Shown here: in pieces, positions 1 through 58,161 of the stretch
Layout: each line of letters starts with the position of its first letter
Position numbering within the stretch: position 1 is the stretch's first letter
NCBI GenBank assembly: GCA_003224085.1
Contig: QHYK01000098.1
Span: forward strand, 1 to 58,161
Origin: Acidobacteriota bacterium
Lineage (GTDB): Bacteria > Acidobacteriota > Terriglobia > Acidiferrales > UBA7541
Direction of reading: 5' to 3'
Length of the DNA stretch: 58,161 nucleotides
Made by a program: the position numbers and the translations under genes
The notes under the pieces: model-generated
Databases searched by the model: none
Told to the model about the DNA's origin: nothing
The model's input: only the letters and a program-made list of their open reading frames with translations

Positions 1-257
1 TTTACGATGATCGTGAAAATAAGCTCGTGGGGATTGGCCCACGTTATAGGGGAGCGGCGGTAAATGCCCCAAGCATGGGAACTCAGCGTGGAGCTGCTAC
101 CTGTACGTCCGGCCCAGCCGAAATCAGGAGGTTTGGTGCAGAAAAGTTCGAAAATCGTCTGCTAGGGTCGACTACTTCTATCTCCCTCTGCGAATTCGAG
201 TTACGTGACATCAAGCTGCGACTACGCTTCCTTCATTTTGTAGCCTACGTAGCCCAA

Positions 258-1543
258 TTAGGACCGGCTTGGACGTGGGTAGGTCGAAATCGAGGCCGAT
301 TTTCTCAGCCCATTCCGCCGGCAGTGGACGTCTTCGAGAAGCTGCTTCCCATAGCGGGTGCTCATCTCGTCGTTCTCATGGCCCATCCAGTAATCGATGA
401 GGAGTTGCCGACCCTCGCTTTTTTGCAGCACCGCTTCACGGAAGTGGCAGGATGCATGGAAGCGCACGCCTGTTCTCCCCATTTTCTTGAGTACGGACTC
501 GAAGCCACCCCGGAAGAAGTTCTCCGGAGACAACATCGTGCCGTTCTCGGTCTGGATGAGGAATCCACTGTTTCGGCCACCAATGAAGTCGTCGAGCATC
601 TTCGCGATGGAAGAATGCAGGTCGATATCACGGCAAGCTGCGGAGTCTTGAGAACGTCGGTGACGCCGCTCCCATCCTTTTTTCTTTGCTGGCGAATGTA
701 GAGCGTCTTACGGTCGTTGGAGATGTGCTTCTCGATACGAAGCGCCAGCAGTTCCGAGATGCGGAGGCTGCTTCCCGCAAGAAGCGCGGCTCCCATCTGA
801 TACCGGCCCGCCGTATTCGCTACAAGCTGTGTCATCTCTTCACGCGTCAGCGTGGGACGGTGCTGCTTCTTCTTGTCCACCGTCGGCAAGCCAATGAACG
901 CAAGATTCCAGTTACGAGGATGTACCTGATTTCCATTGTCATCGACTGCCGACCTGACAACCTTCTTTTCGCCGAGCACTTCGTTCAGATACGCGATAGC
1001 CGTCGAGTAGAAGTCGATAGTGCGATCCCCGCTCGGCTCCCGAGTCTTTCCGTTCACTATCCGCCCTGCCTTCATCTCCGCAATCATCCATTGGGCCTGC
1101 TGCGCGAAAGTTGCCGTGGAACTGATGCGCTCCCGCAGTTTCGCGGCATCCAGCACGCCCGCATCGCTCATGGCGTTTTGGAGTTTGAGCATTGCGGATA
1201 TCCTGTCGCGGCAAAAGCCCAGGGCGACCCGCACTTCGCGCTGCCCCGGCTTGCCCGGCACGTCTACCCGATAGCGCCCGTAAGCTCGTCCGTCGGAATC
1301 CACTTGTCCGAGTGCTTCCGCTTCTTCTGGTAAACGTAACCGTGATGCCGTACTTCCTGCTGCCCTACTGATTCCACCAATCGACGCGACAATGATTTTC
1401 TCCTTGTCTTTGTCGGATTGGCGGCACTGCCTGTGCATGGCGCAAGTGTACGGTCGCAAACGGTAGAAGGCTCTCGGCGCCGGAAGGCCCCCAGCATAGT
1501 TCTTGACAATCGGGTTTTTCGATGTCATATGGGCGTAACACAA
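258..1543 (-). pseudogene. Tyrosine recombinase (phage-type integrase), degraded
   Basis: A site-specific integrase that can no longer be made intact. The upstream frame (about 1330 down to 632) carries the core-binding region and the box I arginine (LLAGSSLRISELLAL). At about 629-632 the frame is lost; one extra G in GCCGTGATATC would join it to the frame that ends at 258, which holds the C-terminal half with WMGH and the terminal tyrosine (STRYGKQL). Box II H-x-x-R reads HASC, so its arginine appears to be cysteine. Relatives I recall have about 40 more residues between EVLGEK and VVRSAVDDNG (near 965), which suggests an internal deletion. The N-terminus is also unclear: YVYQKKRKHSDKW, typical of such proteins, lies in another frame near 1330. 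No tRNA or att core was found beside it. Confidence 0.8.
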
Positions 1544-1649
1544 CTTGCTTTCTTACGCTCTCCTGGCCAGTCGATGCGGCCAAGATTCCCAAGCGACCGG
1601 ATTCTCAGTGAAGAAGCAAGGAGAGAGGATTTGGTGAGAGGGTGTAGCG

Positions 1650-4600
1650 ATGTTTGCCAAATTCAACGCAGTTGTAGCAGTTGTTTTACTTTTGTTGGTT
1701 TCTTCAGTCCCGGCGCGGGCGCAAGTTGCAGGTGCGACCCTGTCCGGCACGGTGACGGACCAGAACGGTTCGGGCGTCCCGAACGCGAGGGTCTCCATAA
1801 AAAACACGGCGACGGGAATCGATCGGGAAGTCACCACGGACAAAGCCGGCTTCTACAGCGCGCCGAACCTCACGCCAGGAAGCTATGACGTCACGATTTC
1901 GGCTCCAGGGTTTTCCACGCAAGTGCAGAAGGACATCACCTTGACTGTCGGAGCTCAGCAGGCATTGAACCCTGTGCTCAAGGTGGGCCAGGTCTCTCAA
2001 CGGATCGAAGTGAGCGGCGAAGCTGCTCAAGTCGAGCTCACCTCGTCCGCGGTCAGCGCCGAGGTCAATGAAACCACCGTTCGCGAGCTGCCCTTGAATG
2101 GACGCGATTGGAGTTCCCTGGCAGTTCTCGAGCCAGGGGTCTTAGGAATTCGGAGTCAGTTGGGGACAACGGGTACAGTCAACAGGGGCAATCGCGGTTT
2201 CGGAAACCAGCTGGCGACTGACGGCCACCGCCCCTCGGAAAACACTTACCGGGTCAATGGGATCAACATTAATGACTATTCCAACGGTTCACCCGGCAGC
2301 GTCGAAGGCAAACAATTGGGCGTGGACGCGATTCAAGAATTTACCGTCGTGACCACCAACTATTCCGCGGAATACGGGCGGACTTCCGGCGCGGTCATTA
2401 ACGCCGTGTTGAAGCAGGGCGCCAACGCTTTCCATGGCGACGTCTATTGGTTTCTCCGTGACGAGGGCCTGGACGCGAAAAACTTCTTCGATACCTCACC
2501 GACCATCGCGCCATTTCATCGCAACCAGTTCGGAGCATCCGCTGGCGGCCCTATTATAAAGAACAAGACTTTCTTTTTCGCCGATTACGAAGGCATCCGC
2601 CAGTCCAGAAGCCTCACCGCCAGAAGTACCGTCCCATCAGTGGCTGCGCGTAACGGGACGCTTTGCTCGCTATGCGCCACACCGATTCCGGTCAGCAGCC
2701 TCCCGGCCAGCATGAATGATACGCCGGCGAATGGCGGCAATGGCACAAACGCGAACGGCATCGACCTTGTCACCGCGAAATATCTCGCTCTGTGGCCGCA
2801 ACCAAACCCGGCTTTGGGCACCAATTCGACTGGGGACTTCGGGTTCGTCGTCACCAACCCCTTGCAGGTTTATACCGAGAACTACGTCACGACCAGGGTT
2901 GACCACAAAATCTCCGAGAAAGACAACCTCGACGGCTTCTATTTCTACGACAAGTCCCCGCAAGTTACCCCGGACAACTTTCTTTTGGCAACTTCGGAGA
3001 CCGTGAGCTCCCGGCAGATGGCTGGCTTGGAAGAAACTCACATTTTCAGCACCGCGCTGGTGAATACCTTCCGTGCGGGTTACAACCGTTCCGTTGGTCT
3101 AGTCGGCAAACCTGGAACCGCGCTGCAGCCGATTGCGGCGGATACCAGTTTGGGCGTGGGTTCGGGGCGAGTTGCGCCGCTCATCTCGATAGGTGGAGGC
3201 ATCTCAACGATGGGTGGCGGGCTGAACTCCTTGGCCCAGTATAACCACATCATGAATTCCTTCCAATATGATGACGACGCGTTCCTCACCCGTGGACTCC
3301 ACGCCATCAAGCTCGGAGGCTTCGTCGAGCGGTTGCAAGGTCATGAATTTACCATTCAGCGGCCTAACGGAACCTTTAGTTTCAACAATTTGCAAGACTT
3401 CCTTACCAACATACCCCACGCCCTCTCTTCCATCGGCAGCACGGCTGTCGGCAAACCCTATGGAGATCGGCTTACCTTCCTCGGGGGCTACGTGCAGGAC
3501 GATTGGAAATTCCGGCCGAACCTGACGCTGAACCTCGGCGTGCGCTACGAGATGGCCACATTGCCCACTGAAGTTCACGGCACTTTGTCGGTCATCCAAA
3601 ACGTATTTGGCGGACCCCGCGTTTCGGTCACTCACCCCTGGCAGTCGAATGCCACGCTCAAGAACTTCGCGCCGCGGGTCGGTTTCGCCTGGGATCCCCG
3701 CCGCGACGGCAAGACTTCCGTCCGCGGCGGCTTCGGAATCTTCGATATCCTGCCAGGTACCTGGATCGGATTTAACCAGGAAACCGGATCCTACCCATAC
3801 GCCCTGACGCTCAGCTTCCCCGGCACGCCACCGGCCTACTCGTTCGCAACTCCTGCAGCCAATTCGATTGGCGCCAACCAGGGCAACCCAACCGCCGCAA
3901 CCATCGCCAACGCGCAGGGATGGGCTCCCGAGCAACACCCCAAGCGCAACTACGCCATGAACTGGAACTTCAACGTCCAGCGCCACCTCACCTCCTCCCT
4001 GACTGCTACGGTCGCCTACGTGGGAATGCACACCGTGCATTCGCCTTTTACCACCGATCAAAGCAATTTTGCCCCTCCGATTTCCGGAACGGACTACTGG
4101 CCGGTGACAAAAGGGACAGTGATCGACCCCAACGTCGGCGCTCTCAGGCCCACCTTCTGGATGGTGAGTTCGCGTTACAAAGGCTTACAGGCGCAAATCT
4201 CGAATAGGATGAGCCACGGTTTCCAGGCTTCCGCCAGCTATACCTACGGCAAATGCTACGACGACACCTCAAGCGGTCTCATCGGCGACCCGTTCCAAAA
4301 CTCGTTCACAACCACGCTCTTCCTTCTGCCCGATAGCAGGCGCGGCCCGTGTGACTTCAACATTACCAACAATTTCGTCGCAAACTTCATCTACAACATC
4401 CCCGGCCCGAAAACAGGGTTGATGTCCTACCTCGCGGGCGGGTGGCAGACTGGCGCAATCGCCACGGTCAGCACGGGCATACCCACTACGCCGTTTATCG
4501 GGGGAGACCCGCTCGGCCTGATCAACGCGGATGCGGTGGTTTATCCAGACTACATTGCCGGCTGCAATCCCGTTAACCCCAATTGGAAGAGCACCATGGT

Positions 4601-5030
4601 CTACATCAACTCGTCCTGCTACACGCCTCCGGTCGCCCCGGCGGCCATCGCTTCGGACCCGACAAAGTGCACTCCCTACGCGAATACAACCGTGGCAAAT
4701 ACCTGCGCGCAGATGTTCGGCAATGCCCTGCGAAATTCGATCGCCGGGCCGTCTTCGTTCAACCTCGACTTCTCCCTCTTCAAGAACTTCGCCGTTCACC
4801 GGATTTCGGAAAGCTTCAACGTTCAATTCAGGGCGGAATTTTTCAATGTCCTGAATCACCCGAACTTCCTGCTTCCGAACTTCAATGAAGGGAACAATCA
4901 GGTCATTGACGGAGGAGCCGTAGCGAGCGCTGGTGGAGCGCCGAGTGGGGCGCCGGTTAACGCCAGGATCGACAGCACCGGAACCTACGACCCACGCCAG
5001 ATTCAGTTTGGCTTGAAGGTAATCTTCTAA
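1650..5030 (+). CDS. TonB-dependent receptor, Oar-like, with carboxypeptidase regulatory-like domain
   Basis: Outer-membrane receptor of 1126 residues. A signal peptide (about residues 1-24, ending ARAQ) precedes an Ig-like carboxypeptidase regulatory domain (about 28-110; SGTVTDQNGSGVPNARV). A plug region follows (RELPLNGRDW near residue 148, then the FGNQLATDGHRPSENTYRVN stretch), then a long beta-barrel with alternating aromatic strands and a C-terminal strand ending in phenylalanine (QIQFGLKVIF). This architecture is heavily expanded in Acidobacteriota. The substrate cannot be told from sequence; the family takes up large or scarce nutrients such as oligosaccharides or peptides. A GA-rich stretch before the ATG (GAGAGG, then GTGAGAGGG) may serve as ribosome site. 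The next plus-strand genes are a secreted propeller and a secreted amidohydrolase, so a scavenging function is plausible. Confidence 0.9.
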   Translation: MFAKFNAVVAVVLLLLVSSVPARAQVAGATLSGTVTDQNGSGVPNARVSIKNTATGIDREVTTDKAGFYSAPNLTPGSYDVTISAPGFSTQVQKDITLTVGAQQALNPVLKVGQVSQRIEVSGEAAQVELTSSAVSAEVNETTVRELPLNGRDWSSLAVLEPGVLGIRSQLGTTGTVNRGNRGFGNQLATDGHRPSENTYRVNGININDYSNGSPGSVEGKQLGVDAIQEFTVVTTNYSAEYGRTSGAVINAVLKQGANAFHGDVYWFLRDEGLDAKNFFDTSPTIAPFHRNQFGASAGGPIIKNKTFFFADYEGIRQSRSLTARSTVPSVAARNGTLCSLCATPIPVSSLPASMNDTPANGGNGTNANGIDLVTAKYLALWPQPNPALGTNSTGDFGFVVTNPLQVYTENYVTTRVDHKISEKDNLDGFYFYDKSPQVTPDNFLLATSETVSSRQMAGLEETHIFSTALVNTFRAGYNRSVGLVGKPGTALQPIAADTSLGVGSGRVAPLISIGGGISTMGGGLNSLAQYNHIMNSFQYDDDAFLTRGLHAIKLGGFVERLQGHEFTIQRPNGTFSFNNLQDFLTNIPHALSSIGSTAVGKPYGDRLTFLGGYVQDDWKFRPNLTLNLGVRYEMATLPTEVHGTLSVIQNVFGGPRVSVTHPWQSNATLKNFAPRVGFAWDPRRDGKTSVRGGFGIFDILPGTWIGFNQETGSYPYALTLSFPGTPPAYSFATPAANSIGANQGNPTAATIANAQGWAPEQHPKRNYAMNWNFNVQRHLTSSLTATVAYVGMHTVHSPFTTDQSNFAPPISGTDYWPVTKGTVIDPNVGALRPTFWMVSSRYKGLQAQISNRMSHGFQASASYTYGKCYDDTSSGLIGDPFQNSFTTTLFLLPDSRRGPCDFNITNNFVANFIYNIPGPKTGLMSYLAGGWQTGAIATVSTGIPTTPFIGGDPLGLINADAVVYPDYIAGCNPVNPNWKSTMVYINSSCYTPPVAPAAIASDPTKCTPYANTTVANTCAQMFGNALRNSIAGPSSFNLDFSLFKNFAVHRISESFNVQFRAEFFNVLNHPNFLLPNFNEGNNQVIDGGAVASAGGAPSGAPVNARIDSTGTYDPRQIQFGLKVIF

Positions 5031-5045
5031 TTCAACGAGCATACC

Positions 5046-5089
5046 TGCAACCCAGGGCGTGATGCATCTCGCAAACGGCTTGGGTTGCA
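5046..5089 (+). terminator. Perfect 9-bp inverted repeat after the receptor gene
   Basis: TGCAACCCA (5046-5054) and TGGGTTGCA (5081-5089) pair perfectly around a 26-base loop, 15 bases after the receptor stop codon. No T-run follows, so it may be an RNA-stabilising or weak termination hairpin rather than a classical intrinsic terminator. Confidence 0.35.
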
Positions 5090-5280
5090 AGAATCTTCCT
5101 CCCGTGGTTCGATGACGGGATCAGACGCCCAGGTTACTTCTGAATTCGGCTAGCAAATTGGGAGTTGTACAGTTCGCATCGGACTAGAAGGTTGCCGCGA
5201 CCCCGCGGGCGCGCACAACTTGCGACAAGCCCCTTTCGCACCATTCGATGCCACGAAACACAATTTACGGAGTGGGTTAG

Positions 5281-6336
5281 ATGAACTTTTCACGATTCGC
5301 ACGTCATGCCTTTGGTCTGCCTTTTCTATTGAGCGGGGTCTGCGCCCTAGCGCTATCGCCAGCGGCGGGCTACCACCTGCTGAAGAAAATTCCTTTCGGT
5401 GCGGCACCGGGCGGTTCTGAATACTTCGATTACATTAACTTCGATAGTGCTGCGCGACGCGTGTACCTCTCCCACGGCACGGAGTTCCTTGTGGTCGAAG
5501 CTGATGCAGGCACGACGGTGGGCACAATCTCTGGTTTGAAGCGGTGCCACGGAGTTGCACTGGTACCCGAGCTTAACCGCGGGTTCATAAGCGACGAAGG
5601 CGCGGGCCAGATCGTCATGATTGATCTGAAAACGCTCAAAACCATCGGCCAGATAAATGGCCAAGAGGACGCCGATTCTATTACTTACGATCCGGCATCA
5701 AAGCATGTATTTGTCTTCAACGGCTCGCCCAAATCCGCAACTGTGATTGATCCCGAGAAGGGCGCCGTGATCGCGACCTTGCCCCTGGGCGGCGCGCCGG
5801 AGCAAGCTGTCGCCGACGGCAAGGGCATGATTTATGACAATCTGATAGACACGAACGAGGTAATCGCGATCGATTCCCGTGATCTCAAGATCAAATCGCG
5901 GTGGCCGGTGGCTCCAGCCGGGCGGCCCGTGTCCATAGCTATGGACACAGTGCACCGGCGGCTGTTCATTGGGGGACGCAATCCCAAGATGCTCGTGGTC
6001 ATGGATGCCGACAGCGGAAGAATCATGGGCGAGCCGTTCCCCATCGGCGACCGTGTTGACACTAACGTATACGATCCCGAAACGGCGTTGATCGCCGCCT
6101 CGACTCGCGAGGGCACGCTCCACATCATTCACGAAGACTCGCCGGACAAGTACAGCGTCGTAGAGACAGTGAAAACTGAGTTTGGCGCCAAGACCATGGG
6201 GCTCGATCGAAAGACACATAACCTATACCTCTCCACATCGGATTTTGGTCCGGCACCGGCCCCTACCACACAACAGCCCAATCCGCAGCCCGTCGCGACC
6301 CCGGGAACTTTTCGCCTACTGATTTATGGGCGCTGA
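5281..6336 (+). CDS. Secreted YncE/YVTN-type beta-propeller protein
   Basis: 351 residues: an N-terminal signal peptide (hydrophobic residues about 9-28, ending LSPAAG) and then repeated blades with the pattern of the YncE/surface-layer YVTN family (FDSAARRVYLSHG, YDPASKHVFVFNG, MDTVHRRLFIGGR, LDRKTHNLYLSTSDF). Such proteins fold as seven-bladed propellers in the periplasm or on the surface and act as binding or scaffold domains; no catalytic residues are evident. The C-terminus ends in a proline-rich stretch (APAPTTQQPNPQP). The ATG follows GGAG. It lies between the TonB receptor and an amidohydrolase on the same strand, which suggests but does not prove a shared role. Confidence 0.8.
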   Translation: MNFSRFARHAFGLPFLLSGVCALALSPAAGYHLLKKIPFGAAPGGSEYFDYINFDSAARRVYLSHGTEFLVVEADAGTTVGTISGLKRCHGVALVPELNRGFISDEGAGQIVMIDLKTLKTIGQINGQEDADSITYDPASKHVFVFNGSPKSATVIDPEKGAVIATLPLGGAPEQAVADGKGMIYDNLIDTNEVIAIDSRDLKIKSRWPVAPAGRPVSIAMDTVHRRLFIGGRNPKMLVVMDADSGRIMGEPFPIGDRVDTNVYDPETALIAASTREGTLHIIHEDSPDKYSVVETVKTEFGAKTMGLDRKTHNLYLSTSDFGPAPAPTTQQPNPQPVATPGTFRLLIYGR

Positions 6337-6432
6337 TGCAGCCGCCAAATCTGGTGGGGACAAGGGCTTCGCGTGGTGTTTTCCATTCGCGGCGTAATCT
6401 CCTCAGGAATAAAAACTGAGTGCAGGCCGAAA

Positions 6433-6460
6433 TTGAAGGCGATAGTCTTAACGCTAAATT
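6433..6460 (+). promoter_or_regulatory. Possible sigma-70-like promoter for the amidohydrolase gene
   Basis: TTGAAG (6433-6438) and TAAATT (6455-6460) are separated by 16 bases and lie 22 bases before the ATG. A strong ribosome site, GGAGG, sits 5 bases before the start. Each box matches consensus at 4 of 6 positions. Inferred from sequence only. Confidence 0.35.
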
Positions 6461-6481
6461 GTAATTTTTAACGGAGGCGAT

Positions 6482-7816
6482 ATGATCCGATCGAAACGCG
6501 TGTTGAACACAGTCCTCTTGATTCTTGCGGGGTCGGCCGTGCTGTCGGCGCAAGCTCCGCAGGTCGTAGCCGTGCGTGCCGGGCGCATGTTCGACCCCAA
6601 GTCCGGCGCAAATCTGACGAATCAAGTGGTGCTCATCAGCGGCGAGCGGATTACGGACGTAGGCCCGGCGGACAGCGTTAAGGTCCCTGGTGGCGCCAGG
6701 GTTATCGACCTTGGCCAGGCGACCGTGCTCCCCGGATTGATTGACGGCCACGTTCACCTCACAGACGCGGCCGGAGGGCTGCAACACCAGATGATGGTGG
6801 CGCTGTACAGCGCCACCCAGAGTTTGAAGGCCGGCTTCACCACTCAAGTAGTTATGGGGACGCATGGTGGGGGTTATGCCGACGTGGAGTTGAAGAAGGC
6901 CATCGAGAGCGGCCTGGTCCAGGGTCCGCGTCTGCTCACGGCTGGCCCAGTGCTCGAGATCACGGCCCCCGCAAACGGCCCCTTCCCGTTGGAATTCAAG
7001 CCGTTTGAACCTTCGTTGATCGCAAATGGAGTGGAGGGGATGCGCGCAGCGGTGCGCGAACTGGCTCACAACGGTGTCGACCACATCAAGATAACCACCA
7101 CTGGCCGGTTCTACTTCAAGCCCAACGGGGAAATGGTGAACACGGCGCTCCCCACTCGGGAAGAACTCAAAGCCGCCGTGGATGAGGCGCACAAACTGGG
7201 TCTATGGGTCGCCACACATTCTTACGGAGGTGACGGTCTAAAATGGGCCATCGAAGCGGGGGTCGACGATGTCCAGCACGCAGTCGCTGCCGACGATGCG
7301 GACATTAAGATGTTCCTCAACAAGGACCTGCCGCTGACCGCGACTACTCTGGACATGCGCCAAGACGAGCCGGGGGACCTGAAGCGCTTTGCTCCTTACA
7401 GCCGTTTTCGCCTGATGGAGCAGACGTGGAAGAAAATGCTTGCCGCCGGTGTGAGACTCGGTTTTGGAAGCGGCTCCGCCCCGCCCCCAGGAAGGGTGTA
7501 TAACACGGAGTGCAACTGTTCGCATGGCGTGCAAGCCGAGATGTTTCCCCTATACATTAAATGGGGGGCGACTCCTGTGTACACCCTGCGTATGGCAACG
7601 ACGGTCGATGCCCAGATTATTCACATGCAGGACAGCCTGGGCACCATCGAAAAGGGCAAGTTCGCCGACATCATCGCAGTCTCGGGAGATCCGCTCCAAG
7701 ACATCACGGAAATGCAACGAATAAAATTTGTGATGAAGGGCGGCGTGGTTGTGCGAAACGATCTGGCACCAGGTGCGATGATGTCCTCGGCGATTGTGAC
7801 TTTGCAAGAAAGATGA
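6482..7816 (+). CDS. Secreted amidohydrolase family protein
   Basis: 444 residues with a signal peptide (about 1-21, ending LSAQA) and the metal-dependent amidohydrolase fold (imidazolonepropionase/prolidase-like branch). The first metal motif is DGHVH (about residue 90). A probable bridging lysine lies in DHIKITTTGR, and further histidines in VATHSYGG and DVQHA. The C-terminus shows the usual small beta domain (GTIEKGKFADIIAVSGDPL). At the position where the family normally has an FGTD-type motif, this protein reads GFGSGSAPP, so the usual aspartate is not obvious; related sequences with FGSG exist as I recall them, so this may be a subfamily trait. Role inferred: hydrolysis of amide or peptide substrates in the periplasm. 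Confidence 0.8.
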   Translation: MIRSKRVLNTVLLILAGSAVLSAQAPQVVAVRAGRMFDPKSGANLTNQVVLISGERITDVGPADSVKVPGGARVIDLGQATVLPGLIDGHVHLTDAAGGLQHQMMVALYSATQSLKAGFTTQVVMGTHGGGYADVELKKAIESGLVQGPRLLTAGPVLEITAPANGPFPLEFKPFEPSLIANGVEGMRAAVRELAHNGVDHIKITTTGRFYFKPNGEMVNTALPTREELKAAVDEAHKLGLWVATHSYGGDGLKWAIEAGVDDVQHAVAADDADIKMFLNKDLPLTATTLDMRQDEPGDLKRFAPYSRFRLMEQTWKKMLAAGVRLGFGSGSAPPPGRVYNTECNCSHGVQAEMFPLYIKWGATPVYTLRMATTVDAQIIHMQDSLGTIEKGKFADIIAVSGDPLQDITEMQRIKFVMKGGVVVRNDLAPGAMMSSAIVTLQER

Positions 7817-8076
7817 TAACGGGTGACAATTAATTGGAAAAAGAGCAGTGCGAATGCAGGAGCGCACACTGCATGGTGCATGGTGTCCCTCCTCTTGATC
7901 TGGCCGCTTCCGTGCTAGCATGACGGATTCGGAAATTAAACTCAGCGGAGGAAATGGGGTTGGCTTTTAGCCGGCCGCGAGGCTCGGTCTTGATTCCCAA
8001 GTAGGAGAACTTTGCCCCTAGAGCTAGGAGTCCTCGTAGACCGCTGCGGCTAAGAGTTGATTCTGTCAAAATCGTC

Positions 8077-9273
8077 ATGATTCATACGGGTCGTCACTTT
8101 CTTCAAATCCCCGGTCCCACGAACGTTCCGGATCGAGTTCTGCGGGCCATGGACCGTCCGGTGATCGACCATCGGGGTCCCGAATTCGCGAAATTGGGCA
8201 AGGAAGTGCTGGAAGGCATGCGCGCGATCTTCCGAACAAGCGGTCCTGTGATCATCTATCCTTCTTCGGGTACCGGAGCCTGCGAAGCGTCCTTAGTGAA
8301 TACACTTTCCCCCGGTGACCGGGTGCTGGTCTTCGAGACTGGACACTTTTCGGGCATCTGGCGGCAGGCTGCGGAAAGGGTCGGCTTGAACGTCGAATAC
8401 GTGCCCGGCAATTGGCGGCGGGGCGCTTCCCCCGCGGACCTGGAAGCCCGGCTGGGTTCGGACCCGCAGCGTACCTTCAAAGCTGTGGTAGTGGTTCACA
8501 ACGAAACCTCAACGGGTGCAACCAGCCGGATCGCCGAGCTTCGGCACATCATGAATCGCCTCCGACATCCGGCGTTGCTAATCGTGGACGCCATCTCTTC
8601 GCTGGCTTGCATTGACTATCGCCACGACGAATGGGAGGTGGACGTCACCGTCTGCGGTTCGCAGAAGGGTTTGATGGTTCCGCCGGGCCTGGGCTTCAAC
8701 GCCGTTTCTGAAAAGGCTCTTTCCGCCAACAAAACTGCCAAATTGCCGAGGTCCTACTGGGACTGGCAGGAAATACTGAAGCACAATCAGGCGGGGTTTT
8801 TCCCCTATACGCCGGCGACCAACCACCTCTACGGTTTGCGGGAAGCCTTGCTCATGCTGCACGAAGAGGGCCTGCCCAACGTTTTCCGTCGGCACGACCG
8901 CCACGGGGAGGCCACACGCGCTGCCGTGCGCGCCTGGGGACTGGCAATTGTTTGCGAAGAGCCTCTAGAGTACTCGAGTTCGATGACCGCGGTCTTCACG
9001 CCCGAGGGCCACAATGCGGATCGGCTACGAGAGATCGTCTTGGAGAATTTTGATATGTCGCTCGGAGCCGGCCTTGGCAAACTCGCAGGCAAGGCATTTC
9101 GCATCGGACACCTGGGCAGCTTCAACGACCTCATGCTCGCCGGAACCCTGAGTGGAGTCGAAATGGGTCTCCGGTTCGCGGGCGTGCCGCACCGCGACGG
9201 TGGTGTCATGGCCGCTCTCGATCACCTCGTCCCGGCTAGTACGAAGTCCGAGCCCGCCCCGGTTGGCAGATGA
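8077..9273 (+). CDS. Class V aminotransferase, serine/alanine-glyoxylate type
   Basis: PLP enzyme of 398 residues expected to transfer an amino group from serine or alanine to glyoxylate, giving glycine. The N-terminus has PGPTNVP, typical of the glyoxylate branch; DAISSLACID contains the PLP-binding aspartate; the Schiff-base lysine is in CGSQKG (about K196). Its length matches the family, which argues against a distant cysteine-desulfurase relative. The ATG has no clear ribosome site. The stop codon overlaps the start of the MFS transporter (ATGA), so the two are translationally coupled. A CoA-ester lyase operon that could generate glyoxylate lies just downstream on the other strand. The amino donor cannot be fixed from sequence. 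Confidence 0.85.
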   Translation: MIHTGRHFLQIPGPTNVPDRVLRAMDRPVIDHRGPEFAKLGKEVLEGMRAIFRTSGPVIIYPSSGTGACEASLVNTLSPGDRVLVFETGHFSGIWRQAAERVGLNVEYVPGNWRRGASPADLEARLGSDPQRTFKAVVVVHNETSTGATSRIAELRHIMNRLRHPALLIVDAISSLACIDYRHDEWEVDVTVCGSQKGLMVPPGLGFNAVSEKALSANKTAKLPRSYWDWQEILKHNQAGFFPYTPATNHLYGLREALLMLHEEGLPNVFRRHDRHGEATRAAVRAWGLAIVCEEPLEYSSSMTAVFTPEGHNADRLREIVLENFDMSLGAGLGKLAGKAFRIGHLGSFNDLMLAGTLSGVEMGLRFAGVPHRDGGVMAALDHLVPASTKSEPAPVGR

Positions 9274-10592
9274 GGGGTGGACAGTTCGCCAGCGAGCCGG
9301 CAGGTTCAGGCAAGTCGCGTTGGATGGTGCTGGTCCTTCTGTGCTTGATGTACCTCATCACTTATCTGGATCGCGTCAGCCTCTCGAATGCCGCCCCACT
9401 CATCAGCCAGGAGTTCGGATTCAGCAAGGCCACGATGGGTGTCATTTTCAGCGCCTTCATTTGGGCCTACGCACTTTTTCAGGTGCCTGGCGGCTGGTTG
9501 GGGGACCGCTTCGGGCCGCGCAAAGTGCTCGCGATCATCATGGCCTATCGGACGGTCATCGCGACACTAACCACCAGAGCGATGGGTTTTTCCTTGTTTT
9601 GGGCCTTCCGCTTCATGCTGGGCGCGGGGGAGGCGGGCGCGTTTCCTACAGCGACGCGCGCTATGCAGATGTGGTTTCCCCGGCAGGAGCGCGGTTTTGT
9701 GCAAGGCGTCACCCACGCTGCGAGCCGATTTGGCGCGGCGATTGGCCCTCCTCTGGCCGTGGCGATGATGATCCACTTCGGTTGGCGGGTCGTATTCTAC
9801 GTTATCGGTTTCATCAGTCTCGTGTGGTCTCTGTTGTTCTCGCTCCTTTATCGCAATACACCGGAGGAGCATAAACTTGTGAGCCTTAGCGAACTCGCTC
9901 TGATTCGCGGAGTTGACGAGAACGGCGTGATCAAGCAGGCGAACGTCCAAAAGCGGCCGACGGTGCCTTGGAAAATCCTCCTGAAACACCCTAATATGTG
10001 GGCGCTGATGTGCGCGTACTTTACCTACTTGTACTGTCTTTGGATCTTCCTCTCCTGGCTGCCGTCCTATCTGGTATCTTACCGCGGGTTCACGCTGCTG
10101 AAGATGGGTTCCTATGCGTCCCTGCCACTCGGGGCCGGTGTGTTGGGCGATGCCGTCGGCGGCTGGCTGACCGACTTCGTGTTGGTCAAAACAGGGAATA
10201 TCAGGTTTGCCCGTCGTTCGGTGGCGATTATGGGGATGCTTGGGTGCGGGAGCTTCATTCTGCCTGCTGCTTTCACGACGAACCCCTACACCGCGGTCTA
10301 CTGCCTGGCGGCCGCGATGTTTTTCCTCGAAACGATCATCGGGCCGTCTTGGGCAGTGCCGATGGACATTGGAGGGGAATACTCCGGCACTGTATCCGGA
10401 ATGATGAACATGGGGGGACAGATCGGTGGGGCGCTGTCGCCTACGGTGTTTGGGATCCTGGTGGCCCGCGGGTCATGGATCGCGCCGTTCGTGGTCGCAG
10501 CCTGCCTGCTCTTCATCGGCGCGGGCATCTGGGTGTTTTGGATCGATCCAGAAGTATCCGTCATCGACAAAGGGAGGGTGATCGCTGCCTGA
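9270..10592 (+). CDS. MFS transporter, anion:cation symporter (ACS) type
   Basis: 440 residues with about 12 membrane segments in two sixes around a central loop (near residues 200-235). The first segment ends in TYLDRVSLSNA, typical of the hexuronate/glucarate/phthalate branch of the ACS family, followed by GWLGDRFGPRKV, the conserved cytoplasmic loop motif between segments 2 and 3. Such proteins import organic anions with protons or sodium. It overlaps the aminotransferase stop by 4 bases and probably shares its transcript. The substrate is presumably an organic acid linked to that enzyme, but this is inference. Confidence 0.85.
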   Translation: MRGGQFASEPAGSGKSRWMVLVLLCLMYLITYLDRVSLSNAAPLISQEFGFSKATMGVIFSAFIWAYALFQVPGGWLGDRFGPRKVLAIIMAYRTVIATLTTRAMGFSLFWAFRFMLGAGEAGAFPTATRAMQMWFPRQERGFVQGVTHAASRFGAAIGPPLAVAMMIHFGWRVVFYVIGFISLVWSLLFSLLYRNTPEEHKLVSLSELALIRGVDENGVIKQANVQKRPTVPWKILLKHPNMWALMCAYFTYLYCLWIFLSWLPSYLVSYRGFTLLKMGSYASLPLGAGVLGDAVGGWLTDFVLVKTGNIRFARRSVAIMGMLGCGSFILPAAFTTNPYTAVYCLAAAMFFLETIIGPSWAVPMDIGGEYSGTVSGMMNMGGQIGGALSPTVFGILVARGSWIAPFVVAACLLFIGAGIWVFWIDPEVSVIDKGRVIAA

Positions 10593-10597
10593 ACTTC

Positions 10598-10620
10598 CGC
10601 GGTAAACTTAACCGCGTTTT
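10598..10620 (+). terminator. Intrinsic terminator after the MFS gene
   Basis: CGCGGT (10598-10603) pairs with ACCGCG (10611-10616) around a 7-base loop and is followed by TTTT. It starts 6 bases after the transporter stop codon and would end the aminotransferase-MFS transcript before the converging operon. Confidence 0.6.
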
Positions 10621-10744
10621 CCCCCACGCTTGCTTAGCACTTTCGTACCGCTCTGCGTCCCGTTGGAACACTCGATGTAGGGTCGGCTGATTTAGCTTTG
10701 CGCTGAGCACCAACTCCGCAAGCGCCAGAGGATGCTTTTGGTCT

Positions 10745-12118
10745 TCACCGCATACCAATTCTTGAAAGCGCGATAAGTGTCAACGTAACCGTGATAGCCC
10801 CGCCTATGCGCGTGGCGACCTGCGCGAAGGGGAAAAGCTCCATGCGCTCAGCAGCGGTTAGAATCATGACGTCACCGGTTCCGCCAAGGCCACTGTGGGT
10901 GGCGTTCACGATCGCCGCGTCGACGGGATACATCCCCAGCCGCCGTCCGACGAAGTAGCCGGTCGCGGTTAGCGAAGAAACCGTCGCGACGATGGTTATT
11001 AGGTTTGCCGGATGAAACGCGGCGACCAGTTCCCGCCACGGAGTCAGCGCGACGGCTGTCGCAAACAAGAGTGGATAAGTCACGGCAGTAACAAAGAATC
11101 GGAACACAACCTGGGCGCCCTTTTCCAGCGTGGAAGGCACGGCATTTGTCATTTTGAGAAGCACGGCAACGAACAGCATGCCGACTGGCGGCGGCAGTCG
11201 GGTGAGTGAATGCAGCAGTACGCCAATCAGATAAACTGTAATCGCCGTAACCCCGCCGGCGGCGACAGTGCCGACGTCGATGGTAGGGGCGTTGGAGTGA
11301 CCGGAGATCTCTTGCGTCTTGGCCGTCATTCTGACGTCATCGCCGATTCCAGGCTGAAGGCGTCCGTTACCTGTCAAATGCGGGTGATGCTTGCCGAGGT
11401 TGTTCAAAAAACCCGAGATCAGGATTGCGGTGAAATTGCCAAAGAAAGCCAGCGGCAATAGCTGTGCAAGCACCTGCCCCTGGTTCTGCCCGAGAATCTC
11501 CGAATAGCCGGCTGAAAGGGGGATCGCTCCCTCTCCCACTCCTCCAGCCATAACCGGAATGACGACAAAAAACAGACTTCGCCGCACTCCGAGTCCAACC
11601 AGGCAGCCTACCCCAACTCCGACAATGATCGCCGCGACCGAGCCGGCCGCCAAAGGCACCACGATTTTGAGGAAGCCCTCAATCATGGACTTGCGATCCA
11701 TGCTCAGGATGCTCCCCACAACGACGACAGTAATGTAAAGGTAGATAAAATTCGTTGAGTTGGTAAATGTGGTGACCGTTTGCACGAGCTGTGATGGGAA
11801 AAAGTGCGCATCCACCAGAAAAGATGGAAGAAAAATGGTAACTAACGCCGCGCCACCCACGTTGCGTAGAACAGGAATACGTTTACCGATCTCGGCGCAC
11901 GTGAAACTGCCGACAACTAATACGGCCATCATCATGTTGATCTCACCATTGATTTTTCCGGTGAGCGTAAAGAAGACAAGGAGCGCGGCCAGAACGAAGT
12001 AGACAGGGAGGGGAATTATTCCGATCCGGATATTCATCAAGGAACGCAAGCCGTCGGGTAAGTGGAAGGTGTCTTGGGGCGCCGGTCTGTCGTTGCCACT
12101 CTGAGCGCTATTCTTCAT
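10745..12118 (-). CDS. 2-hydroxycarboxylate transporter (2HCT/CitS family)
   Basis: 457-residue membrane protein with about 11-12 segments. It carries the two glycine-rich re-entrant loops that define the family: AGGVGEGAIPLS (about residue 190) and HSGLGGTGDVMIL (about residue 408). Characterised members carry citrate, malate or related hydroxy-dicarboxylates with sodium or protons, or by exchange. It is the last gene of a three-gene operon, starting 6 bases after the lyase stop codon; the CoA-transferase and lyase upstream would process the imported acid. The N-terminus (about 35 residues) is hydrophilic. Confidence 0.85.
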   Translation of the reverse strand: MKNSAQSGNDRPAPQDTFHLPDGLRSLMNIRIGIIPLPVYFVLAALLVFFTLTGKINGEINMMMAVLVVGSFTCAEIGKRIPVLRNVGGAALVTIFLPSFLVDAHFFPSQLVQTVTTFTNSTNFIYLYITVVVVGSILSMDRKSMIEGFLKIVVPLAAGSVAAIIVGVGVGCLVGLGVRRSLFFVVIPVMAGGVGEGAIPLSAGYSEILGQNQGQVLAQLLPLAFFGNFTAILISGFLNNLGKHHPHLTGNGRLQPGIGDDVRMTAKTQEISGHSNAPTIDVGTVAAGGVTAITVYLIGVLLHSLTRLPPPVGMLFVAVLLKMTNAVPSTLEKGAQVVFRFFVTAVTYPLLFATAVALTPWRELVAAFHPANLITIVATVSSLTATGYFVGRRLGMYPVDAAIVNATHSGLGGTGDVMILTAAERMELFPFAQVATRIGGAITVTLTLIALSRIGMR

Positions 12119-12124
12119 GGGGTC

Positions 12125-12976
12125 TTATTGACGGGTCTGCTTGGTGAGGAGGGCTCGGGCACGCGCGACCATAGCAATGTCGATCATCTTGCCTTCGAAC
12201 ACACATGCCCCCTTGCCTGCCGACAATGATTCTTCGTATGCCGCGATCATGCGTTTGGCACGATCAATCTCCGCCGCCGAAGGCGAAAAGGCCTCGTTCA
12301 AGATTGGGATGGCGCTTGGATGCACGCAGGTTCCACCGTCGAATCCGAAGGAACGTGCCTCCTTGGCTGCCCTCGCTATGGCCGCTACGTCTCCATATTC
12401 AGCTTGAGATAGCAGGTAACCGAACGACAGCACGCCGGACGCTTTGGCTGCAAAATGCACCATTAGCGTGGGAAACCGAATGACCTCAGGCGTGGGTTGG
12501 GCACCCATCGCGGTGGCCAAATCCTCCGATCCCGTGATTAAACCGAACACTCTGGGCGTCGCCTTAGCCAGAGCGCGTGCATCGAGCATTGCTCCGGGAC
12601 TTTCGATCAAGGGAACAAACATAGTCTTCTGCTTGCGCTTTAGCGACTTTTCAACTTTATCGAGATGTTTCGCCAGCCGCGTCAGTCCGCTTACCTCGCT
12701 CGCCTTGCTAACGAACAACCCGAATGCGCCCGCACGGCAAGCAGCTTCCGCGTCGGCAAGTATCATCTGCTTTTCTGAGTTGATGCGCACGAACACCGTG
12801 GCGCCATTCCGAGAGACCGAGGGGACCGCTTCGGCAAGCCCGTAGCGCGCCTTTTCTTTTTCGCTGGGGGCAACCGAATCCTCCAAGTCCAGGATGATTG
12901 CATCCGCGCCTCGTTGATGCGCTTTGGCGATGAAACGCGAGGAACTCGCGGGTACGTAGAGCAGCGAACGAATCAT
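12125..12976 (-). CDS. HpcH/HpaI (CitE-like) CoA-ester lyase
   Basis: 283 residues, a TIM-barrel aldolase/lyase like CitE, malyl-CoA lyase and citramalyl-CoA lyase. Visible family signatures are SLLYVPASSSRF at the start, ILDLEDSV, FVRIN, and the magnesium ligands in PLIESPGAM (Glu) and GSEDLATAMG (Asp). The reading frame stays open upstream of 12976, but the ATG at 12976 begins the family's normal N-terminus and has AAAGGAG before it, so I chose it. Expected reaction: cleavage of a 3-hydroxyacyl-CoA such as malyl-CoA (acetyl-CoA plus glyoxylate) or citramalyl-CoA (acetyl-CoA plus pyruvate). It follows the CoA-transferase by 52 bases. Confidence 0.85.
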   Translation of the reverse strand: MIRSLLYVPASSSRFIAKAHQRGADAIILDLEDSVAPSEKEKARYGLAEAVPSVSRNGATVFVRINSEKQMILADAEAACRAGAFGLFVSKASEVSGLTRLAKHLDKVEKSLKRKQKTMFVPLIESPGAMLDARALAKATPRVFGLITGSEDLATAMGAQPTPEVIRFPTLMVHFAAKASGVLSFGYLLSQAEYGDVAAIARAAKEARSFGFDGGTCVHPSAIPILNEAFSPSAAEIDRAKRMIAAYEESLSAGKGACVFEGKMIDIAMVARARALLTKQTRQ

Positions 12977-13028
12977 GGGGCTCCTTTTACCGCGACGCTC
13001 AATGAAAACCTGGCCATTCGTCAACCAC

Positions 13029-14270
13029 TTATTCCGGAAGGTTACCCTCGCATGCGATGCTCGACTGGAGCAATTTCTCGTATGCTGCGTCATCGACGCC
13101 AATTTCCCCCAAGATCTCGCGGTTGTGCTCGCCCAGCAAAGGAGCAGGCGTGCGAATCGACGCCGGCGTTCCCATGAATCGCGCCACCGTATGATGCATG
13201 GGTAAAGATTCCATATCCGCATCGGGATAGTCGGCGATTATTTCGCGCTCGATCACATGCGGATCTTCGATAATCTGAGAGATGTCGTAGACCGGGCCGA
13301 TAGTGACCTCGGCCTGCTCGAAGAACGTCACATTTTCCGCTTGGGTCCGCTGGGCGATGAACGCACCAATCAGGGCGTCAAGTTCTTCGGCATGTTTCAC
13401 GCGGTCGGCATTTGTGCGAAAGCGCGGATCGTCCACTAGATCACCCCGGCCAATCGCATGGAACGCGCGTTGCGCCATCTTTTCCGTCGAGGCGGAGAGC
13501 GCCACATAGCCGCTATTCTTGCATGGGTAGACATTGCGCGGCGCGGTAGTGCTGGAGCGGCTTCCCATCCTCTGTTTAACCTTCCCGGTTAGCCGGTAAT
13601 TTGCAGCGTGCGGGCCCAGAATCGCAAACAGAGGGTCCAGAAGAGGAAGATCAATTACCTGTCCACGTCCACCGTTTTTTTCAACCTCACGTAGCGCGAT
13701 CATTGCACCGGCGGCGCCGTACAATCCGGCGACGCCATCGGCGAGATACATAGGAGGCAGCGCCGGCTCCCGGTCGGCAAATCCATTCATCGCTGCGAAG
13801 CCTGACATGGCCTCAATCAGCGTGCCAAAGCCGGGGCGCCGGTGATACGGCCCCGTCTGGCCCCATCCTGAAATGCGGAGAACCACCAGTTTTGGATTGC
13901 GTTTCAGAAGTATCTCCGGCGCCAATCCCATCTTCTCGAGAGTTCCAGGCCGGAAGCTCTCAATGAAGATATGCGCAGAAGGAACCAAGCTAAGCAGCAA
14001 TTCCCGTGCCTCCGGCTTGCGGAGTTCCAGGCACAAACTTTTCTTGTTTCGGGCGTAAATTTTCCAATGCGTGGAAACGCCATTTACACGCCAGGCGCGC
14101 AAAGTGTCGCCGGCAGGTGGTTCGACCTTAATTACCTCAGCGCCGAAGTCACCGAGGACCTGCGTCAGTAGATTGCCGGCGAATAGACGCGACAAATCGA
14201 GCACGCGAAGCCCCGCCAGGGTGCCGCGGGCATCCGGCGTGTACTTGCGTTTCTTCAACGGCGGCTTCAT
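13029..14270 (-). CDS. CaiB/BaiF family class III CoA-transferase
   Basis: 413 residues. The N-terminal nucleotide-fold signature GLRVLDLSRLFAGNL and GAEVIKVE, the motif FRPGTLEKMGL, and the catalytic aspartate in YLADGVAGLYGA identify a class III (formyl-CoA transferase-like) enzyme, which moves CoA between carboxylic acids through an aspartyl-CoA intermediate. I start at the ATG at 14270, preceded by CGGAG with 7-base spacing; a GTG five codons earlier (14285) is possible. It is the first gene of the operon with the lyase and the 2HCT transporter, so succinyl-CoA:malate or succinyl-CoA:citramalate CoA-transferase activity is the natural guess; the exact acid is not readable from sequence. 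Confidence 0.85.
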   Translation of the reverse strand: MKPPLKKRKYTPDARGTLAGLRVLDLSRLFAGNLLTQVLGDFGAEVIKVEPPAGDTLRAWRVNGVSTHWKIYARNKKSLCLELRKPEARELLLSLVPSAHIFIESFRPGTLEKMGLAPEILLKRNPKLVVLRISGWGQTGPYHRRPGFGTLIEAMSGFAAMNGFADREPALPPMYLADGVAGLYGAAGAMIALREVEKNGGRGQVIDLPLLDPLFAILGPHAANYRLTGKVKQRMGSRSSTTAPRNVYPCKNSGYVALSASTEKMAQRAFHAIGRGDLVDDPRFRTNADRVKHAEELDALIGAFIAQRTQAENVTFFEQAEVTIGPVYDISQIIEDPHVIEREIIADYPDADMESLPMHHTVARFMGTPASIRTPAPLLGEHNREILGEIGVDDAAYEKLLQSSIACEGNLPE

Positions 14271-14285
14271 GAGATGGCTCCGCAC

Positions 14286-15239
14286 GGATCAAAACAATGA
14301 TTTCTAATAACAATGAGATGCCTGTCATCCAGGGTTTCGGCCGGTTCGCTGGCGCTAATGCCGTCCCAGCTCATCCTCAAGCTCGCAAAGCAAAACCGGA
14401 TGGCGAAGCCGCTGGCAGTCGATAGCCTCCTCCAAGGTATGCGCCATCCCACGCGGAAGCGATCGGTTGTAGCAGCCGGATTTCTCGCTGCCATGCTGCA
14501 GGACAGCGTTCAGTGGCATGCAGGCCTAGAGCGTCGGGCAAAGTATATTACAGAGATGGTTCAGGAATATGATTTGGAGGGTCGTCAAAGTGGTCGTCGT
14601 CCCCTTTAGGGTTCATCCGATAACTGCCATCATCACACCCGTGCCCATACCATATTTTGTACCTGTAGAAATGGGAACCGCGTGGCCTTCGCTGGTATGG
14701 GGACATTCATGCTTTGCAAGACTATGCTCGTTATGTGCGCACCGTCAAAAAACAGCTGATTTTGGGCAGCACCACTTGCGACAATAGCGAGTGGAATCAG
14801 CTCACTGCAGACCGAAGAGGAGTGGGTTCTTGGGCCGATTTGGCGTCGAGGTCGCACTCCCAGCGCGCACAAGGTGACAGAATGCCGTATCAAACCAACT
14901 CCTTTGGAGCGCCTCAGGAAGCGATCAAGATGTCTTTGCAATTCAAACGGATGGCAGCGGCTGTGTGGAAGCCTTTTGGTACAGTCGGATGCAGCGCTGG
15001 ACAGTGCCAATCGAAGTATCGAATCTCACTTACACCTCCCATTGCGTACGCTTCAAAGATGGACCGCCGCGTCCTGGTTTAGATACGTCCGTGGCGGCCG
15101 ACCGATCCGCCTGCCCTTTGCCCGTGGGTTGCGCATGCCAGCCCTGACGTCAGGCTACCCTCGAGCTCGCCACTCCACCCAGGACGGTGAAGACCATTTT
15201 CCCGTCGGAGTGCTGGTGTCGAGCTGCTCCGAGAACGAG
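14286..15239. other. Stretch without a recognisable gene
   Basis: Open frames here are short, unrelated to families I know and show no convincing start. The part next to 14286 must hold the promoter of the CoA-transferase operon, but no box pair is clear. Around 15220-15300 one plus frame reads as a charged helix (LLRERDEINAQASEILQR), possibly the tail of a lost gene. Confidence 0.4.
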
Positions 15240-16262
15240 ATGAAATCAATGCCCAGGCTTCGGAAATTCTCCAACGCACTGAGCAGATGCGACTTATGGC
15301 GGATACCGGAACAGTTTGTAGCCCCAGCGGTTGTGCCCGTGGTGCCCGCCACTACGTTCGACGCCAGCGGCACCGCCACCGGCCACCTGCCGAGCTTTCC
15401 CACATTTTCCTGGAAGGGAGCCTATCAGTACGGTTCCGTTTACTCACTCTTCGTGCCAACACCAACGTTGGCAACAACATTTTCAGCTTTCCTTAATGGG
15501 AACCTTTCGGGCAACGGTACAGCTCTGGTCCACCATTCCTTCGGAATATTTTGGTGCGGCATAGGGTACGCGTTGCAGGGATACGTACCGGGGAGCCCTT
15601 GCTTACAGGATAATGGCAATGACGTCAGGTGAGGATATTACCAGAAAGATGCGGGTGCAAGTGGTTTCCAGGATTTTTCAGCTCAGCATCCAACCTGGGT
15701 CGGGATAGTCCTGACGGAAGCCTTCAAGTCCTTTAAAGCAGCCTACGCCAAATACGCAATCGTGACTCGGCTAGGCACGTTCACGAGCTCTGTTCCCGAT
15801 CAAGAATATGTCGCTTATGTTTTGGGAGACTCCCCGTGGCCTACCTATGGACTGACCATCAGAACAACTCCAAGCAGCAAGGTTTATTACTTCGGGTTCA
15901 TGGAAGGCGCTCAAGTGGCGCTAGGACAACCATCCGATCCCAATACTGGCGCTGGTTGGACTAACTACAGTCCTAACTTTCCGCCGCAAGACACCGCGCG
16001 TTTTGTAAACATGCTGCGCGCCGTGGGCAAGGGAATCGGAAACACCGCAGCACACGAAATGGGACATCATCTTGAAGACTACGGTGCGGTGCACAGCATC
16101 GGAGTGTTCCCCAACATGGATTGCGGTGCTAGTCCGGATAACAAACTAACGCACGTCAAGCCTAACGCGGTCTGGACGGGCGTTCTGATTGAAACTGGAA
16201 TAGCGTTTTTGCTGGAATGGGGGTACGCGCGAAGGCTGTCCTCTTCTGCTTGCAATTCCTGA
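15240..16262 (+). pseudogene. Putative zinc metalloprotease-like protein interrupted by an in-frame stop
   Basis: Two open stretches, 15240-15632 and 15633-16262, lie in the same frame and are separated only by a TGA at 15630-15632, so they look like one gene of about 340 codons with a nonsense mutation. The second part contains NTAAHEMGHHLEDYG, an HExxH zinc-peptidase motif. Aromatic- and glycine-rich composition suggests an exported protein, but no signal peptide is visible and the true 5' end is uncertain. I do not recognise the family. A read-through product or two separate genes cannot be excluded. Confidence 0.45.
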
Positions 16263-16274
16263 ATTCCGCGGGAA

Positions 16275-16631
16275 CTACTTTACCCAATCGGCGGGCGGAT
16301 ACGCGATGCGCCAGAAGCTCGGTGCAGATCCTTTGAACTCTACTGCAACTTTAGTCGGTCCCGCCGACTCTTTCTTCACGTAGACCACGCGGCACTCTTT
16401 CTGTTCGCCGCTGTTTGTGTTTTGCAGGAAGAGCTTTTGTTCAGGTGCTACTTTTTCCACAAGGGCCATCAGCGCGCCGTGCGCGCTGACAACCAAGGTT
16501 TCTGTTCTTTCAGAGAACTGCGGTCCTTCTGTGGGGCGCCGGTGAAGGACAACTGGAACGCTCAACTCAATGCGCTGACTGCGGCGCCTCCTCGACCATT
16601 GTTGTGAGTTTCTGAGTTGCTGGGTGCTCAT
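16275..16631 (-). CDS. PilZ domain protein
   Basis: 118-residue single-domain PilZ protein of the type common in Acidobacteriota, ending PSFWRIAYPPADW. PilZ domains usually bind cyclic di-GMP through RxxxR and (D/N)xSxxG. The first motif is present (RRSQR within RRRRSQRIE); the second reads VVSAHG, lacking the acidic or amide residue, so nucleotide binding may be weak or lost. It would act in the cytoplasm on motility, secretion or envelope partners. It stands alone, converging with the broken metalloprotease gene. Confidence 0.75.
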   Translation of the reverse strand: MSTQQLRNSQQWSRRRRSQRIELSVPVVLHRRPTEGPQFSERTETLVVSAHGALMALVEKVAPEQKLFLQNTNSGEQKECRVVYVKKESAGPTKVAVEFKGSAPSFWRIAYPPADWVK

Positions 16632-16840
16632 AAATTCTGGCTACACGCATATTTTACACTTGGCGAGTAGTCCAGCGAAACACGGCCAGCAGGCGTACAG
16701 GCGCCCCCATGTACTATAAAACACATCAAATCTCGACCTACCATTGACCGCACGACTAGCCAACCTTAGAGTCATGTTTGAAAGTCAAAGCTGAGTCATC
16801 GAAGTCTCCTGCTTTCTAAAGATACGAGAGGCCCCAGCCC

Positions 16841-17356
16841 ATGAAACGTATCACGCCGTTGCTTCTTTGTTTATTCGCTGCGTTCCCAAGCACCACTCAC
16901 GGTCAAACCTCCAACATTGCACGCGTGCAAGTCTCTGCGGGAACGGTCCTGACGTTTTATCTCCACGCTCGGCTTAACCCTACCAGCGGCAACAGTGTAG
17001 ACGGCTTGCCAAAGGGAACTCTCCTTCGCGTCAGAATGCTCGATTCGATCGATTCAGCTGTAAATCCCGACGGGACAGGATTTCACGGCGCTGTCGTATC
17101 AGGTCTAACTTCGTCGGGCGAACTGGTGATTCACTCAGGATCCGAAGTGCGAGGGATACTCGCCATGCTGAGGAGCCGAAGCCACCCGGAAGGATTCCGA
17201 TATGAGCTCCTGATCACCGACCTCACGGACCATGCGAAGTCTTATACTCTGACAGCCTCACTCAATCCTTCACTTTCGGATTCCCCTGTCGCCTCGACTT
17301 CGAAGCAAGCCACAAGAGTCAACTCGAGGTCATCGGAAGCCGACGCCACCCATTAG
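16841..17356 (+). CDS. Small secreted protein of unknown function
   Basis: 171 residues with a signal peptide (about 1-21, ending THGQ). The middle (GLPKGTLLRVRMLDSIDSA, then GSEVRGIL) resembles a beta-rich pattern I have seen in other acidobacterial exported proteins, in which a short sequence about tolerable values or stress is repeated; no enzyme motif is present. The C-terminus is serine/threonine-rich and probably disordered. GAGAGG lies before the ATG. Function unknown. Confidence 0.6.
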   Translation: MKRITPLLLCLFAAFPSTTHGQTSNIARVQVSAGTVLTFYLHARLNPTSGNSVDGLPKGTLLRVRMLDSIDSAVNPDGTGFHGAVVSGLTSSGELVIHSGSEVRGILAMLRSRSHPEGFRYELLITDLTDHAKSYTLTASLNPSLSDSPVASTSKQATRVNSRSSEADATH

Positions 17357-17581
17357 CAGTCCCGACTTGTTCGACGAGGTGGTCAGGTTTGCATGCAAGT
17401 TCGACCAGTCCAATGGAAGGATTTCCCGTTCTAGTACTGCTTTAGATATTCACGTGACCATTTACAGTTTCTGTAATCCCAAGATCTAGAAGGAGTTGAT
17501 CGCGTTAGGGATTGCCTGGGAGAATGGCTACTCGTCTGCGCTAGCACAATGCCCCCCAAATACATTCTGAGGAGTGTCCTG

Positions 17582-17953
17582 ATGAAGAACCTGCATCGCA
17601 GTTTTTTTGGCGCCCTTGCTTGTTTGATGTTTGTCACAGTACTCTGGTCGATGCCCCCAGCCACCGACAACCCTCAACCAGTCGCAACAGCCCAGACTCC
17701 CGCGTCTCAGTTATCCGTCTCGGGGAAGATTACCGCCGTTGCCAAGGATTCCTTCACTCTGGCTGTTGCAGGTGGCCAGGTTTCCTCCGGACAACAGTTC
17801 GCCCAGGAAGCTCCTAACGCGAAATCAATGACCTTCCACATCGACAAGAACACTACGATCGAAGGCAAACTGAAAGTCAACGCCAATGCAGACGTCACCT
17901 ATCGCGAGGATAACGGCAAGAACACCGCGATCAGCGTGCACGTTACCGCGTAA
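17582..17953 (+). CDS. Small secreted DUF5666-like protein
   Basis: 123 residues. The ATG at 17582 has AGGAG before it; an in-frame ATG 33 bases upstream is less likely because it would add residues before the signal peptide. After the signal segment (about 1-25) the protein has the beta-strand pattern SVSGKITAVAKDSFTLAV and HIDKNTTIEGKLKVNANADV, the layout of DUF5666 domains (OB-like, exported, unknown role). It is one of several small exported proteins in this part of the window. Confidence 0.6.
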   Translation: MKNLHRSFFGALACLMFVTVLWSMPPATDNPQPVATAQTPASQLSVSGKITAVAKDSFTLAVAGGQVSSGQQFAQEAPNAKSMTFHIDKNTTIEGKLKVNANADVTYREDNGKNTAISVHVTA

Positions 17954-18069
17954 CTTGTTATCAATTCGCCAAGGAGTTCCAGATTCTTTTAGACTCTGAA
18001 GAACTGCCGATAGCGCCGTCCGTCTTCTGAGTGCTCCCGCCTCGCCACTATCGTCCATGGACGGGGTCT

Positions 18070-18119
18070 GCGTTGCCTTCTCCTTAGGTCTCCTTAGGTC
18101 TCCTTAGGCGGGGCAACGC
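18070..18119. repeat. Three 10-bp tandem repeats inside an 8-bp inverted repeat
   Basis: TCTCCTTAGG occurs three times without change (18079-18088, 18089-18098, 18099-18108). The array is enclosed by GCGTTGCC (18070-18077) and GGCAACGC (18112-18119), which pair perfectly. It lies in the non-coding gap after the DUF5666-like gene; the rest of 17954-18379 holds nothing I recognise. Confidence 0.7.
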
Positions 18120-18379
18120 GGATGATTCATTCGCGCCGATAGCATTTGAGGTGAACGCCAATCGACGCCGCAGCGGGAATAGGCAAGAACGGTATCGTAC
18201 GTTACGGTCCAAGCTGGCTGGCTGCTCGCGGTCAAGGTAGCTCGTGGGTTACGACGCCAGCGCAGCAGCCAAGGCTGCTCTCAGTCAGCACAGTCAGTAA
18301 TTGGATTTGGCGGGCGACTGCAACGCCATCAATCTACGGGACTTTGTAGTTCGGGGGTGGTGTTCGATTTGTACGTACT

Positions 18380-18748
18380 TCACCTCGGGAGGACCTGCGT
18401 CTGCCCCTGTTGTCTCCTGCTGCTCTCGCTTCTGTTGCCTTGGGGCGCGCGCCGTGCAAGCATTTTCTTGCGAACTTCTAACTGCTGCTCAGGTGTCAGC
18501 GCTTTGAAAACCTCACCGCGGCCCATACACCGGTACCCGTCCAGCATCGCCCTTTCTGCTCCCGGCTCAACTCTTCGTCTCTGGCCACGAGATCCATACG
18601 CGGTTTCATCTTCTTGCGTATCTGGGCAATCTTTGCTTTCTGTTCAGGCGTGAAAAGTCAGCCCGGCAAAATCGTCTGGTGGGGGAGTGACTTTCCTCGG
18701 TCGAATCGCAGGTGAGGCCGCGCGCGGAGCCGGTACCGGAGCAGGAGT
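18380..18748 (-). pseudogene. Spy/CpxP-like (LTxxQ motif) periplasmic protein, frameshifted
   Basis: Read on the minus strand in three successive frames, this stretch gives a proline-rich segment (TPAPVPAPRAASPAIRP), then FTPEQKAKIAQIRKKM with ELSREQK, then KALTPEQQLEVRKKM and a Gln/Arg-rich tail ending at 18380. Paired TPEQ helices are the hallmark of the Spy/CpxP family of periplasmic chaperone or metal-sensing proteins. One extra base before the first TPEQ and another shift after REQK break the frame. The 5' end is not identifiable. Confidence 0.55.
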
Positions 18749-19661
18749 GCTCTACGCGCGGTTCAGAACTGGTTCCAAACACAGGAAAACCAGCCCAGCT
18801 GCAACCCGCCACTCCTTTGGCAAATCGGTTCGTGTTCATGCACATCGCGTTTTTGAGCGAGTGATTATTCACTCGACCGCACTACTCGTCGCCGTCATCC
18901 AGCGCGCCATCTCATACTCTCGGCCGCTTCCCACCTCACTTCCCGTCACCGTATCGTCCGGGACTCGGCTTCGGAGCTCTCCGGATGAATCAACAAGCCC
19001 TCAATAGATCGCCGCCGCGATCCTCGTGGGCTTCGGTGCAACTCACCCTAATGCTCAGGTCGAGGGCTTGTCGAACCCATTCCGCAATTGACATGTGACG
19101 GGTGCGCGCAGCGACGCTGCAGATCCCGGCGGAGGTCATGAAGCCGGTCAAGGCTTGGCATGAACCCGCGACATAGTGACAGAATGAAATGGCAACTCCT
19201 TGCAAACAAAACAGTTCGCACCGACCACCGAGGCAGTCAGGCCAAGGCACACCGACAGGCTCGAAACCGATCCATCTTTGCAAACCCTATTCGACGGTGC
19301 CGGCGGCGCTGGTCTCCGGGCACCACTTTCCACAGATCCCGCAGATTCTCGCGCTTGAACTAGAGTGGAACCTGGATTATGCTGCGATTCCTTGCTGAAG
19401 CAGTTGCGAAGGATCTTGATGGTATGCTTGATGCAATCCTGCGATCCTTGACGCGTCGGCAACACGGTTCGTTGTGACACAATGTTCACACCTCAGCGCT
19501 GGGAGAGCGCCTAGCCCTGCTGTCGCGTTCGATGACGGCCTCCTCCCGATCGATAGCAACTGGTCCTATTTTGAGAGGCTCACCCTGGTCCCTCAGACTG
19601 GACCTTATCTAACTGGCCCCGACTTTCGTTACTAAGGAAGCTTGAAGAGGGGACCTCGCTA
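18749..19661. other. Stretch without a recognisable gene
   Basis: About 0.9 kb with only short unrelated open frames and no family signature on either strand. It probably contains decayed sequence at the left border of the accessory island that begins at 19662. Confidence 0.4.
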
Positions 19662-20006
19662 ATGAGTCGAAAAAGATCGATCCCCGACACTGTCAGCGCC
19701 GGCAGGAGCCGTATCGTTCCGTACTACCGAGGCGAGGACTTCAGAATGCGCCATGCGCGTCGTCTAAGCGCAAATCTGGAACAGGAGGCCAACGTTCGCC
19801 GCTGGTGTGGGCAGCGGGGACTGACGCTAAGGATAACCAATGAAGGGCATCATTGGCAGATCACGGACGGAGGTTTCCTGGCCGAATGGTGGCCATCGAG
19901 CGCAAAACTCGTGATTGGCAAAAAATGGCATGACGGAATTCATTGTCATGACTACAAGCAAGCGCTGAAAGTTATCGAGGATTTCCACAGGAAGAAGCGG
20001 CTCTGA
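19662..20006 (+). CDS. Conserved-looking small protein upstream of the SNF2 ATPase
   Basis: 114 residues, basic N-terminus, then a compact domain rich in Trp and His: HHWQITDGGFLAEWWPSSAK, GKKWHDGIHCHDYKQALKVI. The W-x-W-P-S-x-x-K-L and final helix pattern recalls small proteins of phages and plasmids that I remember only vaguely; I assign no function. It ends 82 bases before the SNF2 ATPase gene on the same strand and probably belongs to that locus. Confidence 0.55.
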   Translation: MSRKRSIPDTVSAGRSRIVPYYRGEDFRMRHARRLSANLEQEANVRRWCGQRGLTLRITNEGHHWQITDGGFLAEWWPSSAKLVIGKKWHDGIHCHDYKQALKVIEDFHRKKRL

Positions 20007-20088
20007 TTGGCATCGCGGGCATGAAATTCGCAGCGGCCTTGCAGCAGTTTGATTACGGCCCGCTGTGTTAAGGAAGGGTGGATCTGCC

Positions 20089-22842
20089 ATGTCGCAAGTT
20101 GATTCTAGCTCTGCGAAGAAGAGCACAGAACTAACGCTCATCGACAGGCTATCGCGGCTGTCGTACCAGCAGACGCTCAAGCTGCTGGGAAGCGAGGGGC
20201 CGAAGTTGCTGCGGGCTGGGGATAGCTGGGATTTTCGCATCGAGGAAGACGTGTGCTTGAGTGAGGATTTGTTCCGCCTTAAGTTCCCGCTGGCGCCTGG
20301 CGAAACTGAATCCCCGCCTGTCGTCACGATCAGCCTTATGGATACATCTAACGGCCGGCTGCAGTGGCACTGCACAGTGTGCGAGTCGTTGTGCGAGCAT
20401 GTCGGGGCGGCTTTCTCGTTCATTCTCGACGAAAAGATGACGCTGGGCCTTGCGGCGCCTCCGCCCGAGCGCGTGCCGGTCGAGAGCCTGAGTGAACAGG
20501 AACTTATCGAACGGGCCATTGAGGAGCGGCGGGAGCGGGCGCGCACGGAGCGAATGATCGTCAAGTCAGCGGAACCGGAGCAGCCGTGGACCGATTACGC
20601 CGTGAGCAACACGATCTCCGGCAAGACGTACCGCGTCGCGGTGCGCGGGCGCGAACTGGGCGACTCTTATTGCGCGTGTCCTGACTTCCGCACGAACACG
20701 CTCGGGACCTGCAAGCATATCCTGCACGTGCTTGCGAAGCTAAAAAGGAGATTCACTGAAACGGAGCTGAAGCGGCCTTACCACCGGCGGACGATTGGCG
20801 TTCACGTGCAGTACCGCGATCAGGCGACTCTTCGGCTCCTTCTCCCCGAAAGACTCGATCCGGAGGCCAGCGAGGTACTTGGAAAGCTACGTGACCGGGA
20901 CATCGAGGACGTGCCAGACCTGCTCAAACGGATTCAGCATCTGGAGCGGCGCGGACGCACGATCAACATCTACCCCGACGCGGAAGAATTCATCCAACGG
21001 CGGCTGCTGCAGGACCGCCTTGCGCGCCGAGTCGCCGAGATCCGGCGCCAGCCGGAGTCGCACCCTCTGCGGCGCGAGTTACTCAAGGCCGAATTATTGC
21101 CGTATCAGCTCGACGGCATTGCGTTCGCCGCCGGCGCCGGCCGCGCGGTGCTTGCCGATGACATGGGGCTTGGCAAAACCATCCAAGCCATCGGGGTGTC
21201 GGAGCTGCTCGTGCGCGAGGCTGGCATATCGAAGGTGCTCGTCATCTGTCCCGCTTCGGTGAAATCGCAATGGCGGAACGAAATCCGGCGCTTCTGTGAC
21301 CGCGATTGCCAATTGATCGTCGGCAGCATCGCCTCTCGAGGCGCCCAATACGCCAACGACTGCTTCTTTACCGTATGCAACTACGAGCAGGTGCTGCGTG
21401 ACATCCTCTCGATCGAACGGGTGAATTGGAACCTCATCATTCTCGACGAAGGCCAGCGCATCAAGAACTGGGAAGCGAAGACCAGCCGCGTGATCAAGGG
21501 GCTTCGTTCGCGGTTCGCGCTCGTGCTGTCGGGCACGCCGCTCGAAAACCGGCTCGACGAATTGTATTCAATCGTGCAGTTCATCGACGACCGGCGGCTC
21601 GGCCCGGCGTTTCGTTTTTACAACCATCACCGCGTCGTGGATGAAAGGGGCAAAGTGCTCGGTTATAAGAATCTGGCCGAGCTACGCGAAAAACTCCAGC
21701 CGGTTCTGCTCCGCCGTACACGGCAGTCCGTAAGCCAGCAACTACCGCCGCGCACGAACGAAATCATCCGCATCACGCCCACCGAAGAACAAATCGACCT
21801 GCACCGTTCACACATGCGGCTCGTCAGCAGAATCACAAGGAAGAAGTTTCTCACCGAGATGGACCTGCTTAGGCTGCGGAAGCACCTGCTCATGTGCCGC
21901 ATGTCCGCTAACAGCACATTCCTCGTGGACAAGGAGGCGCCCGGGTACTCCTCGAAACTCGAAGAACTCGACGATTTGTTCGATCGGCTGTTTTCAGAAG
22001 AGAACCGTAAGGTGCTTCTCTTCTCGGAATGGACCACAATGCTCGACCTGATCGAGCCTCTTCTGGAGAAGCGTGGCCTTCCCTTCGTCCGCCTTGACGG
22101 TTCGGTGCCGCAAAAACTGCGGCAGGGGCTGGTCCACGAATTTCAAAGCAATCCCGGCTGCCGCTTGTTCCTGACGACCAACGCGGGCTCGACCGGGCTG
22201 AACCTGCAGGCGGCGAACACAGTCATCAATGTCGATCTCCCTTGGAACCCTGCGGTTCTCGAACAGCGCATCGCGCGAGCTTACCGCATGGGCCAGGAAC
22301 AGCCGGTTCAGGTTTTCGTCTTGATCACCGAGGACACCATCGAAGAAAAACTGCTAGCCACGCTTTCCGCGAAGCACGATTTAGCCCTTGCCGCCCTAGA
22401 CGCCGAGAGCGACGTGGATAAAGTTGATCTCGCCGGCGGCATCGAGGAACTCCGCCGGCGTCTCGAAGTTCTGCTCGGCGCCCGCCCCGAAGCCCCATCT
22501 GACCAGAGTCTCCGCCGCGAGAGTGAACTCGCCGTAGCCCGGGCTGCCGGCGAACGCCATGCCCGCCGCGAAAGACTCGCCGTCAGCGGCGGTCACCTGC
22601 TTAGCGCCGCGTTTCAATTCCTTGGTGAACTGTTGCCGGCGCCATCGGATTCCTCGGAATCGACGGCGGCGACGACTGCTTTGGCAGCAACTTTGAAACA
22701 GAACCTCACCGATCTCGTGGAACCGGACGATCGCGGCCGTCCGTGCCTGACCTTCGCGCTGCCAGACGCGACTGCTCTCGATGGTCTGACTAACGTCCTC
22801 GCGCGCCTGCTGGTCCGGACTCAGTCCGCAAACGGGTTGTGA
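20089..22842 (+). CDS. SNF2-family ATPase with N-terminal SWIM zinc finger
   Basis: 917 residues. Two Cys/His clusters lie near the N-terminus: CTVCESLCEH (about 93-102) and a SWIM finger CACPDF...TCKH (about 193-208). The SNF2 motor follows: Walker A DDMGLGKT (about 357-364), DEGQ in place of DEAH/DEAQ (about 452), SGTPLENR, then helicase C with TNAGSTGLNLQ and the arginine finger motif QRIARAYRMGQ. About 150 residues of Glu/Arg-rich C-terminal extension follow. Such proteins translocate on double-stranded DNA and remodel bound proteins; bacterial members occur with RNA polymerase recycling, repair and phage defence. The ATG at 20089 follows AGGAAGG; an in-frame GTG lies 24 bases upstream. 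Confidence 0.85.
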   Translation: MSQVDSSSAKKSTELTLIDRLSRLSYQQTLKLLGSEGPKLLRAGDSWDFRIEEDVCLSEDLFRLKFPLAPGETESPPVVTISLMDTSNGRLQWHCTVCESLCEHVGAAFSFILDEKMTLGLAAPPPERVPVESLSEQELIERAIEERRERARTERMIVKSAEPEQPWTDYAVSNTISGKTYRVAVRGRELGDSYCACPDFRTNTLGTCKHILHVLAKLKRRFTETELKRPYHRRTIGVHVQYRDQATLRLLLPERLDPEASEVLGKLRDRDIEDVPDLLKRIQHLERRGRTINIYPDAEEFIQRRLLQDRLARRVAEIRRQPESHPLRRELLKAELLPYQLDGIAFAAGAGRAVLADDMGLGKTIQAIGVSELLVREAGISKVLVICPASVKSQWRNEIRRFCDRDCQLIVGSIASRGAQYANDCFFTVCNYEQVLRDILSIERVNWNLIILDEGQRIKNWEAKTSRVIKGLRSRFALVLSGTPLENRLDELYSIVQFIDDRRLGPAFRFYNHHRVVDERGKVLGYKNLAELREKLQPVLLRRTRQSVSQQLPPRTNEIIRITPTEEQIDLHRSHMRLVSRITRKKFLTEMDLLRLRKHLLMCRMSANSTFLVDKEAPGYSSKLEELDDLFDRLFSEENRKVLLFSEWTTMLDLIEPLLEKRGLPFVRLDGSVPQKLRQGLVHEFQSNPGCRLFLTTNAGSTGLNLQAANTVINVDLPWNPAVLEQRIARAYRMGQEQPVQVFVLITEDTIEEKLLATLSAKHDLALAALDAESDVDKVDLAGGIEELRRRLEVLLGARPEAPSDQSLRRESELAVARAAGERHARRERLAVSGGHLLSAAFQFLGELLPAPSDSSESTAATTALAATLKQNLTDLVEPDDRGRPCLTFALPDATALDGLTNVLARLLVRTQSANGL

Positions 22843-22938
22843 CTTCTAGGTGTTGTCCTTCGCCCAAACTCCGGCCGACTGTGAAATCAATAACAGAGCT
22901 GCCGGCGTCTCACCAGCGTTCTGTTATAACTCCCAACC

Positions 22939-23705
22939 ATGTTTCGCTTCGTCAGACTTTGCTTCGGAACCATGGTCCGCCTCTTTCGCGCGCGTCGCGG
23001 TCTGCTCCCGGAGAATCTAGCGTTACGCCAACAGCTCACCGTGCTAAAGCGGCGCCGTCCACGCCCGGGCCTGCACCCGTTCGACAAACTGTTCTGGGTC
23101 GCCGCAAGTCGATTCTCGTCAGGATGGAAACAATCGCTGATCGTGCTTACACCTGAGACTGTAGTGCGGTGGCACCGGGCCGGTTTCCGCTGGTACTGGC
23201 GGCTGGTCGTCCGGAGCCAGGACGCAGGTTGGGAGACGACGGACGTCGAAGGAAGTTCCAGAATTGATCTTCCGGATGGTTGTTGAAAATCCAACGTGGG
23301 GCGCACCTCGCATCCATGGCCAGCTCCTCATGCTTGGTTTTGATGTTTCCGATAGAACGATCTCCCGCTGGATGCGCCGTGCACCCAGCCATCCCGAACC
23401 AGCCAAGCGCTGGCTTGCCTTTCTTCGCAACCATCGAGAGCGATTGCCGCAATGGATTTCTTCACGGTCCCAACGATCACCTTCGGCGTACTATTGCTTT
23501 TTCATCATCCGTCATGATCGGCGGCGGATCGTGCACCTCAACGTCACAAAGCGTCCGGCCAGCTGTGGATTGTGCAGCAATTGCGAGAAGCGCTTCCGTT
23601 TGGGACGGCTCCAAGCTTCGTCATCTTCGATCGTGATGCCCAATATGGGGTGGAGGTCCCCGCCGCGATCCGATCGATGAAAATCAAATGTGCCCGCACA
23701 TCGTT
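22939..23705 (+). mobile_element. Transposase/integrase (DDE, rve-type) remnant with several frameshifts
   Basis: Successive plus frames give one familiar IS-type transposase: PENLALRQQLTVLKRRRPRP and TPETVVRWHRAGFRWYWRL (22939 to about 23230), then SKEVPELIFRMVVENPTWGA and RTISRWMRRAP, then AAMDFFTVPTITFGVL with the first catalytic Asp, CFFIIRHDRRRIVHLNVTK, then WIVQQLREALPFGTAPSFVI, FDRDAQYG with the second Asp, and MKIKC. At least four shifts separate them. Homology stops near 23705, before the catalytic Glu. No terminal inverted repeats or target duplications could be identified. Not functional. Confidence 0.8.
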
Positions 23706-23982
23706 GCGGAGTCGGACTGCGTCATCGTTACGATCGGGCTGCCTGATCCAGGCTAGCCTTAATGTGTACACAGCACACGCGCGCAGGAGCGGGTTTCCAT
23801 CAAAGAGAATGCTCGCGCTCCTTGAGCATTCTCGGTCGGATTTGGACTATCTCTTCGGGTGGTCGCGAAAGGGAATCGCGCCATTTTCGGCGCGTATGAG
23901 ATTTTGGCGAGCCACAACACAGGGGATGAAGGCGGAACAGCCCGACCTGCCGAAAATTCGGTTCGAATCCCGAGCGCTGTTT
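23706..23982. other. Non-coding gap between transposase remnant and toxin-antitoxin promoter
   Basis: No gene is recognised here. It contains GGTTCGAATCCC (about 23960-23971), which resembles a tRNA T-loop, but no complete tRNA can be folded around it. Confidence 0.4.
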
Positions 23983-23983
23983 G

Positions 23984-24012
23984 TGTCCAGACACTGTCTT
24001 GACAGAGCTGTC
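23984..24012 (+). promoter_or_regulatory. Operator array: two tandem TGTCnnGACA palindromes plus a half-site
   Basis: TGTCCAGACA (23984-23993) and TGTCTTGACA (23995-24004) are perfect palindromes with centres 11 bp apart, about one helical turn, so they face the same side of the DNA. A further half-site TGTC is at 24009-24012. The second palindrome includes the -35 box. The likely ligand is the Xre-type antitoxin encoded downstream, as these antitoxins usually repress their own operon; that is inference. Confidence 0.6.
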
Positions 24013-24027
24013 GCACCCCTCTACTCT
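23999..24027 (+). promoter_or_regulatory. Promoter of the antitoxin-toxin operon
   Basis: TTGACA (23999-24004), a perfect -35 consensus, lies 17 bases before TACTCT (24022-24027), a weak -10 box. The ATG is 33 bases further, with GAGGAGGT just before it. Overlap with the palindromes above fits repression by a bound protein. Confidence 0.55.
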
Positions 24028-24060
24028 TACCGTGAGGATGTCGGTTCGTGAGGAGGTAGT

Positions 24061-24687
24061 ATGCCGGTAAGGGCTGTTGCCCTGAAAGAGGAGGGTACGC
24101 ACCCGCCGTCCGAGGGAGTCCTCGCTCGCTTCGCAGAAGTACGGCCTGTGCGATCCTTGAAAGACCTTGAAAAGGTGAAGGAGGAACGACCGGACATCGT
24201 TTTGATGGATGTTCGCATGCCGCAGGTCGATGGAAAAGAGGTTGTAGAAGTTCTTCGTCAAACGCGGCCAGCGCCGGTTCTGGTGCTCTTTGATTCCAAA
24301 ATGCAGCCGGCGACCTTGCTCAAACATTTGAACAGCCTGGGCACACTCAAAACTACTCGGCATGGCCGGTCGCGCAGCCTCTCTCAAGTCGTCCGGCTCT
24401 TGGGAGTATCGCAAGAGGTTCTCAGCCGAATCTTGAACGTCTCTGCTCGAACGGCGCATCGTTGGCTCAAAGGAACACGCCCCCGTCGGACCCGGGAACT
24501 GGAAAGGCTATTTGAGATTGTTGCCCTGCTTGAACAAACGCTCCCGAATGACCAAGCTATTCGGAGCTATTTGTGCCATACCAATCCCGCCCTCCAGGGC
24601 GAGAAGCCTATCGACCTGCTGATCGGAAGAGAATTTGACCGCGTGTCGGCGGATCTCCGAGCCGTTCAAGAGGGAGTCTACGTCTAA
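24061..24687 (+). CDS. Xre/MbcA/ParS-type antitoxin with receiver-like N-terminal domain
   Basis: 208 residues. The C-terminal part is a typical antitoxin of the RES-Xre class: helix-turn-helix around 115-140 (SQEVLSRILNVSARTAHRWL) and the DUF2384 toxin-binding region (143-208) with NPALQGEKPIDLLI. The first 95 residues are unusual: RPDIVLMDVRMPQVDGKEVV with Asp50 matches the phospho-acceptor strand and following loop of a response-regulator receiver. The pattern beta1 (3-8), alpha1, beta2, alpha2, beta3 with Asp50, alpha3, beta4 (VLVLFDS) can be traced, but the acidic pair after beta1 is only KEEG and the last strand and its lysine are missing. It neutralises the RES toxin encoded directly downstream and probably represses its own promoter. 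Confidence 0.8.
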   Translation: MPVRAVALKEEGTHPPSEGVLARFAEVRPVRSLKDLEKVKEERPDIVLMDVRMPQVDGKEVVEVLRQTRPAPVLVLFDSKMQPATLLKHLNSLGTLKTTRHGRSRSLSQVVRLLGVSQEVLSRILNVSARTAHRWLKGTRPRRTRELERLFEIVALLEQTLPNDQAIRSYLCHTNPALQGEKPIDLLIGREFDRVSADLRAVQEGVYV

Positions 24688-25209
24688 TTGGCCCTTCCTC
24701 CGGACCTACCCCGGTCTCCTCTTTCGACAGTCGTGTTCCGGGTTGTTCGTGAAGGTTTAGACCCATTAGCGAAAACAGCAAGCTTGAAAGCCGGTGGCCG
24801 TTTCAATCCGCCAAATGAGTTTGGCGCGCTCTACACGTCACTTGAGGCCACGAGCGCCGCCAAGGAAGTCGCGAGAGGTTTAAGACAGCGCGGAGTTGAT
24901 CCCGACCAATTCCCGGAAGGCGCGTGGTGGGTTTACGAATTGGGAGTGAAATTGGAAGCCGTTCTCGATCTCACCGACGCGGATGTTCTTCAGAAAAGTG
25001 GGATCGCGGAGGGTTCTCTGACCGGCAGCGACGTGAATGCAACGAGGCAGCTTGCTGCGGAAGCAAGAGAACGGGGCTACGAGGCTTTGCTAGTTCCGTC
25101 CGCCGCCGCTCCCAGGTCCAAGAATTTGGTCCTCTTCCTGGACAAAATGTCGGCACGCCCGAATGTGCTCAGTTCCAGGACAGTCACGCTGAGCGGACGA
25201 GCTACCTAA
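24688..25209 (+). CDS. RES-domain toxin
   Basis: 173 residues. RES toxins degrade NAD+ and stop growth when freed from their antitoxin. Family features seen: FRVVREGLDPL with an early arginine (about 18), GGRFNPPNEFGALYTSLE with Arg38, a glutamate in SAAKEVARG, and VPSAA (Ser138) before NLVLF. Length is normal, so the gene appears intact. It starts with TTG at 24688, immediately after the antitoxin stop codon with no spacer, which implies coupled translation and less toxin than antitoxin. It shares the promoter and palindromes at 23984-24027. Confidence 0.85.
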   Translation: MALPPDLPRSPLSTVVFRVVREGLDPLAKTASLKAGGRFNPPNEFGALYTSLEATSAAKEVARGLRQRGVDPDQFPEGAWWVYELGVKLEAVLDLTDADVLQKSGIAEGSLTGSDVNATRQLAAEARERGYEALLVPSAAAPRSKNLVLFLDKMSARPNVLSSRTVTLSGRAT

Positions 25210-25240
25210 ACAGCAACGCTTCGCTCTCTGACGATGGAAA

Positions 25241-25561
25241 TTGGATGAGCGAGGCGGAGACAATCTAGCTAAGCTAGCTTCTGCTTATCTGCTTGCTCCA
25301 GCAAACCACGATATCTTGGGCTTCGCCGGGGCTTGGACAGCCAGCCTCAACATCTTTCGCCTGCTTGTTCGTAACGCTCCTGACGGACTCGCGGCAGGAC
25401 AAATTGCCCGGCGCTTATGTCTTCCGAGCCCAACTCTTTCTTTCCATCTGAACGTCTTGGCCGCCGCTGAACTCGTGCGGCCCCACAAGAACGGTCGCTC
25501 CATCCGCTATTCGGCCAGCTTGGAGTGCGTGAATCGGCTGACCGACTTCCTGATGCACCCT
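25241..25561 (+). pseudogene. ArsR-type HTH regulator fragment
   Basis: The stretch from about 25345 to 25560 encodes a winged helix-turn-helix of the ArsR group: LNIFRLLVRNAPDGLAAGQI, LPSPTLSFHLNVL and GRSIRYSASLE. The residues before it do not match the family's usual N-terminus, and after DFLM the frame runs into a DUF2293 fragment in another frame. It therefore looks like a remnant rather than a working regulator, although a short protein from 25241 to 25627 could be translated. Confidence 0.6.
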
Positions 25562-25700
25562 TGCCGTGGTCGCGCACATTCGCCCCCGTTACGGCAACTA
25601 CGACGAGCTTCTAATGAGTGGATATGAGCGCAGCGAAGCCCGCGCTGAGATTCACGACGAGGTCGACCGCGTGCTCAACCGATGGCGCAATCCGCTTTGA
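25555..25700 (+). pseudogene. DUF2293 protein, 3' fragment
   Basis: In the frame that ends with TGA at 25698-25700 the bases encode LAVVAHIRPRYGNYDELLMS and ARAEIHDEVDRVLNRW, the C-terminal signature of DUF2293 proteins. A stop codon precedes it in the same frame and no start is present, so only the last 45 residues or so survive, joined to the ArsR fragment. Confidence 0.55.
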
Positions 25701-25803
25701 GCCTGATCTGAGGCAATTCCGTTTTTTTTCCACAGGCAGTCAGACCTTCCATCAAGCTCACAAACAGATACCCGATACAATCTGCTAATCTTGAGCTGGC
25801 ACG

Positions 25804-28512
25804 ATGTCGCTGGTTTCTCTAGCGCCGGTCCTGACCCCGCATGGCCGACTGATCGCCGAGCGAGACGAGGACGCTCCCGCGCTCGATGCCGAGCTTGCTC
25901 AGCCGATGGAAGGTGCCTTCACCCGCGGATCGGGACATGGCCTCCTTGCGCTCGGTGCCGATGAAATCGGCGTCGCTCTTCCCCCGGCCTTCTCGTTCTG
26001 GCGGGAATTCGCCGCGCTTTATCTAACGGGCGTCTGTACGCGGCCCATTGACGCCGCCGAGCCACATCGCGCTCACCCACCGACTCCTCCCAAATCAGAA
26101 CTCGACCAGTTCGTGCTGGCTGCGCCTCCGATGACAGGCGCCGAGTACCTGAGCGCGGCAATCTTGAGCGATCTCTGGCAGGAGCTCGATCAGGCGTTTT
26201 GGGCTGAACTGACGGAAGCGAAGTGCAGCATCGAGGAGTTTCTGAAGCGGCGCAATCCGGCGTGGAACCTGGTCGGTCGCGTGCACTTCAATCTTGCCGA
26301 AAACCGCAAGGATGAAGCCGCGCCCTTCGCCTTTCTTGCCACTTACACGACGCGGCTTTCCGCGCACGCCAAGGCTCAGCATGTTCCGCTCGGCCAGGCC
26401 TTGCGGGAGTATGCCGGCGCGGAAAACCGAGACCGATTGCTCTCCCTGCTTCTCCCTGTCCAGCGCGCGGCGGAGAGCTGTTCGTGGCTTAAGGCCATGG
26501 TCGACACAGGAGAGATTTTCCACCCGCTCCGGTGGGTTCCCACGCAAGCCATGCAGCTTTTGCGCGATGTGGAGAAGCTTGAAAGCGCCGGCGTAGTTGT
26601 ACGCATGCCGGCGACCTGGCGAGCAAGTCGTCCTCCGCGCGCTCAGGTGACGGCCACTGTCGGCGGCAGGCCACCATCGGGGCTGGGGCAGGCTGCGCTC
26701 CTCGACTTTCACCTGGAAGTGGTCCTCGACGGCGAGAGGCTAAGCAAGGCCGAGGTGCAGGAGTTGCTCCGCACCTCCGATGGGCTTGCCCTGGTGCGAG
26801 GTCGTTGGGTCGAGGTAGACGCCGAGCGCTTGCGGGAAACGCTAGAGCATTTTGGCGAGATTGAGCGCACGGCCGCTGAGCAAGGCATTAGTTTTCAGGA
26901 AGCCATGCGCATGCTCGCCGGCACCGATGTCGCGGCGGACGGAAATTCCACCGCCTCGGTCGCGGAGTGGGGAAAGGTTGCCGCCGGCCCCTGGCTTGCG
27001 GAAACACTAAAGGGACTGCGTACCCAGGAGGGTCTGGCGCGCATCGATCCGGGCCCGGCGCTGAAAGGGACGCTACGCCCCTATCAGCAAGTTGGCGTGC
27101 GGTGGCTGTATCTGCTCGCGCAGCTTGGCCTGGGGGCCTGCCTGGCCGATGACATGGGACTGGGCAAGACCATTCAGTTGCTGGCGCTGCTGCTCGTACT
27201 CCGTCAGCAATCTGACGGCGCCCGGGCACCCAGCCTTTTGGTGGCCCCCGCCTCTCTGCTCGCCAACTGGGCGTCGGAGCTCGAACGCTTCGCGCCAAGT
27301 TTGAAAGCCGTAATCGCGCATCCCTCCGAGATGCCTGCCGAAGATTTAAAAAGAATGACGGCGGAAAAATTGCGGAAGGTGGACGTTGTGATCACGAGTT
27401 ACGGCTCGCTGCTGCGCCTTCCCTGGATCGCCGACGTCTCCTGGAATCTCGTCGTGCTCGACGAAGCGCAAGCCATCAAAAATGCCTCTGCCAAGCAGAC
27501 CCAGGCGGTGAAGAAGCTCAAGGCAGGCGTGCGGTTTGCCCTCACCGGCACCCCCATCGAGAACCGTCTGGGCGATCTTTGGTCGATCTTCGATTTCCTG
27601 AATGCCGGCCTGCTCGGTTCGGCCAAGGAATTTACAAGTTTTACCAAGCGCCTGGCCGCGCTGCCGCACAATCCCTACCGCCCCTTGCGAGAGCTAGTGC
27701 GGCCTTATATTTTGCGGCGGCTGAAGACCGACAAAACGGTCATCGCCGATCTGCCGGATAAAACTGAAGTCAAGGCGTTCTGCCAGCTCAGCCGGAAGCA
27801 GGCGGCGCTTTATCAGCAAGCCGTCGAGGAGCTTGAACGGCGGCTTAAGAAAGTTGAAGGTATCGAGCGTAAAGGCCAGGTGCTGGCGTTCCTGGTGCGG
27901 TTAAAGCAGATCTGCAACCATCCGTCGCAGTGGCTGGGCGACGGCGCATGGAACCCGGAAGACAGCGGCAAGTGGGCCCGCTTGCGCGAGATCGGTGAAA
28001 CCATCGCCGCCAAACAGGAAAAGGTCTTGGTGTTTACGCAGTTTCGCGAACTGACCCGGCCGCTCGAAGCGTTTCTGGGATATGTGTTCGGACGCCCCGG
28101 GCTGGTCCTGGATGGCGAGACGGAAGTCAGAAAGCGCAAAGAGCTGGTGCGGCGATTCCAGGAAGAGGAGAGGATTGGTTTCTTCGTGCTTTCGCTCAAG
28201 GCGGGAGGCTCGGGACTCAATCTCACGGCCGCTTCGCATGTCGTGCACTTTGACCGCTGGTGGAATCCGGCGGTTGAGAACCAGGCGACCGACCGTGCCT
28301 TCCGCATCGGCCAGACCAAGAATGTCTTGGTGCACAAGTTCGTCTGCCGCGGGACGGTGGAAGAGAAGATTGACAAGCTGATTGAATCGAAGCAGCAGCT
28401 TTCGAAAGACTTGCTCGAAGGCGGCGCCGATCTTTTGCTCACGGAAATGAACGACGAGGATTTGCTGAGGCTCGTGGCGCTCGACCTAAACAGCGCCCAG
28501 GCGGAGGTGTGA
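25804..28512 (+). CDS. SNF2-family ATPase with SNF2-associated N-terminal domain (HepA/YqhH-like)
   Basis: 902 residues. The N-terminal half (to about 400) corresponds to the bacterial SNF2-associated region (DUF3670-like: FHLEVVLDGERLSKAEVQEL, RGRWVEVDAERLRETLEHF). The motor has Walker A DDMGLGKT (about 448-455), DEAQ (about 551), TGTPIENRLGDLWS, GGSGLNLTAASHVVHFDRWW and the motif VI region ATDRAFRIGQTKNV. It probably moves along double-stranded DNA and displaces proteins. The next gene, a SWIM-finger protein, starts 3 bases after its stop; this pair recurs in bacteria and is thought to work as a unit. All motor motifs look intact. Confidence 0.9.
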   Translation: MSLVSLAPVLTPHGRLIAERDEDAPALDAELAQPMEGAFTRGSGHGLLALGADEIGVALPPAFSFWREFAALYLTGVCTRPIDAAEPHRAHPPTPPKSELDQFVLAAPPMTGAEYLSAAILSDLWQELDQAFWAELTEAKCSIEEFLKRRNPAWNLVGRVHFNLAENRKDEAAPFAFLATYTTRLSAHAKAQHVPLGQALREYAGAENRDRLLSLLLPVQRAAESCSWLKAMVDTGEIFHPLRWVPTQAMQLLRDVEKLESAGVVVRMPATWRASRPPRAQVTATVGGRPPSGLGQAALLDFHLEVVLDGERLSKAEVQELLRTSDGLALVRGRWVEVDAERLRETLEHFGEIERTAAEQGISFQEAMRMLAGTDVAADGNSTASVAEWGKVAAGPWLAETLKGLRTQEGLARIDPGPALKGTLRPYQQVGVRWLYLLAQLGLGACLADDMGLGKTIQLLALLLVLRQQSDGARAPSLLVAPASLLANWASELERFAPSLKAVIAHPSEMPAEDLKRMTAEKLRKVDVVITSYGSLLRLPWIADVSWNLVVLDEAQAIKNASAKQTQAVKKLKAGVRFALTGTPIENRLGDLWSIFDFLNAGLLGSAKEFTSFTKRLAALPHNPYRPLRELVRPYILRRLKTDKTVIADLPDKTEVKAFCQLSRKQAALYQQAVEELERRLKKVEGIERKGQVLAFLVRLKQICNHPSQWLGDGAWNPEDSGKWARLREIGETIAAKQEKVLVFTQFRELTRPLEAFLGYVFGRPGLVLDGETEVRKRKELVRRFQEEERIGFFVLSLKAGGSGLNLTAASHVVHFDRWWNPAVENQATDRAFRIGQTKNVLVHKFVCRGTVEEKIDKLIESKQQLSKDLLEGGADLLLTEMNDEDLLRLVALDLNSAQAEV

Positions 28513-28515
28513 AAC

Positions 28516-29349
28516 ATGTACAACGGAGGCTGGGGATGGCGACCGTATGTGTCTGTCGCGCAGCGGCAAGCGCAAGGGATGCGCAAGATCGCGCAGTTGA
28601 AGAAAAAGGGGCAGGTCGTCTCGCCTGTCGAGATTGAAGGCCGCGGCATTGCTACAACCTTCTGGGGAAAAGCCTGGTGCGAGAACCTGGAACGTTACAG
28701 TGATTACGCAAATCGTCTGCCCCGCGGCCGCACTTACGTGCGCAATGGTTCCGTCATCGATCTGCAGATTGCCTTCGGTGAAGTGAAAGCGCTTGTGAGC
28801 GGCTCGTCCCTCTATAAAGTCGTCGTGAAAATCACGCCCGTCAGCAAGGCGCGCTGGAAATCCATCTGCAAGGACTGTGCCGGGGCCATTGATTCCCTGG
28901 TGGAGTTGCTGCAAGGCCGATTTTCCAAGGGAGTCATGGAGCGAATTTGCAGAGAAAACAACGGACTGTTCCCCTCGCCAAAGGAGATTCAATTTTCGTG
29001 CAGTTGCCCGGACTGGGCTTATATGTGCAAGCATGTCGCCGCCGTGCTCTATGGCATCGGCGCGCGCCTCGACCGCCAGCCCGAGCTCCTGTTTCGGCTT
29101 CACAAGCTGGGCGAAAAGGAACTCATCAGCAGCGCCGGTAGAGAGCTTCCTCTCGCAAAGAAAGGAGGAGATTCCGGGAACATTCTGTCTACCGGCGATC
29201 TTTCTGAACTCTTCGGACTGGATCTCGCTAAAAGCAGCGCACCCACCTCCCCATTGTTTTCAACACGCGCAAGTCAGAACAAGAGTGCCAAGGAAATGCG
29301 AGGGCGCAAGCAGGTTGTCCGTCCCGGCGGGCGACAGCGGTCGCCATAA
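28516..29349 (+). CDS. SWIM zinc-finger protein
   Basis: 277 residues. The N-terminus GWRPYVSVAQRQAQG and FWGKAWCENLERYSDYANRL are typical of bacterial SWIM proteins encoded beside SNF2 ATPases. The zinc finger is CSCPDWAYMCKHVAAVLYGI (about residues 161-180; CxC...CxH), expected to bind DNA or a protein partner. The C-terminal 70 residues are low-complexity and basic. Start ATG is 3 bases after the SNF2 stop with GGAGG upstream, so co-translation is likely. Probable accessory subunit or targeting factor of the ATPase. Confidence 0.85.
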   Translation: MYNGGWGWRPYVSVAQRQAQGMRKIAQLKKKGQVVSPVEIEGRGIATTFWGKAWCENLERYSDYANRLPRGRTYVRNGSVIDLQIAFGEVKALVSGSSLYKVVVKITPVSKARWKSICKDCAGAIDSLVELLQGRFSKGVMERICRENNGLFPSPKEIQFSCSCPDWAYMCKHVAAVLYGIGARLDRQPELLFRLHKLGEKELISSAGRELPLAKKGGDSGNILSTGDLSELFGLDLAKSSAPTSPLFSTRASQNKSAKEMRGRKQVVRPGGRQRSP

Positions 29350-29353
29350 GCCA

Positions 29354-30172
29354 TCAGCCGATGTCTTTTCTCTGTTCTCGTTGCTGCTGCTTGCATGCCC
29401 AGAGCAGTTGGCTCAGGAAAAGTCCTGGCCGGAACAACCACGGACCGATGGACGCGAAAGCAGTCCGCCGGCTGATAGGCGAGGCGACCAGCTGAAAGGC
29501 CTGAGCCGCCTGGGTCTGTGCTTGAAAGTGGGCGAGGGCCGGCGACAGGCTAGAGTCACTCATCTTCACTTCGAGCAGGAACCAAGGCTTGTGGTTTTTT
29601 ACCACGAGAAAATCCACTTCGCGTTTCCGCTTATCGCGTAAGTAGCGCAACTCGAATTTTGCCAAATCCGAGGTCGGTCCAGCGATCGACCGCCTTGAGT
29701 AAATGGCAGGCGACCAGAGTCTCCGCCCGCGCCCGGTCGTCTGCGAGTCCGCTCCAGCCCCGCAGGAACCAATTCGGTTCTTTGCGCCGAGCTTTGGCTA
29801 TATTCGTAAGCCAAGGGCGAACCGTGCATCCGTGTGCAGGCGGGCCAGCAAATCAACCCAGCGCCTCACCGTATCCACCGAGACTTGGATCTCGCAAGCG
29901 AGATTAGATTAGATCAATTGCTGCGCGCTTCGTTCAGCGAGAATTTGCATCAAGGTCTCCAAGGTCCCGACCTCGGCTACCTCCGGCGACTTCACGCAGG
30001 TCTTCCCGCGACAGTTGTTCCTGGCGGAGGGACCGCCATCGGCGCGAAAAACGGCGGTCGCGGCGGAGAAAAGGCTCAGGTAATCCTCCGTTCTCCCACC
30101 GCGCGTCCCATTCTGCCGACGAGATTTGAGCCGGTGGTCGAATCCGCGCCGAGGCAGTCGGTCCATCCATGA
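29354..30172 (-). pseudogene. DUF4143 AAA+ ATPase, frameshifted and lacking its N-terminus
   Basis: On the minus strand, in several frames, one can read GGLPEPFLRRDRRFSRRW and LRQEQLSREDLRE, then TLMQILAERSAQQLI, then VSVDTVRRWVDLLARL, WSGLADDRARAETLVACHLL, then FELRYLRDKRKREVDFLVV and PWFLLEVK near 29560-29660. These are consecutive parts of the C-terminal half of AAA+ proteins with a DUF4143 (nuclease-like) tail. At least three shifts are needed to join them. The Walker motifs, which should lie upstream, are absent. Confidence 0.75.
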
Positions 30173-30250
30173 GATCACCGCTGATCTTGCGGGCAGTGTG
30201 GCAGGCAGCCGAAAGCCTGCCACCAACCGCCGGCGCAGGTTCGCGGGGTC

Positions 30251-30544
30251 GTGATCACGATCTGCGATACGGGACCGCTGGTAGCGTATCTAAACCCCAA
30301 CGACCCATACCACTCTTGGGCCGTCGCGCTGATGAAGCAGGCGCGTTCCCCGATGCTGACGACGGAGCCGGTCCTCACCGAGGTGGCGTACTTCTTGCGG
30401 GCAGACCGCGTGGATGTCGATCCGTTGTTTCAACTGCTCGAGCGCGACGCGCTTCGGCTGGACCTTCAGGTTGCGGAACACTGGCCGCGGCTCCGGACTC
30501 TTATGTCACGCTTTAGCTGTCGGAATACAACGCCCAGGGTATGA
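30251..30544 (+). pseudogene. PIN-domain toxin (VapC-like), C-terminally truncated
   Basis: From a GTG at 30251 the first 85 residues match a PIN ribonuclease: ICDTGPLVAYLN with the first acidic residue, then TTEPVLTEVAYFL with the conserved Glu. The last third of the domain, with the DASL-type acidic residues, is missing and replaced by unrelated codons after RTLMSRF. No antitoxin gene lies upstream. Probably inactive. Confidence 0.65.
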
Positions 30545-30761
30545 AAAGACCAGTAAAACTGCAGACTGTCGCGCAGTACATTCCGTTGCGACACCGCCTC
30601 ACCGCGAGATGTTGGACAGATGGACAGACACCGTCAATTGACAACTCCGCGGGATGTGCTTACGATTTTGAGCGCGTTTCATTTCCGAGACTGACAAATC
30701 CCTGATCCGCAATTGGCGAAGTATGCCGCCGCCATTCGTTCCCAAGTTGAGGTGCAGCATC

Positions 30762-32939
30762 ATGAGTAATAGAGCCTTGTATCCCCTGGCCTTGATTTCC
30801 ATGGGTGTGATCCTCTTCGCTTCGGCAAGGCTGGACGCCCGGGCTTCCGGTGAAGCAGTCTCGATCGGGAAGGACGACATCGGCGGCGTGGTGACCAGTA
30901 CCAAGGGGCCGGAAGGCGGGGTGTGGGTCATAGCGGAGACGACGGAGGTTCCCACAAAATTCGTGAAGATTGTGGTCACCGATGATGCTGGACGCTACGT
31001 TGTGCCACAGCTTCCCAGGGCCAACTACAAAGTGTGGGTGCGCGGCTATGGACTGGTGGATTCCGTGCCGGTTCAGGCCACGCCCGGAAAAATCGTCAAC
31101 TTGACAGCGGTGGTGGCGCCGAACGCCAGCGCCGCAGCGCAATACTACCCGGCCATTTATTGGTTTTCCCTGCTGCACGTGCCGGAGAAAAGCGAGTTCC
31201 CCGGCACGGGCCCCAAAGGCAACGGCATTCCGGAAAACATGAAGAGCCAGGGCCAATGGCTGCACCTGCTAAAGACGGATAGCTGCTGGTCGTGCCATCA
31301 GATGGGCGACAAGGCTACGCGGGAGATTCCCAAAAACCTGGGGCACTTCGATTCTTCGACGGCAGCGTGGGCGCGCCGCCTGCTTTCGGGGCAGGCAGGC
31401 AACAACATGATTAACGGGCTGGGGCAACTTGGCCCGGAGCGCGCATTGAAGATGTTCGCGGACTGGTCCGACCGGATTGCAGCCGGAGAATTGCCGCCGA
31501 TTCCGCCGCGGCCACAAGGGGTGGAACGAAACGTGGTCATTACCGAATGGGACTGGGCCGACCCGAAGGCGTATCTTCACGATGAGATCGCCACCGACAA
31601 GCGCAATCCCACGCTGAATGCCAACGGCCGCATCTATGGAGCCGCTGAACTCAGCGTGGATTACTTGCCGACGCTCGATCCAGTCGGGGCCACGACGAGT
31701 CAGGTCAAGTTGGCGGTTCGGGATCCAAAGACGCCATCGAGCGCGGACGACAAGCCAGCTGCGCCTTCGCCGTACTGGGGAGACGAAGCCATTTGGAACA
31801 GCCAAGCCAACGTGCACAATCCGATGTTCGATGAAAAAGGAAGAGTGTGGATAACCTCCCGAATTCGCCCAAGCGCCAATCCAGCCTTCTGCAAGGAAGG
31901 GTCAACCCATCCTTCCGCTGCTTTGTTTCCGCTCAAGACTAGCGGGCGCCAACTCGCCGTATACGATCCAAAAACGAAGCAGCTCACGCTCATTGATACC
32001 TGCTTTGGCACCCACCACCTAGTGTTTGCCGAGGACGCCAGCAATACGTTGTGGACGAGCAGCGGCGGAGGCGGAGGAGCCGTGGGCTGGCTGAACACAA
32101 AGATGTTCGATGAGACGCACGATGAAGAGAAATCACAAGGATGGACGGCGCTTATCCTGGACACTAACGGCAACGGAACGCGAGATGAATATGTGGAGCC
32201 GGATCAGCCTGTAGATCCCACAAAGGACAAACGGATCAACGCTGCTTTCTACGGAGTCACCGTAAGTTCCCTGGATCGGTCGATCTGGGGAACGGTGTTA
32301 GGCTTCCCCGGGGCAGTGGTTCGGCTGAACCCGGGATCGAATCCACCGGCAACTGCTCTGGCTGAAATCTATGAACTACCATGGAACAGTCCAGACGCCC
32401 CGGCGCATGGGTTCTCGCCGCGTGGGCTGGACATCGACCGCCATGGAGTTGTGTGGACGGTCATCGCGAGCGGACACCTCGCAAGCTTCGACCGGCTGAA
32501 GTGTAAGGGAAGGCTAAGCGGACCTGGCGCGACAGGCCAGCACTGCCCCGAGGGGTGGACGCTCTATCAACTGCCGGGACCACAGTTGAAGGGAGTCAGC
32601 GACCCGGGAAGCGCTGAGGCCAGTTATTACGATTGGGTGGATCAGTTCGATACATTTGGATTGGGGAAGAATGTGCCGATTGCCACCGGTAACGGAAACG
32701 ACGCTCTGCTCGCCCTTCTGCCCGATAGCGGCAAATTCGTGGTCCTGCGCGTGCCTTATCCGATGGGATTCTATGCAAAAGGGATGGACGGCCGGATTGA
32801 TGATCCGAAAGCCGGCTGGAAAGGAAAGGGACTCTGGGCTACCTACGGCACGCGAACACCTTTTCATGCAGAAGGCGGAAGGGGAACGACGAGCAAGGTC
32901 TTGCACTTCCAACTTCGCCCCGATCCGCTCGCTCACTAA
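30762..32939 (+). CDS. Exported carboxypeptidase-regulatory/beta-propeller protein with c-type haem motif
   Basis: 725 residues. I start at the ATG at 30762 (GAGGTG upstream); an ATG 39 bases earlier is possible but places extra residues before the signal peptide. After the signal (about 1-28) comes a carboxypeptidase-like Ig domain (about 38-115; DDAGRYVVPQLPRANYKVWV). A CxxCH haem-attachment site (SCWSCHQMG, about residue 180) follows. The C-terminal 400 residues have propeller-like repeats (VHNPMFDEKGRVWITS, SPRGLDIDRHGVVWTV) as in virginiamycin-B-lyase-like proteins. Likely a periplasmic or surface cytochrome-like protein; its substrate is unknown. It stands alone on the plus strand. Confidence 0.75.
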   Translation: MSNRALYPLALISMGVILFASARLDARASGEAVSIGKDDIGGVVTSTKGPEGGVWVIAETTEVPTKFVKIVVTDDAGRYVVPQLPRANYKVWVRGYGLVDSVPVQATPGKIVNLTAVVAPNASAAAQYYPAIYWFSLLHVPEKSEFPGTGPKGNGIPENMKSQGQWLHLLKTDSCWSCHQMGDKATREIPKNLGHFDSSTAAWARRLLSGQAGNNMINGLGQLGPERALKMFADWSDRIAAGELPPIPPRPQGVERNVVITEWDWADPKAYLHDEIATDKRNPTLNANGRIYGAAELSVDYLPTLDPVGATTSQVKLAVRDPKTPSSADDKPAAPSPYWGDEAIWNSQANVHNPMFDEKGRVWITSRIRPSANPAFCKEGSTHPSAALFPLKTSGRQLAVYDPKTKQLTLIDTCFGTHHLVFAEDASNTLWTSSGGGGGAVGWLNTKMFDETHDEEKSQGWTALILDTNGNGTRDEYVEPDQPVDPTKDKRINAAFYGVTVSSLDRSIWGTVLGFPGAVVRLNPGSNPPATALAEIYELPWNSPDAPAHGFSPRGLDIDRHGVVWTVIASGHLASFDRLKCKGRLSGPGATGQHCPEGWTLYQLPGPQLKGVSDPGSAEASYYDWVDQFDTFGLGKNVPIATGNGNDALLALLPDSGKFVVLRVPYPMGFYAKGMDGRIDDPKAGWKGKGLWATYGTRTPFHAEGGRGTTSKVLHFQLRPDPLAH

Positions 32940-33088
32940 AAAAGGATTCTTGTGAATAAGCTGTAAAAAAACAGACGCAGGGGCAGATCGCGCAAAAATT
33001 AGGCTGTGTCTTGGAGCGAAATCGGAACAGTTTCCTTTTGCCTGCCACATGCGTACACCCTGAAAGACTGTTTGGCTGAGGTGCGGTT

Positions 33089-33349
33089 ATGCAGACTTTT
33101 CGCGCCGACTTGCAATTAGCCTTCCGGATGTTCGCGAAAAAGCCCGGATTCACGGCCGTCGCAGTTCTTACCCTGGCGCTGGGCATCGCAGTGAATGCCA
33201 CGATGTTCAGCCGCGTGAGCGCTTTCCTGCTGCGGCCACCCGTCCGCGCTCCCCGAGCGCATCGAAGCTCTACCGACTGGCGTTGGCTGGCAGGCCGCGA
33301 ACCAGGGTTATGGCCAGCACCAGGACGTGGGGGTTCTCAGGCAAAGTGA
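33089..33349 (+). pseudogene. Truncated N-terminus of an acidobacterial FtsX/MacB-type permease
   Basis: The first 50 residues or so ([33 protein letters not shown]) are the standard start of the large duplicated permeases such as the intact one at 38629. After LLRPPV (about 33245) the similarity ends and the frame runs antisense into the kinase gene. A full protein would have about 800 residues, so more than 90 per cent is missing. Confidence 0.7.
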
Positions 33350-35399
33350 GGGTTCGAACCGTCTTCCTGTCGTCGAGAGAGAAGGAGTAGCCGTAGACGT
33401 GAAACTCACGTTCATCCCTGCGGCCGTCGCCGGTGAGGCGATAAGGCAGCAGGACCGCTTCGGACTCGCCGGGGAAGTTTTCGGGTGTGTACCAATCGCT
33501 GAGGCTCTGAGTGAAAGAAGAAGACGTGCCGTCGGCGTAAGTCAAGGTGAAAACCTGTGATTCCTGGTTCCCGTTAACACCCAAGGCGAGCATCTTAAGG
33601 CCATCGAATCTTCCCTTTGGCAGCAGAATCGTTTGGCTGGTGACGGCATTCGGGGCGTTCGGCGGCGCGAAGAAGAATGTTGCCCCGCCCCATTTGATGG
33701 TAGCTTTTAACAGTTCGTCCGGAAGAGCGCTGCCTACTTGATCGATACTAGAACGTGAGCTGAACGCCGTCCCTTCGGTGTAAATTGCGCTGGCATTGTA
33801 AACTGTCGAAAGGTTGACCGGGCGATTCAGCGGCTTAGGTCTCGCCGGAGCAGGTGTCTTTGTTGCATCGTGCGCTGGAGAGATTTCGGCAGGCTCCACG
33901 GGGGTAGACTGCGATGGAAGCGATTTAGCTTGAGTCGGAAGGACTTGCGCTTCCGGTTGTCTCGACGCAAGCGACCAAAGTTTGGGAATTGCAGCTCCAA
34001 GGACGATGATACTCGCCCATAGCGCCCACTTTTTCCACGGGCTCCAACGTCCGGCCGGGGTGGCTTGCGCTTTCTCCGGAAGAGCGGCCGCGGAGATGGA
34101 CTGCTGCGAGAGGAGCGCTCTCCTCAGGCGCTCCAAATCGGTGCGAATTTCGGCGGCGAACTGATACCGAAATTTGCGATCTTTTTCGAGCGCCTTCAGG
34201 ATGATTTCTTCCAGCCGCAACGGAACATTCGGATTGAGATGCGAGGGCGCTTCCGGCGCGCGATGCAGAATCGCGTTCGTAATGGCTTCAGGAGTTTCCC
34301 CGCGAAATGGCACAATGCCCGTGGCCATTTGATACAGGACCACGCCGAAGGAAAACAGGTCGGCGCGCGCGTCGAGCTCTTCGCCGCGAACCTGTTCCGG
34401 AGACATGTAGTTTGGCGTGCCCATGGCCCGGCCCAACAGGGTGATCCCCGCCGGCGCGCCGTGTGTGGGTACTGCGGAAAGATTCGCGTAAGTGTCGGAA
34501 GTCCGCTGATGGATTAATTTTGCCAAACCGAAATCGAGGACTTTGGCGTTGCCTCGCCTAGTCACGAAAACGTTCGCCGGTTTAATGTCGCGATGAATGA
34601 TGCCTTGAGCGTGTGCCGCGGTGAGAGCATCGGCAATTTCAATGGCCAGATCGAGCGTTTCCGGCAACGGCAGCGGTTTGCCGGAAATGCGGCGCTCGAG
34701 CGTCTGGCCGTCAAGAAACTCCATAGCGATGAATCGCTGCGGTTCGCCGGCTGCCTCACTTTCAACGGACAACTCCCCAACGTCATAGATGGTGCAGATG
34801 TTTGGATGATTCAAAGCGGATGCGGCTTGCGCCTCACGGCGAAAACGCTCGAGCGCGGCAGCGTCTTCCGCCATTTCGAGAAGGAGAAATTTCAGGGCTA
34901 CGGCACGATTGAGCCGCGTGTCCAGAGCCTTGTAAACCACGCCCATGCCGCCGCCTCCGAGCCTCTCCAAGACCTGGTAGTGCGAGGCGCTTTGTCCCAT
35001 CAATTTTTCGCGTGACGGGGTGGTCCGAGATGGTGCATGCGGCGAGGGCGGCACATCTTCGAATTGGACGGGGACCATGAAGCGGTAGCCGCGCCGCGCC
35101 AGAGTTTCAATGAAGTGCGGGTTCTCGGCAGAGTCGCTCAGGGCCTGCCGCAACCGGTTCATGGCCGCGCTGATGCTGTGCTCGAACTCGACAATGGTAT
35201 CGTTGGGCCAAAGGCACTTGCGAAGCTCTTCGCGGGTCACGACCTGGCCGGGATGTTCCAGCAGGGTTTTCAGAATGCGAAACGGCTGGTCTGGCAGGCG
35301 GGCGGTCTTGCCGCTTTCATCCTCTAACTCACCCGCGCGAAGATCGAGGCGAAAGCCAGCGAAATGAGCCGCAACCGGGGATCTGGGGGAAACCTGCAT
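33270..35399 (-). CDS. Transmembrane Ser/Thr protein kinase with N-terminal winged-helix DNA-binding domain
   Basis: 709 residues in four parts. Residues about 12-110 form an OmpR/CadC-type winged helix ([32 protein letters not shown]). A Hanks-type kinase follows (about 140-420): glycine loop [18 protein letters not shown] lysine, [27 protein letters not shown] single membrane helix near 465 ([14 protein letters not shown]) and a Pro/Ala-rich linker lead to an extracytoplasmic beta domain (about 580-705) with [20 protein letters not shown] and a YGYSF motif, as found in some secreted carbohydrate-active proteins. It may sense an external ligand and act on transcription directly. The 3' end overlaps the permease fragment. 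Confidence 0.85.
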
Positions 35400-35685
35400 G
35401 CCTGGGCCTTTGTTCTCCTCTATTGTAGGGTCATCTATTCTACGTGGCCTGACTAAATAGGGTTCCAGCCTTCCATCTACTTAGACTTTTATTCTTGAAA
35501 ATTGTTCGCCGCAAGTTCCGGCTGTGCTTAACGCCGGACTCCAAGACTGCCGATAACTCATTGAAATTGCAGGACATCAGCACGTGAGGGAGAAATGAGG
35601 CGTTTATGACCCGGCCTGCATTGAGGGAGTCGAGCGCCTAAACCAGGCTCGCCTGTGACGCACAAAGCGTGCGGCCGAGGGCGAC

Positions 35686-36486
35686 TTGGAAAGTGAACGG
35701 CAACAGAGATTAGACTCTGCAAGGAGGCAGGGGGGCCGGAACTGGTGGCTGGTGGCGGCGTCGATTCTGGTGATGGCCTCGATTCCGACAGCCAGAGCTA
35801 TTGCCGGGCCCATGCCGGGCGGTCGGGCCAGGAGCACGGTCGCGCGAGCGTCGCTCGGGGGGCGCCCGATTCCAAGTCCTGATGTAAAGCTGACACTTCG
35901 GGTCTACAACTACGTCCCAATCGATCGCGTGACGCTGTCCCGGGCAGAGAAAGTGACCGACGCAATTCTTAAAGACGCAGGCATAGAAATCATCTGGATG
36001 GACTGTACTCCGCTACAAGGACAACTTCTTCCGTGCCCTGCGTGCCCATCGGACATGGGAACAAGCGACCTGGTGGTGAGACTTCTTCCGCGCCGCATGG
36101 CCATGAAATTGACGACCCCGAATGAACCGTTAGGTCTTGCTCAACAGTGCCCCGAGACGGAGCCGGCATGCGAGTTAACCGTCTTTTATTTCCGAGTCGA
36201 CGAACTGGCGGGCGAAGAACATCGGCCAGAGCTCATTCTGGGACAGGTGATCGCGCACGAGGTGGCGCATGTTCTGATTGGGCCGGGCCATTCTGAGGAA
36301 GGAATCATGCGGCGGGAATGGTCGCGAGAGGAATTGCGGCGCATGTCGCTGGGACTTCAGTTGGGTTTCACCGGCGAGCAATCCCGGCGGCTCCAGGACG
36401 CAGTTCTGCGGCGGATGAAACTGCCGATGCCGAAGAGTTCAACGCGAACGGATTTCGTTGGCGGACAATCAAGAGCGTGTGAGTGA
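35686..36486 (+). CDS. Secreted metzincin-like zinc metalloprotease
   Basis: 266 residues. The start is TTG at 35686 with GAGG five bases upstream; no ATG lies before the signal segment (WWLVAASILVMASIPTARA). The zinc motif is AHEVAHVLIGPGHSEEGIM (from about residue 190): HExxH, a third histidine and a following methionine as in metzincins, but with one residue more than the classical HExxHxxGxxH spacing. Two CxxC-like cysteine groups (CTPLQGQLLPCPACP) may form disulphides. Related small exported proteins are frequent in Acidobacteriota; the substrate is unknown. Confidence 0.65.
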   Translation: MESERQQRLDSARRQGGRNWWLVAASILVMASIPTARAIAGPMPGGRARSTVARASLGGRPIPSPDVKLTLRVYNYVPIDRVTLSRAEKVTDAILKDAGIEIIWMDCTPLQGQLLPCPACPSDMGTSDLVVRLLPRRMAMKLTTPNEPLGLAQQCPETEPACELTVFYFRVDELAGEEHRPELILGQVIAHEVAHVLIGPGHSEEGIMRREWSREELRRMSLGLQLGFTGEQSRRLQDAVLRRMKLPMPKSSTRTDFVGGQSRACE

Positions 36487-36510
36487 GCGGCCCACGGCTT
36501 GCACTCCGGA

Positions 36511-36566
36511 AAATAGAAATTGGAAAAGGGAAAAGGGAAAATGGAAATTCGAGGCAGAAAGCTGAA
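36511..36566 (+). repeat. Purine-rich dispersed intergenic repeat, copy 1
   Basis: Within the gap 36487-36859, AGAAATTGGAAAAGGGAAA (36515-36533), then AAATTCGAGG and GAAAGCTGAA, recur in the same order at 52882-52937. The remainder of this gap contains no gene that I recognise. Confidence 0.6.
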
Positions 36567-36859
36567 ACAAGAGCAGAAGTTGTTGCTGCATGCATGGATT
36601 GGCGGGATGCATGGAGCGGATGAATTCTTTTCGTTGGACTTGCGGTAGCGAGTTTGCGAGAGTCGATGTGTATTCATAAACGTTTGCCACGACGCAACGT
36701 GTAACGGGAACCTTGCTGTTCTTCAAGAAGCCCCGACCCGCCTGCCGGTAGAAGCGGTGGTTTTGGACCACATGATCGGAAACAGAGAAAGCAGCGCTGC
36801 GAGCGCACAAAGCGCCAGGGGCGAGCCGTAAAAAAAAACGATAAGAAAAGGAGAAGGAG

Positions 36860-37366
36860 ATGCACAATCTATTGAGTAAATCGATTTATCACAGCAGTTT
36901 GGCGAAGGCGGCGCTGCTGGCGGCCATGGCTCTTTGCGGTGCCACGACTCCGGCCCAGGCGCAAGAGGAGGTGAGCGGCAAATTCACTTTGCAGGGAAAT
37001 GCGCGCCTGGGAGACAAAATTCTTGCGCCGGGTTCCTACCTGTTCACGATCGAGCCTGCAAGTTCAGCGCAGGCGTTGGGCGCGATTCCGGCGGCAGGCA
37101 CACCAGTGGTGTTCATCGTACGTCCAGAAAAACTGGCGGGCCCGACTACCGTTGTATTCGCGATGGCTTCGAGAACCGAGAAGGCGCTGGATGCTAGCCA
37201 GCTCGTTCTAGCGACGGGGAAGAAAGAAGCCACCATGCAGTCCATGTACTTGAACGGACAGAAACTCCTGGTCGAGTTCGACTGGATGGGCGGCAAGGAC
37301 AAGACTGTGATGCTGGCTCAGGCGGCGCGGCGGCAAGGAGGCGCTTCCTCGAAGGCAACGGATTGA
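36860..37366 (+). CDS. Small secreted protein of unknown function
   Basis: 168 residues with a clear signal peptide (about 1-35, ending AQAQ). The mature part has a beta-sandwich-like pattern (VSGKFTLQGNARLGDKILAP, GSYLFTIEP, VVFIVRPEKLAGPTTVVFAM). Similar short proteins with GDKTLPAGSY-type cores are common exported proteins of Acidobacteriota. AAGGAGAAGGAG before the ATG is a very strong ribosome site, and a strong terminator follows, so it is probably highly expressed as a single gene. No function is assigned. Confidence 0.65.
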   Translation: MHNLLSKSIYHSSLAKAALLAAMALCGATTPAQAQEEVSGKFTLQGNARLGDKILAPGSYLFTIEPASSAQALGAIPAAGTPVVFIVRPEKLAGPTTVVFAMASRTEKALDASQLVLATGKKEATMQSMYLNGQKLLVEFDWMGGKDKTVMLAQAARRQGGASSKATD

Positions 37367-37404
37367 TTTAGCTGAACGGCGAAGTCGAAAAGCAGATTCC
37401 TCCG

Positions 37405-37434
37405 CCTCGGGCTGCGGAAGACCGCAGCCCGAGG
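37405..37434 (+). terminator. Strong 13-bp hairpin terminator
   Basis: CCTCGGGCTGCGG (37405-37417) pairs perfectly with CCGCAGCCCGAGG (37422-37434) around an AAGA loop. It follows the small secreted protein by 38 bases. The downstream run is only CCCTT, so it could also act as an RNA 3'-end stabiliser. Confidence 0.6.
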
Positions 37435-37603
37435 GCCCTTCGGCTTCGCTCAGGGCAAGCGGGATGACAGGTTAGGGTGGGTGACTTTGATGCTGCGGCG
37501 CGGACCGTCCCAGCAGCCCGTCTCGCAGATTCGTCCAGTTTTGATGCGGCGGCGGGAAAATTTCGATTGGACGCGCTCGCCGCGCGCCTGTACTTTTGAA
37601 GAT

Positions 37604-38338
37604 ATGAACTGCGATAGCGAAACGATTCCGGTGGAATACCACGAAGTAGAAGTATTGCATGAGATCGGAAGCCGTATCGCGGCGGCCGATCCGTTGCCTG
37701 AAGTGTGGGGACGAGTTGTGGAGATTATTTCGGCCGTAGTGGAGACGGATTCCTGTTTTGTTTATGTTCTGGAGGAAGATGAACTGGTTCTGAGGGCGTC
37801 CAAGAACCCACATGCGGAAGCGGTGGACCGGCCAAAGCTGCGGGTGGGGCAGGGAATCACCAGTTGGGTCGCGGAGCACAAAACGCCCGTGGCCATAGCA
37901 CGCAACGCCTTTCAAGATCCGCGCTTCCGGTCGTTCAACGAATTGCCCGAGGAACTTTTCCAGGCGTTCCTGTCTGTGCCGGTGTATACGCGGGAAAAGC
38001 TTGTGGGCATGATCAATCTGCAACACCGGCAGGCCCACGAGTACAGCCATCGCGAAATCCACTTGATTTCGACGATTGGATTTCTTGTTGGGGCAGAGAT
38101 TGAAAGGGCGCGGCTGGAAGTGGAGAAGCTGGAGCTTTCCGAACAGTTGGAAACGCGGAAGGTCATTGAGCGGGCGAAGGGAATTCTGCAACGCGACCTG
38201 CAGATGAGCGAACAAGAGGCCTATGCCACGTTGCAGCGGCAGAGCCGGCAGCGGCGCAAGTCCATGAAAGAGGTTGCCGGAGCGATTATTCTCAGTGACG
38301 AGGTCAAACGCGTTCCGACAAAGCCGGCAGCGGGCTAG
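37604..38338 (+). CDS. GAF-ANTAR transcription antitermination regulator
   Basis: 244 residues from the ATG at 37604; an in-frame GTG at 37481 would add 41 residues but these do not match the family. A GAF sensor domain (about 20-165; DSCFVYVLEEDELVLRASKN, GQGITSWVAEHKTPVAI, FLSVPVYTREKLVGMINLQH) is followed by an ANTAR RNA-binding helix bundle (KVIERAKGILQRDLQMSEQE, AYATLQRQSRQRRKSMKEVA). ANTAR proteins bind paired RNA hairpins and prevent termination. The GAF ligand is unknown. No histidine kinase is adjacent, so the protein probably responds to a small molecule directly. I did not find a paired-hairpin target nearby. Confidence 0.85.
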   Translation: MNCDSETIPVEYHEVEVLHEIGSRIAAADPLPEVWGRVVEIISAVVETDSCFVYVLEEDELVLRASKNPHAEAVDRPKLRVGQGITSWVAEHKTPVAIARNAFQDPRFRSFNELPEELFQAFLSVPVYTREKLVGMINLQHRQAHEYSHREIHLISTIGFLVGAEIERARLEVEKLELSEQLETRKVIERAKGILQRDLQMSEQEAYATLQRQSRQRRKSMKEVAGAIILSDEVKRVPTKPAAG

Positions 38339-38628
38339 GTTTTTGCGTAGCCGGCAAGTCCGTGAGTCGTTGGCCGCCTTGCGCGCGGTTTTTTCTTCGC
38401 ATTACTGTGGATTCGTCTGGATTTCTCTCCCCTTTAAGGCCGCAAACGGTTCCTTTTTAAGGTGACCAATCCGATTGTGCATCGTCTTAGTCTTTAGCCA
38501 GCCTGGCCGGTTCCGGAACAAAAGGCTGAATATCACGTATTCACGCATGAAGATGACGGGATGCCCTGGATGATGGATGATGGCCCCAACAGGAGAACCG
38601 CCGGCAAATTCTGAACGCAGGTGTTTTC

Positions 38629-41184
38629 ATGAGTTTCAACCATTGGGTGGGGACGGTGATTGGGGATTTTAAGTATGCCCTGCGCACGCTGCGGAGGAGC
38701 CCGGGTTTTGTGGCTGTGGCGGCGATGACGCTGGCTCTGGGGATCGGGGCGAATACTGCGATTTTTTCCCTGTTGGATCAAATTTTGTTGCGGCTCCTGC
38801 CAGTGAAGAATCCTCAGCAACTGGTGCTGCTGACGATGCGAGGGCACCACTATGGGAACAATTGGGGTGGCAATGCCATTTCGCACCCGATGTTCCGCGA
38901 TTTTCAGGCGCACAACGAGGTGTTTTCGGGAGTGTTTTGCCGCTTCCCGAATCCCGTGAGCCTGACGTTCGGCGGGCAGTCGGAGCGGGTGAATTCGGAA
39001 CTTGTTTCAGGAACGTACTTCAGCGTTCTTGGAGTAAAGACGGTCCTGGGGCGCGCGTTCACACCGGAGGACGATCGCGTTCCATTGGGGCATCCGCTGG
39101 TGATGCTGACCTATGACTATTGGAGGCAGCGGTTTGGGGGCGATCCTGAAATTGTAGGCAAGAGCTTGCTTGTGAACGGACATAGCATGACCGTGGCCGG
39201 TGTGGTGCAGCAAGGTTTTGACGGTGTTGAGCTTGGCTACAACACAAAAATCTTTATTCCGATCATGATGCAGGAACAAGTCCTTGTGGTGCCCGTGAAA
39301 ATGCTGACGGACCGGCGTAGCCGCTGGGTGAACGCGTTTGGCCGTCTGAAACCGGGCGTGTCCATCACGCAGGCCAAGGCCTCGTTGCAGCCTTTCATGC
39401 ACTCGATGCTCGAAATGGAAGTGAAGGAAGCGGCGTTCAGTCACGCTTCGGCTTATGATCGCGAGCAGTTTCTGAAATGCTGGATTGACGTTTTGCCGGG
39501 TTCGCAGGGGCGGTCGTATACACGGCGGGAACTCTCGACGCCGCTGTGGGTGCTGATGGCGACGACGGGCATGGTGCTGCTGATTGCCTGTGCGAACCTG
39601 GCGAATCTTCTGCTGGCGCGAGCCACCGGCAGACAGAAAGAGATTGCGGTGCGGCTGTCGATTGGCGCGAGCCGTGGGCGCATTGTTTCGCAGTTATTGA
39701 CGGAAACGCTTTCGCTGTCGGCGTTGGGCGGACTAGTGGGGCTGGCCCTGGCTTTCTGGGCAGACAAGGCGCTGATGAGGGTTTACCTGCCGGCGGACTC
39801 GACGGACCTGAATATTTCGACGCTGCCGGATTTTCGGATTCTGGCTTTTACGTTGGGCGTAACGATTGTGACGGGCATCCTCTTTGGTCTTGTGCCGGCT
39901 TTGCAGACCACGCGGCCGGATGTGGGGCGCGTTCTGAAGGATGAAGCGGGGGCGGTGGTCGGCGGCGGGCACGCGGGATTAAGGAAAACGCTGGTGGTCG
40001 CGCAGGTGGCGCTTTCGCTGTTACTGCTGATTGGGGCGGGTTTGTTTTTGCGCAGCTTGAAAAACTTGAGCAACGTCGGCCCGGGCTTTCCCGCGGAGCG
40101 ACTGGTGGGCTTCCATATCGATCCTTCGCTGGGCGGCTACACTCCCGAAAGGATGAAAATTTATTACCAGCAGCTGACGGACGCGCTGAGTTCGATTCCT
40201 GGAGTGCAATCGGTGGGGCTGGCGGGGGTGCGCATTCTGGAGAACAACGAGTGGGACAGCAGCATGACGGTGGAACGGTACACGCCGGCGAAACCGGAAG
40301 ACCGGCCACAGCCGTACATGAATATAATCAGCCCCGGATATTTTGCCACGCTGGGCGTGCCGATTGTTGCGGGACGCGACTTCCGGGTGACAGATGATCG
40401 CGAAATCAAAAAAGGACCGGAGGAAGATGACTGGACGCCTACGACGGTTATGATCAACGAGAAGTTCGCGAAGAAGTTTTTTCCGGGAAGAAATCCCATA
40501 GGCATGCACATCGGTTTTGGAAGCGATCCGGGAACGCGCACGGACATGGAAGTCATCGGCGTGGTGAAGGACATCAAGTACACGAATTTGCGGGATGAGA
40601 TTCCGGAGCAGGCGTACATTCCGTACATGGGGAGCCACTTCCTGAGCAGCATGACGGTGTACCTGCGGACGGAAGTGGATCCGAGCTTACTCATGCCGAC
40701 GGTGCGGCAGAAAGTTCGTGAGCTGGACGCAAATCTTCCGATTTATGGGCTGCGGTCGACCGAGACGCAGATCAGCAATTCGCTGTCGACGGAGCGCATG
40801 ATTGCGAGCCTCTCGACGGTGTTTGGTTTTCTGGCGACGCTGCTGGCGGTGATTGGGTTGTATGGCGTGATGTCGTACACGGTTGCGCAGCGAACGCGCG
40901 AGATTGGGATTCGCATGGCGCTGGGCGCGGAGCAGGGGAACGTTGTGTGGATGGTGATGCGCGAAGTGCTGCGGCTGATTGGCATCGGCGTGGTGGCGGG
41001 GATACCGGCGGCGCTGGTGCTGACGCAAGTGGTGCAGAGCCAGCTTTTTGGGTTGACGGGGCATGATCCGCGAACGCTGGCCTTTGCCACGGTGGCGCTC
41101 ACGGTGGTGGCCTGCGCGGCGGGGTATATTCCGGCGCTGCGCGCGAGCCGGCTGGATCCGATGAAAGCGCTGCGGTATGAGTGA
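38629..41184 (+). CDS. FtsX/MacB-type ABC permease (acidobacterial duplicated family)
   Basis: 851 residues. An N-terminal amphipathic segment (FKYALRTLRRSPGFVAVAAM) leads to the first helix and a large periplasmic MacB_PCD domain, then an FtsX domain (LLIACANLANLLLARATGRQ, REIGIRMALGAEQGN in the second copy), a second periplasmic domain and a second FtsX domain with four helices. This duplicated layout, with no fused or adjacent ATPase, is characteristic of the large permease family of Acidobacteriota. The partner ATPase must lie elsewhere. Probable role: mechanotransmission-type export or envelope remodelling. The ATG follows GCAGGTG. Confidence 0.85.
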   Translation: MSFNHWVGTVIGDFKYALRTLRRSPGFVAVAAMTLALGIGANTAIFSLLDQILLRLLPVKNPQQLVLLTMRGHHYGNNWGGNAISHPMFRDFQAHNEVFSGVFCRFPNPVSLTFGGQSERVNSELVSGTYFSVLGVKTVLGRAFTPEDDRVPLGHPLVMLTYDYWRQRFGGDPEIVGKSLLVNGHSMTVAGVVQQGFDGVELGYNTKIFIPIMMQEQVLVVPVKMLTDRRSRWVNAFGRLKPGVSITQAKASLQPFMHSMLEMEVKEAAFSHASAYDREQFLKCWIDVLPGSQGRSYTRRELSTPLWVLMATTGMVLLIACANLANLLLARATGRQKEIAVRLSIGASRGRIVSQLLTETLSLSALGGLVGLALAFWADKALMRVYLPADSTDLNISTLPDFRILAFTLGVTIVTGILFGLVPALQTTRPDVGRVLKDEAGAVVGGGHAGLRKTLVVAQVALSLLLLIGAGLFLRSLKNLSNVGPGFPAERLVGFHIDPSLGGYTPERMKIYYQQLTDALSSIPGVQSVGLAGVRILENNEWDSSMTVERYTPAKPEDRPQPYMNIISPGYFATLGVPIVAGRDFRVTDDREIKKGPEEDDWTPTTVMINEKFAKKFFPGRNPIGMHIGFGSDPGTRTDMEVIGVVKDIKYTNLRDEIPEQAYIPYMGSHFLSSMTVYLRTEVDPSLLMPTVRQKVRELDANLPIYGLRSTETQISNSLSTERMIASLSTVFGFLATLLAVIGLYGVMSYTVAQRTREIGIRMALGAEQGNVVWMVMREVLRLIGIGVVAGIPAALVLTQVVQSQLFGLTGHDPRTLAFATVALTVVACAAGYIPALRASRLDPMKALRYE

Positions 41185-41616
41185 GGCAAGGCAGAAAGCA
41201 GAAGGCCAGAACAATGGGGTGCACCCTTGGCGTGAGACACGAAACTAAGACAGTGAATCCGTTCGCTGCAAATGGGGGTGTCCAAGTTTGATCCGTTCGA
41301 TTCCGATTCCCCGCCGTAGCCACCACACCGCGAGCTTGCTCAAATCCATTTTCGCGAGACTCCCACTTCATTTGAATACCGTGGCTCTGCGGGGCAAGCC
41401 GAGTCCACGAAACGAACCAGGCTGCTATTCGCTCTTGCCAGAGGCGACGGATGAATGGTAAAGAAGTCAGCAATGTTTCGCACGACCGACGGCTTCACTT
41501 GAGCAGCCCGCTGACCGCGGGTCGCGCTGGCATTTCGCTTCTTAAAGGGGTTTTTTAACCGAACGCCTTACCCTTAACTACGCCGAACGCAGCTGTTCGG
41601 AGAAAGGTCTCCCCCC
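41185..41616. other. Intergenic stretch
   Basis: No gene is recognised in these 430 bases. The first 25 bases (GGCAAGGCAGAAAGCAGAAG) resemble the purine-rich repeat at 52696-52935. Just before the next gene, GGAGAAAGGTCTCC contains a short inverted repeat and the likely ribosome site. Confidence 0.45.
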
Positions 41617-42636
41617 ATGAATCATCTCAGAAGCCGGGTTCTATTTTTCGGAATGGTTCTCCTTTCCAGTTTTTCGGCCGGCGCGCTTTCCTGCGCTGCT
41701 CAGAGTGACGCAGCAGTGCGCCGCTTCGACTTCACCTACGTGACGAAGATTCCGGAGTCTCCCGCCGGGGCAGAAGCGTTGCGGCTTTGGATTCCTCTCC
41801 CGCGTTCGGATGAATACCAATCGATCGCCGATCTCAAGATCGAATCTCCGTTTCCCTACACAAAGCGTCGCGAGGCCGAATACGGCAACGAATACGTCTA
41901 CTTGCAGGTTCCACCAAGACCGGCCGGCCCAGCTTCAGAGATTCGCGTGCGTTTTCAGGTGACGCGGCGTGAGCATCGCGTTCGGCTGGTCATTAATGAG
42001 CACATCGCAGATCCGCCCGCGCCCGATTCCGCCGAACTCCCACGCTTCCTTCAAGCGGATCGCTTGGTGCCGATTCAGGGAGTGATTGCCGATCTCTCCG
42101 CCCAACAAACCAAAGGGATCGAGGAGCCGCTCGCAAAAGCCCGAGCCATCTACGACTACGTGGAAGCTACTATGCGCTATGACAAATCCGGCACGGGCTG
42201 GGGCAACGGCGATGCGATTTGGGCGTGCACGGCCAAACGCGGCAACTGCACCGATTTCCACTCCCTTTTCATTGGCATGCTCAGAGCCGCGGGAATTCCA
42301 GCGCGTTTCGAAATCGGGTTCCCTCTCCCGCCCGACCAACATGGAGGAACCATTCCCGGTTATCACTGCTGGGCGCAATTTTATTTACAGCCCTACGGAT
42401 GGATTCCCGTGGATGCCTCCGAAGCATGGAAGCATCCGGACAAGAAAAGCTACTTTTTCGGGGCTCACGACGACAATCGCGTGCAGTTCACGACCGGCCG
42501 CGACATCCGCCTCGATCCCGCGCCGGCGGGCCAGCCGCTCAACTACTTTATTTATCCTTACGCGGAGTTAGATGGAAAGCCGGTCGCTCTCCAGTCGGAG
42601 TTTTCGTTTCAGGACACAGTGCAAAACAGTAGGTGA
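41617..42636 (+). CDS. Secreted transglutaminase-like cysteine protease-fold protein
   Basis: 339 residues with a signal peptide (about 1-28, ending SCAAQ). The N-terminal half is a beta domain (YVTKIPESPAGAEALRLWIP). The transglutaminase core follows, with Cys in KRGNCTDFHSLFIG, His in GYHCWAQFYL and Asp in WIPVDASEA, a complete catalytic triad. Such bacterial proteins act as peptidases or cross-linkers in the periplasm. It converges on the aldehyde dehydrogenase gene with only 10 bases between the stop codons. Confidence 0.85.
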   Translation: MNHLRSRVLFFGMVLLSSFSAGALSCAAQSDAAVRRFDFTYVTKIPESPAGAEALRLWIPLPRSDEYQSIADLKIESPFPYTKRREAEYGNEYVYLQVPPRPAGPASEIRVRFQVTRREHRVRLVINEHIADPPAPDSAELPRFLQADRLVPIQGVIADLSAQQTKGIEEPLAKARAIYDYVEATMRYDKSGTGWGNGDAIWACTAKRGNCTDFHSLFIGMLRAAGIPARFEIGFPLPPDQHGGTIPGYHCWAQFYLQPYGWIPVDASEAWKHPDKKSYFFGAHDDNRVQFTTGRDIRLDPAPAGQPLNYFIYPYAELDGKPVALQSEFSFQDTVQNSR

Positions 42637-42646
42637 AAAGCTGCAA

Positions 42647-45028
42647 CTATTCGCCGTAGGGCACCCAAATGTTCTTTACTTGAACGGCATGGTCGAGGAA
42701 CCAGCGTCCTTCACCTTGTCTTGAGGCAAACCAGTCGATGGCGCGGCCTTCGCTGGTGAACACCTGTTTCAAATTTCCAACCGATAGAGTTTTTGCCAAC
42801 GCCGCGCTGGCCTCGTCGGCGAAACTCCAGATGGCGTCCACGTCATCGTGCTCGGCGAGTGTCTTTGACAGCTCCGCAGCCCGGCCCGTAACGATATTGA
42901 CCACGCCGCCGGGGAGATCGCTGGTGTCGAATATTTGATACAAGTCGCCGGTGATGAGCGGATATTTCTCCGAGGGAACCACAATCACGGTGTTGCCCGC
43001 GCAAATCGCTGGCATCACCAGCGAGAGAAAACCTAGCAGGGGCGCGTCCGCGGGACAAAGGATGCCGACCGTGCCGATGGGCTCCTTTATCGCCAGACTG
43101 ATGTTTCGGAAAGGCGGGTTGTGCACCGCGCCATCGAACTTATCGGCCCAGGCGGCATAAGAAAAAATGCGCTCGATGCCAAGGCGAACTTCCGTTTCGG
43201 CTTGTTTTTTTCCGACCACGGCCGACAGACGGTGCGCGACTTCTCGAGCGCGCTGCGAAAGATTCTCGGCGGTGTAATAGAGGACTTGCGCGCGATTGTG
43301 CGTGGTCGCTTTGCCCCAGCCTTCGGCTTTGCGCGCCGCCTCGACGGCGTTGCGGATGTCCTTGCGATTGCCGAGCGGCGCTTCGCCAAGCAAGCGGCCA
43401 TCCGCGGCGCGCACGGCCATGCTGTAGCCGGAATCGGGCCGCGCCTGCTTTCCGCCAATGTACAGCTTCACAGTGCGGTCGATCGGCGGCGTGTCTTCAT
43501 TCCCTGTTTCGGCCGGTTGCTCAATGGCTAGTGGCGTTGCGTGAATTGGAGGAGCTTGTTTGAACCAAACAGGTTCGAGGTATTCCAGCAAGCCTTCGCG
43601 CCCGCCCTCGCGGCCGAATCCGCTTTCGCGGTAGCCACCGAATCCGCAAGCCGCGTCGAAAAGATTCGTGCAATTCACCCAAACCACGCCGGCTTTCAAC
43701 TGGGCGGCAACATGCAATGCTACGTTGATGCTTTCGCTCCACACGCAGGCGGCCAGGCCGTACACCGTGTTGTTAGCCAGCTCGACCGCTTCTCGCGGGG
43801 TTCGAAACGTCATGGCCGCCAGCACAGGACCAAAAATCTCCTGTTGCGCAACAATCGAACTGGGGTGCACGTTGCTCAAAAGCGTCGGCGGAAAATACAG
43901 TCCGCGCGAAGGCACGGGAATGGACGGTTGCCAGCACGTCGCGCCTTCGGCTACGCCTTGATCTACCAGGCGCTGGATACGTTCCAACTGCACCGGCGCG
44001 ACAATTGCTCCGATGTCAATCGCTTTGTCCAGCGGCGGACCGATGCGCAGGGTGTTCATGCGGTCCTGAATCTTGCCGATTAATCTTTCCGCAATGCTCT
44101 CTTGCATCAGCAGGCGCGAGCCTGCGCAGCACACCTGGCCCTGATTGAACCAGATGCCGTCGACCAGTCCCTCGACCGCGCTGTCCAGATCCGCATCTTC
44201 AAAAATGATGAAAGGCGATTTGCCGCCGAGTTCGAGCGAAAGTTTTTTGTGGCTTTGCGCCGTGGCTTTGCGGATGGCCCGACCGACTTCCGTCGAACCC
44301 GTGAACGCAATCTTGTCGACATCGGGATGCCTCACGAGAAGTTCGCCCGTGCAGCCATCGCCGGTAACAATATTCACGACGCCGGCCGGCAGCCCAATTT
44401 CCTGGCAGATTTGCGCAAAAGCCAACGCCGTCAGTGGAGTGAATTCCGCAGGCTTCAGAACCACCGTGTTTCCCGTGGCAAGCGCTGGCGCGATTTTCCA
44501 CGCCAGCATCAGCAGCGGAAAATTCCACGGAATGATCTGACCCACCACGCCGCAAGCCGTATGGCCGGGAAATTCCTGCTCAAGAATCTGCGCCCAGCCC
44601 GCGTGATGATAGAGGTGCCGGGCCACAAGCGGAATATCAATGTCGCGGCTCTCGCGAATGGGCTTGCCGTTGTCCAGTGTTTCCAGCACGGCGAGCCAGC
44701 GCGAGTGTTTCTGCACTTGTCGTGCAAGCGCGTAAAGATAGCGCGCGCGTGCATGAGCAGTCAAAGCCTGCCAAGCTCGAAGCGCCGCCCGAGCCGCCTT
44801 CACTGCGCGATCCACATCCTCAGCCGAGCCTTGCGCGACCGTAGCCAGTTTCTCTCCGGTGGAAGGATCTGCTGTTTCAAAATAAGTTCCCGCCGCCGGT
44901 GCGCTCCACTCTCCGTTGATGAAATGTCCGAAGCGACGCTGATGCGCGTCGAGCCACGCCAAAGCTTCGCGCGGATCCTCCGCTGCGGGACCGTACTCCA
45001 TAGTCATGAATTTTTCGACGATGCTCAC
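42647..45028 (-). CDS. Two-domain aldehyde dehydrogenase (ALDH16-like)
   Basis: 793 residues: two aldehyde dehydrogenase domains in one chain. Domain 1 (about 30-490) keeps the catalytic glutamate in LELGGKSPF (about 264) and the cysteine in NQGQVCCAG (about 300). Domain 2 (about 520-790) has the NAD-domain pattern (GTVGILCPADAPLLGF) but no catalytic cysteine region, as in the ALDH16 family, where the second domain is thought to be structural. The start is GTG at 45028; an ATG seven codons later is possible. Last gene of the glpK operon, 50 bases after deoC. It could oxidise acetaldehyde released by DeoC, or another aldehyde. Confidence 0.85.
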   Translation of the reverse strand: MSIVEKFMTMEYGPAAEDPREALAWLDAHQRRFGHFINGEWSAPAAGTYFETADPSTGEKLATVAQGSAEDVDRAVKAARAALRAWQALTAHARARYLYALARQVQKHSRWLAVLETLDNGKPIRESRDIDIPLVARHLYHHAGWAQILEQEFPGHTACGVVGQIIPWNFPLLMLAWKIAPALATGNTVVLKPAEFTPLTALAFAQICQEIGLPAGVVNIVTGDGCTGELLVRHPDVDKIAFTGSTEVGRAIRKATAQSHKKLSLELGGKSPFIIFEDADLDSAVEGLVDGIWFNQGQVCCAGSRLLMQESIAERLIGKIQDRMNTLRIGPPLDKAIDIGAIVAPVQLERIQRLVDQGVAEGATCWQPSIPVPSRGLYFPPTLLSNVHPSSIVAQQEIFGPVLAAMTFRTPREAVELANNTVYGLAACVWSESINVALHVAAQLKAGVVWVNCTNLFDAACGFGGYRESGFGREGGREGLLEYLEPVWFKQAPPIHATPLAIEQPAETGNEDTPPIDRTVKLYIGGKQARPDSGYSMAVRAADGRLLGEAPLGNRKDIRNAVEAARKAEGWGKATTHNRAQVLYYTAENLSQRAREVAHRLSAVVGKKQAETEVRLGIERIFSYAAWADKFDGAVHNPPFRNISLAIKEPIGTVGILCPADAPLLGFLSLVMPAICAGNTVIVVPSEKYPLITGDLYQIFDTSDLPGGVVNIVTGRAAELSKTLAEHDDVDAIWSFADEASAALAKTLSVGNLKQVFTSEGRAIDWFASRQGEGRWFLDHAVQVKNIWVPYGE

Positions 45029-45078
45029 CGGCTTCTTCTCGCTTCTGCCATCCCACGAAAAAGATTCTCAGATCTCGC

Positions 45079-46146
45079 TCACGCAATCGGGTGCCGATAC
45101 TCCGCCGAATACCGTCCCGTTGCGAAATGCGCAAGCTGCCTCTCGATATCCGCCAGCATTCCACTCGCGCCGAAGCGGAACAACTCTGCTTTCATCCACG
45201 AAGTGCCTAGCTCTTCTTTCATCAACGCCAGCCATTCGAGCGCTTGTTTCGCCGTCCGAATGCCACCTGCCGGCTTGAAGCCCACGGCCATTCCTGTTTC
45301 CTGGGCGTACTCGCGAATCGCGCGCACCATCACCAGGCTCACTGGCAGCGTCGCATTCACCGCTTCTTTTCCCGTGGAAGTTTTGATGAAATCCGCCCCC
45401 GCCATCATGGCCACCAGGCTCGCGCGCGCCACGTTGCGCAGCGTCAGCAAGTCTCCTGTGCCTAAAATTACTTTCAGGTGCGCCGGCCCACAGGCATTCT
45501 TGAACATCGCAATTTCGTCGTACAGCGTCTGCCACCTTGCGCCGAAGACGTGAGCGCGCGTAATGACCACGTCAATTTCATCGGCACCGGCTTCCACCGA
45601 GCGCCGGATTTCGTTCACCCGCTCTGGCAGCGGCGAAAGTCCGGCGGGGAATCCCGTCGAAACTGCGGCAACGTGAATCCCGCTGCCTTCGACAGCGCGC
45701 CGTGCTGTTTCCACAAACGCGTGATACACGCACACAGCCGCAACTTTAATTCCGAGGCTTTCCACGCCGAGCCTTTGCACCAGTTCCTGCTGAATCGGTT
45801 GCCGCGCTTTCGCGCACAGGCGCCGCACGCGCTCCTCGGTGTCATCGCCGGAAAGCGTGGTCAGGTCCATGCACGTGATGGCGCGCAGCAGCCAGGCCGC
45901 CTGCCACTCCTTCTTCACCGTTCGCCGCGTGACCAACGTCTGCGCGCGGCGCTCGGCCGCGCTGGTGTTCACGCGCACGGCATCAATCCGGTCCAGATTC
46001 AGAGGAATCCCGCGGTTGGGCTGGAGTTCGCGGCCCCCGTACTGCGCGATCGCGGTGTCGAAGGGAGAAATCGCCCCCGACGTTGTCGCGGACCGCTGGT
46101 CGAGGCCTGCATCACGCATTACCGGCGTCTTGTCCGGAGGAGTCAT
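45079..46146 (-). CDS. deoC: Deoxyribose-phosphate aldolase
   Basis: 355 residues from the ATG at 46146 (AGGGA upstream). The frame stays open for another 31 codons, but these are not family-like. Reaction: 2-deoxyribose 5-phosphate to glyceraldehyde 3-phosphate plus acetaldehyde. Seen: DEIDVVITRA with an active-site Asp, the Schiff-base lysine in ADFIKTSTGKEA, and GFKPAGGI with the third catalytic lysine. The protein is longer than typical bacterial DeoC (about 220-250) because of an N-terminal extension of about 90 residues (RRAQTLVTRRTVKKEWQAAW), resembling the longer, eukaryote-type branch. It lies between ribokinase (65 bases upstream) and aldehyde dehydrogenase, which could supply and consume its substrate and product. 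Confidence 0.9.
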   Translation of the reverse strand: MTPPDKTPVMRDAGLDQRSATTSGAISPFDTAIAQYGGRELQPNRGIPLNLDRIDAVRVNTSAAERRAQTLVTRRTVKKEWQAAWLLRAITCMDLTTLSGDDTEERVRRLCAKARQPIQQELVQRLGVESLGIKVAAVCVYHAFVETARRAVEGSGIHVAAVSTGFPAGLSPLPERVNEIRRSVEAGADEIDVVITRAHVFGARWQTLYDEIAMFKNACGPAHLKVILGTGDLLTLRNVARASLVAMMAGADFIKTSTGKEAVNATLPVSLVMVRAIREYAQETGMAVGFKPAGGIRTAKQALEWLALMKEELGTSWMKAELFRFGASGMLADIERQLAHFATGRYSAEYRHPIA

Positions 46147-46211
46147 GGAATCCCTGCACGGTTCGGTGAAACTGCGTCGATACCTAATCCTATCACTTCG
46201 CTCATGCGCCT

Positions 46212-47150
46212 TTACAGGCGGGAGCCGAGTTTCTGCCACTCTTTCTCAAACTCCGCACGAGCCCAGAACGATTTTTGCGTGCCGACCTTGGTGGTTGAAA
46301 GGGCCGCATACAAACTTGCCCGCCGCAGCGCATCTTTCTCGGGAAGCGCTTCTCCCAGAAACACGGCAAAGCTGCCGATAAACGCGTCACCCGCACCCGT
46401 TGTATCAACGGATTGAACTTCGAAGGATGGCAAAAGTTCTGTGTCCTCGTTCGAGGCCCACACGCAGCCGCGCTCGCCTCGCGTGATGATGACGCGCCGC
46501 ACGCTTTGCTCCAGCAGATACCGCGCGCAGTCTTTCGCATCACCGGCGGTATGCACCGGCATCCCGGTGATCGTTTCCGCCTCGCTCTCGTTGGGAATGA
46601 AATAGTCCACGCCCCGGAGTTGTTCGAAGTCTACGGGTTGTGCCGGCGCGGGATTCACGATGCATCGGATTCCATTGCTCTTTGCAAATCGCGCCGCGTA
46701 ATAAACGGTTCGCAGCGGGATCTCGAATTGCAGGACGATGGCCTGCGCCCTGCGCAAAAGCGGCGCAGCGGCATCCACGTCTTGGGGAGCGAGCAAGTCG
46801 TTCGCACCTTTCACCACGATGATGCGGTTTTCGCCGTTGGGGTCCACGAAGATGGGGGCGACCCCGCTGGAAACGCCGTCCGCAATTCTCACGCAGCTCG
46901 CGTCAATTCCCAGCGATTGGAAATTCTTGATGGTCGCGGGGCCAAAAAGGTCGTTGCCGACTTTTGCCACAATGGCCACGTTGGCTCCGCACAGTCGCGC
47001 AGCCACGGCCTGGTTCGCGCCCTTTCCGCCGAACCCCAAGTCGAACCTCTTGCCAAAAACCGTTTCTCCCAGTTTCGGAAACGAATCATAGAACGTGGTG
47101 AGGTCCACGTTGGCGCTGCCCACGACAGCAATGAAAGGTTGGCGGGGCAT
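46212..47150 (-). CDS. PfkB-family sugar kinase, ribokinase-like
   Basis: 312 residues from the ATG at 47150, where the family N-terminus begins (FIAVVGSANVDLTTFYD); the open frame upstream overlaps proline dehydrogenase and is not coding. PfkB signatures: GGKGANQAVAARLCGANV and the C-terminal DTTGAGDAFIGSFA with the catalytic Asp. Best fit is ribokinase (ribose to ribose 5-phosphate), but because deoC follows immediately, phosphorylation of 2-deoxyribose is equally plausible. The ribosome site is weak. Third-from-last gene of the minus-strand operon. Confidence 0.85.
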   Translation of the reverse strand: MPRQPFIAVVGSANVDLTTFYDSFPKLGETVFGKRFDLGFGGKGANQAVAARLCGANVAIVAKVGNDLFGPATIKNFQSLGIDASCVRIADGVSSGVAPIFVDPNGENRIIVVKGANDLLAPQDVDAAAPLLRRAQAIVLQFEIPLRTVYYAARFAKSNGIRCIVNPAPAQPVDFEQLRGVDYFIPNESEAETITGMPVHTAGDAKDCARYLLEQSVRRVIITRGERGCVWASNEDTELLPSFEVQSVDTTGAGDAFIGSFAVFLGEALPEKDALRRASLYAALSTTKVGTQKSFWARAEFEKEWQKLGSRL

Positions 47151-47185
47151 TTTGCTTTTTGTCTGTCGGGGGTTGAATCGTTCCT

Positions 47186-48115
47186 CTACCCAGCAAACAC
47201 GTTGCGCGCGATGAACCACAGATTGGCCGGCCGTTCCGCCAGTCGCCGCACGAACCACGGATACCAGAAAGTTCCGTAGGCCACGAGAACGATGGAAGTG
47301 CAACCCTCCGCGGCGAGCCGTTCCTGTTCCCTGCGCTGGATGCCATACAGCATTTGCACTTCGAAATCCGCTTTGGAAAAACCTGTCTGCAGAGCCTGTT
47401 GCGAAAGCCGCCGGATCATGGCCACATCGTGTGTCGCAAAAGCCACTCGCACGCAAGAGTTTTCCTTCTTGGCTTTCAGAAGCTCTTTGCCCAGCGCGAA
47501 ATAGTTGGCATCCACGTCCGTCCTGCGCGGATAGGCAATCTCCGGCGGCTCCAGATACGCGCCTTTCACCAGGCGAATCGACGGGCGCCGCGGCAGCAAT
47601 GTTGCAATGTCATCCTTGGTTCGGTAGAGATAAGCCTGCAAACAAATCCCCACATTGGGAAACTCGTCGAGCGCCCGGCGGTACAAATCCAGCGTCACGT
47701 CCACATAGTTGCTCGCTTCCATGTCGATCCACACGATGGATTGTTTGGGCGCGCCCTTGATGATGGTTTTCAAATGCTCGAAGCAAAGATCGGGAGAAAG
47801 GTCCAGACCCAGTTGCGTGAGCTTGACGGAGACTTCCGTTGGCAGCCCCTTCTGCCGGACGCGGTCCAGAACTTCCAGATAATGATCTGCCACTTCCTGC
47901 GCTTCGGCCCGGTCGCTGATGTTTTCCCCCAGGCGCGTGAAAACCGTCCCGATTTTCTTCCCGCGAAGAGTTTGCGCGGCGACGAGTGCATCCTCCAGCG
48001 TCTCGCCGGGCATGAAGCGAGCCACGCTTCTCCGAACAAACTGGTAATGGGAGGCATGATCCCGCAGCCAGCGGTTTTGTGAAGCGGCGAGCAGAACGGA
48101 GCGCATCAGGCTCAT
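47186..48115 (-). CDS. Proline dehydrogenase (monofunctional)
   Basis: 309 residues, the length of monofunctional FAD-dependent proline dehydrogenases. It oxidises proline to pyrroline 5-carboxylate at the membrane and passes electrons to quinone. Seen: GTVFTRLGENISDRAEA, SVKLTQLGLDL, WIDMEASNYVDVTLDLYR, RLVKGAYLEPPEIAYP and the C-terminal YPWFVRRLAERPANL, which carries the arginines that bind the proline carboxylate. No classical pyrroline-carboxylate dehydrogenase is adjacent; the two-domain ALDH at the end of the operon is of another family. Confidence 0.9.
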   Translation of the reverse strand: MSLMRSVLLAASQNRWLRDHASHYQFVRRSVARFMPGETLEDALVAAQTLRGKKIGTVFTRLGENISDRAEAQEVADHYLEVLDRVRQKGLPTEVSVKLTQLGLDLSPDLCFEHLKTIIKGAPKQSIVWIDMEASNYVDVTLDLYRRALDEFPNVGICLQAYLYRTKDDIATLLPRRPSIRLVKGAYLEPPEIAYPRRTDVDANYFALGKELLKAKKENSCVRVAFATHDVAMIRRLSQQALQTGFSKADFEVQMLYGIQRREQERLAAEGCTSIVLVAYGTFWYPWFVRRLAERPANLWFIARNVFAG

Positions 48116-48189
48116 AAAGGATCTGGTCCCCGAATGTGTAGTGCAAACGCTTGCAGCGGTGCAACCTGAGATTTTAAACCATGTGCTCC

Positions 48190-48918
48190 TTAAACGCCGA
48201 GGAGCCGAAGCAGTCCCCCCGCCAGCAACCCTCCCGTCAGCGGCCCCAGCACAGGAATCGGAGCGTAGCGCCAGTCCGAGCCGCCTTTTCCCGCAACCGG
48301 CAGAATCGCGTGCGCCACCCGCGGACCGAGATCGCGTGCCGGATTAATCGCATAACCTGTCGTGCCGCCGAGCGAAAGGCCAATGCCCCAGACCAAACTC
48401 CCCACAAGGTATGGTCCGAGCCCCGCCACCGGACCGCCGGCCGCAACATTCTTTGAAAAAATCGCTCCCGCCACGAAAACCAGTACAAACGTGGCAATCA
48501 CTTCGCTCAAAAAATTCGCCACCGTCTTGCGAATCGCCGGCGCCGTGCAGAAACATCCCAGCTTCGCGCCCGCATCAGCGGTTTCCTTCCAGTGCGGATG
48601 ATAATGCAGCCACACGAGCGCACCGCCTGACATCGCCCCTAACATCTGCGCCGCTAGGTAAGGCAGAAACTTTGCAAAACTTCCATCGCGCACCGAAAAG
48701 CCCAGCGTCACCGCGGGATTCAAATGCGCGTCGTCGCTGCCGCAAGCGATCGCCGTGAAAACACCGGCCATCACCGCGACCGCCCATCCCGTAGTAATCA
48801 CTAACCAGCCGCTGCCCTCCGCTTTCGAACGCTTCAGCAGCACCCCCGCGACCACTCCGTCGCCCAGCAGAACCAAAATCATGGTTCCGAGAAATTCACC
48901 GAGCCACGGTGAAGTCAT
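48190..48918 (-). CDS. glpF: Aquaglyceroporin (MIP family glycerol facilitator)
   Basis: 242 residues with six membrane helices and both pore motifs, HLNPAVTLG and AINPARDLGPR. The Asp after the second NPAR is typical of glycerol-conducting members rather than water-specific channels. It follows glycerol kinase by 15 bases, the usual pairing for glycerol uptake by facilitated diffusion and trapping. AAGGAGG lies 9 bases before the ATG. A low-complexity Gly/Leu-rich C-terminus ends the protein. Confidence 0.9.
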   Translation of the reverse strand: MTSPWLGEFLGTMILVLLGDGVVAGVLLKRSKAEGSGWLVITTGWAVAVMAGVFTAIACGSDDAHLNPAVTLGFSVRDGSFAKFLPYLAAQMLGAMSGGALVWLHYHPHWKETADAGAKLGCFCTAPAIRKTVANFLSEVIATFVLVFVAGAIFSKNVAAGGPVAGLGPYLVGSLVWGIGLSLGGTTGYAINPARDLGPRVAHAILPVAGKGGSDWRYAPIPVLGPLTGGLLAGGLLRLLGV

Positions 48919-48933
48919 AAATCGAAGCCTCCT

Positions 48934-50466
48934 TCACGATTCCACCCAATCGAAAGAACGAGTCACCGCCTTTTTCCACTGTCGGTAAAGACGTTCACGC
49001 TCCGCCTCGCCGAGGCACGGCTTCCACTTGCGGCCCACCGCCCAGTTCTCCCGCAATTCATCCAGCCCCGCAAAAAATTTCACGGCCAGCCCTGCCGCAT
49101 ACGCCGCACCGAGCGCGGTGGTCTCCTGAATCGCCGGCCGCACCACTTCGCGATTCAAAATGTCCGCCTGAAACTGCATGAGCAGCTCATTGGCCACCAT
49201 GCCTCCGTCCACGCGCAGGCTTGCGAGCACAATCTGTGAATCTTTTTCCATCGCTTCGATGACCTCGCGCGTTTGAAATGCGCTGGCTTCTAGCACGGCG
49301 CGCGCAAGGTGCCCCTTGTTTGCGAAGCGCGTCAGTCCCGCAATCACGCCACGCGCCGACTCCTTCCAGTAGGGCGCAAACAATCCCGAAAACGCCGGCA
49401 CGAAATACACTCCGCCATTGTCGCTGACCGTCCGCGCCAGCGCTTCCACGTCCGAACTTTTCGCCATCATCCCCAGATTGTCGCGCAGCCATTGCACCAG
49501 CGCTCCGGCGATGGCCACGCTCCCTTCCAGCGCATATTTCGCTCGAGCACCGCCGAACTTGTAAGCCAATGTCGTCAGCAAGCCGAAGTTCGAAGGCACC
49601 AGCCGCTCGCCCGTATTCATCAGCAAAAAGCAGCCTGTGCCGTACGTGTTTTTCACTTCGCCGGAACGAAAGCACGCCTGGCCGACCAGGGCCGCTTGTT
49701 GATCGCCCAGAATTCCCGCAATGGGCACCCCGGCAACCGCCGCGAAGGAAGCTTCACCATAAATCTCGCTGCTCGAGCACACTTGCGGCAGCATGGCCCG
49801 CGGGACCTCAAACGCCGTCAGCAACTTTTCGTCCCAATCGAGCGTTTTTATGTTGAGGAGCTGCGTGCGGCTCGCGTTCGTAACGTCCGTCGCATGCACG
49901 CCGCCCCGGGCACCGCCTGTCAGATGCCAGAGCAGAAACGTATCGATATTCCCGAAGAGCAGTTCGCCCGCCGCGGCTTTTTCGCGCGCCCCGGCAACGT
50001 TTTGGAGCAGCCAGCGCAGCTTTAACCCGCTGAAGTATGTGCTCAGCGGCAATCCCGTCTGCGGCCGGAAGCGGTCCTGCCCGCCGGTTGCGGAAAATCG
50101 CTTCACCTCATCGGCAACCCGCGTGTCTTGCCATACGATGGCGTTGGCGACCGGCTTCCCAGTCTTGCGTTCCCAAACTACCGTGGTCTCACGTTGATTG
50201 GTGATCCCAATCGCCGCCAAGTCCGATGCGCGCAGGCCCCGCTGCGCAAGCGCCTCCGCAATAACCTCTTCCGTGCGCCGCAGGATTTCCAGCGGATCGT
50301 GCTCCACCCAGCCCGGTTTCGGATAAATCTGCTCATGTTCTTTTTGCGCCACGGCCACGACGCGCCCCGCCTGGTCGAACACCATGAAGCGCGTGCTTGT
50401 CGTTCCCTGGTCGATGGCCCCGACGTAATTCTTCACCGATGGCCGCCTTTCGCCGCGCCGCAGCAT
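48934..50466 (-). CDS. glpK: Glycerol kinase
   Basis: 510 residues of the FGGY family. It phosphorylates glycerol with ATP to glycerol 3-phosphate. Seen: [85 protein letters not shown] and [16 protein letters not shown]. First gene of the six-gene operon. The ATG at 50466 has no ribosome site; a GTG ten codons later (50436) is preceded by AAAGGCGG and starts nearer the family's usual N-terminus, so it may be the true start. Confidence 0.92.
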
Positions 50467-50772
50467 ACTACGCCATGCTTATGTTTTGGAGCAGGGAAAT
50501 CATCCCTCGAGCTTGAGGTTCGCGCTTTATTCTTTTAGAAAAACCGAGTACAGTACGACGGCGGTAGAACAGGACCGATAAGGGCGCTGTCCGGCCTGAC
50601 TAAAGCAGCTTGCCTCTTTGAAGTTCCTCCCCGCATCTGACTAACTAGCCAGGGGCTTCGCTCCTGATACCCCGAGAAGCCAGGAGCCAGAGCCACCGCC
50701 AAACGCTAACGAGAACAAAATTCTCATTGGGGCTCCAATAACGGTCTAATCAGGAAAAAAGAGAGGGTTGAA
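50467..50772. other. Divergent intergenic region
   Basis: About 300 bases between glpK (minus) and the VWFA protein (plus), expected to hold both promoters. I see several short inverted repeats, such as GAGAA-caaaa-TTCTC near 50710-50725, but no convincing -35/-10 pair and no gene. Confidence 0.4.
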
Positions 50773-51693
50773 ATGTACAAGTTCAGAAATTCTTTACTAC
50801 TTTTGGTAGCCTCGTGCGCTTTCCTGTTCATTTTCTCTGCGCAGACTGCTGGTGCTGCCGGACCCGGCAGCGTCACCATGACCGTAACCGCGGTCGGCAA
50901 GAAAGATGCCGCCCCGCCCGAAATCAAAAGGGAAGATGTGCAGCTCTTCCTGAACAAGGAGCGCACGCAAGTCGCCGACTGGCGCCGCGGCGAGAAGCTT
51001 TATCTCGCCGTCCTGATTGACGATTCACTGGATGCCGACGCCGCTAGCCAATGGGACGTGGTGAAGGAGTTTTTGAAGGCCCAGCCGCCTTCCACGTACA
51101 TTTCTGTTTCTTATGCGCGCAATGGCGCCGCTGAAGTCGTGCAGGATTTCACCGATAGCCACGAGCTTGCTGGGAAAGCCTTGCGCATTCCGATTGGCCC
51201 CGGCGCGTTCTCCAGCCCCTACCTCGCTCTGATGGACCTGATGAAGCGCTTGCCTGCCGGACCCGCCGAGCGCCGTTCCGTTTTGCTCCTTTCTTCCGGC
51301 ATCGATTATTTCCACGGGAATTTTCCCATGAGCCCGGACGCGGAATCCGCATTCACCCGCGCTCAGAAAGAGAACATCAACATATGGTCCATCTACTACC
51401 CGGATGCCGGACACTTGGGGAGCCGATGGTTCCGCGCCTTCCGCGGCCAGACTGATCTCAGCCGCCTCGCCGAGGAAAGCGGAGCCGAGGCCTATTACCT
51501 CGCAACCTCAGAACCGGTTACCTTCAAGCCGTACCTGGACGAACTAGCGATGCACCTCGGCAACCAGTATCTCTTGACCTTCAAAGCCAGTGGCGGCCGG
51601 AAAGGACGTTTTCAGCGCGTCAAAGTCGCGACCGAACTTCCCGGCGTCGAGTTTCTGCACGCTCCCCAGGCCTTCTTGCCCCCGGAAAAATAA
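50773..51693 (+). CDS. Secreted VWFA-related protein
   Basis: 306 residues with a signal peptide (about 1-27). The fold is the von Willebrand A-like domain of the 'VWFA-related' family abundant in Acidobacteriota: KREDVQLFLNKERTQVADWR, then LYLAVLIDDSLD (metal-site strand; DDSLD where classical domains have DxSxS), RRSVLLLSSGIDYFHG, and the C-terminal YLLTFKASGGRKGRFQRVKV. Function unknown; adhesion or protein binding is inferred from the fold. GAGAGGG lies just before the ATG. Confidence 0.8.
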   Translation: MYKFRNSLLLLVASCAFLFIFSAQTAGAAGPGSVTMTVTAVGKKDAAPPEIKREDVQLFLNKERTQVADWRRGEKLYLAVLIDDSLDADAASQWDVVKEFLKAQPPSTYISVSYARNGAAEVVQDFTDSHELAGKALRIPIGPGAFSSPYLALMDLMKRLPAGPAERRSVLLLSSGIDYFHGNFPMSPDAESAFTRAQKENINIWSIYYPDAGHLGSRWFRAFRGQTDLSRLAEESGAEAYYLATSEPVTFKPYLDELAMHLGNQYLLTFKASGGRKGRFQRVKVATELPGVEFLHAPQAFLPPEK

Positions 51694-51722
51694 AACTTCG
51701 CTCCTCCGCTGCCTACTTGCAG

Positions 51723-51743
51723 AGGCGCAGCACGGCTGCGCCT
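51723..51743 (+). terminator. Stem-loop after the VWFA gene
   Basis: AGGCGCAG (51723-51730) and CTGCGCCT (51736-51743) pair perfectly around a CACGG loop, 30 bases after the stop codon. No T-run follows, so termination is uncertain. Confidence 0.35.
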
Positions 51744-51795
51744 GGGTTGCCGCCAAAGCAGCTCTAAGGAGCCCGGCATCGAGTAACACAGGAAA

Positions 51796-51960
51796 TCAGG
51801 CCGACGCAGCTTTGCTGAGCTGCTTGGCCGCTTTCTCGATGCCGGGAATGGCGTTGGCCAGGTCCTGGGCATGCATAACCGGCGTGAAAGTGACCCGGGC
51901 GTTGTAGCCCAAGGAATTCTGATAGAAACCTCGGGAACCTTGGTGTGGGAATAACGCACC
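51796..51960 (-). pseudogene. Possible C-terminal remnant of an unidentified gene
   Basis: The minus strand encodes NSLGYNARVTFTPVMHAQDL and then ANAIPGIEKAAKQLSKAA before a stop at 51796. This has the look of a real protein tail (amphipathic helix, Ala-rich end), but the frame upstream runs antisense to the sulfite-oxidase-like gene. The family is unknown. It could be chance coding. The rest of the gap 51694-52077 shows nothing else. Confidence 0.3.
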
Positions 51961-52077
51961 TATACACGTCTTTCGAAAAGGACGCCGACGAATAGGGCGG
52001 GGGCGAAGGGAGGAAGAAACAAGGGAGCTGAGAAACCAAATGGCAGGAGGAGTATCTAATCTCGCGGGAGATGGAAG

Positions 52078-52695
52078 ATGGCTTTGTTTGGGGAATTGGG
52101 AGACCGGAGGGAACTGGAGAAGAAGGCGAAGGCCGAAGGGCGGCTCCCGCCGGGGCAGTCGCTGACGCTGAAATGGCCGGTGCTGCATTACGGCAGTGTT
52201 CCGGCGTTTGATCCGGCGAAGTGGGACTTCAAGATTTCCGGCCAGGTGGAAGAACCAAAGCGGCTGACCTGGGAGGAGTTTCGCGCACTGCCGCAGACGG
52301 AAGTGACCTCGGACTTTCATTGCGTGACGCGCTGGAGCCGGCTGGACAACCGCTGGAAGGGCGTGCTGTTTACGGAAGTGCTGAAACTGGTTAAGCCGAA
52401 GCGAGGCGCCGAGTTTGTGTTGGTGCTGGCGGAAGAAGGCTACACGGCGAATGTGCCGCTGGCGGATTTGCTGCGGCCGAATGTGTTGTTTGCGTTCGAA
52501 CATGATGGCGCGCCGCTGGCTCCAGAGCATGGGGGACCGCTGCGGCTGGTGGTGCCGCATTTGTATGCGTGGAAAAGCGCGAAGTGGGCGCGCGGATTTA
52601 TGCTGCTGGATCAGGAGCGGTTGGGATTTTGGGAGCGTAATGGTTATCACGCGTACGGGGATCCGTGGAAGGAGCAGAGGTATTCGGGGAGCTAG
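52078..52695 (+). CDS. Molybdopterin-dependent sulfite-oxidase-like oxidoreductase
   Basis: 205 residues, a stand-alone molybdopterin (Oxidored_molyb) domain without signal peptide. The molybdenum-ligating cysteine is in SDFHCVTRWS, followed by WKGVLFTEVLKLVKP and the family end WKSAKWARGFMLL and FWERNGYHAYGDPW. Members of this short cytoplasmic group are annotated as sulfite-oxidase-like but have no proven substrate. No cytochrome or ferredoxin reductase partner is adjacent. GGGAG lies upstream of the ATG. Confidence 0.85.
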   Translation: MALFGELGDRRELEKKAKAEGRLPPGQSLTLKWPVLHYGSVPAFDPAKWDFKISGQVEEPKRLTWEEFRALPQTEVTSDFHCVTRWSRLDNRWKGVLFTEVLKLVKPKRGAEFVLVLAEEGYTANVPLADLLRPNVLFAFEHDGAPLAPEHGGPLRLVVPHLYAWKSAKWARGFMLLDQERLGFWERNGYHAYGDPWKEQRYSGS

Positions 52696-52935
52696 AGAAC
52701 GGAGATCGGAGATTAGAAAGAGAAGCCAGATAGAGGCCGACGGCTGACAGCTCACAGTCGACACTTTGATGAGGAAGAGCAAGAAAAAAGGCGCAACGCA
52801 GAGACCATAGAGGAGACGCCGAGCACACGGAGAAGGCAAAGAGGGCATAAGGCAGAAGGCAGAAAAGAGAAATTCGAAAACAGAAATTGGAAAAGGGAAA
52901 TTCGAGGATAGAAAATCGAAAACCGGAAGCTGAAG
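52696..52935 (+). repeat. Purine-rich intergenic repeat region, copy 2
   Basis: A strongly GA-rich strand between the oxidoreductase and the ABC permease. AGAAATTGGAAAAGGGAAA (52882-52900), AAATTCGAGG and GGAAGCTGAAG match the 36.5 kb copy in order; GGCAGAAGGCAGAAAAG resembles 41186-41205. No gene is recognised here. Confidence 0.6.
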
Positions 52936-52941
52936 ATGGCG

Positions 52942-54687
52942 CTAGAAGCCGGGGGCGGAGACGTCTTCGAAAACCAGCTCTTTGTCTAGGTCAAGCATTT
53001 GCTTTCGATAAAGCTGGACTGACCCCAGAACCATTGCCAAGAGCGGCGCGAACCAGAAGAGTCTCCAGGGATCAGAGAGAGACCAGTTTTCCATCTGCGG
53101 AAGATAGTAGGTGAAGAAAGCATAGCCAAACAAATACGCGACGACGATAAGGCCGGAGTGGCTCTTGAAAGAAGGATAGGGACAAGTAAAAGGGATTTTG
53201 CGAAATTTCAGAAGCAATACTTCCACCAGAACGACAGTGCACAGAATCAGGATTGCCGCGTGCAGCAGAGCGGCGATCCAGCCCCAAAAGGCCAGCGTCG
53301 CCAGAAAACCAGCAGGGGCAAGCCAGGAAAGGGAGAACAGCAAAAGCACGCGCCTGGCGACGGGCCTGGCTTCGTGCCGGTCCCGGTCCAGCCAGAACCG
53401 GAAGATCCAGTTGGCCTGCAAGTCCGCAGGAATTTCGAAGGCAAGGCGAATTCCGACAATCATGCAATAGGCCAAGATGAAAGACACGGACAGGAACTCC
53501 ACCGAAGGAGCGTTGCCGGTAACGATGGAATGAAGATTCGGGGCAGAGGAAAGAACGGCGGCTGACGCGACTAGACCCAAGGCCAAGAAGGCTGAAACCA
53601 CTTGGAGATGGCCGTCGCTGCGGAGAAGGGTTCTGGACACGAAGTGGCAGCAAGCGCGTTGGCCCGGCGTACGGAGCACGGCTTCGCGAAGCGGCGCCAA
53701 AGGCGAAAAAGAAAATGGGGCGCGAGGCAGGGGGCCCCTATCGGGCGTTTCTGGAATGCGCAGGAACGATCGGCGGAAACTGGCCCGGTACGCCAGGACC
53801 GTGGTGGAGAATGCTGCCCCTAAGGCAGCTGCTGCCGCGCTGGTCATGGCCGAGACAAACGGCTCACCTCCTTTGCCCCAAACCGTTCGCAGCAGTCCCA
53901 GAAACGAAACCGGCGGAAGAATTGCCACGCGGCGAGCGTTGGCCACGGATAATAGAGTGAGCCAATGCGGAACAGCAAAGCTAGTGCCAAGGAGCACGAG
54001 CAGCAAGACAGCGAGAGTAAATCGGGCCAGGAGAGACAGGCTGCGAAATGTCGCGGCAGGTAGCAGCGTCATCAAAATTCCTGCCACGGCAAACACCGCA
54101 AGGGAGCTAAAGGCGCTCGCTAGCAACATGACCACAGCGTGGCCCACGGCAAAGCGGCAGAACAACACTAGAGAGGGCTGCGAGCCGACCACGGCGACGG
54201 GAAATAAGATCATCGAGGCGGCGTTGACAACGAGCGTGAGGACGCCGACGAGAAAGAAGATCGCGCAGAGATTCGCGAGGAATATGTTGCGTAACCCGAT
54301 GGGCAGGGGTACCAGGTTTGTAAAATCGCGGCGGTCGAGGAAGATGCTGTCCCAGCGCCATAGTGCGGCGCCACCGCTCACGACCATGGAGAGCACGAGG
54401 AAGAAATACTCGTCCGGGATGGTAGCCGTGAACGGGTCGTAGGCCCCGGCGCCGCGGAGGAGGCGAATCAGCGAGCCGTATTTTTCAAACATCAGGAGAG
54501 AGACCAACAGGCCGGGCATGGCGAGCAGAATAACAATGACGCCGACGCCGATGTCTAATTCTTCAGCGCCGTTGTTGTCGCTGGCGTAAAACATGCGGCC
54601 GAGGAACAAACGTACGAGACACCCGAAGGGGGTTTGCGAGAACTTGTTCCACCGCCGGCGGAGGGATTGCTTCGCACTGTGCATCAT
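52942..54687 (-). CDS. ABC transporter membrane protein
   Basis: 581 residues with about 12-14 hydrophobic segments and no catalytic motif. It starts 4 bases inside the end of the ABC ATPase gene (ATGA overlap), so it is the membrane partner of that ATPase. Cytoplasmic segments such as RRDFTNLVPLPIGLRNIFLA resemble ABC-2-type exporters of Acidobacteriota. The cargo is unknown. The C-terminus ends with a charged helix (RKQMLDLDKELVFED). Confidence 0.75.
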   Translation of the reverse strand: MMHSAKQSLRRRWNKFSQTPFGCLVRLFLGRMFYASDNNGAEELDIGVGVIVILLAMPGLLVSLLMFEKYGSLIRLLRGAGAYDPFTATIPDEYFFLVLSMVVSGGAALWRWDSIFLDRRDFTNLVPLPIGLRNIFLANLCAIFFLVGVLTLVVNAASMILFPVAVVGSQPSLVLFCRFAVGHAVVMLLASAFSSLAVFAVAGILMTLLPAATFRSLSLLARFTLAVLLLVLLGTSFAVPHWLTLLSVANARRVAILPPVSFLGLLRTVWGKGGEPFVSAMTSAAAAALGAAFSTTVLAYRASFRRSFLRIPETPDRGPLPRAPFSFSPLAPLREAVLRTPGQRACCHFVSRTLLRSDGHLQVVSAFLALGLVASAAVLSSAPNLHSIVTGNAPSVEFLSVSFILAYCMIVGIRLAFEIPADLQANWIFRFWLDRDRHEARPVARRVLLLFSLSWLAPAGFLATLAFWGWIAALLHAAILILCTVVLVEVLLLKFRKIPFTCPYPSFKSHSGLIVVAYLFGYAFFTYYLPQMENWSLSDPWRLFWFAPLLAMVLGSVQLYRKQMLDLDKELVFEDVSAPGF

Positions 54688-55502
54688 ACCGCGGCCAGGA
54701 CACTGACGATGTCATGTGCCATTTGAACAACGTCTCGCTCCTCCACAAGGTGGAGGAAAACGCCTTCCAGTGAGGACTTACCGATATGCTCGCGAACTTC
54801 GGTGGTCGTGCCTTGGGCAATCACTTGGCCTTTTCGGAGAATGATCAAGTGAGAGCAAACTTTTTCGACGACCTCGAGAATATGCGAGCAATAGAAAACC
54901 GATTTTCCATGCGCACTCAAGGTTTGAATGAGATTCTTGATCACGAGGACGGAAGTCACATCGAGACCGGAGAGAGGCTCGTCGAGAATGAGGACATCGG
55001 GATTGTCCATCAGCGCGGCGATGAGGAGGATGCGCTGGCGCATGCCCTTGGAATAGGAGCCCATGGTGACGTGGCGGTGGGGCCAGAGAGAGAAAAGTTG
55101 CAAAAGCGAGCGGATGGTCTTGTTTTTGCGAGGTGAGGGCATGGCCCGCAATGTGGCTACCATGTCCAGATATTCCTGACCGGTCAGGTAGGGATAAAGA
55201 TTGGCCTCTTCTGGCACATAGCCGAGGCGTTTGCGGTAGGCCATAAGGTTTTTGCGAATGTCCTGCCCGTCGTAAATGACTTGGCCGTCCGAGGGCTCGA
55301 GAAGGCCGGTGAGCATTTTGACGGTGGTGCTTTTTCCGGAGCCATTGGGGCCGAGGTAGCCCAACACCTGTCCCGGTTGCAGGCAGAAGCTGATGTCCCG
55401 GACGGCCAGGACCGAGCCGTAGAATTTGGAGAGTCCTCTGGCCTCGAGCACAGGCCTCGCTCCGGTCTGGGCAGACCCCCGGGGAGACCCCGGTTGGGGC
55501 AT
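54684..55502 (-). CDS. ABC transporter ATP-binding protein
   Basis: About 272 residues. Walker A GYLGPNGSGKSTTVKMLTGL, Q-loop YVPEEANLYPYLTGQEYL, Walker B VLILDEPLSGLD and H-loop CSHILEVVEKV are all intact. The signature motif is the variant SYSKGMRQRILL rather than LSGGQ, common among ABC-2 export ATPases. The frame is open to a TTG at 55553; neither it nor the ATG at 55502 has a clear ribosome site, so the start is uncertain. The downstream permease overlaps by 4 bases. Divergent from the alpha/beta hydrolase gene. Confidence 0.88.
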   Translation of the reverse strand: MPQPGSPRGSAQTGARPVLEARGLSKFYGSVLAVRDISFCLQPGQVLGYLGPNGSGKSTTVKMLTGLLEPSDGQVIYDGQDIRKNLMAYRKRLGYVPEEANLYPYLTGQEYLDMVATLRAMPSPRKNKTIRSLLQLFSLWPHRHVTMGSYSKGMRQRILLIAALMDNPDVLILDEPLSGLDVTSVLVIKNLIQTLSAHGKSVFYCSHILEVVEKVCSHLIILRKGQVIAQGTTTEVREHIGKSSLEGVFLHLVEERDVVQMAHDIVSVLAAV

Positions 55503-55689
55503 CGGATGTTTGTTTGACACCGCGGAGGAAAGAAAGTTCCTCAAGTCAAACAAGCTGGGGCGTAAGAGATCAGGTGTTTTGGTGCGCTTTGGTGTCCCTC
55601 AAGGTTCAATGCGTATTGACAGGGGCGGGCGTGGCTCGTAGAAATGGCCTCTTGACTCAGCAAGAAGCAGAGTGCACCGGGAGGTCAAG

Positions 55690-56823
55690 ATGTGTCCACG
55701 GATGCCACGGTCTAACCGGAGAGAGTTTCTACAGCATTCAGCGGCGGCGCTGGCGCTGAGTGGAATTGCTGGTGCCCATGCGCCTGGGCGTGCGGGTGGG
55801 ACGGAAGCGGCCCTTGGCGCGAGACAAGATGTAGTAATCGACCCAAAGGAAGAAGCGTTATTGGACGGGAACAGGGATGCGGCATTTGTCGCGAAACAGG
55901 AAAAACGGCGAAAGGAGCTGTGGGCCTTGCTTGGCGACCTGCCTACACTGCACGCGCCGGGGCCGGCCAAGTTGCTGAGCACCGAGCAGCACGAGGGTTA
56001 CACGCTGGAGCGGCTGGTTCTGGACCTGAATGGAATAGAACCGGTTCCGGCGCTCTTGCTGATTCCGGACAAGAGGCCAGCGCGCGCCCCGGGGCTGCTT
56101 TACATTCATTGGCACGGCGGAATGTACGACCTGGGGAAGGAGCAGTTGCTGAAGGGCGTCGAGGCGCAACCTGCCTACGCGCCCGTGTGCGCGGAAAAGG
56201 GGATCGTGACGCTAGCGATTGATAGCTGGTGCTTCGGCGAACGCAAGCACGAAGCGGATGGGCGTACCGGCGAACAAGATGCTTTCAAGCTGATGCTTTG
56301 GAAGGGGCAGGTGCTGTTTGGAATGATGATGATCGACGAGTTCCGCGCGTTCGATTATCTGGCGCACCGGCCGGAAGTGGATGCACAACGGCTGGGCGCT
56401 TTGGGGATGTCCATGGGATCTACGAAGGCGTGGTGGCTGGCAGCGCTGGAGCCGCGCGTGAAAGTTTGCCTGGATGTGTGCTGCATGACGGATTTTGAAG
56501 AGCTGATCAAAGCGAATGGACTGAGCGGGCATGGAATCTACTATTACGTGCCGTCGTTGCTGAAGCATTTTCAGACGGCAGAGATCAATGAATTGATCGT
56601 GCCAAGGGCGCATCTGAGCTTGAACGGGCGGCTGGACGATCTGACGCCGCCAAAAGGCGTGGAGAAGATTCGCGATTATTTGATGCCGCTGTATCGCAAG
56701 TACGGCAAGGAAACGGACTGCCGGATTGCCTTGTACGACTGCAAGCACGTGGAACTGCCGGAAATGCGAGAGCTCATTTTGGAATGGATGGACCGCCATC
56801 TGGTCGAGAAGGCAGTGGCCTAG
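55690..56823 (+). CDS. Tat-exported alpha/beta hydrolase (dienelactone hydrolase/acetyl-esterase type)
   Basis: 377 residues from the ATG at 55690, which has GGGAGG five bases before it; an in-frame upstream start at 55672 is less likely. The N-terminus is a twin-arginine signal (SNRREFLQHSAAALALSG), so the folded enzyme is exported. The alpha/beta hydrolase core shows the oxyanion strand LLYIHWHGGMYDLG, the nucleophile elbow LGMSMGSTKAWW (Ser) and a late histidine in DCKHVELPEM. Substrates in this branch are esters of sugars or other small molecules; the exact one is unknown. It converges with the bactofilin gene. Confidence 0.8.
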   Translation: MCPRMPRSNRREFLQHSAAALALSGIAGAHAPGRAGGTEAALGARQDVVIDPKEEALLDGNRDAAFVAKQEKRRKELWALLGDLPTLHAPGPAKLLSTEQHEGYTLERLVLDLNGIEPVPALLLIPDKRPARAPGLLYIHWHGGMYDLGKEQLLKGVEAQPAYAPVCAEKGIVTLAIDSWCFGERKHEADGRTGEQDAFKLMLWKGQVLFGMMMIDEFRAFDYLAHRPEVDAQRLGALGMSMGSTKAWWLAALEPRVKVCLDVCCMTDFEELIKANGLSGHGIYYYVPSLLKHFQTAEINELIVPRAHLSLNGRLDDLTPPKGVEKIRDYLMPLYRKYGKETDCRIALYDCKHVELPEMRELILEWMDRHLVEKAVA

Positions 56824-56921
56824 CAGTGCCTTGTTCGGGTTGGTTGGTCGGATTCCTGAAAAACTGGAGCCGAGCAAATCGGCGATGCGGGAAGTAAAAT
56901 CGGCCATCCCGCGTTACCGGA

Positions 56922-56958
56922 AAAGGAAAAAGACGCCCGCGAGGTTGCGCGGGGCGTC
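56922..56958 (-). terminator. Terminator between the hydrolase and bactofilin genes
   Basis: GACGCCCGCG (56932-56941) pairs with CGCGGGGCGTC (56948-56958) with one bulged base. On the minus strand it is followed by a T-rich run (CTTTTTCCTTTT), giving a good intrinsic terminator for the bactofilin gene; on the plus strand CTTT follows, so it may serve both convergent genes. Confidence 0.65.
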
Positions 56959-57003
56959 CTTTGGTTGAATGCAAACTGCGAGCGCAAACTGGCCGGCGCA
57001 AAA

Positions 57004-57474
57004 TTAGTCGGCGGCGGGCTGGTTGGCTTTGGTCGGGTCGATTTCGATGCGTCCCTTGAAATAGGCGCCGTCCTCGATGCTGATGCGCGCGGAAGAAATG
57101 TCTCCGGTGATGGAGCCGTCCTTCTTGATATCGACGCGGCCACGCGCATGGACATTGCCCAGAATCTTGCCGTAGGCAATGACGTTGCCGGCATGAATTT
57201 CGGAATTGAGCTGCGCGTTGGAACCAACCGTGAGTTCGTGACCTTTGAGGCGGATGGGGCCTTCGACGATCCCGTCAATCTGCAAATCTTCGGTGCCGGT
57301 GACCTCACCCTTGATCTGAATGCTGGCGCCGAGGCGCGCACCGCCGCGCGACGGAGACGCACCGAGTTTGCCGGAACCCGAAGCAGGCTGGTTAAACGGC
57401 ACGGGTGCAGACGCTGGAGCCGGAGAAGGCGAAACCGCGGGTGGCTCCACCAAACTCTGTTGCTTGGACCACAT
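57004..57474 (-). CDS. Bactofilin
   Basis: 156 residues. A Pro/Ala-rich tail of about 45 residues precedes the bactofilin domain (about 48-148), a right-handed beta-helix built of short repeats: IQIKGEVTGTEDLQIDGIVE, GPIRLKGHELTVGSNAQLNS, EIHAGNVIAYGKILGNVHAR. Bactofilins polymerise into nucleotide-free filaments at the membrane and guide cell shape or wall enzymes. A near-perfect ribosome site (AGGGAGGT) precedes the ATG. It forms a single-gene unit with its own terminator. Confidence 0.9.
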   Translation of the reverse strand: MWSKQQSLVEPPAVSPSPAPASAPVPFNQPASGSGKLGASPSRGGARLGASIQIKGEVTGTEDLQIDGIVEGPIRLKGHELTVGSNAQLNSEIHAGNVIAYGKILGNVHARGRVDIKKDGSITGDISSARISIEDGAYFKGRIEIDPTKANQPAAD

Positions 57475-57863
57475 TAGGGACCTCCCTTAGCGAATCTCTA
57501 AAATGAAACTTGCTCCGGGCGGGAAGGAGCAGTGTGGAAACCATGTTGTGCCGCGCCGCGAGATGGAGCAACAGAGAAACAAAGCGGATTTGCGCAGTTG
57601 GAAACTGGCCGTGAGGACAGGCGGGGAGAAAGAGATCGGAGAACGGAACGGAAAGACGCCTCTGCGGAAACGCAAGTTGCTCCTGTGCCCGACCAACGAG
57701 GAATGGTATGCCGGGAAGGCCCTCCGCTAATTCCCTGAACGTGAGGGCGAGGAAATGAGAGCAAGAAGGCCACTGCCTCGGGTCTTTACCCGCTGCCATT
57801 AATGTTTTACGACAGGTGTATGATACCCCGGTACTCCGGCTGCCCCACCGAGTGGAGTTGTCC
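57475..57863. other. Intergenic region
   Basis: About 390 bases with no recognised gene. The stretch 57600-57660 is GA-rich (GGGGAGAAAGAGATCGGAGA) and resembles the purine-rich repeats elsewhere in the window. The region must hold the promoters of bactofilin and of the next gene, but no clear boxes were found. Confidence 0.4.
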
Positions 57864-58161
57864 ATGGTTTTTCGCGCTGCCAAGTACCTTCTCTTGCTAG
57901 CACTTTTATTCAGCGCTGGGCTCCTGCCCCGCAGCGTTTTCGCGCAGCGGCCGGCACCCGGAGGAGCAAGCCGAGGGCCTGGCATTGCGTCACCTCTCGA
58001 AGGTGGCGATCCGACGATCGAGCTGGACGTTTATGTAAGGGGCGCGGATGGCGGTCCCCTCGAAGAGATGGCCATGGTTACGCTGGTTGCTCCGACCGGG
58101 CAAGTCGCAGGTCAGGGAACCACGCTGGGCGGAAACATCAAATTCAGCGGAATTGCGGCAG
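57864..58161 (+). CDS. Exported protein with carboxypeptidase-like start, cut by window end
   Basis: Only the first 99 codons are present. The ATG follows GGAG. A signal peptide (KYLLLLALLFSAGLLPRSVF, cleavage near FAQ) is followed by a Gly/Pro-rich linker and then IELDVYVRGADGGPLEEMAM and VTLVAPTGQVAGQGTTLGG, the beginning of a carboxypeptidase regulatory-like Ig domain. In Acidobacteriota such N-termini lead either to TPR-containing exported proteins or to other surface proteins; which applies here cannot be seen. Confidence 0.7.
   Translation, partial: MVFRAAKYLLLLALLFSAGLLPRSVFAQRPAPGGASRGPGIASPLEGGDPTIELDVYVRGADGGPLEEMAMVTLVAPTGQVAGQGTTLGGNIKFSGIAA

Follow-up and report, generated by a model that had tools for sequence, protein, structure and literature searches.

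Malyl-CoA lyases, which act in the serine and ethylmalonyl-CoA pathways, are among the enzymes closest to the lyase studied here. PMC3832036 gives the catalytic set of the R. sphaeroides enzyme as Glu44, Asp45, Arg76, Glu141, Asp168 and Asp299, and describes for malyl-CoA lyases a conserved Trp near the oxo acid and an insertion that follows strand 6 of the barrel (residues 167-197 of the R. sphaeroides protein). PMC6689899 states that bioinformatics alone cannot assign function within the CitE-like family, and that the citramalyl-CoA lyase studied there shows weak malyl-CoA activity as well. In the citramalyl-CoA-cleaving route, a CoA-transferase acts together with a CitE-like lyase. Among 2HCT carriers, CitS contacts citrate through Asn186, Arg402 and Arg428, according to PMC4718727. 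The aspartate:glyoxylate aminotransferase BhcA belongs to the beta-hydroxyaspartate cycle.

We analysed one locus in a stretch of 58,161 nucleotides from an Acidobacteriota bacterium (the window). The preliminary description had placed five genes here, and we found all of them as intact open frames at the positions it gave (Table 1), with family scores far above chance (E-values of 9e-133 for the 2HCT carrier, 3e-116 for the CoA-transferase, 2e-30 for the lyase and 3e-21 for the aminotransferase). The minus-strand operon has gaps of 52 bases between CoA-transferase and lyase and of 6 bases between lyase and carrier, the aminotransferase and MFS genes overlap by 4 bases, and 152 bases separate the converging stop codons of the two sets. 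The family scan assigned other neighbours to the amidohydrolase and beta-propeller families. A scan for promoters and terminators returned three sites of each, against 2.9 and 7.8 expected.

Table 1. Genes of the locus, with positions in the window.
Gene	Position	Strand	Family	Start
Family III CoA-transferase	13029..14285	-	PF02515	GTG 14285; ATG 14270 possible
CitE-like lyase	12125..12976	-	PF03328	ATG 12976 likely, preceded by AGGAG; mechanical ORF start 13222 too far upstream
2HCT carrier	10745..12118	-	PF03390	
Class V aminotransferase	8077..9273	+	PF00266	
MFS carrier	9270..10592	+	PF07690	

We favour, with a probability of about 0.58, a reading of the locus as two neighbouring, converging modules, one for citramalate cleavage and the other a separate glyoxylate-to-glycine pair, over a reading as one pathway. 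The gene families, the intact catalytic residues, the recurring neighbourhoods and the phylogeny are observed; the substrates, the CoA donor, the transport direction and both pathway readings are inferred.

The 2HCT carrier matched PF03390 over positions 1-414 of the 415 of the profile (443.3 bits) and is related to the CitS structures 5a1s, 5x9r and 9lsh. It shares with the CitS/CimH carriers two GGxG motifs and the equivalent of Arg428, but alignment and motifs place Val and Leu at the equivalents of Asn186 and Arg402, and its scores were below the CCS and CitS cut-offs. With two of the three citrate-site residues replaced, we rejected its assignment to CitS. Its predicted role is uptake of the substrate of the operon. 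The CoA-transferase matched PF02515 over its full length (388.8 bits, positions 1-366 of 366). Its best NCBIfam models were those for succinate-glutarate (245.9 bits), oxalate (181.2 bits) and succinyl-CoA:mesaconate (176.2 bits) CoA-transferases, all below their cut-offs, and its closest solved chain was 9br6, a succinate--hydroxymethylglutarate CoA-transferase. The enzyme probably loads CoA onto a hydroxy-dicarboxylate, with succinyl-CoA or acetyl-CoA as putative donor.

The lyase has the fold of the malyl-CoA lyases and, when aligned to 4l9y, all of their catalytic residues, a set that is not specific to these enzymes; E33, D34, R65, E126, D153 and D267 were invariant in the alignment (numbering of alignments A1 and A2, where the start Met counts as residue 2). 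It differs from malyl-CoA lyases in both other features. Their Trp is replaced by Thr217 (GGTCVHP, against GKWAIHP in 5ugr and 4l9y), a position held by Thr, Ser, Ala or Gly in 20 other aligned lyases and by Ser in E. coli CitE; by our own mapping, we equated this aligned Trp with the malyl-CoA lyase Trp treated in PMC3832036 (Trp257 in the haloarchaeal malate synthase). The region of the insertion, taken by coordinates between matched stretches, has 30 residues, against 47 in 4l9y and 53 in 5ugr. The comparison of the active site with malyl-CoA lyases, which the preliminary description called for, speaks in part against its pathway, since the Trp and the insertion are lacking; residues of this kind do not, however, prove a substrate (PMC6689899).

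We found no enzyme of known substrate within the clade of this lyase. Against a citramalyl-CoA reading, its best match among solved chains was the malyl-CoA lyase 5ugr (115.9 bits, with CLYBL at 100.7), and its structure model (pLDDT 91.2) was tied between human CLYBL (Z 33.8) and the R. sphaeroides malyl-CoA lyase (Z 32.9), so that a ranking of the modelled fold cannot separate citramalyl-CoA from malyl-CoA lyases. The best NCBIfam model was citE (TIGR01588), at 144.1 bits for a cut-off of 443.4, and the RipC/Ccl model NF038242 gave 128.6 bits for a cut-off of 375. In E. coli citD and citF adjoin citE; here the genes of a family III CoA-transferase and of a 2HCT carrier hold the neighbouring places. 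We rejected three assignments: to the malyl-CoA lyases, whose Trp and insertion are lacking; to CitE, given the TIGR01588 score and scanned neighbours other than citD and citF; and to RipC/Ccl, given the NF038242 score. The protein is probably a C-C lyase of a beta-hydroxyacyl-CoA, of citramalyl-CoA type. Because it lacks the Trp and the insertion of malyl-CoA lyases, citramalyl-CoA, which would give acetyl-CoA and pyruvate, is a likelier substrate than malyl-CoA.

Citryl-CoA is a very unlikely substrate. Imported citrate would receive CoA by transfer and be split into acetyl-CoA and oxaloacetate, amounting to an ATP-free citrate lyase that needs no acyl carrier protein. This would suit the rank of the citE model, a Thr where E. 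coli CitE has Ser, and the citrate carriers within the 2HCT family, but the citE cut-off is not reached, citD and citF are not among the scanned neighbours, and two of the residues through which CitS binds citrate (PMC4718727), Asn186 and Arg402, are missing from the carrier.

The three genes of the operon recur together. A plasmid of Methylobacterium sp. NMS14P carries the triad (2HCT carrier 65%, CoA-transferase 69%, with a 33% lyase between them), as does a genome of the same phylum, G290 (50%, 56% and 31%, respectively). The aminotransferase is absent from the whole Methylobacterium plasmid. Of 297 genomes of the phylum, 20 have an aminotransferase orthologue (E 1e-140), and G290 does not belong to them. 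Because the triad recurs in both without the aminotransferase, the minus-strand CoA-transferase/lyase/2HCT operon is a unit of its own. Across 16 related loci, 12 had the CoA-transferase (at least 52%) and the lyase in the same locus, side by side in 11 and 4 kb apart in L041, and none had the aminotransferase. The preliminary description had joined the aminotransferase to the operon and had named orthologous operons without it as evidence to the contrary; the same loci, plasmid and genome are of that kind and do not support the link.

A carrier search (E up to 1e-110) through the class to which the Rhodoplanes genome belongs gave matches in 3 of 385 genomes, in 4.3-kb loci without CoA-transferase or lyase, and two plasmid records with the carrier outside Methylobacterium had no relative of either enzyme in their 17-kb stretches. 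The lyase of the operon seems to have been exchanged for a Rhizobiales-type one. The lyase tree was built without two long-branched sequences, E. coli CitE and L010, and the CoA-transferase tree without L032 and L033; versions including them were also made. The lyases of L034, L036 and L040 and the 43% lyase of L033 are in no tree (L033 is represented by a second, 28% lyase), nor is the CoA-transferase of L036.

In L032 and L040, the locus that holds the lyase homologue also contains a FAS1-dehydratase-like hydratase, as well as another CoA-transferase, which speaks for the citramalyl-CoA reading. This gene composition would correspond to an itaconate/mesaconate-type set, a label of our own; the hydratase and CoA-transferase of L032 scored below every curated NCBIfam cut-off. 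The citramalyl-CoA-cleaving route has the chemistry proposed here and a hydratase-like gene beside two homologues of our lyase, whereas the scanned genes of our operon include no hydratase and have the 2HCT carrier in its place.

The plus-strand pair has other associations. The best curated model for the aminotransferase was BhcA (NF045640), at 427.4 bits for a cut-off of 650, and we rejected its assignment to BhcA on this score; two orthologues paired with an oxidase scored 455.3 and 463.9 bits. Its best solved relative was 6pk1 (E 6.7e-108), a chain named serine--glyoxylate aminotransferase. These are its closest curated and solved relatives, but the scanned neighbours are not other bhc genes. 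The earlier label of a glyoxylate-using type is therefore a fair description, since the best curated model is BhcA and the best solved relative a serine--glyoxylate aminotransferase. The enzyme probably uses an amino acid and glyoxylate, in a module separate from the minus-strand operon. The MFS carrier, whose best NCBIfam model was TIGR00893 (2A0114; 274.7 bits, cut-off 395), is probably of the anion:cation symporter type, and MFS genes 37-39% identical to it adjoin the orthologous aminotransferase in three loci (L049, L050 and L167).

Orthologues of the aminotransferase in the same phylum and in Proteobacteria often lie beside an FAD/Fe-S oxidase of about 970-1000 residues related to GlcD/YdiJ. 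Within the phylum, the oxidase was matched in 14 of the 20 genomes that have the aminotransferase but in 55 of the 277 that lack it (Fisher p 5e-6), and in 10 of the 20 the two genes shared a contig and lay no more than 6.7 kb apart. In proteobacterial genomes (ten, including one Betaproteobacteria and one classed only as Proteobacteria) the oxidase was within 2.5 kb in nine of ten loci. This pairing fits a route in which a hydroxy acid is oxidised to glyoxylate, which then becomes glycine. The aminotransferase gene is followed in G024 and G002 by the MFS gene and then the oxidase gene; here the operon comes after the MFS gene instead. The oxidase was not found in the genome of this locus and was present in all eight other genomes of the phylum compared, seven of which had been picked because they carry the aminotransferase, whole or as a fragment. 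Five further genomes with the aminotransferase gave no oxidase match, with two candidates per genome scored; in one of them, G102, FAD-oxidase_C matched within a 1003-residue frame. At a distance of 4 kb, the Methylobacterium operon has an MFS gene and a distant relative of the oxidase (32% over 580 residues). This proximity and the missing usual oxidase speak for the preliminary description. Elsewhere, this genome encodes GlcD- and GlcE-like genes (contig C2) and malate synthase (C13).

All five genes could form one pathway, in which malate or methylmalate would be taken up and converted to its CoA ester. Cleavage of the ester would yield acetyl-CoA or propionyl-CoA together with glyoxylate, the latter becoming glycine, with the operon replacing the oxidase as glyoxylate source. 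The adjacency and convergence of the gene sets, the glyoxylate type of the aminotransferase, the oxidase missing here and present in the eight other genomes, the operon in the place that the oxidase has in G024 and G002, and the oxidase relative and MFS gene near the Methylobacterium operon are all consistent with this. We nevertheless consider it unlikely: the lyase lacks two malyl-CoA lyase features, the aminotransferase is in none of the 16 related loci and has no orthologue at E 1e-140 alongside the G290 triad, and the GlcD/GlcE-like enzymes and malate synthase could make and use glyoxylate. Of the malyl-CoA pathway with built-in glyoxylate disposal envisaged earlier, the logic of uptake, CoA ester formation and cleavage is supported, as is the aminotransferase type; the link between the two halves is not. 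It is quite unlikely that, in this lineage, the operon took over from the oxidase as glyoxylate source for the aminotransferase-MFS pair by means of a CitE-like lyase, not itself a malyl-CoA lyase, acting on malyl-, methylmalyl- or tartryl-CoA. Tartrate in particular is a highly improbable substrate. Its CoA-transferase product, tartryl-CoA, would be split into glycolyl-CoA and glyoxylate, and the latter turned into glycine, which by pure inference would account both for the polar Thr/Ser of the pocket and for the way in which relatives link the aminotransferase with GlcD-type oxidases. Yet no residue evidence points to it, both other 2HCT triads have no aminotransferase nearby, and we know of no tartryl-CoA-cleaving enzyme of this kind.

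Under the favoured two-module reading, the 2HCT carrier would bring in a 2-hydroxydicarboxylate, of which citramalate is the most likely. The family III CoA-transferase would form the CoA ester of this acid, taking the CoA in exchange from another acyl-CoA, and the CitE-like lyase would release acetyl-CoA together with a 2-oxo acid that is most likely pyruvate. On the plus strand, the MFS carrier would bring in a small hydroxy or keto acid, e.g., glycolate, and the aminotransferase would turn glyoxylate into glycine. The glyoxylate would come from the fused FAD/Fe-S oxidase in relatives and, here, perhaps from the GlcD/GlcE-like enzymes encoded elsewhere.

Among the titles and abstract beginnings listed from the open-licence literature (for two queries, the first 20 of 1,763 and 12 of 339 papers), we found no paper on the three-gene operon or on the aminotransferase-oxidase pair. 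The analysis defines an uncommon, uncharacterised operon that joins a 2HCT carrier to a family III CoA-transferase and a CitE-like lyase and has two relatives. It also shows that, in two phyla, a glyoxylate-type aminotransferase is repeatedly paired with a fused FAD/Fe-S hydroxy-acid oxidase. Knowledge of the substrates would allow the assignment of two bacterial gene sets at present labelled merely "CoA ester lyase" and "aminotransferase class V".

The aminotransferase, its MFS carrier and the three genes of the operon are present and placed as the preliminary description had them, on one complete contig of a 6.8 Mb genome (159 contigs, 97% complete), and a reading of the proteins fits Acidobacteriota as the phylum. 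The operon is compact, with an AGGAG ahead of the lyase start; the MFS gene shares its first four bases with the end of the aminotransferase gene. Further along, two large SNF2-type helicase-like genes lie ~3 kb apart; by eye, the first of them and the gene that follows the second each have a SWIM-like zinc motif.

Genes of the window discussed in the text
Feature	Coordinates	Strand	Position	Basis
Large protein that reads like a TonB-dependent receptor (putative)	1650-5030	+	upstream of aminotransferase	reading of sequence
Gene with weak beta-propeller matches	5281-6336	+	upstream of aminotransferase	family search
Amidohydrolase family gene	6482-7816	+	upstream of aminotransferase	family search
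Class V aminotransferase	8077-9273	+	converging on operon	
MFS carrier	9270-10592	+	converging on operon	
2HCT carrier	start 12118	-	operon	
CitE-like lyase	start 12976, stop 12125	-	operon	
Family III CoA-transferase	stop 13029	-	operon	
SNF2-type helicase-like gene	20065-22842			read by eye
SNF2-type helicase-like gene	25804-28512			read by eye

The five genes had been taken for one set, and this did not hold. A pattern scan of species genomes with the lyase gave 17 loci, the nearest (62%) in a Rhodoplanes MAG. We compared the ten best (L032-L041), five plasmid loci (L063-L067) and G290 (L089), the only other of 297 genomes of the phylum with a close CoA-transferase relative (E up to 1e-110). 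None of these 16 loci, some of them short (L037, 8.0 kb; L040, 9.1 kb), contained the aminotransferase, nor was it seen in the seven scan loci left out of the count (30-32% identical, or contig-end fragments). CoA-transferase (at least 52% identical) and lyase shared a locus in 12 of the 16, adjoining in 11 and with 4 kb between them in L041; two of the 16 loci have the 2HCT carrier. Among 60 relatives, the lyase had matches in only six genomes (28-33% identity) and the carrier in none. Plasmid records held Rhizobiales lyases of up to 62% identity, and a plasmid of Methylobacterium sp. NMS14P (L063) encodes a carrier and a CoA-transferase 65% and 69% identical to those of the window. Carrier, lyase and CoA-transferase occur together in three places, window included, in differing gene orders. 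Given the counts across the 16 loci, these three genes are a unit of which the aminotransferase is no part, and CoA-transferase with lyase makes up a more widespread core. Of the 297 genomes, 20 have an aminotransferase orthologue; G290, which has the triad, is not one of them, and a search of the NMS14P plasmid gave no aminotransferase at E 1e-100. In two other plasmid loci (L064, 90-9843; L065, 94-9840), CoA-transferase and lyase end a run of ABC sugar transporter genes that also holds two ADP-ribosylglycohydrolase family proteins.

The lyase has a history of its own. It is 55-63% identical to lyases of Sinorhizobium, Ensifer, Aureimonas and Rhodoplanes; those of NMS14P and G290 share 46% identity, but with the window's lyase only 33 and 30%, respectively. 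The window's CoA-transferase groups with those of NMS14P, Roseomonas and G290 (support 82/95). Forcing it to the Rhizobiales CoA-transferases was rejected (p-AU 0.0087), as was forcing the lyase to those of NMS14P and G290 (p-AU 5e-6), both values being optimistic since the constraint groups were picked after identities and a first tree had been seen. The plain reading of these sequences is that a related lyase probably took the place of the original one, with carrier and CoA-transferase retained; the two lyase types would then probably act on the same or a similar substrate.

Compared with malyl-CoA lyases, whose reaction had been proposed as the glyoxylate source, the lyase keeps all six superfamily residues named in PMC3832036, and these are invariant, but the malyl-CoA lyase Trp and insertion are absent. 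That Trp crowds the methyl group of pyruvate. Its site, as mapped here, reads GKWAIHP in two aligned malyl-CoA lyases and GGTCVHP in the window (human CLYBL, GKQVIHP; RipC, AKAAIHP; E. coli CitE, GKSLINP); the insertion region has 30 residues against 47 and 53. Both absences argue against placing the enzyme among the malyl-CoA lyases proper. Some malyl-CoA activity would be compatible, because an (S)-citramalyl-CoA lyase of the family shows it weakly according to PMC6689899, which also calls function assignment by bioinformatics alone unreliable in this family. The top-scoring solved chain by sequence is a malyl-CoA lyase, and the predicted model (mean pLDDT 91.2, nine sequences) is equally close in fold to CLYBL and malyl-CoA lyases.

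The carrier aligns with CitS over most of its length. CitS holds citrate by Arg402, Arg428, Asn186 and Ser405, among others (PMC4718727); the carrier keeps Arg428 and has Thr for Ser405, but Asn186 is replaced by Val and Arg402 by Leu. Six carrier relatives, with or without the operon, have Val at the Asn186 site and Leu, Ala or Gln at the Arg402 site. These differences speak for a substrate other than citrate. In the NMS14P plasmid, the 2HCT, lyase and CoA-transferase genes are followed (L063, 11248-13664) by a lactonase-like amidohydrolase (PF04909) and a MmgE/PrpD frame that the gene list lacks. Itaconate clusters comprise CoA-transferase, hydratase and (S)-citramalyl-CoA lyase, and in saprophytes also a MmgE/PrpD isomerase (PMC12290011); by this analogy, the shared MmgE/PrpD may be a further hint of branched C5 dicarboxylates.

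The aminotransferase keeps different company. Full-length orthologues (64-75% identity) occur in six of the 60 relatives, with no operon-type lyase or CoA-transferase beside them in the stretches examined (in G059 the gene is at a contig end). Its frequent neighbour is an oxidase of ~970-1000 residues with GlcD-like FAD, 4Fe-4S and CCG domains. The aminotransferase of G024 and G002 is followed first by an MFS gene and then by the oxidase (~990 residues). G017 and G029 have the oxidase immediately after the aminotransferase, as two frames in the case of G029, and G054 and G059 carry it on a different contig. Its best model is the D-2-hydroxyglutarate dehydrogenase YdiJ (502 bits, cut-off 1350), then GlcD, scores that pick out no single substrate for this putative hydroxy-acid oxidase. 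Of the 297 genomes, 20 have the aminotransferase (E up to 1e-140) and 69 the oxidase (E up to 1e-100, at most two candidates scored per genome), with 14 having both. The oxidase is thus in 14 of 20 genomes with the aminotransferase against 55 of 277 without (Fisher p 5e-6, genomes counted regardless of shared ancestry); in ten of the 20 both lie on one contig, at most 6.7 kb apart. Five aminotransferase genomes besides the window's lacked an oxidase match: G102 has a FAD-oxidase_C match in a 1003-residue frame, and the other four have shorter or fragmentary matches (frames up to 560 residues, and one weak match in a 913-residue frame). Ten of 11 proteobacterial genomes with a lyase relative (titled Alpha-, Beta- or unplaced Proteobacteria) have the aminotransferase, and at nine of these ten loci the oxidase is no more than 2.5 kb away (the exception is the 7.7-kb contig L093). 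Also nearby are TRAP or other carriers, and family III CoA-transferases accompanied by crotonases (L068, L070, L166, L176). On the NMS14P plasmid, an MFS gene and one with the annotation FAD-binding and (Fe-S)-binding protein end ~4 kb from the carrier; a further MFS gene and regulators of the IclR and LysR types lie in between. The FAD/Fe-S protein is 32% identical to the oxidase over 580 residues, so the triad has been seen once in the vicinity of this general type of oxidase, but not of the aminotransferase.

Loci of the window's phylum, and of Proteobacteria, with the aminotransferase near such an oxidase are L049, L050, L051, L053, L069, L070, L090-L092, L094-L099, L171-L174 and L176, some with crotonase, family III CoA-transferase, TRAP or MFS carriers close by. 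Two genomes from the window's genus (L051, 10428-14573; L053, 5090-9273) encode a MmgE/PrpD protein, an isocitrate/isopropylmalate-dehydrogenase-type enzyme and an MFS carrier divergently from the pair. Contig C303 of G032 has an oxidase match covering 978 residues of the query (5736-8663) and, beside it, only 41 residues matching the aminotransferase near its C-terminus (5499-5621), perhaps a remnant.

A single pathway joining operon and aminotransferase would gain from the lack of an oxidase match in the window's genome, where none of the 16 candidates, all of them scored, reached 1e-40, when the other ten genomes or records of that search, most picked for carrying the aminotransferase, have it. 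Against this, the genome holds a GlcD-like gene with an adjacent GlcE-like gene (C2) and another GlcD-like gene (C129), all three labelled from score and frame length; C13 has a match to the malate synthase family. Even without the operon, glyoxylate should therefore be both formed and consumed, and we consider the joined pathway unlikely.

We favour two modules, at a probability of about 0.58 for this reading as a whole. The operon would import a 2-hydroxydicarboxylate, transfer CoA onto it and cleave a C-C bond to give a 2-oxo acid and acetyl-CoA, with citramalate as the likeliest substrate and pyruvate as the 2-oxo acid. Independently, the aminotransferase would turn glyoxylate into glycine; in the literature examined, the closest precedent for such an enzyme is the bhcA-containing cluster of Paracoccus, described with glycolate oxidase in PMC11323563.
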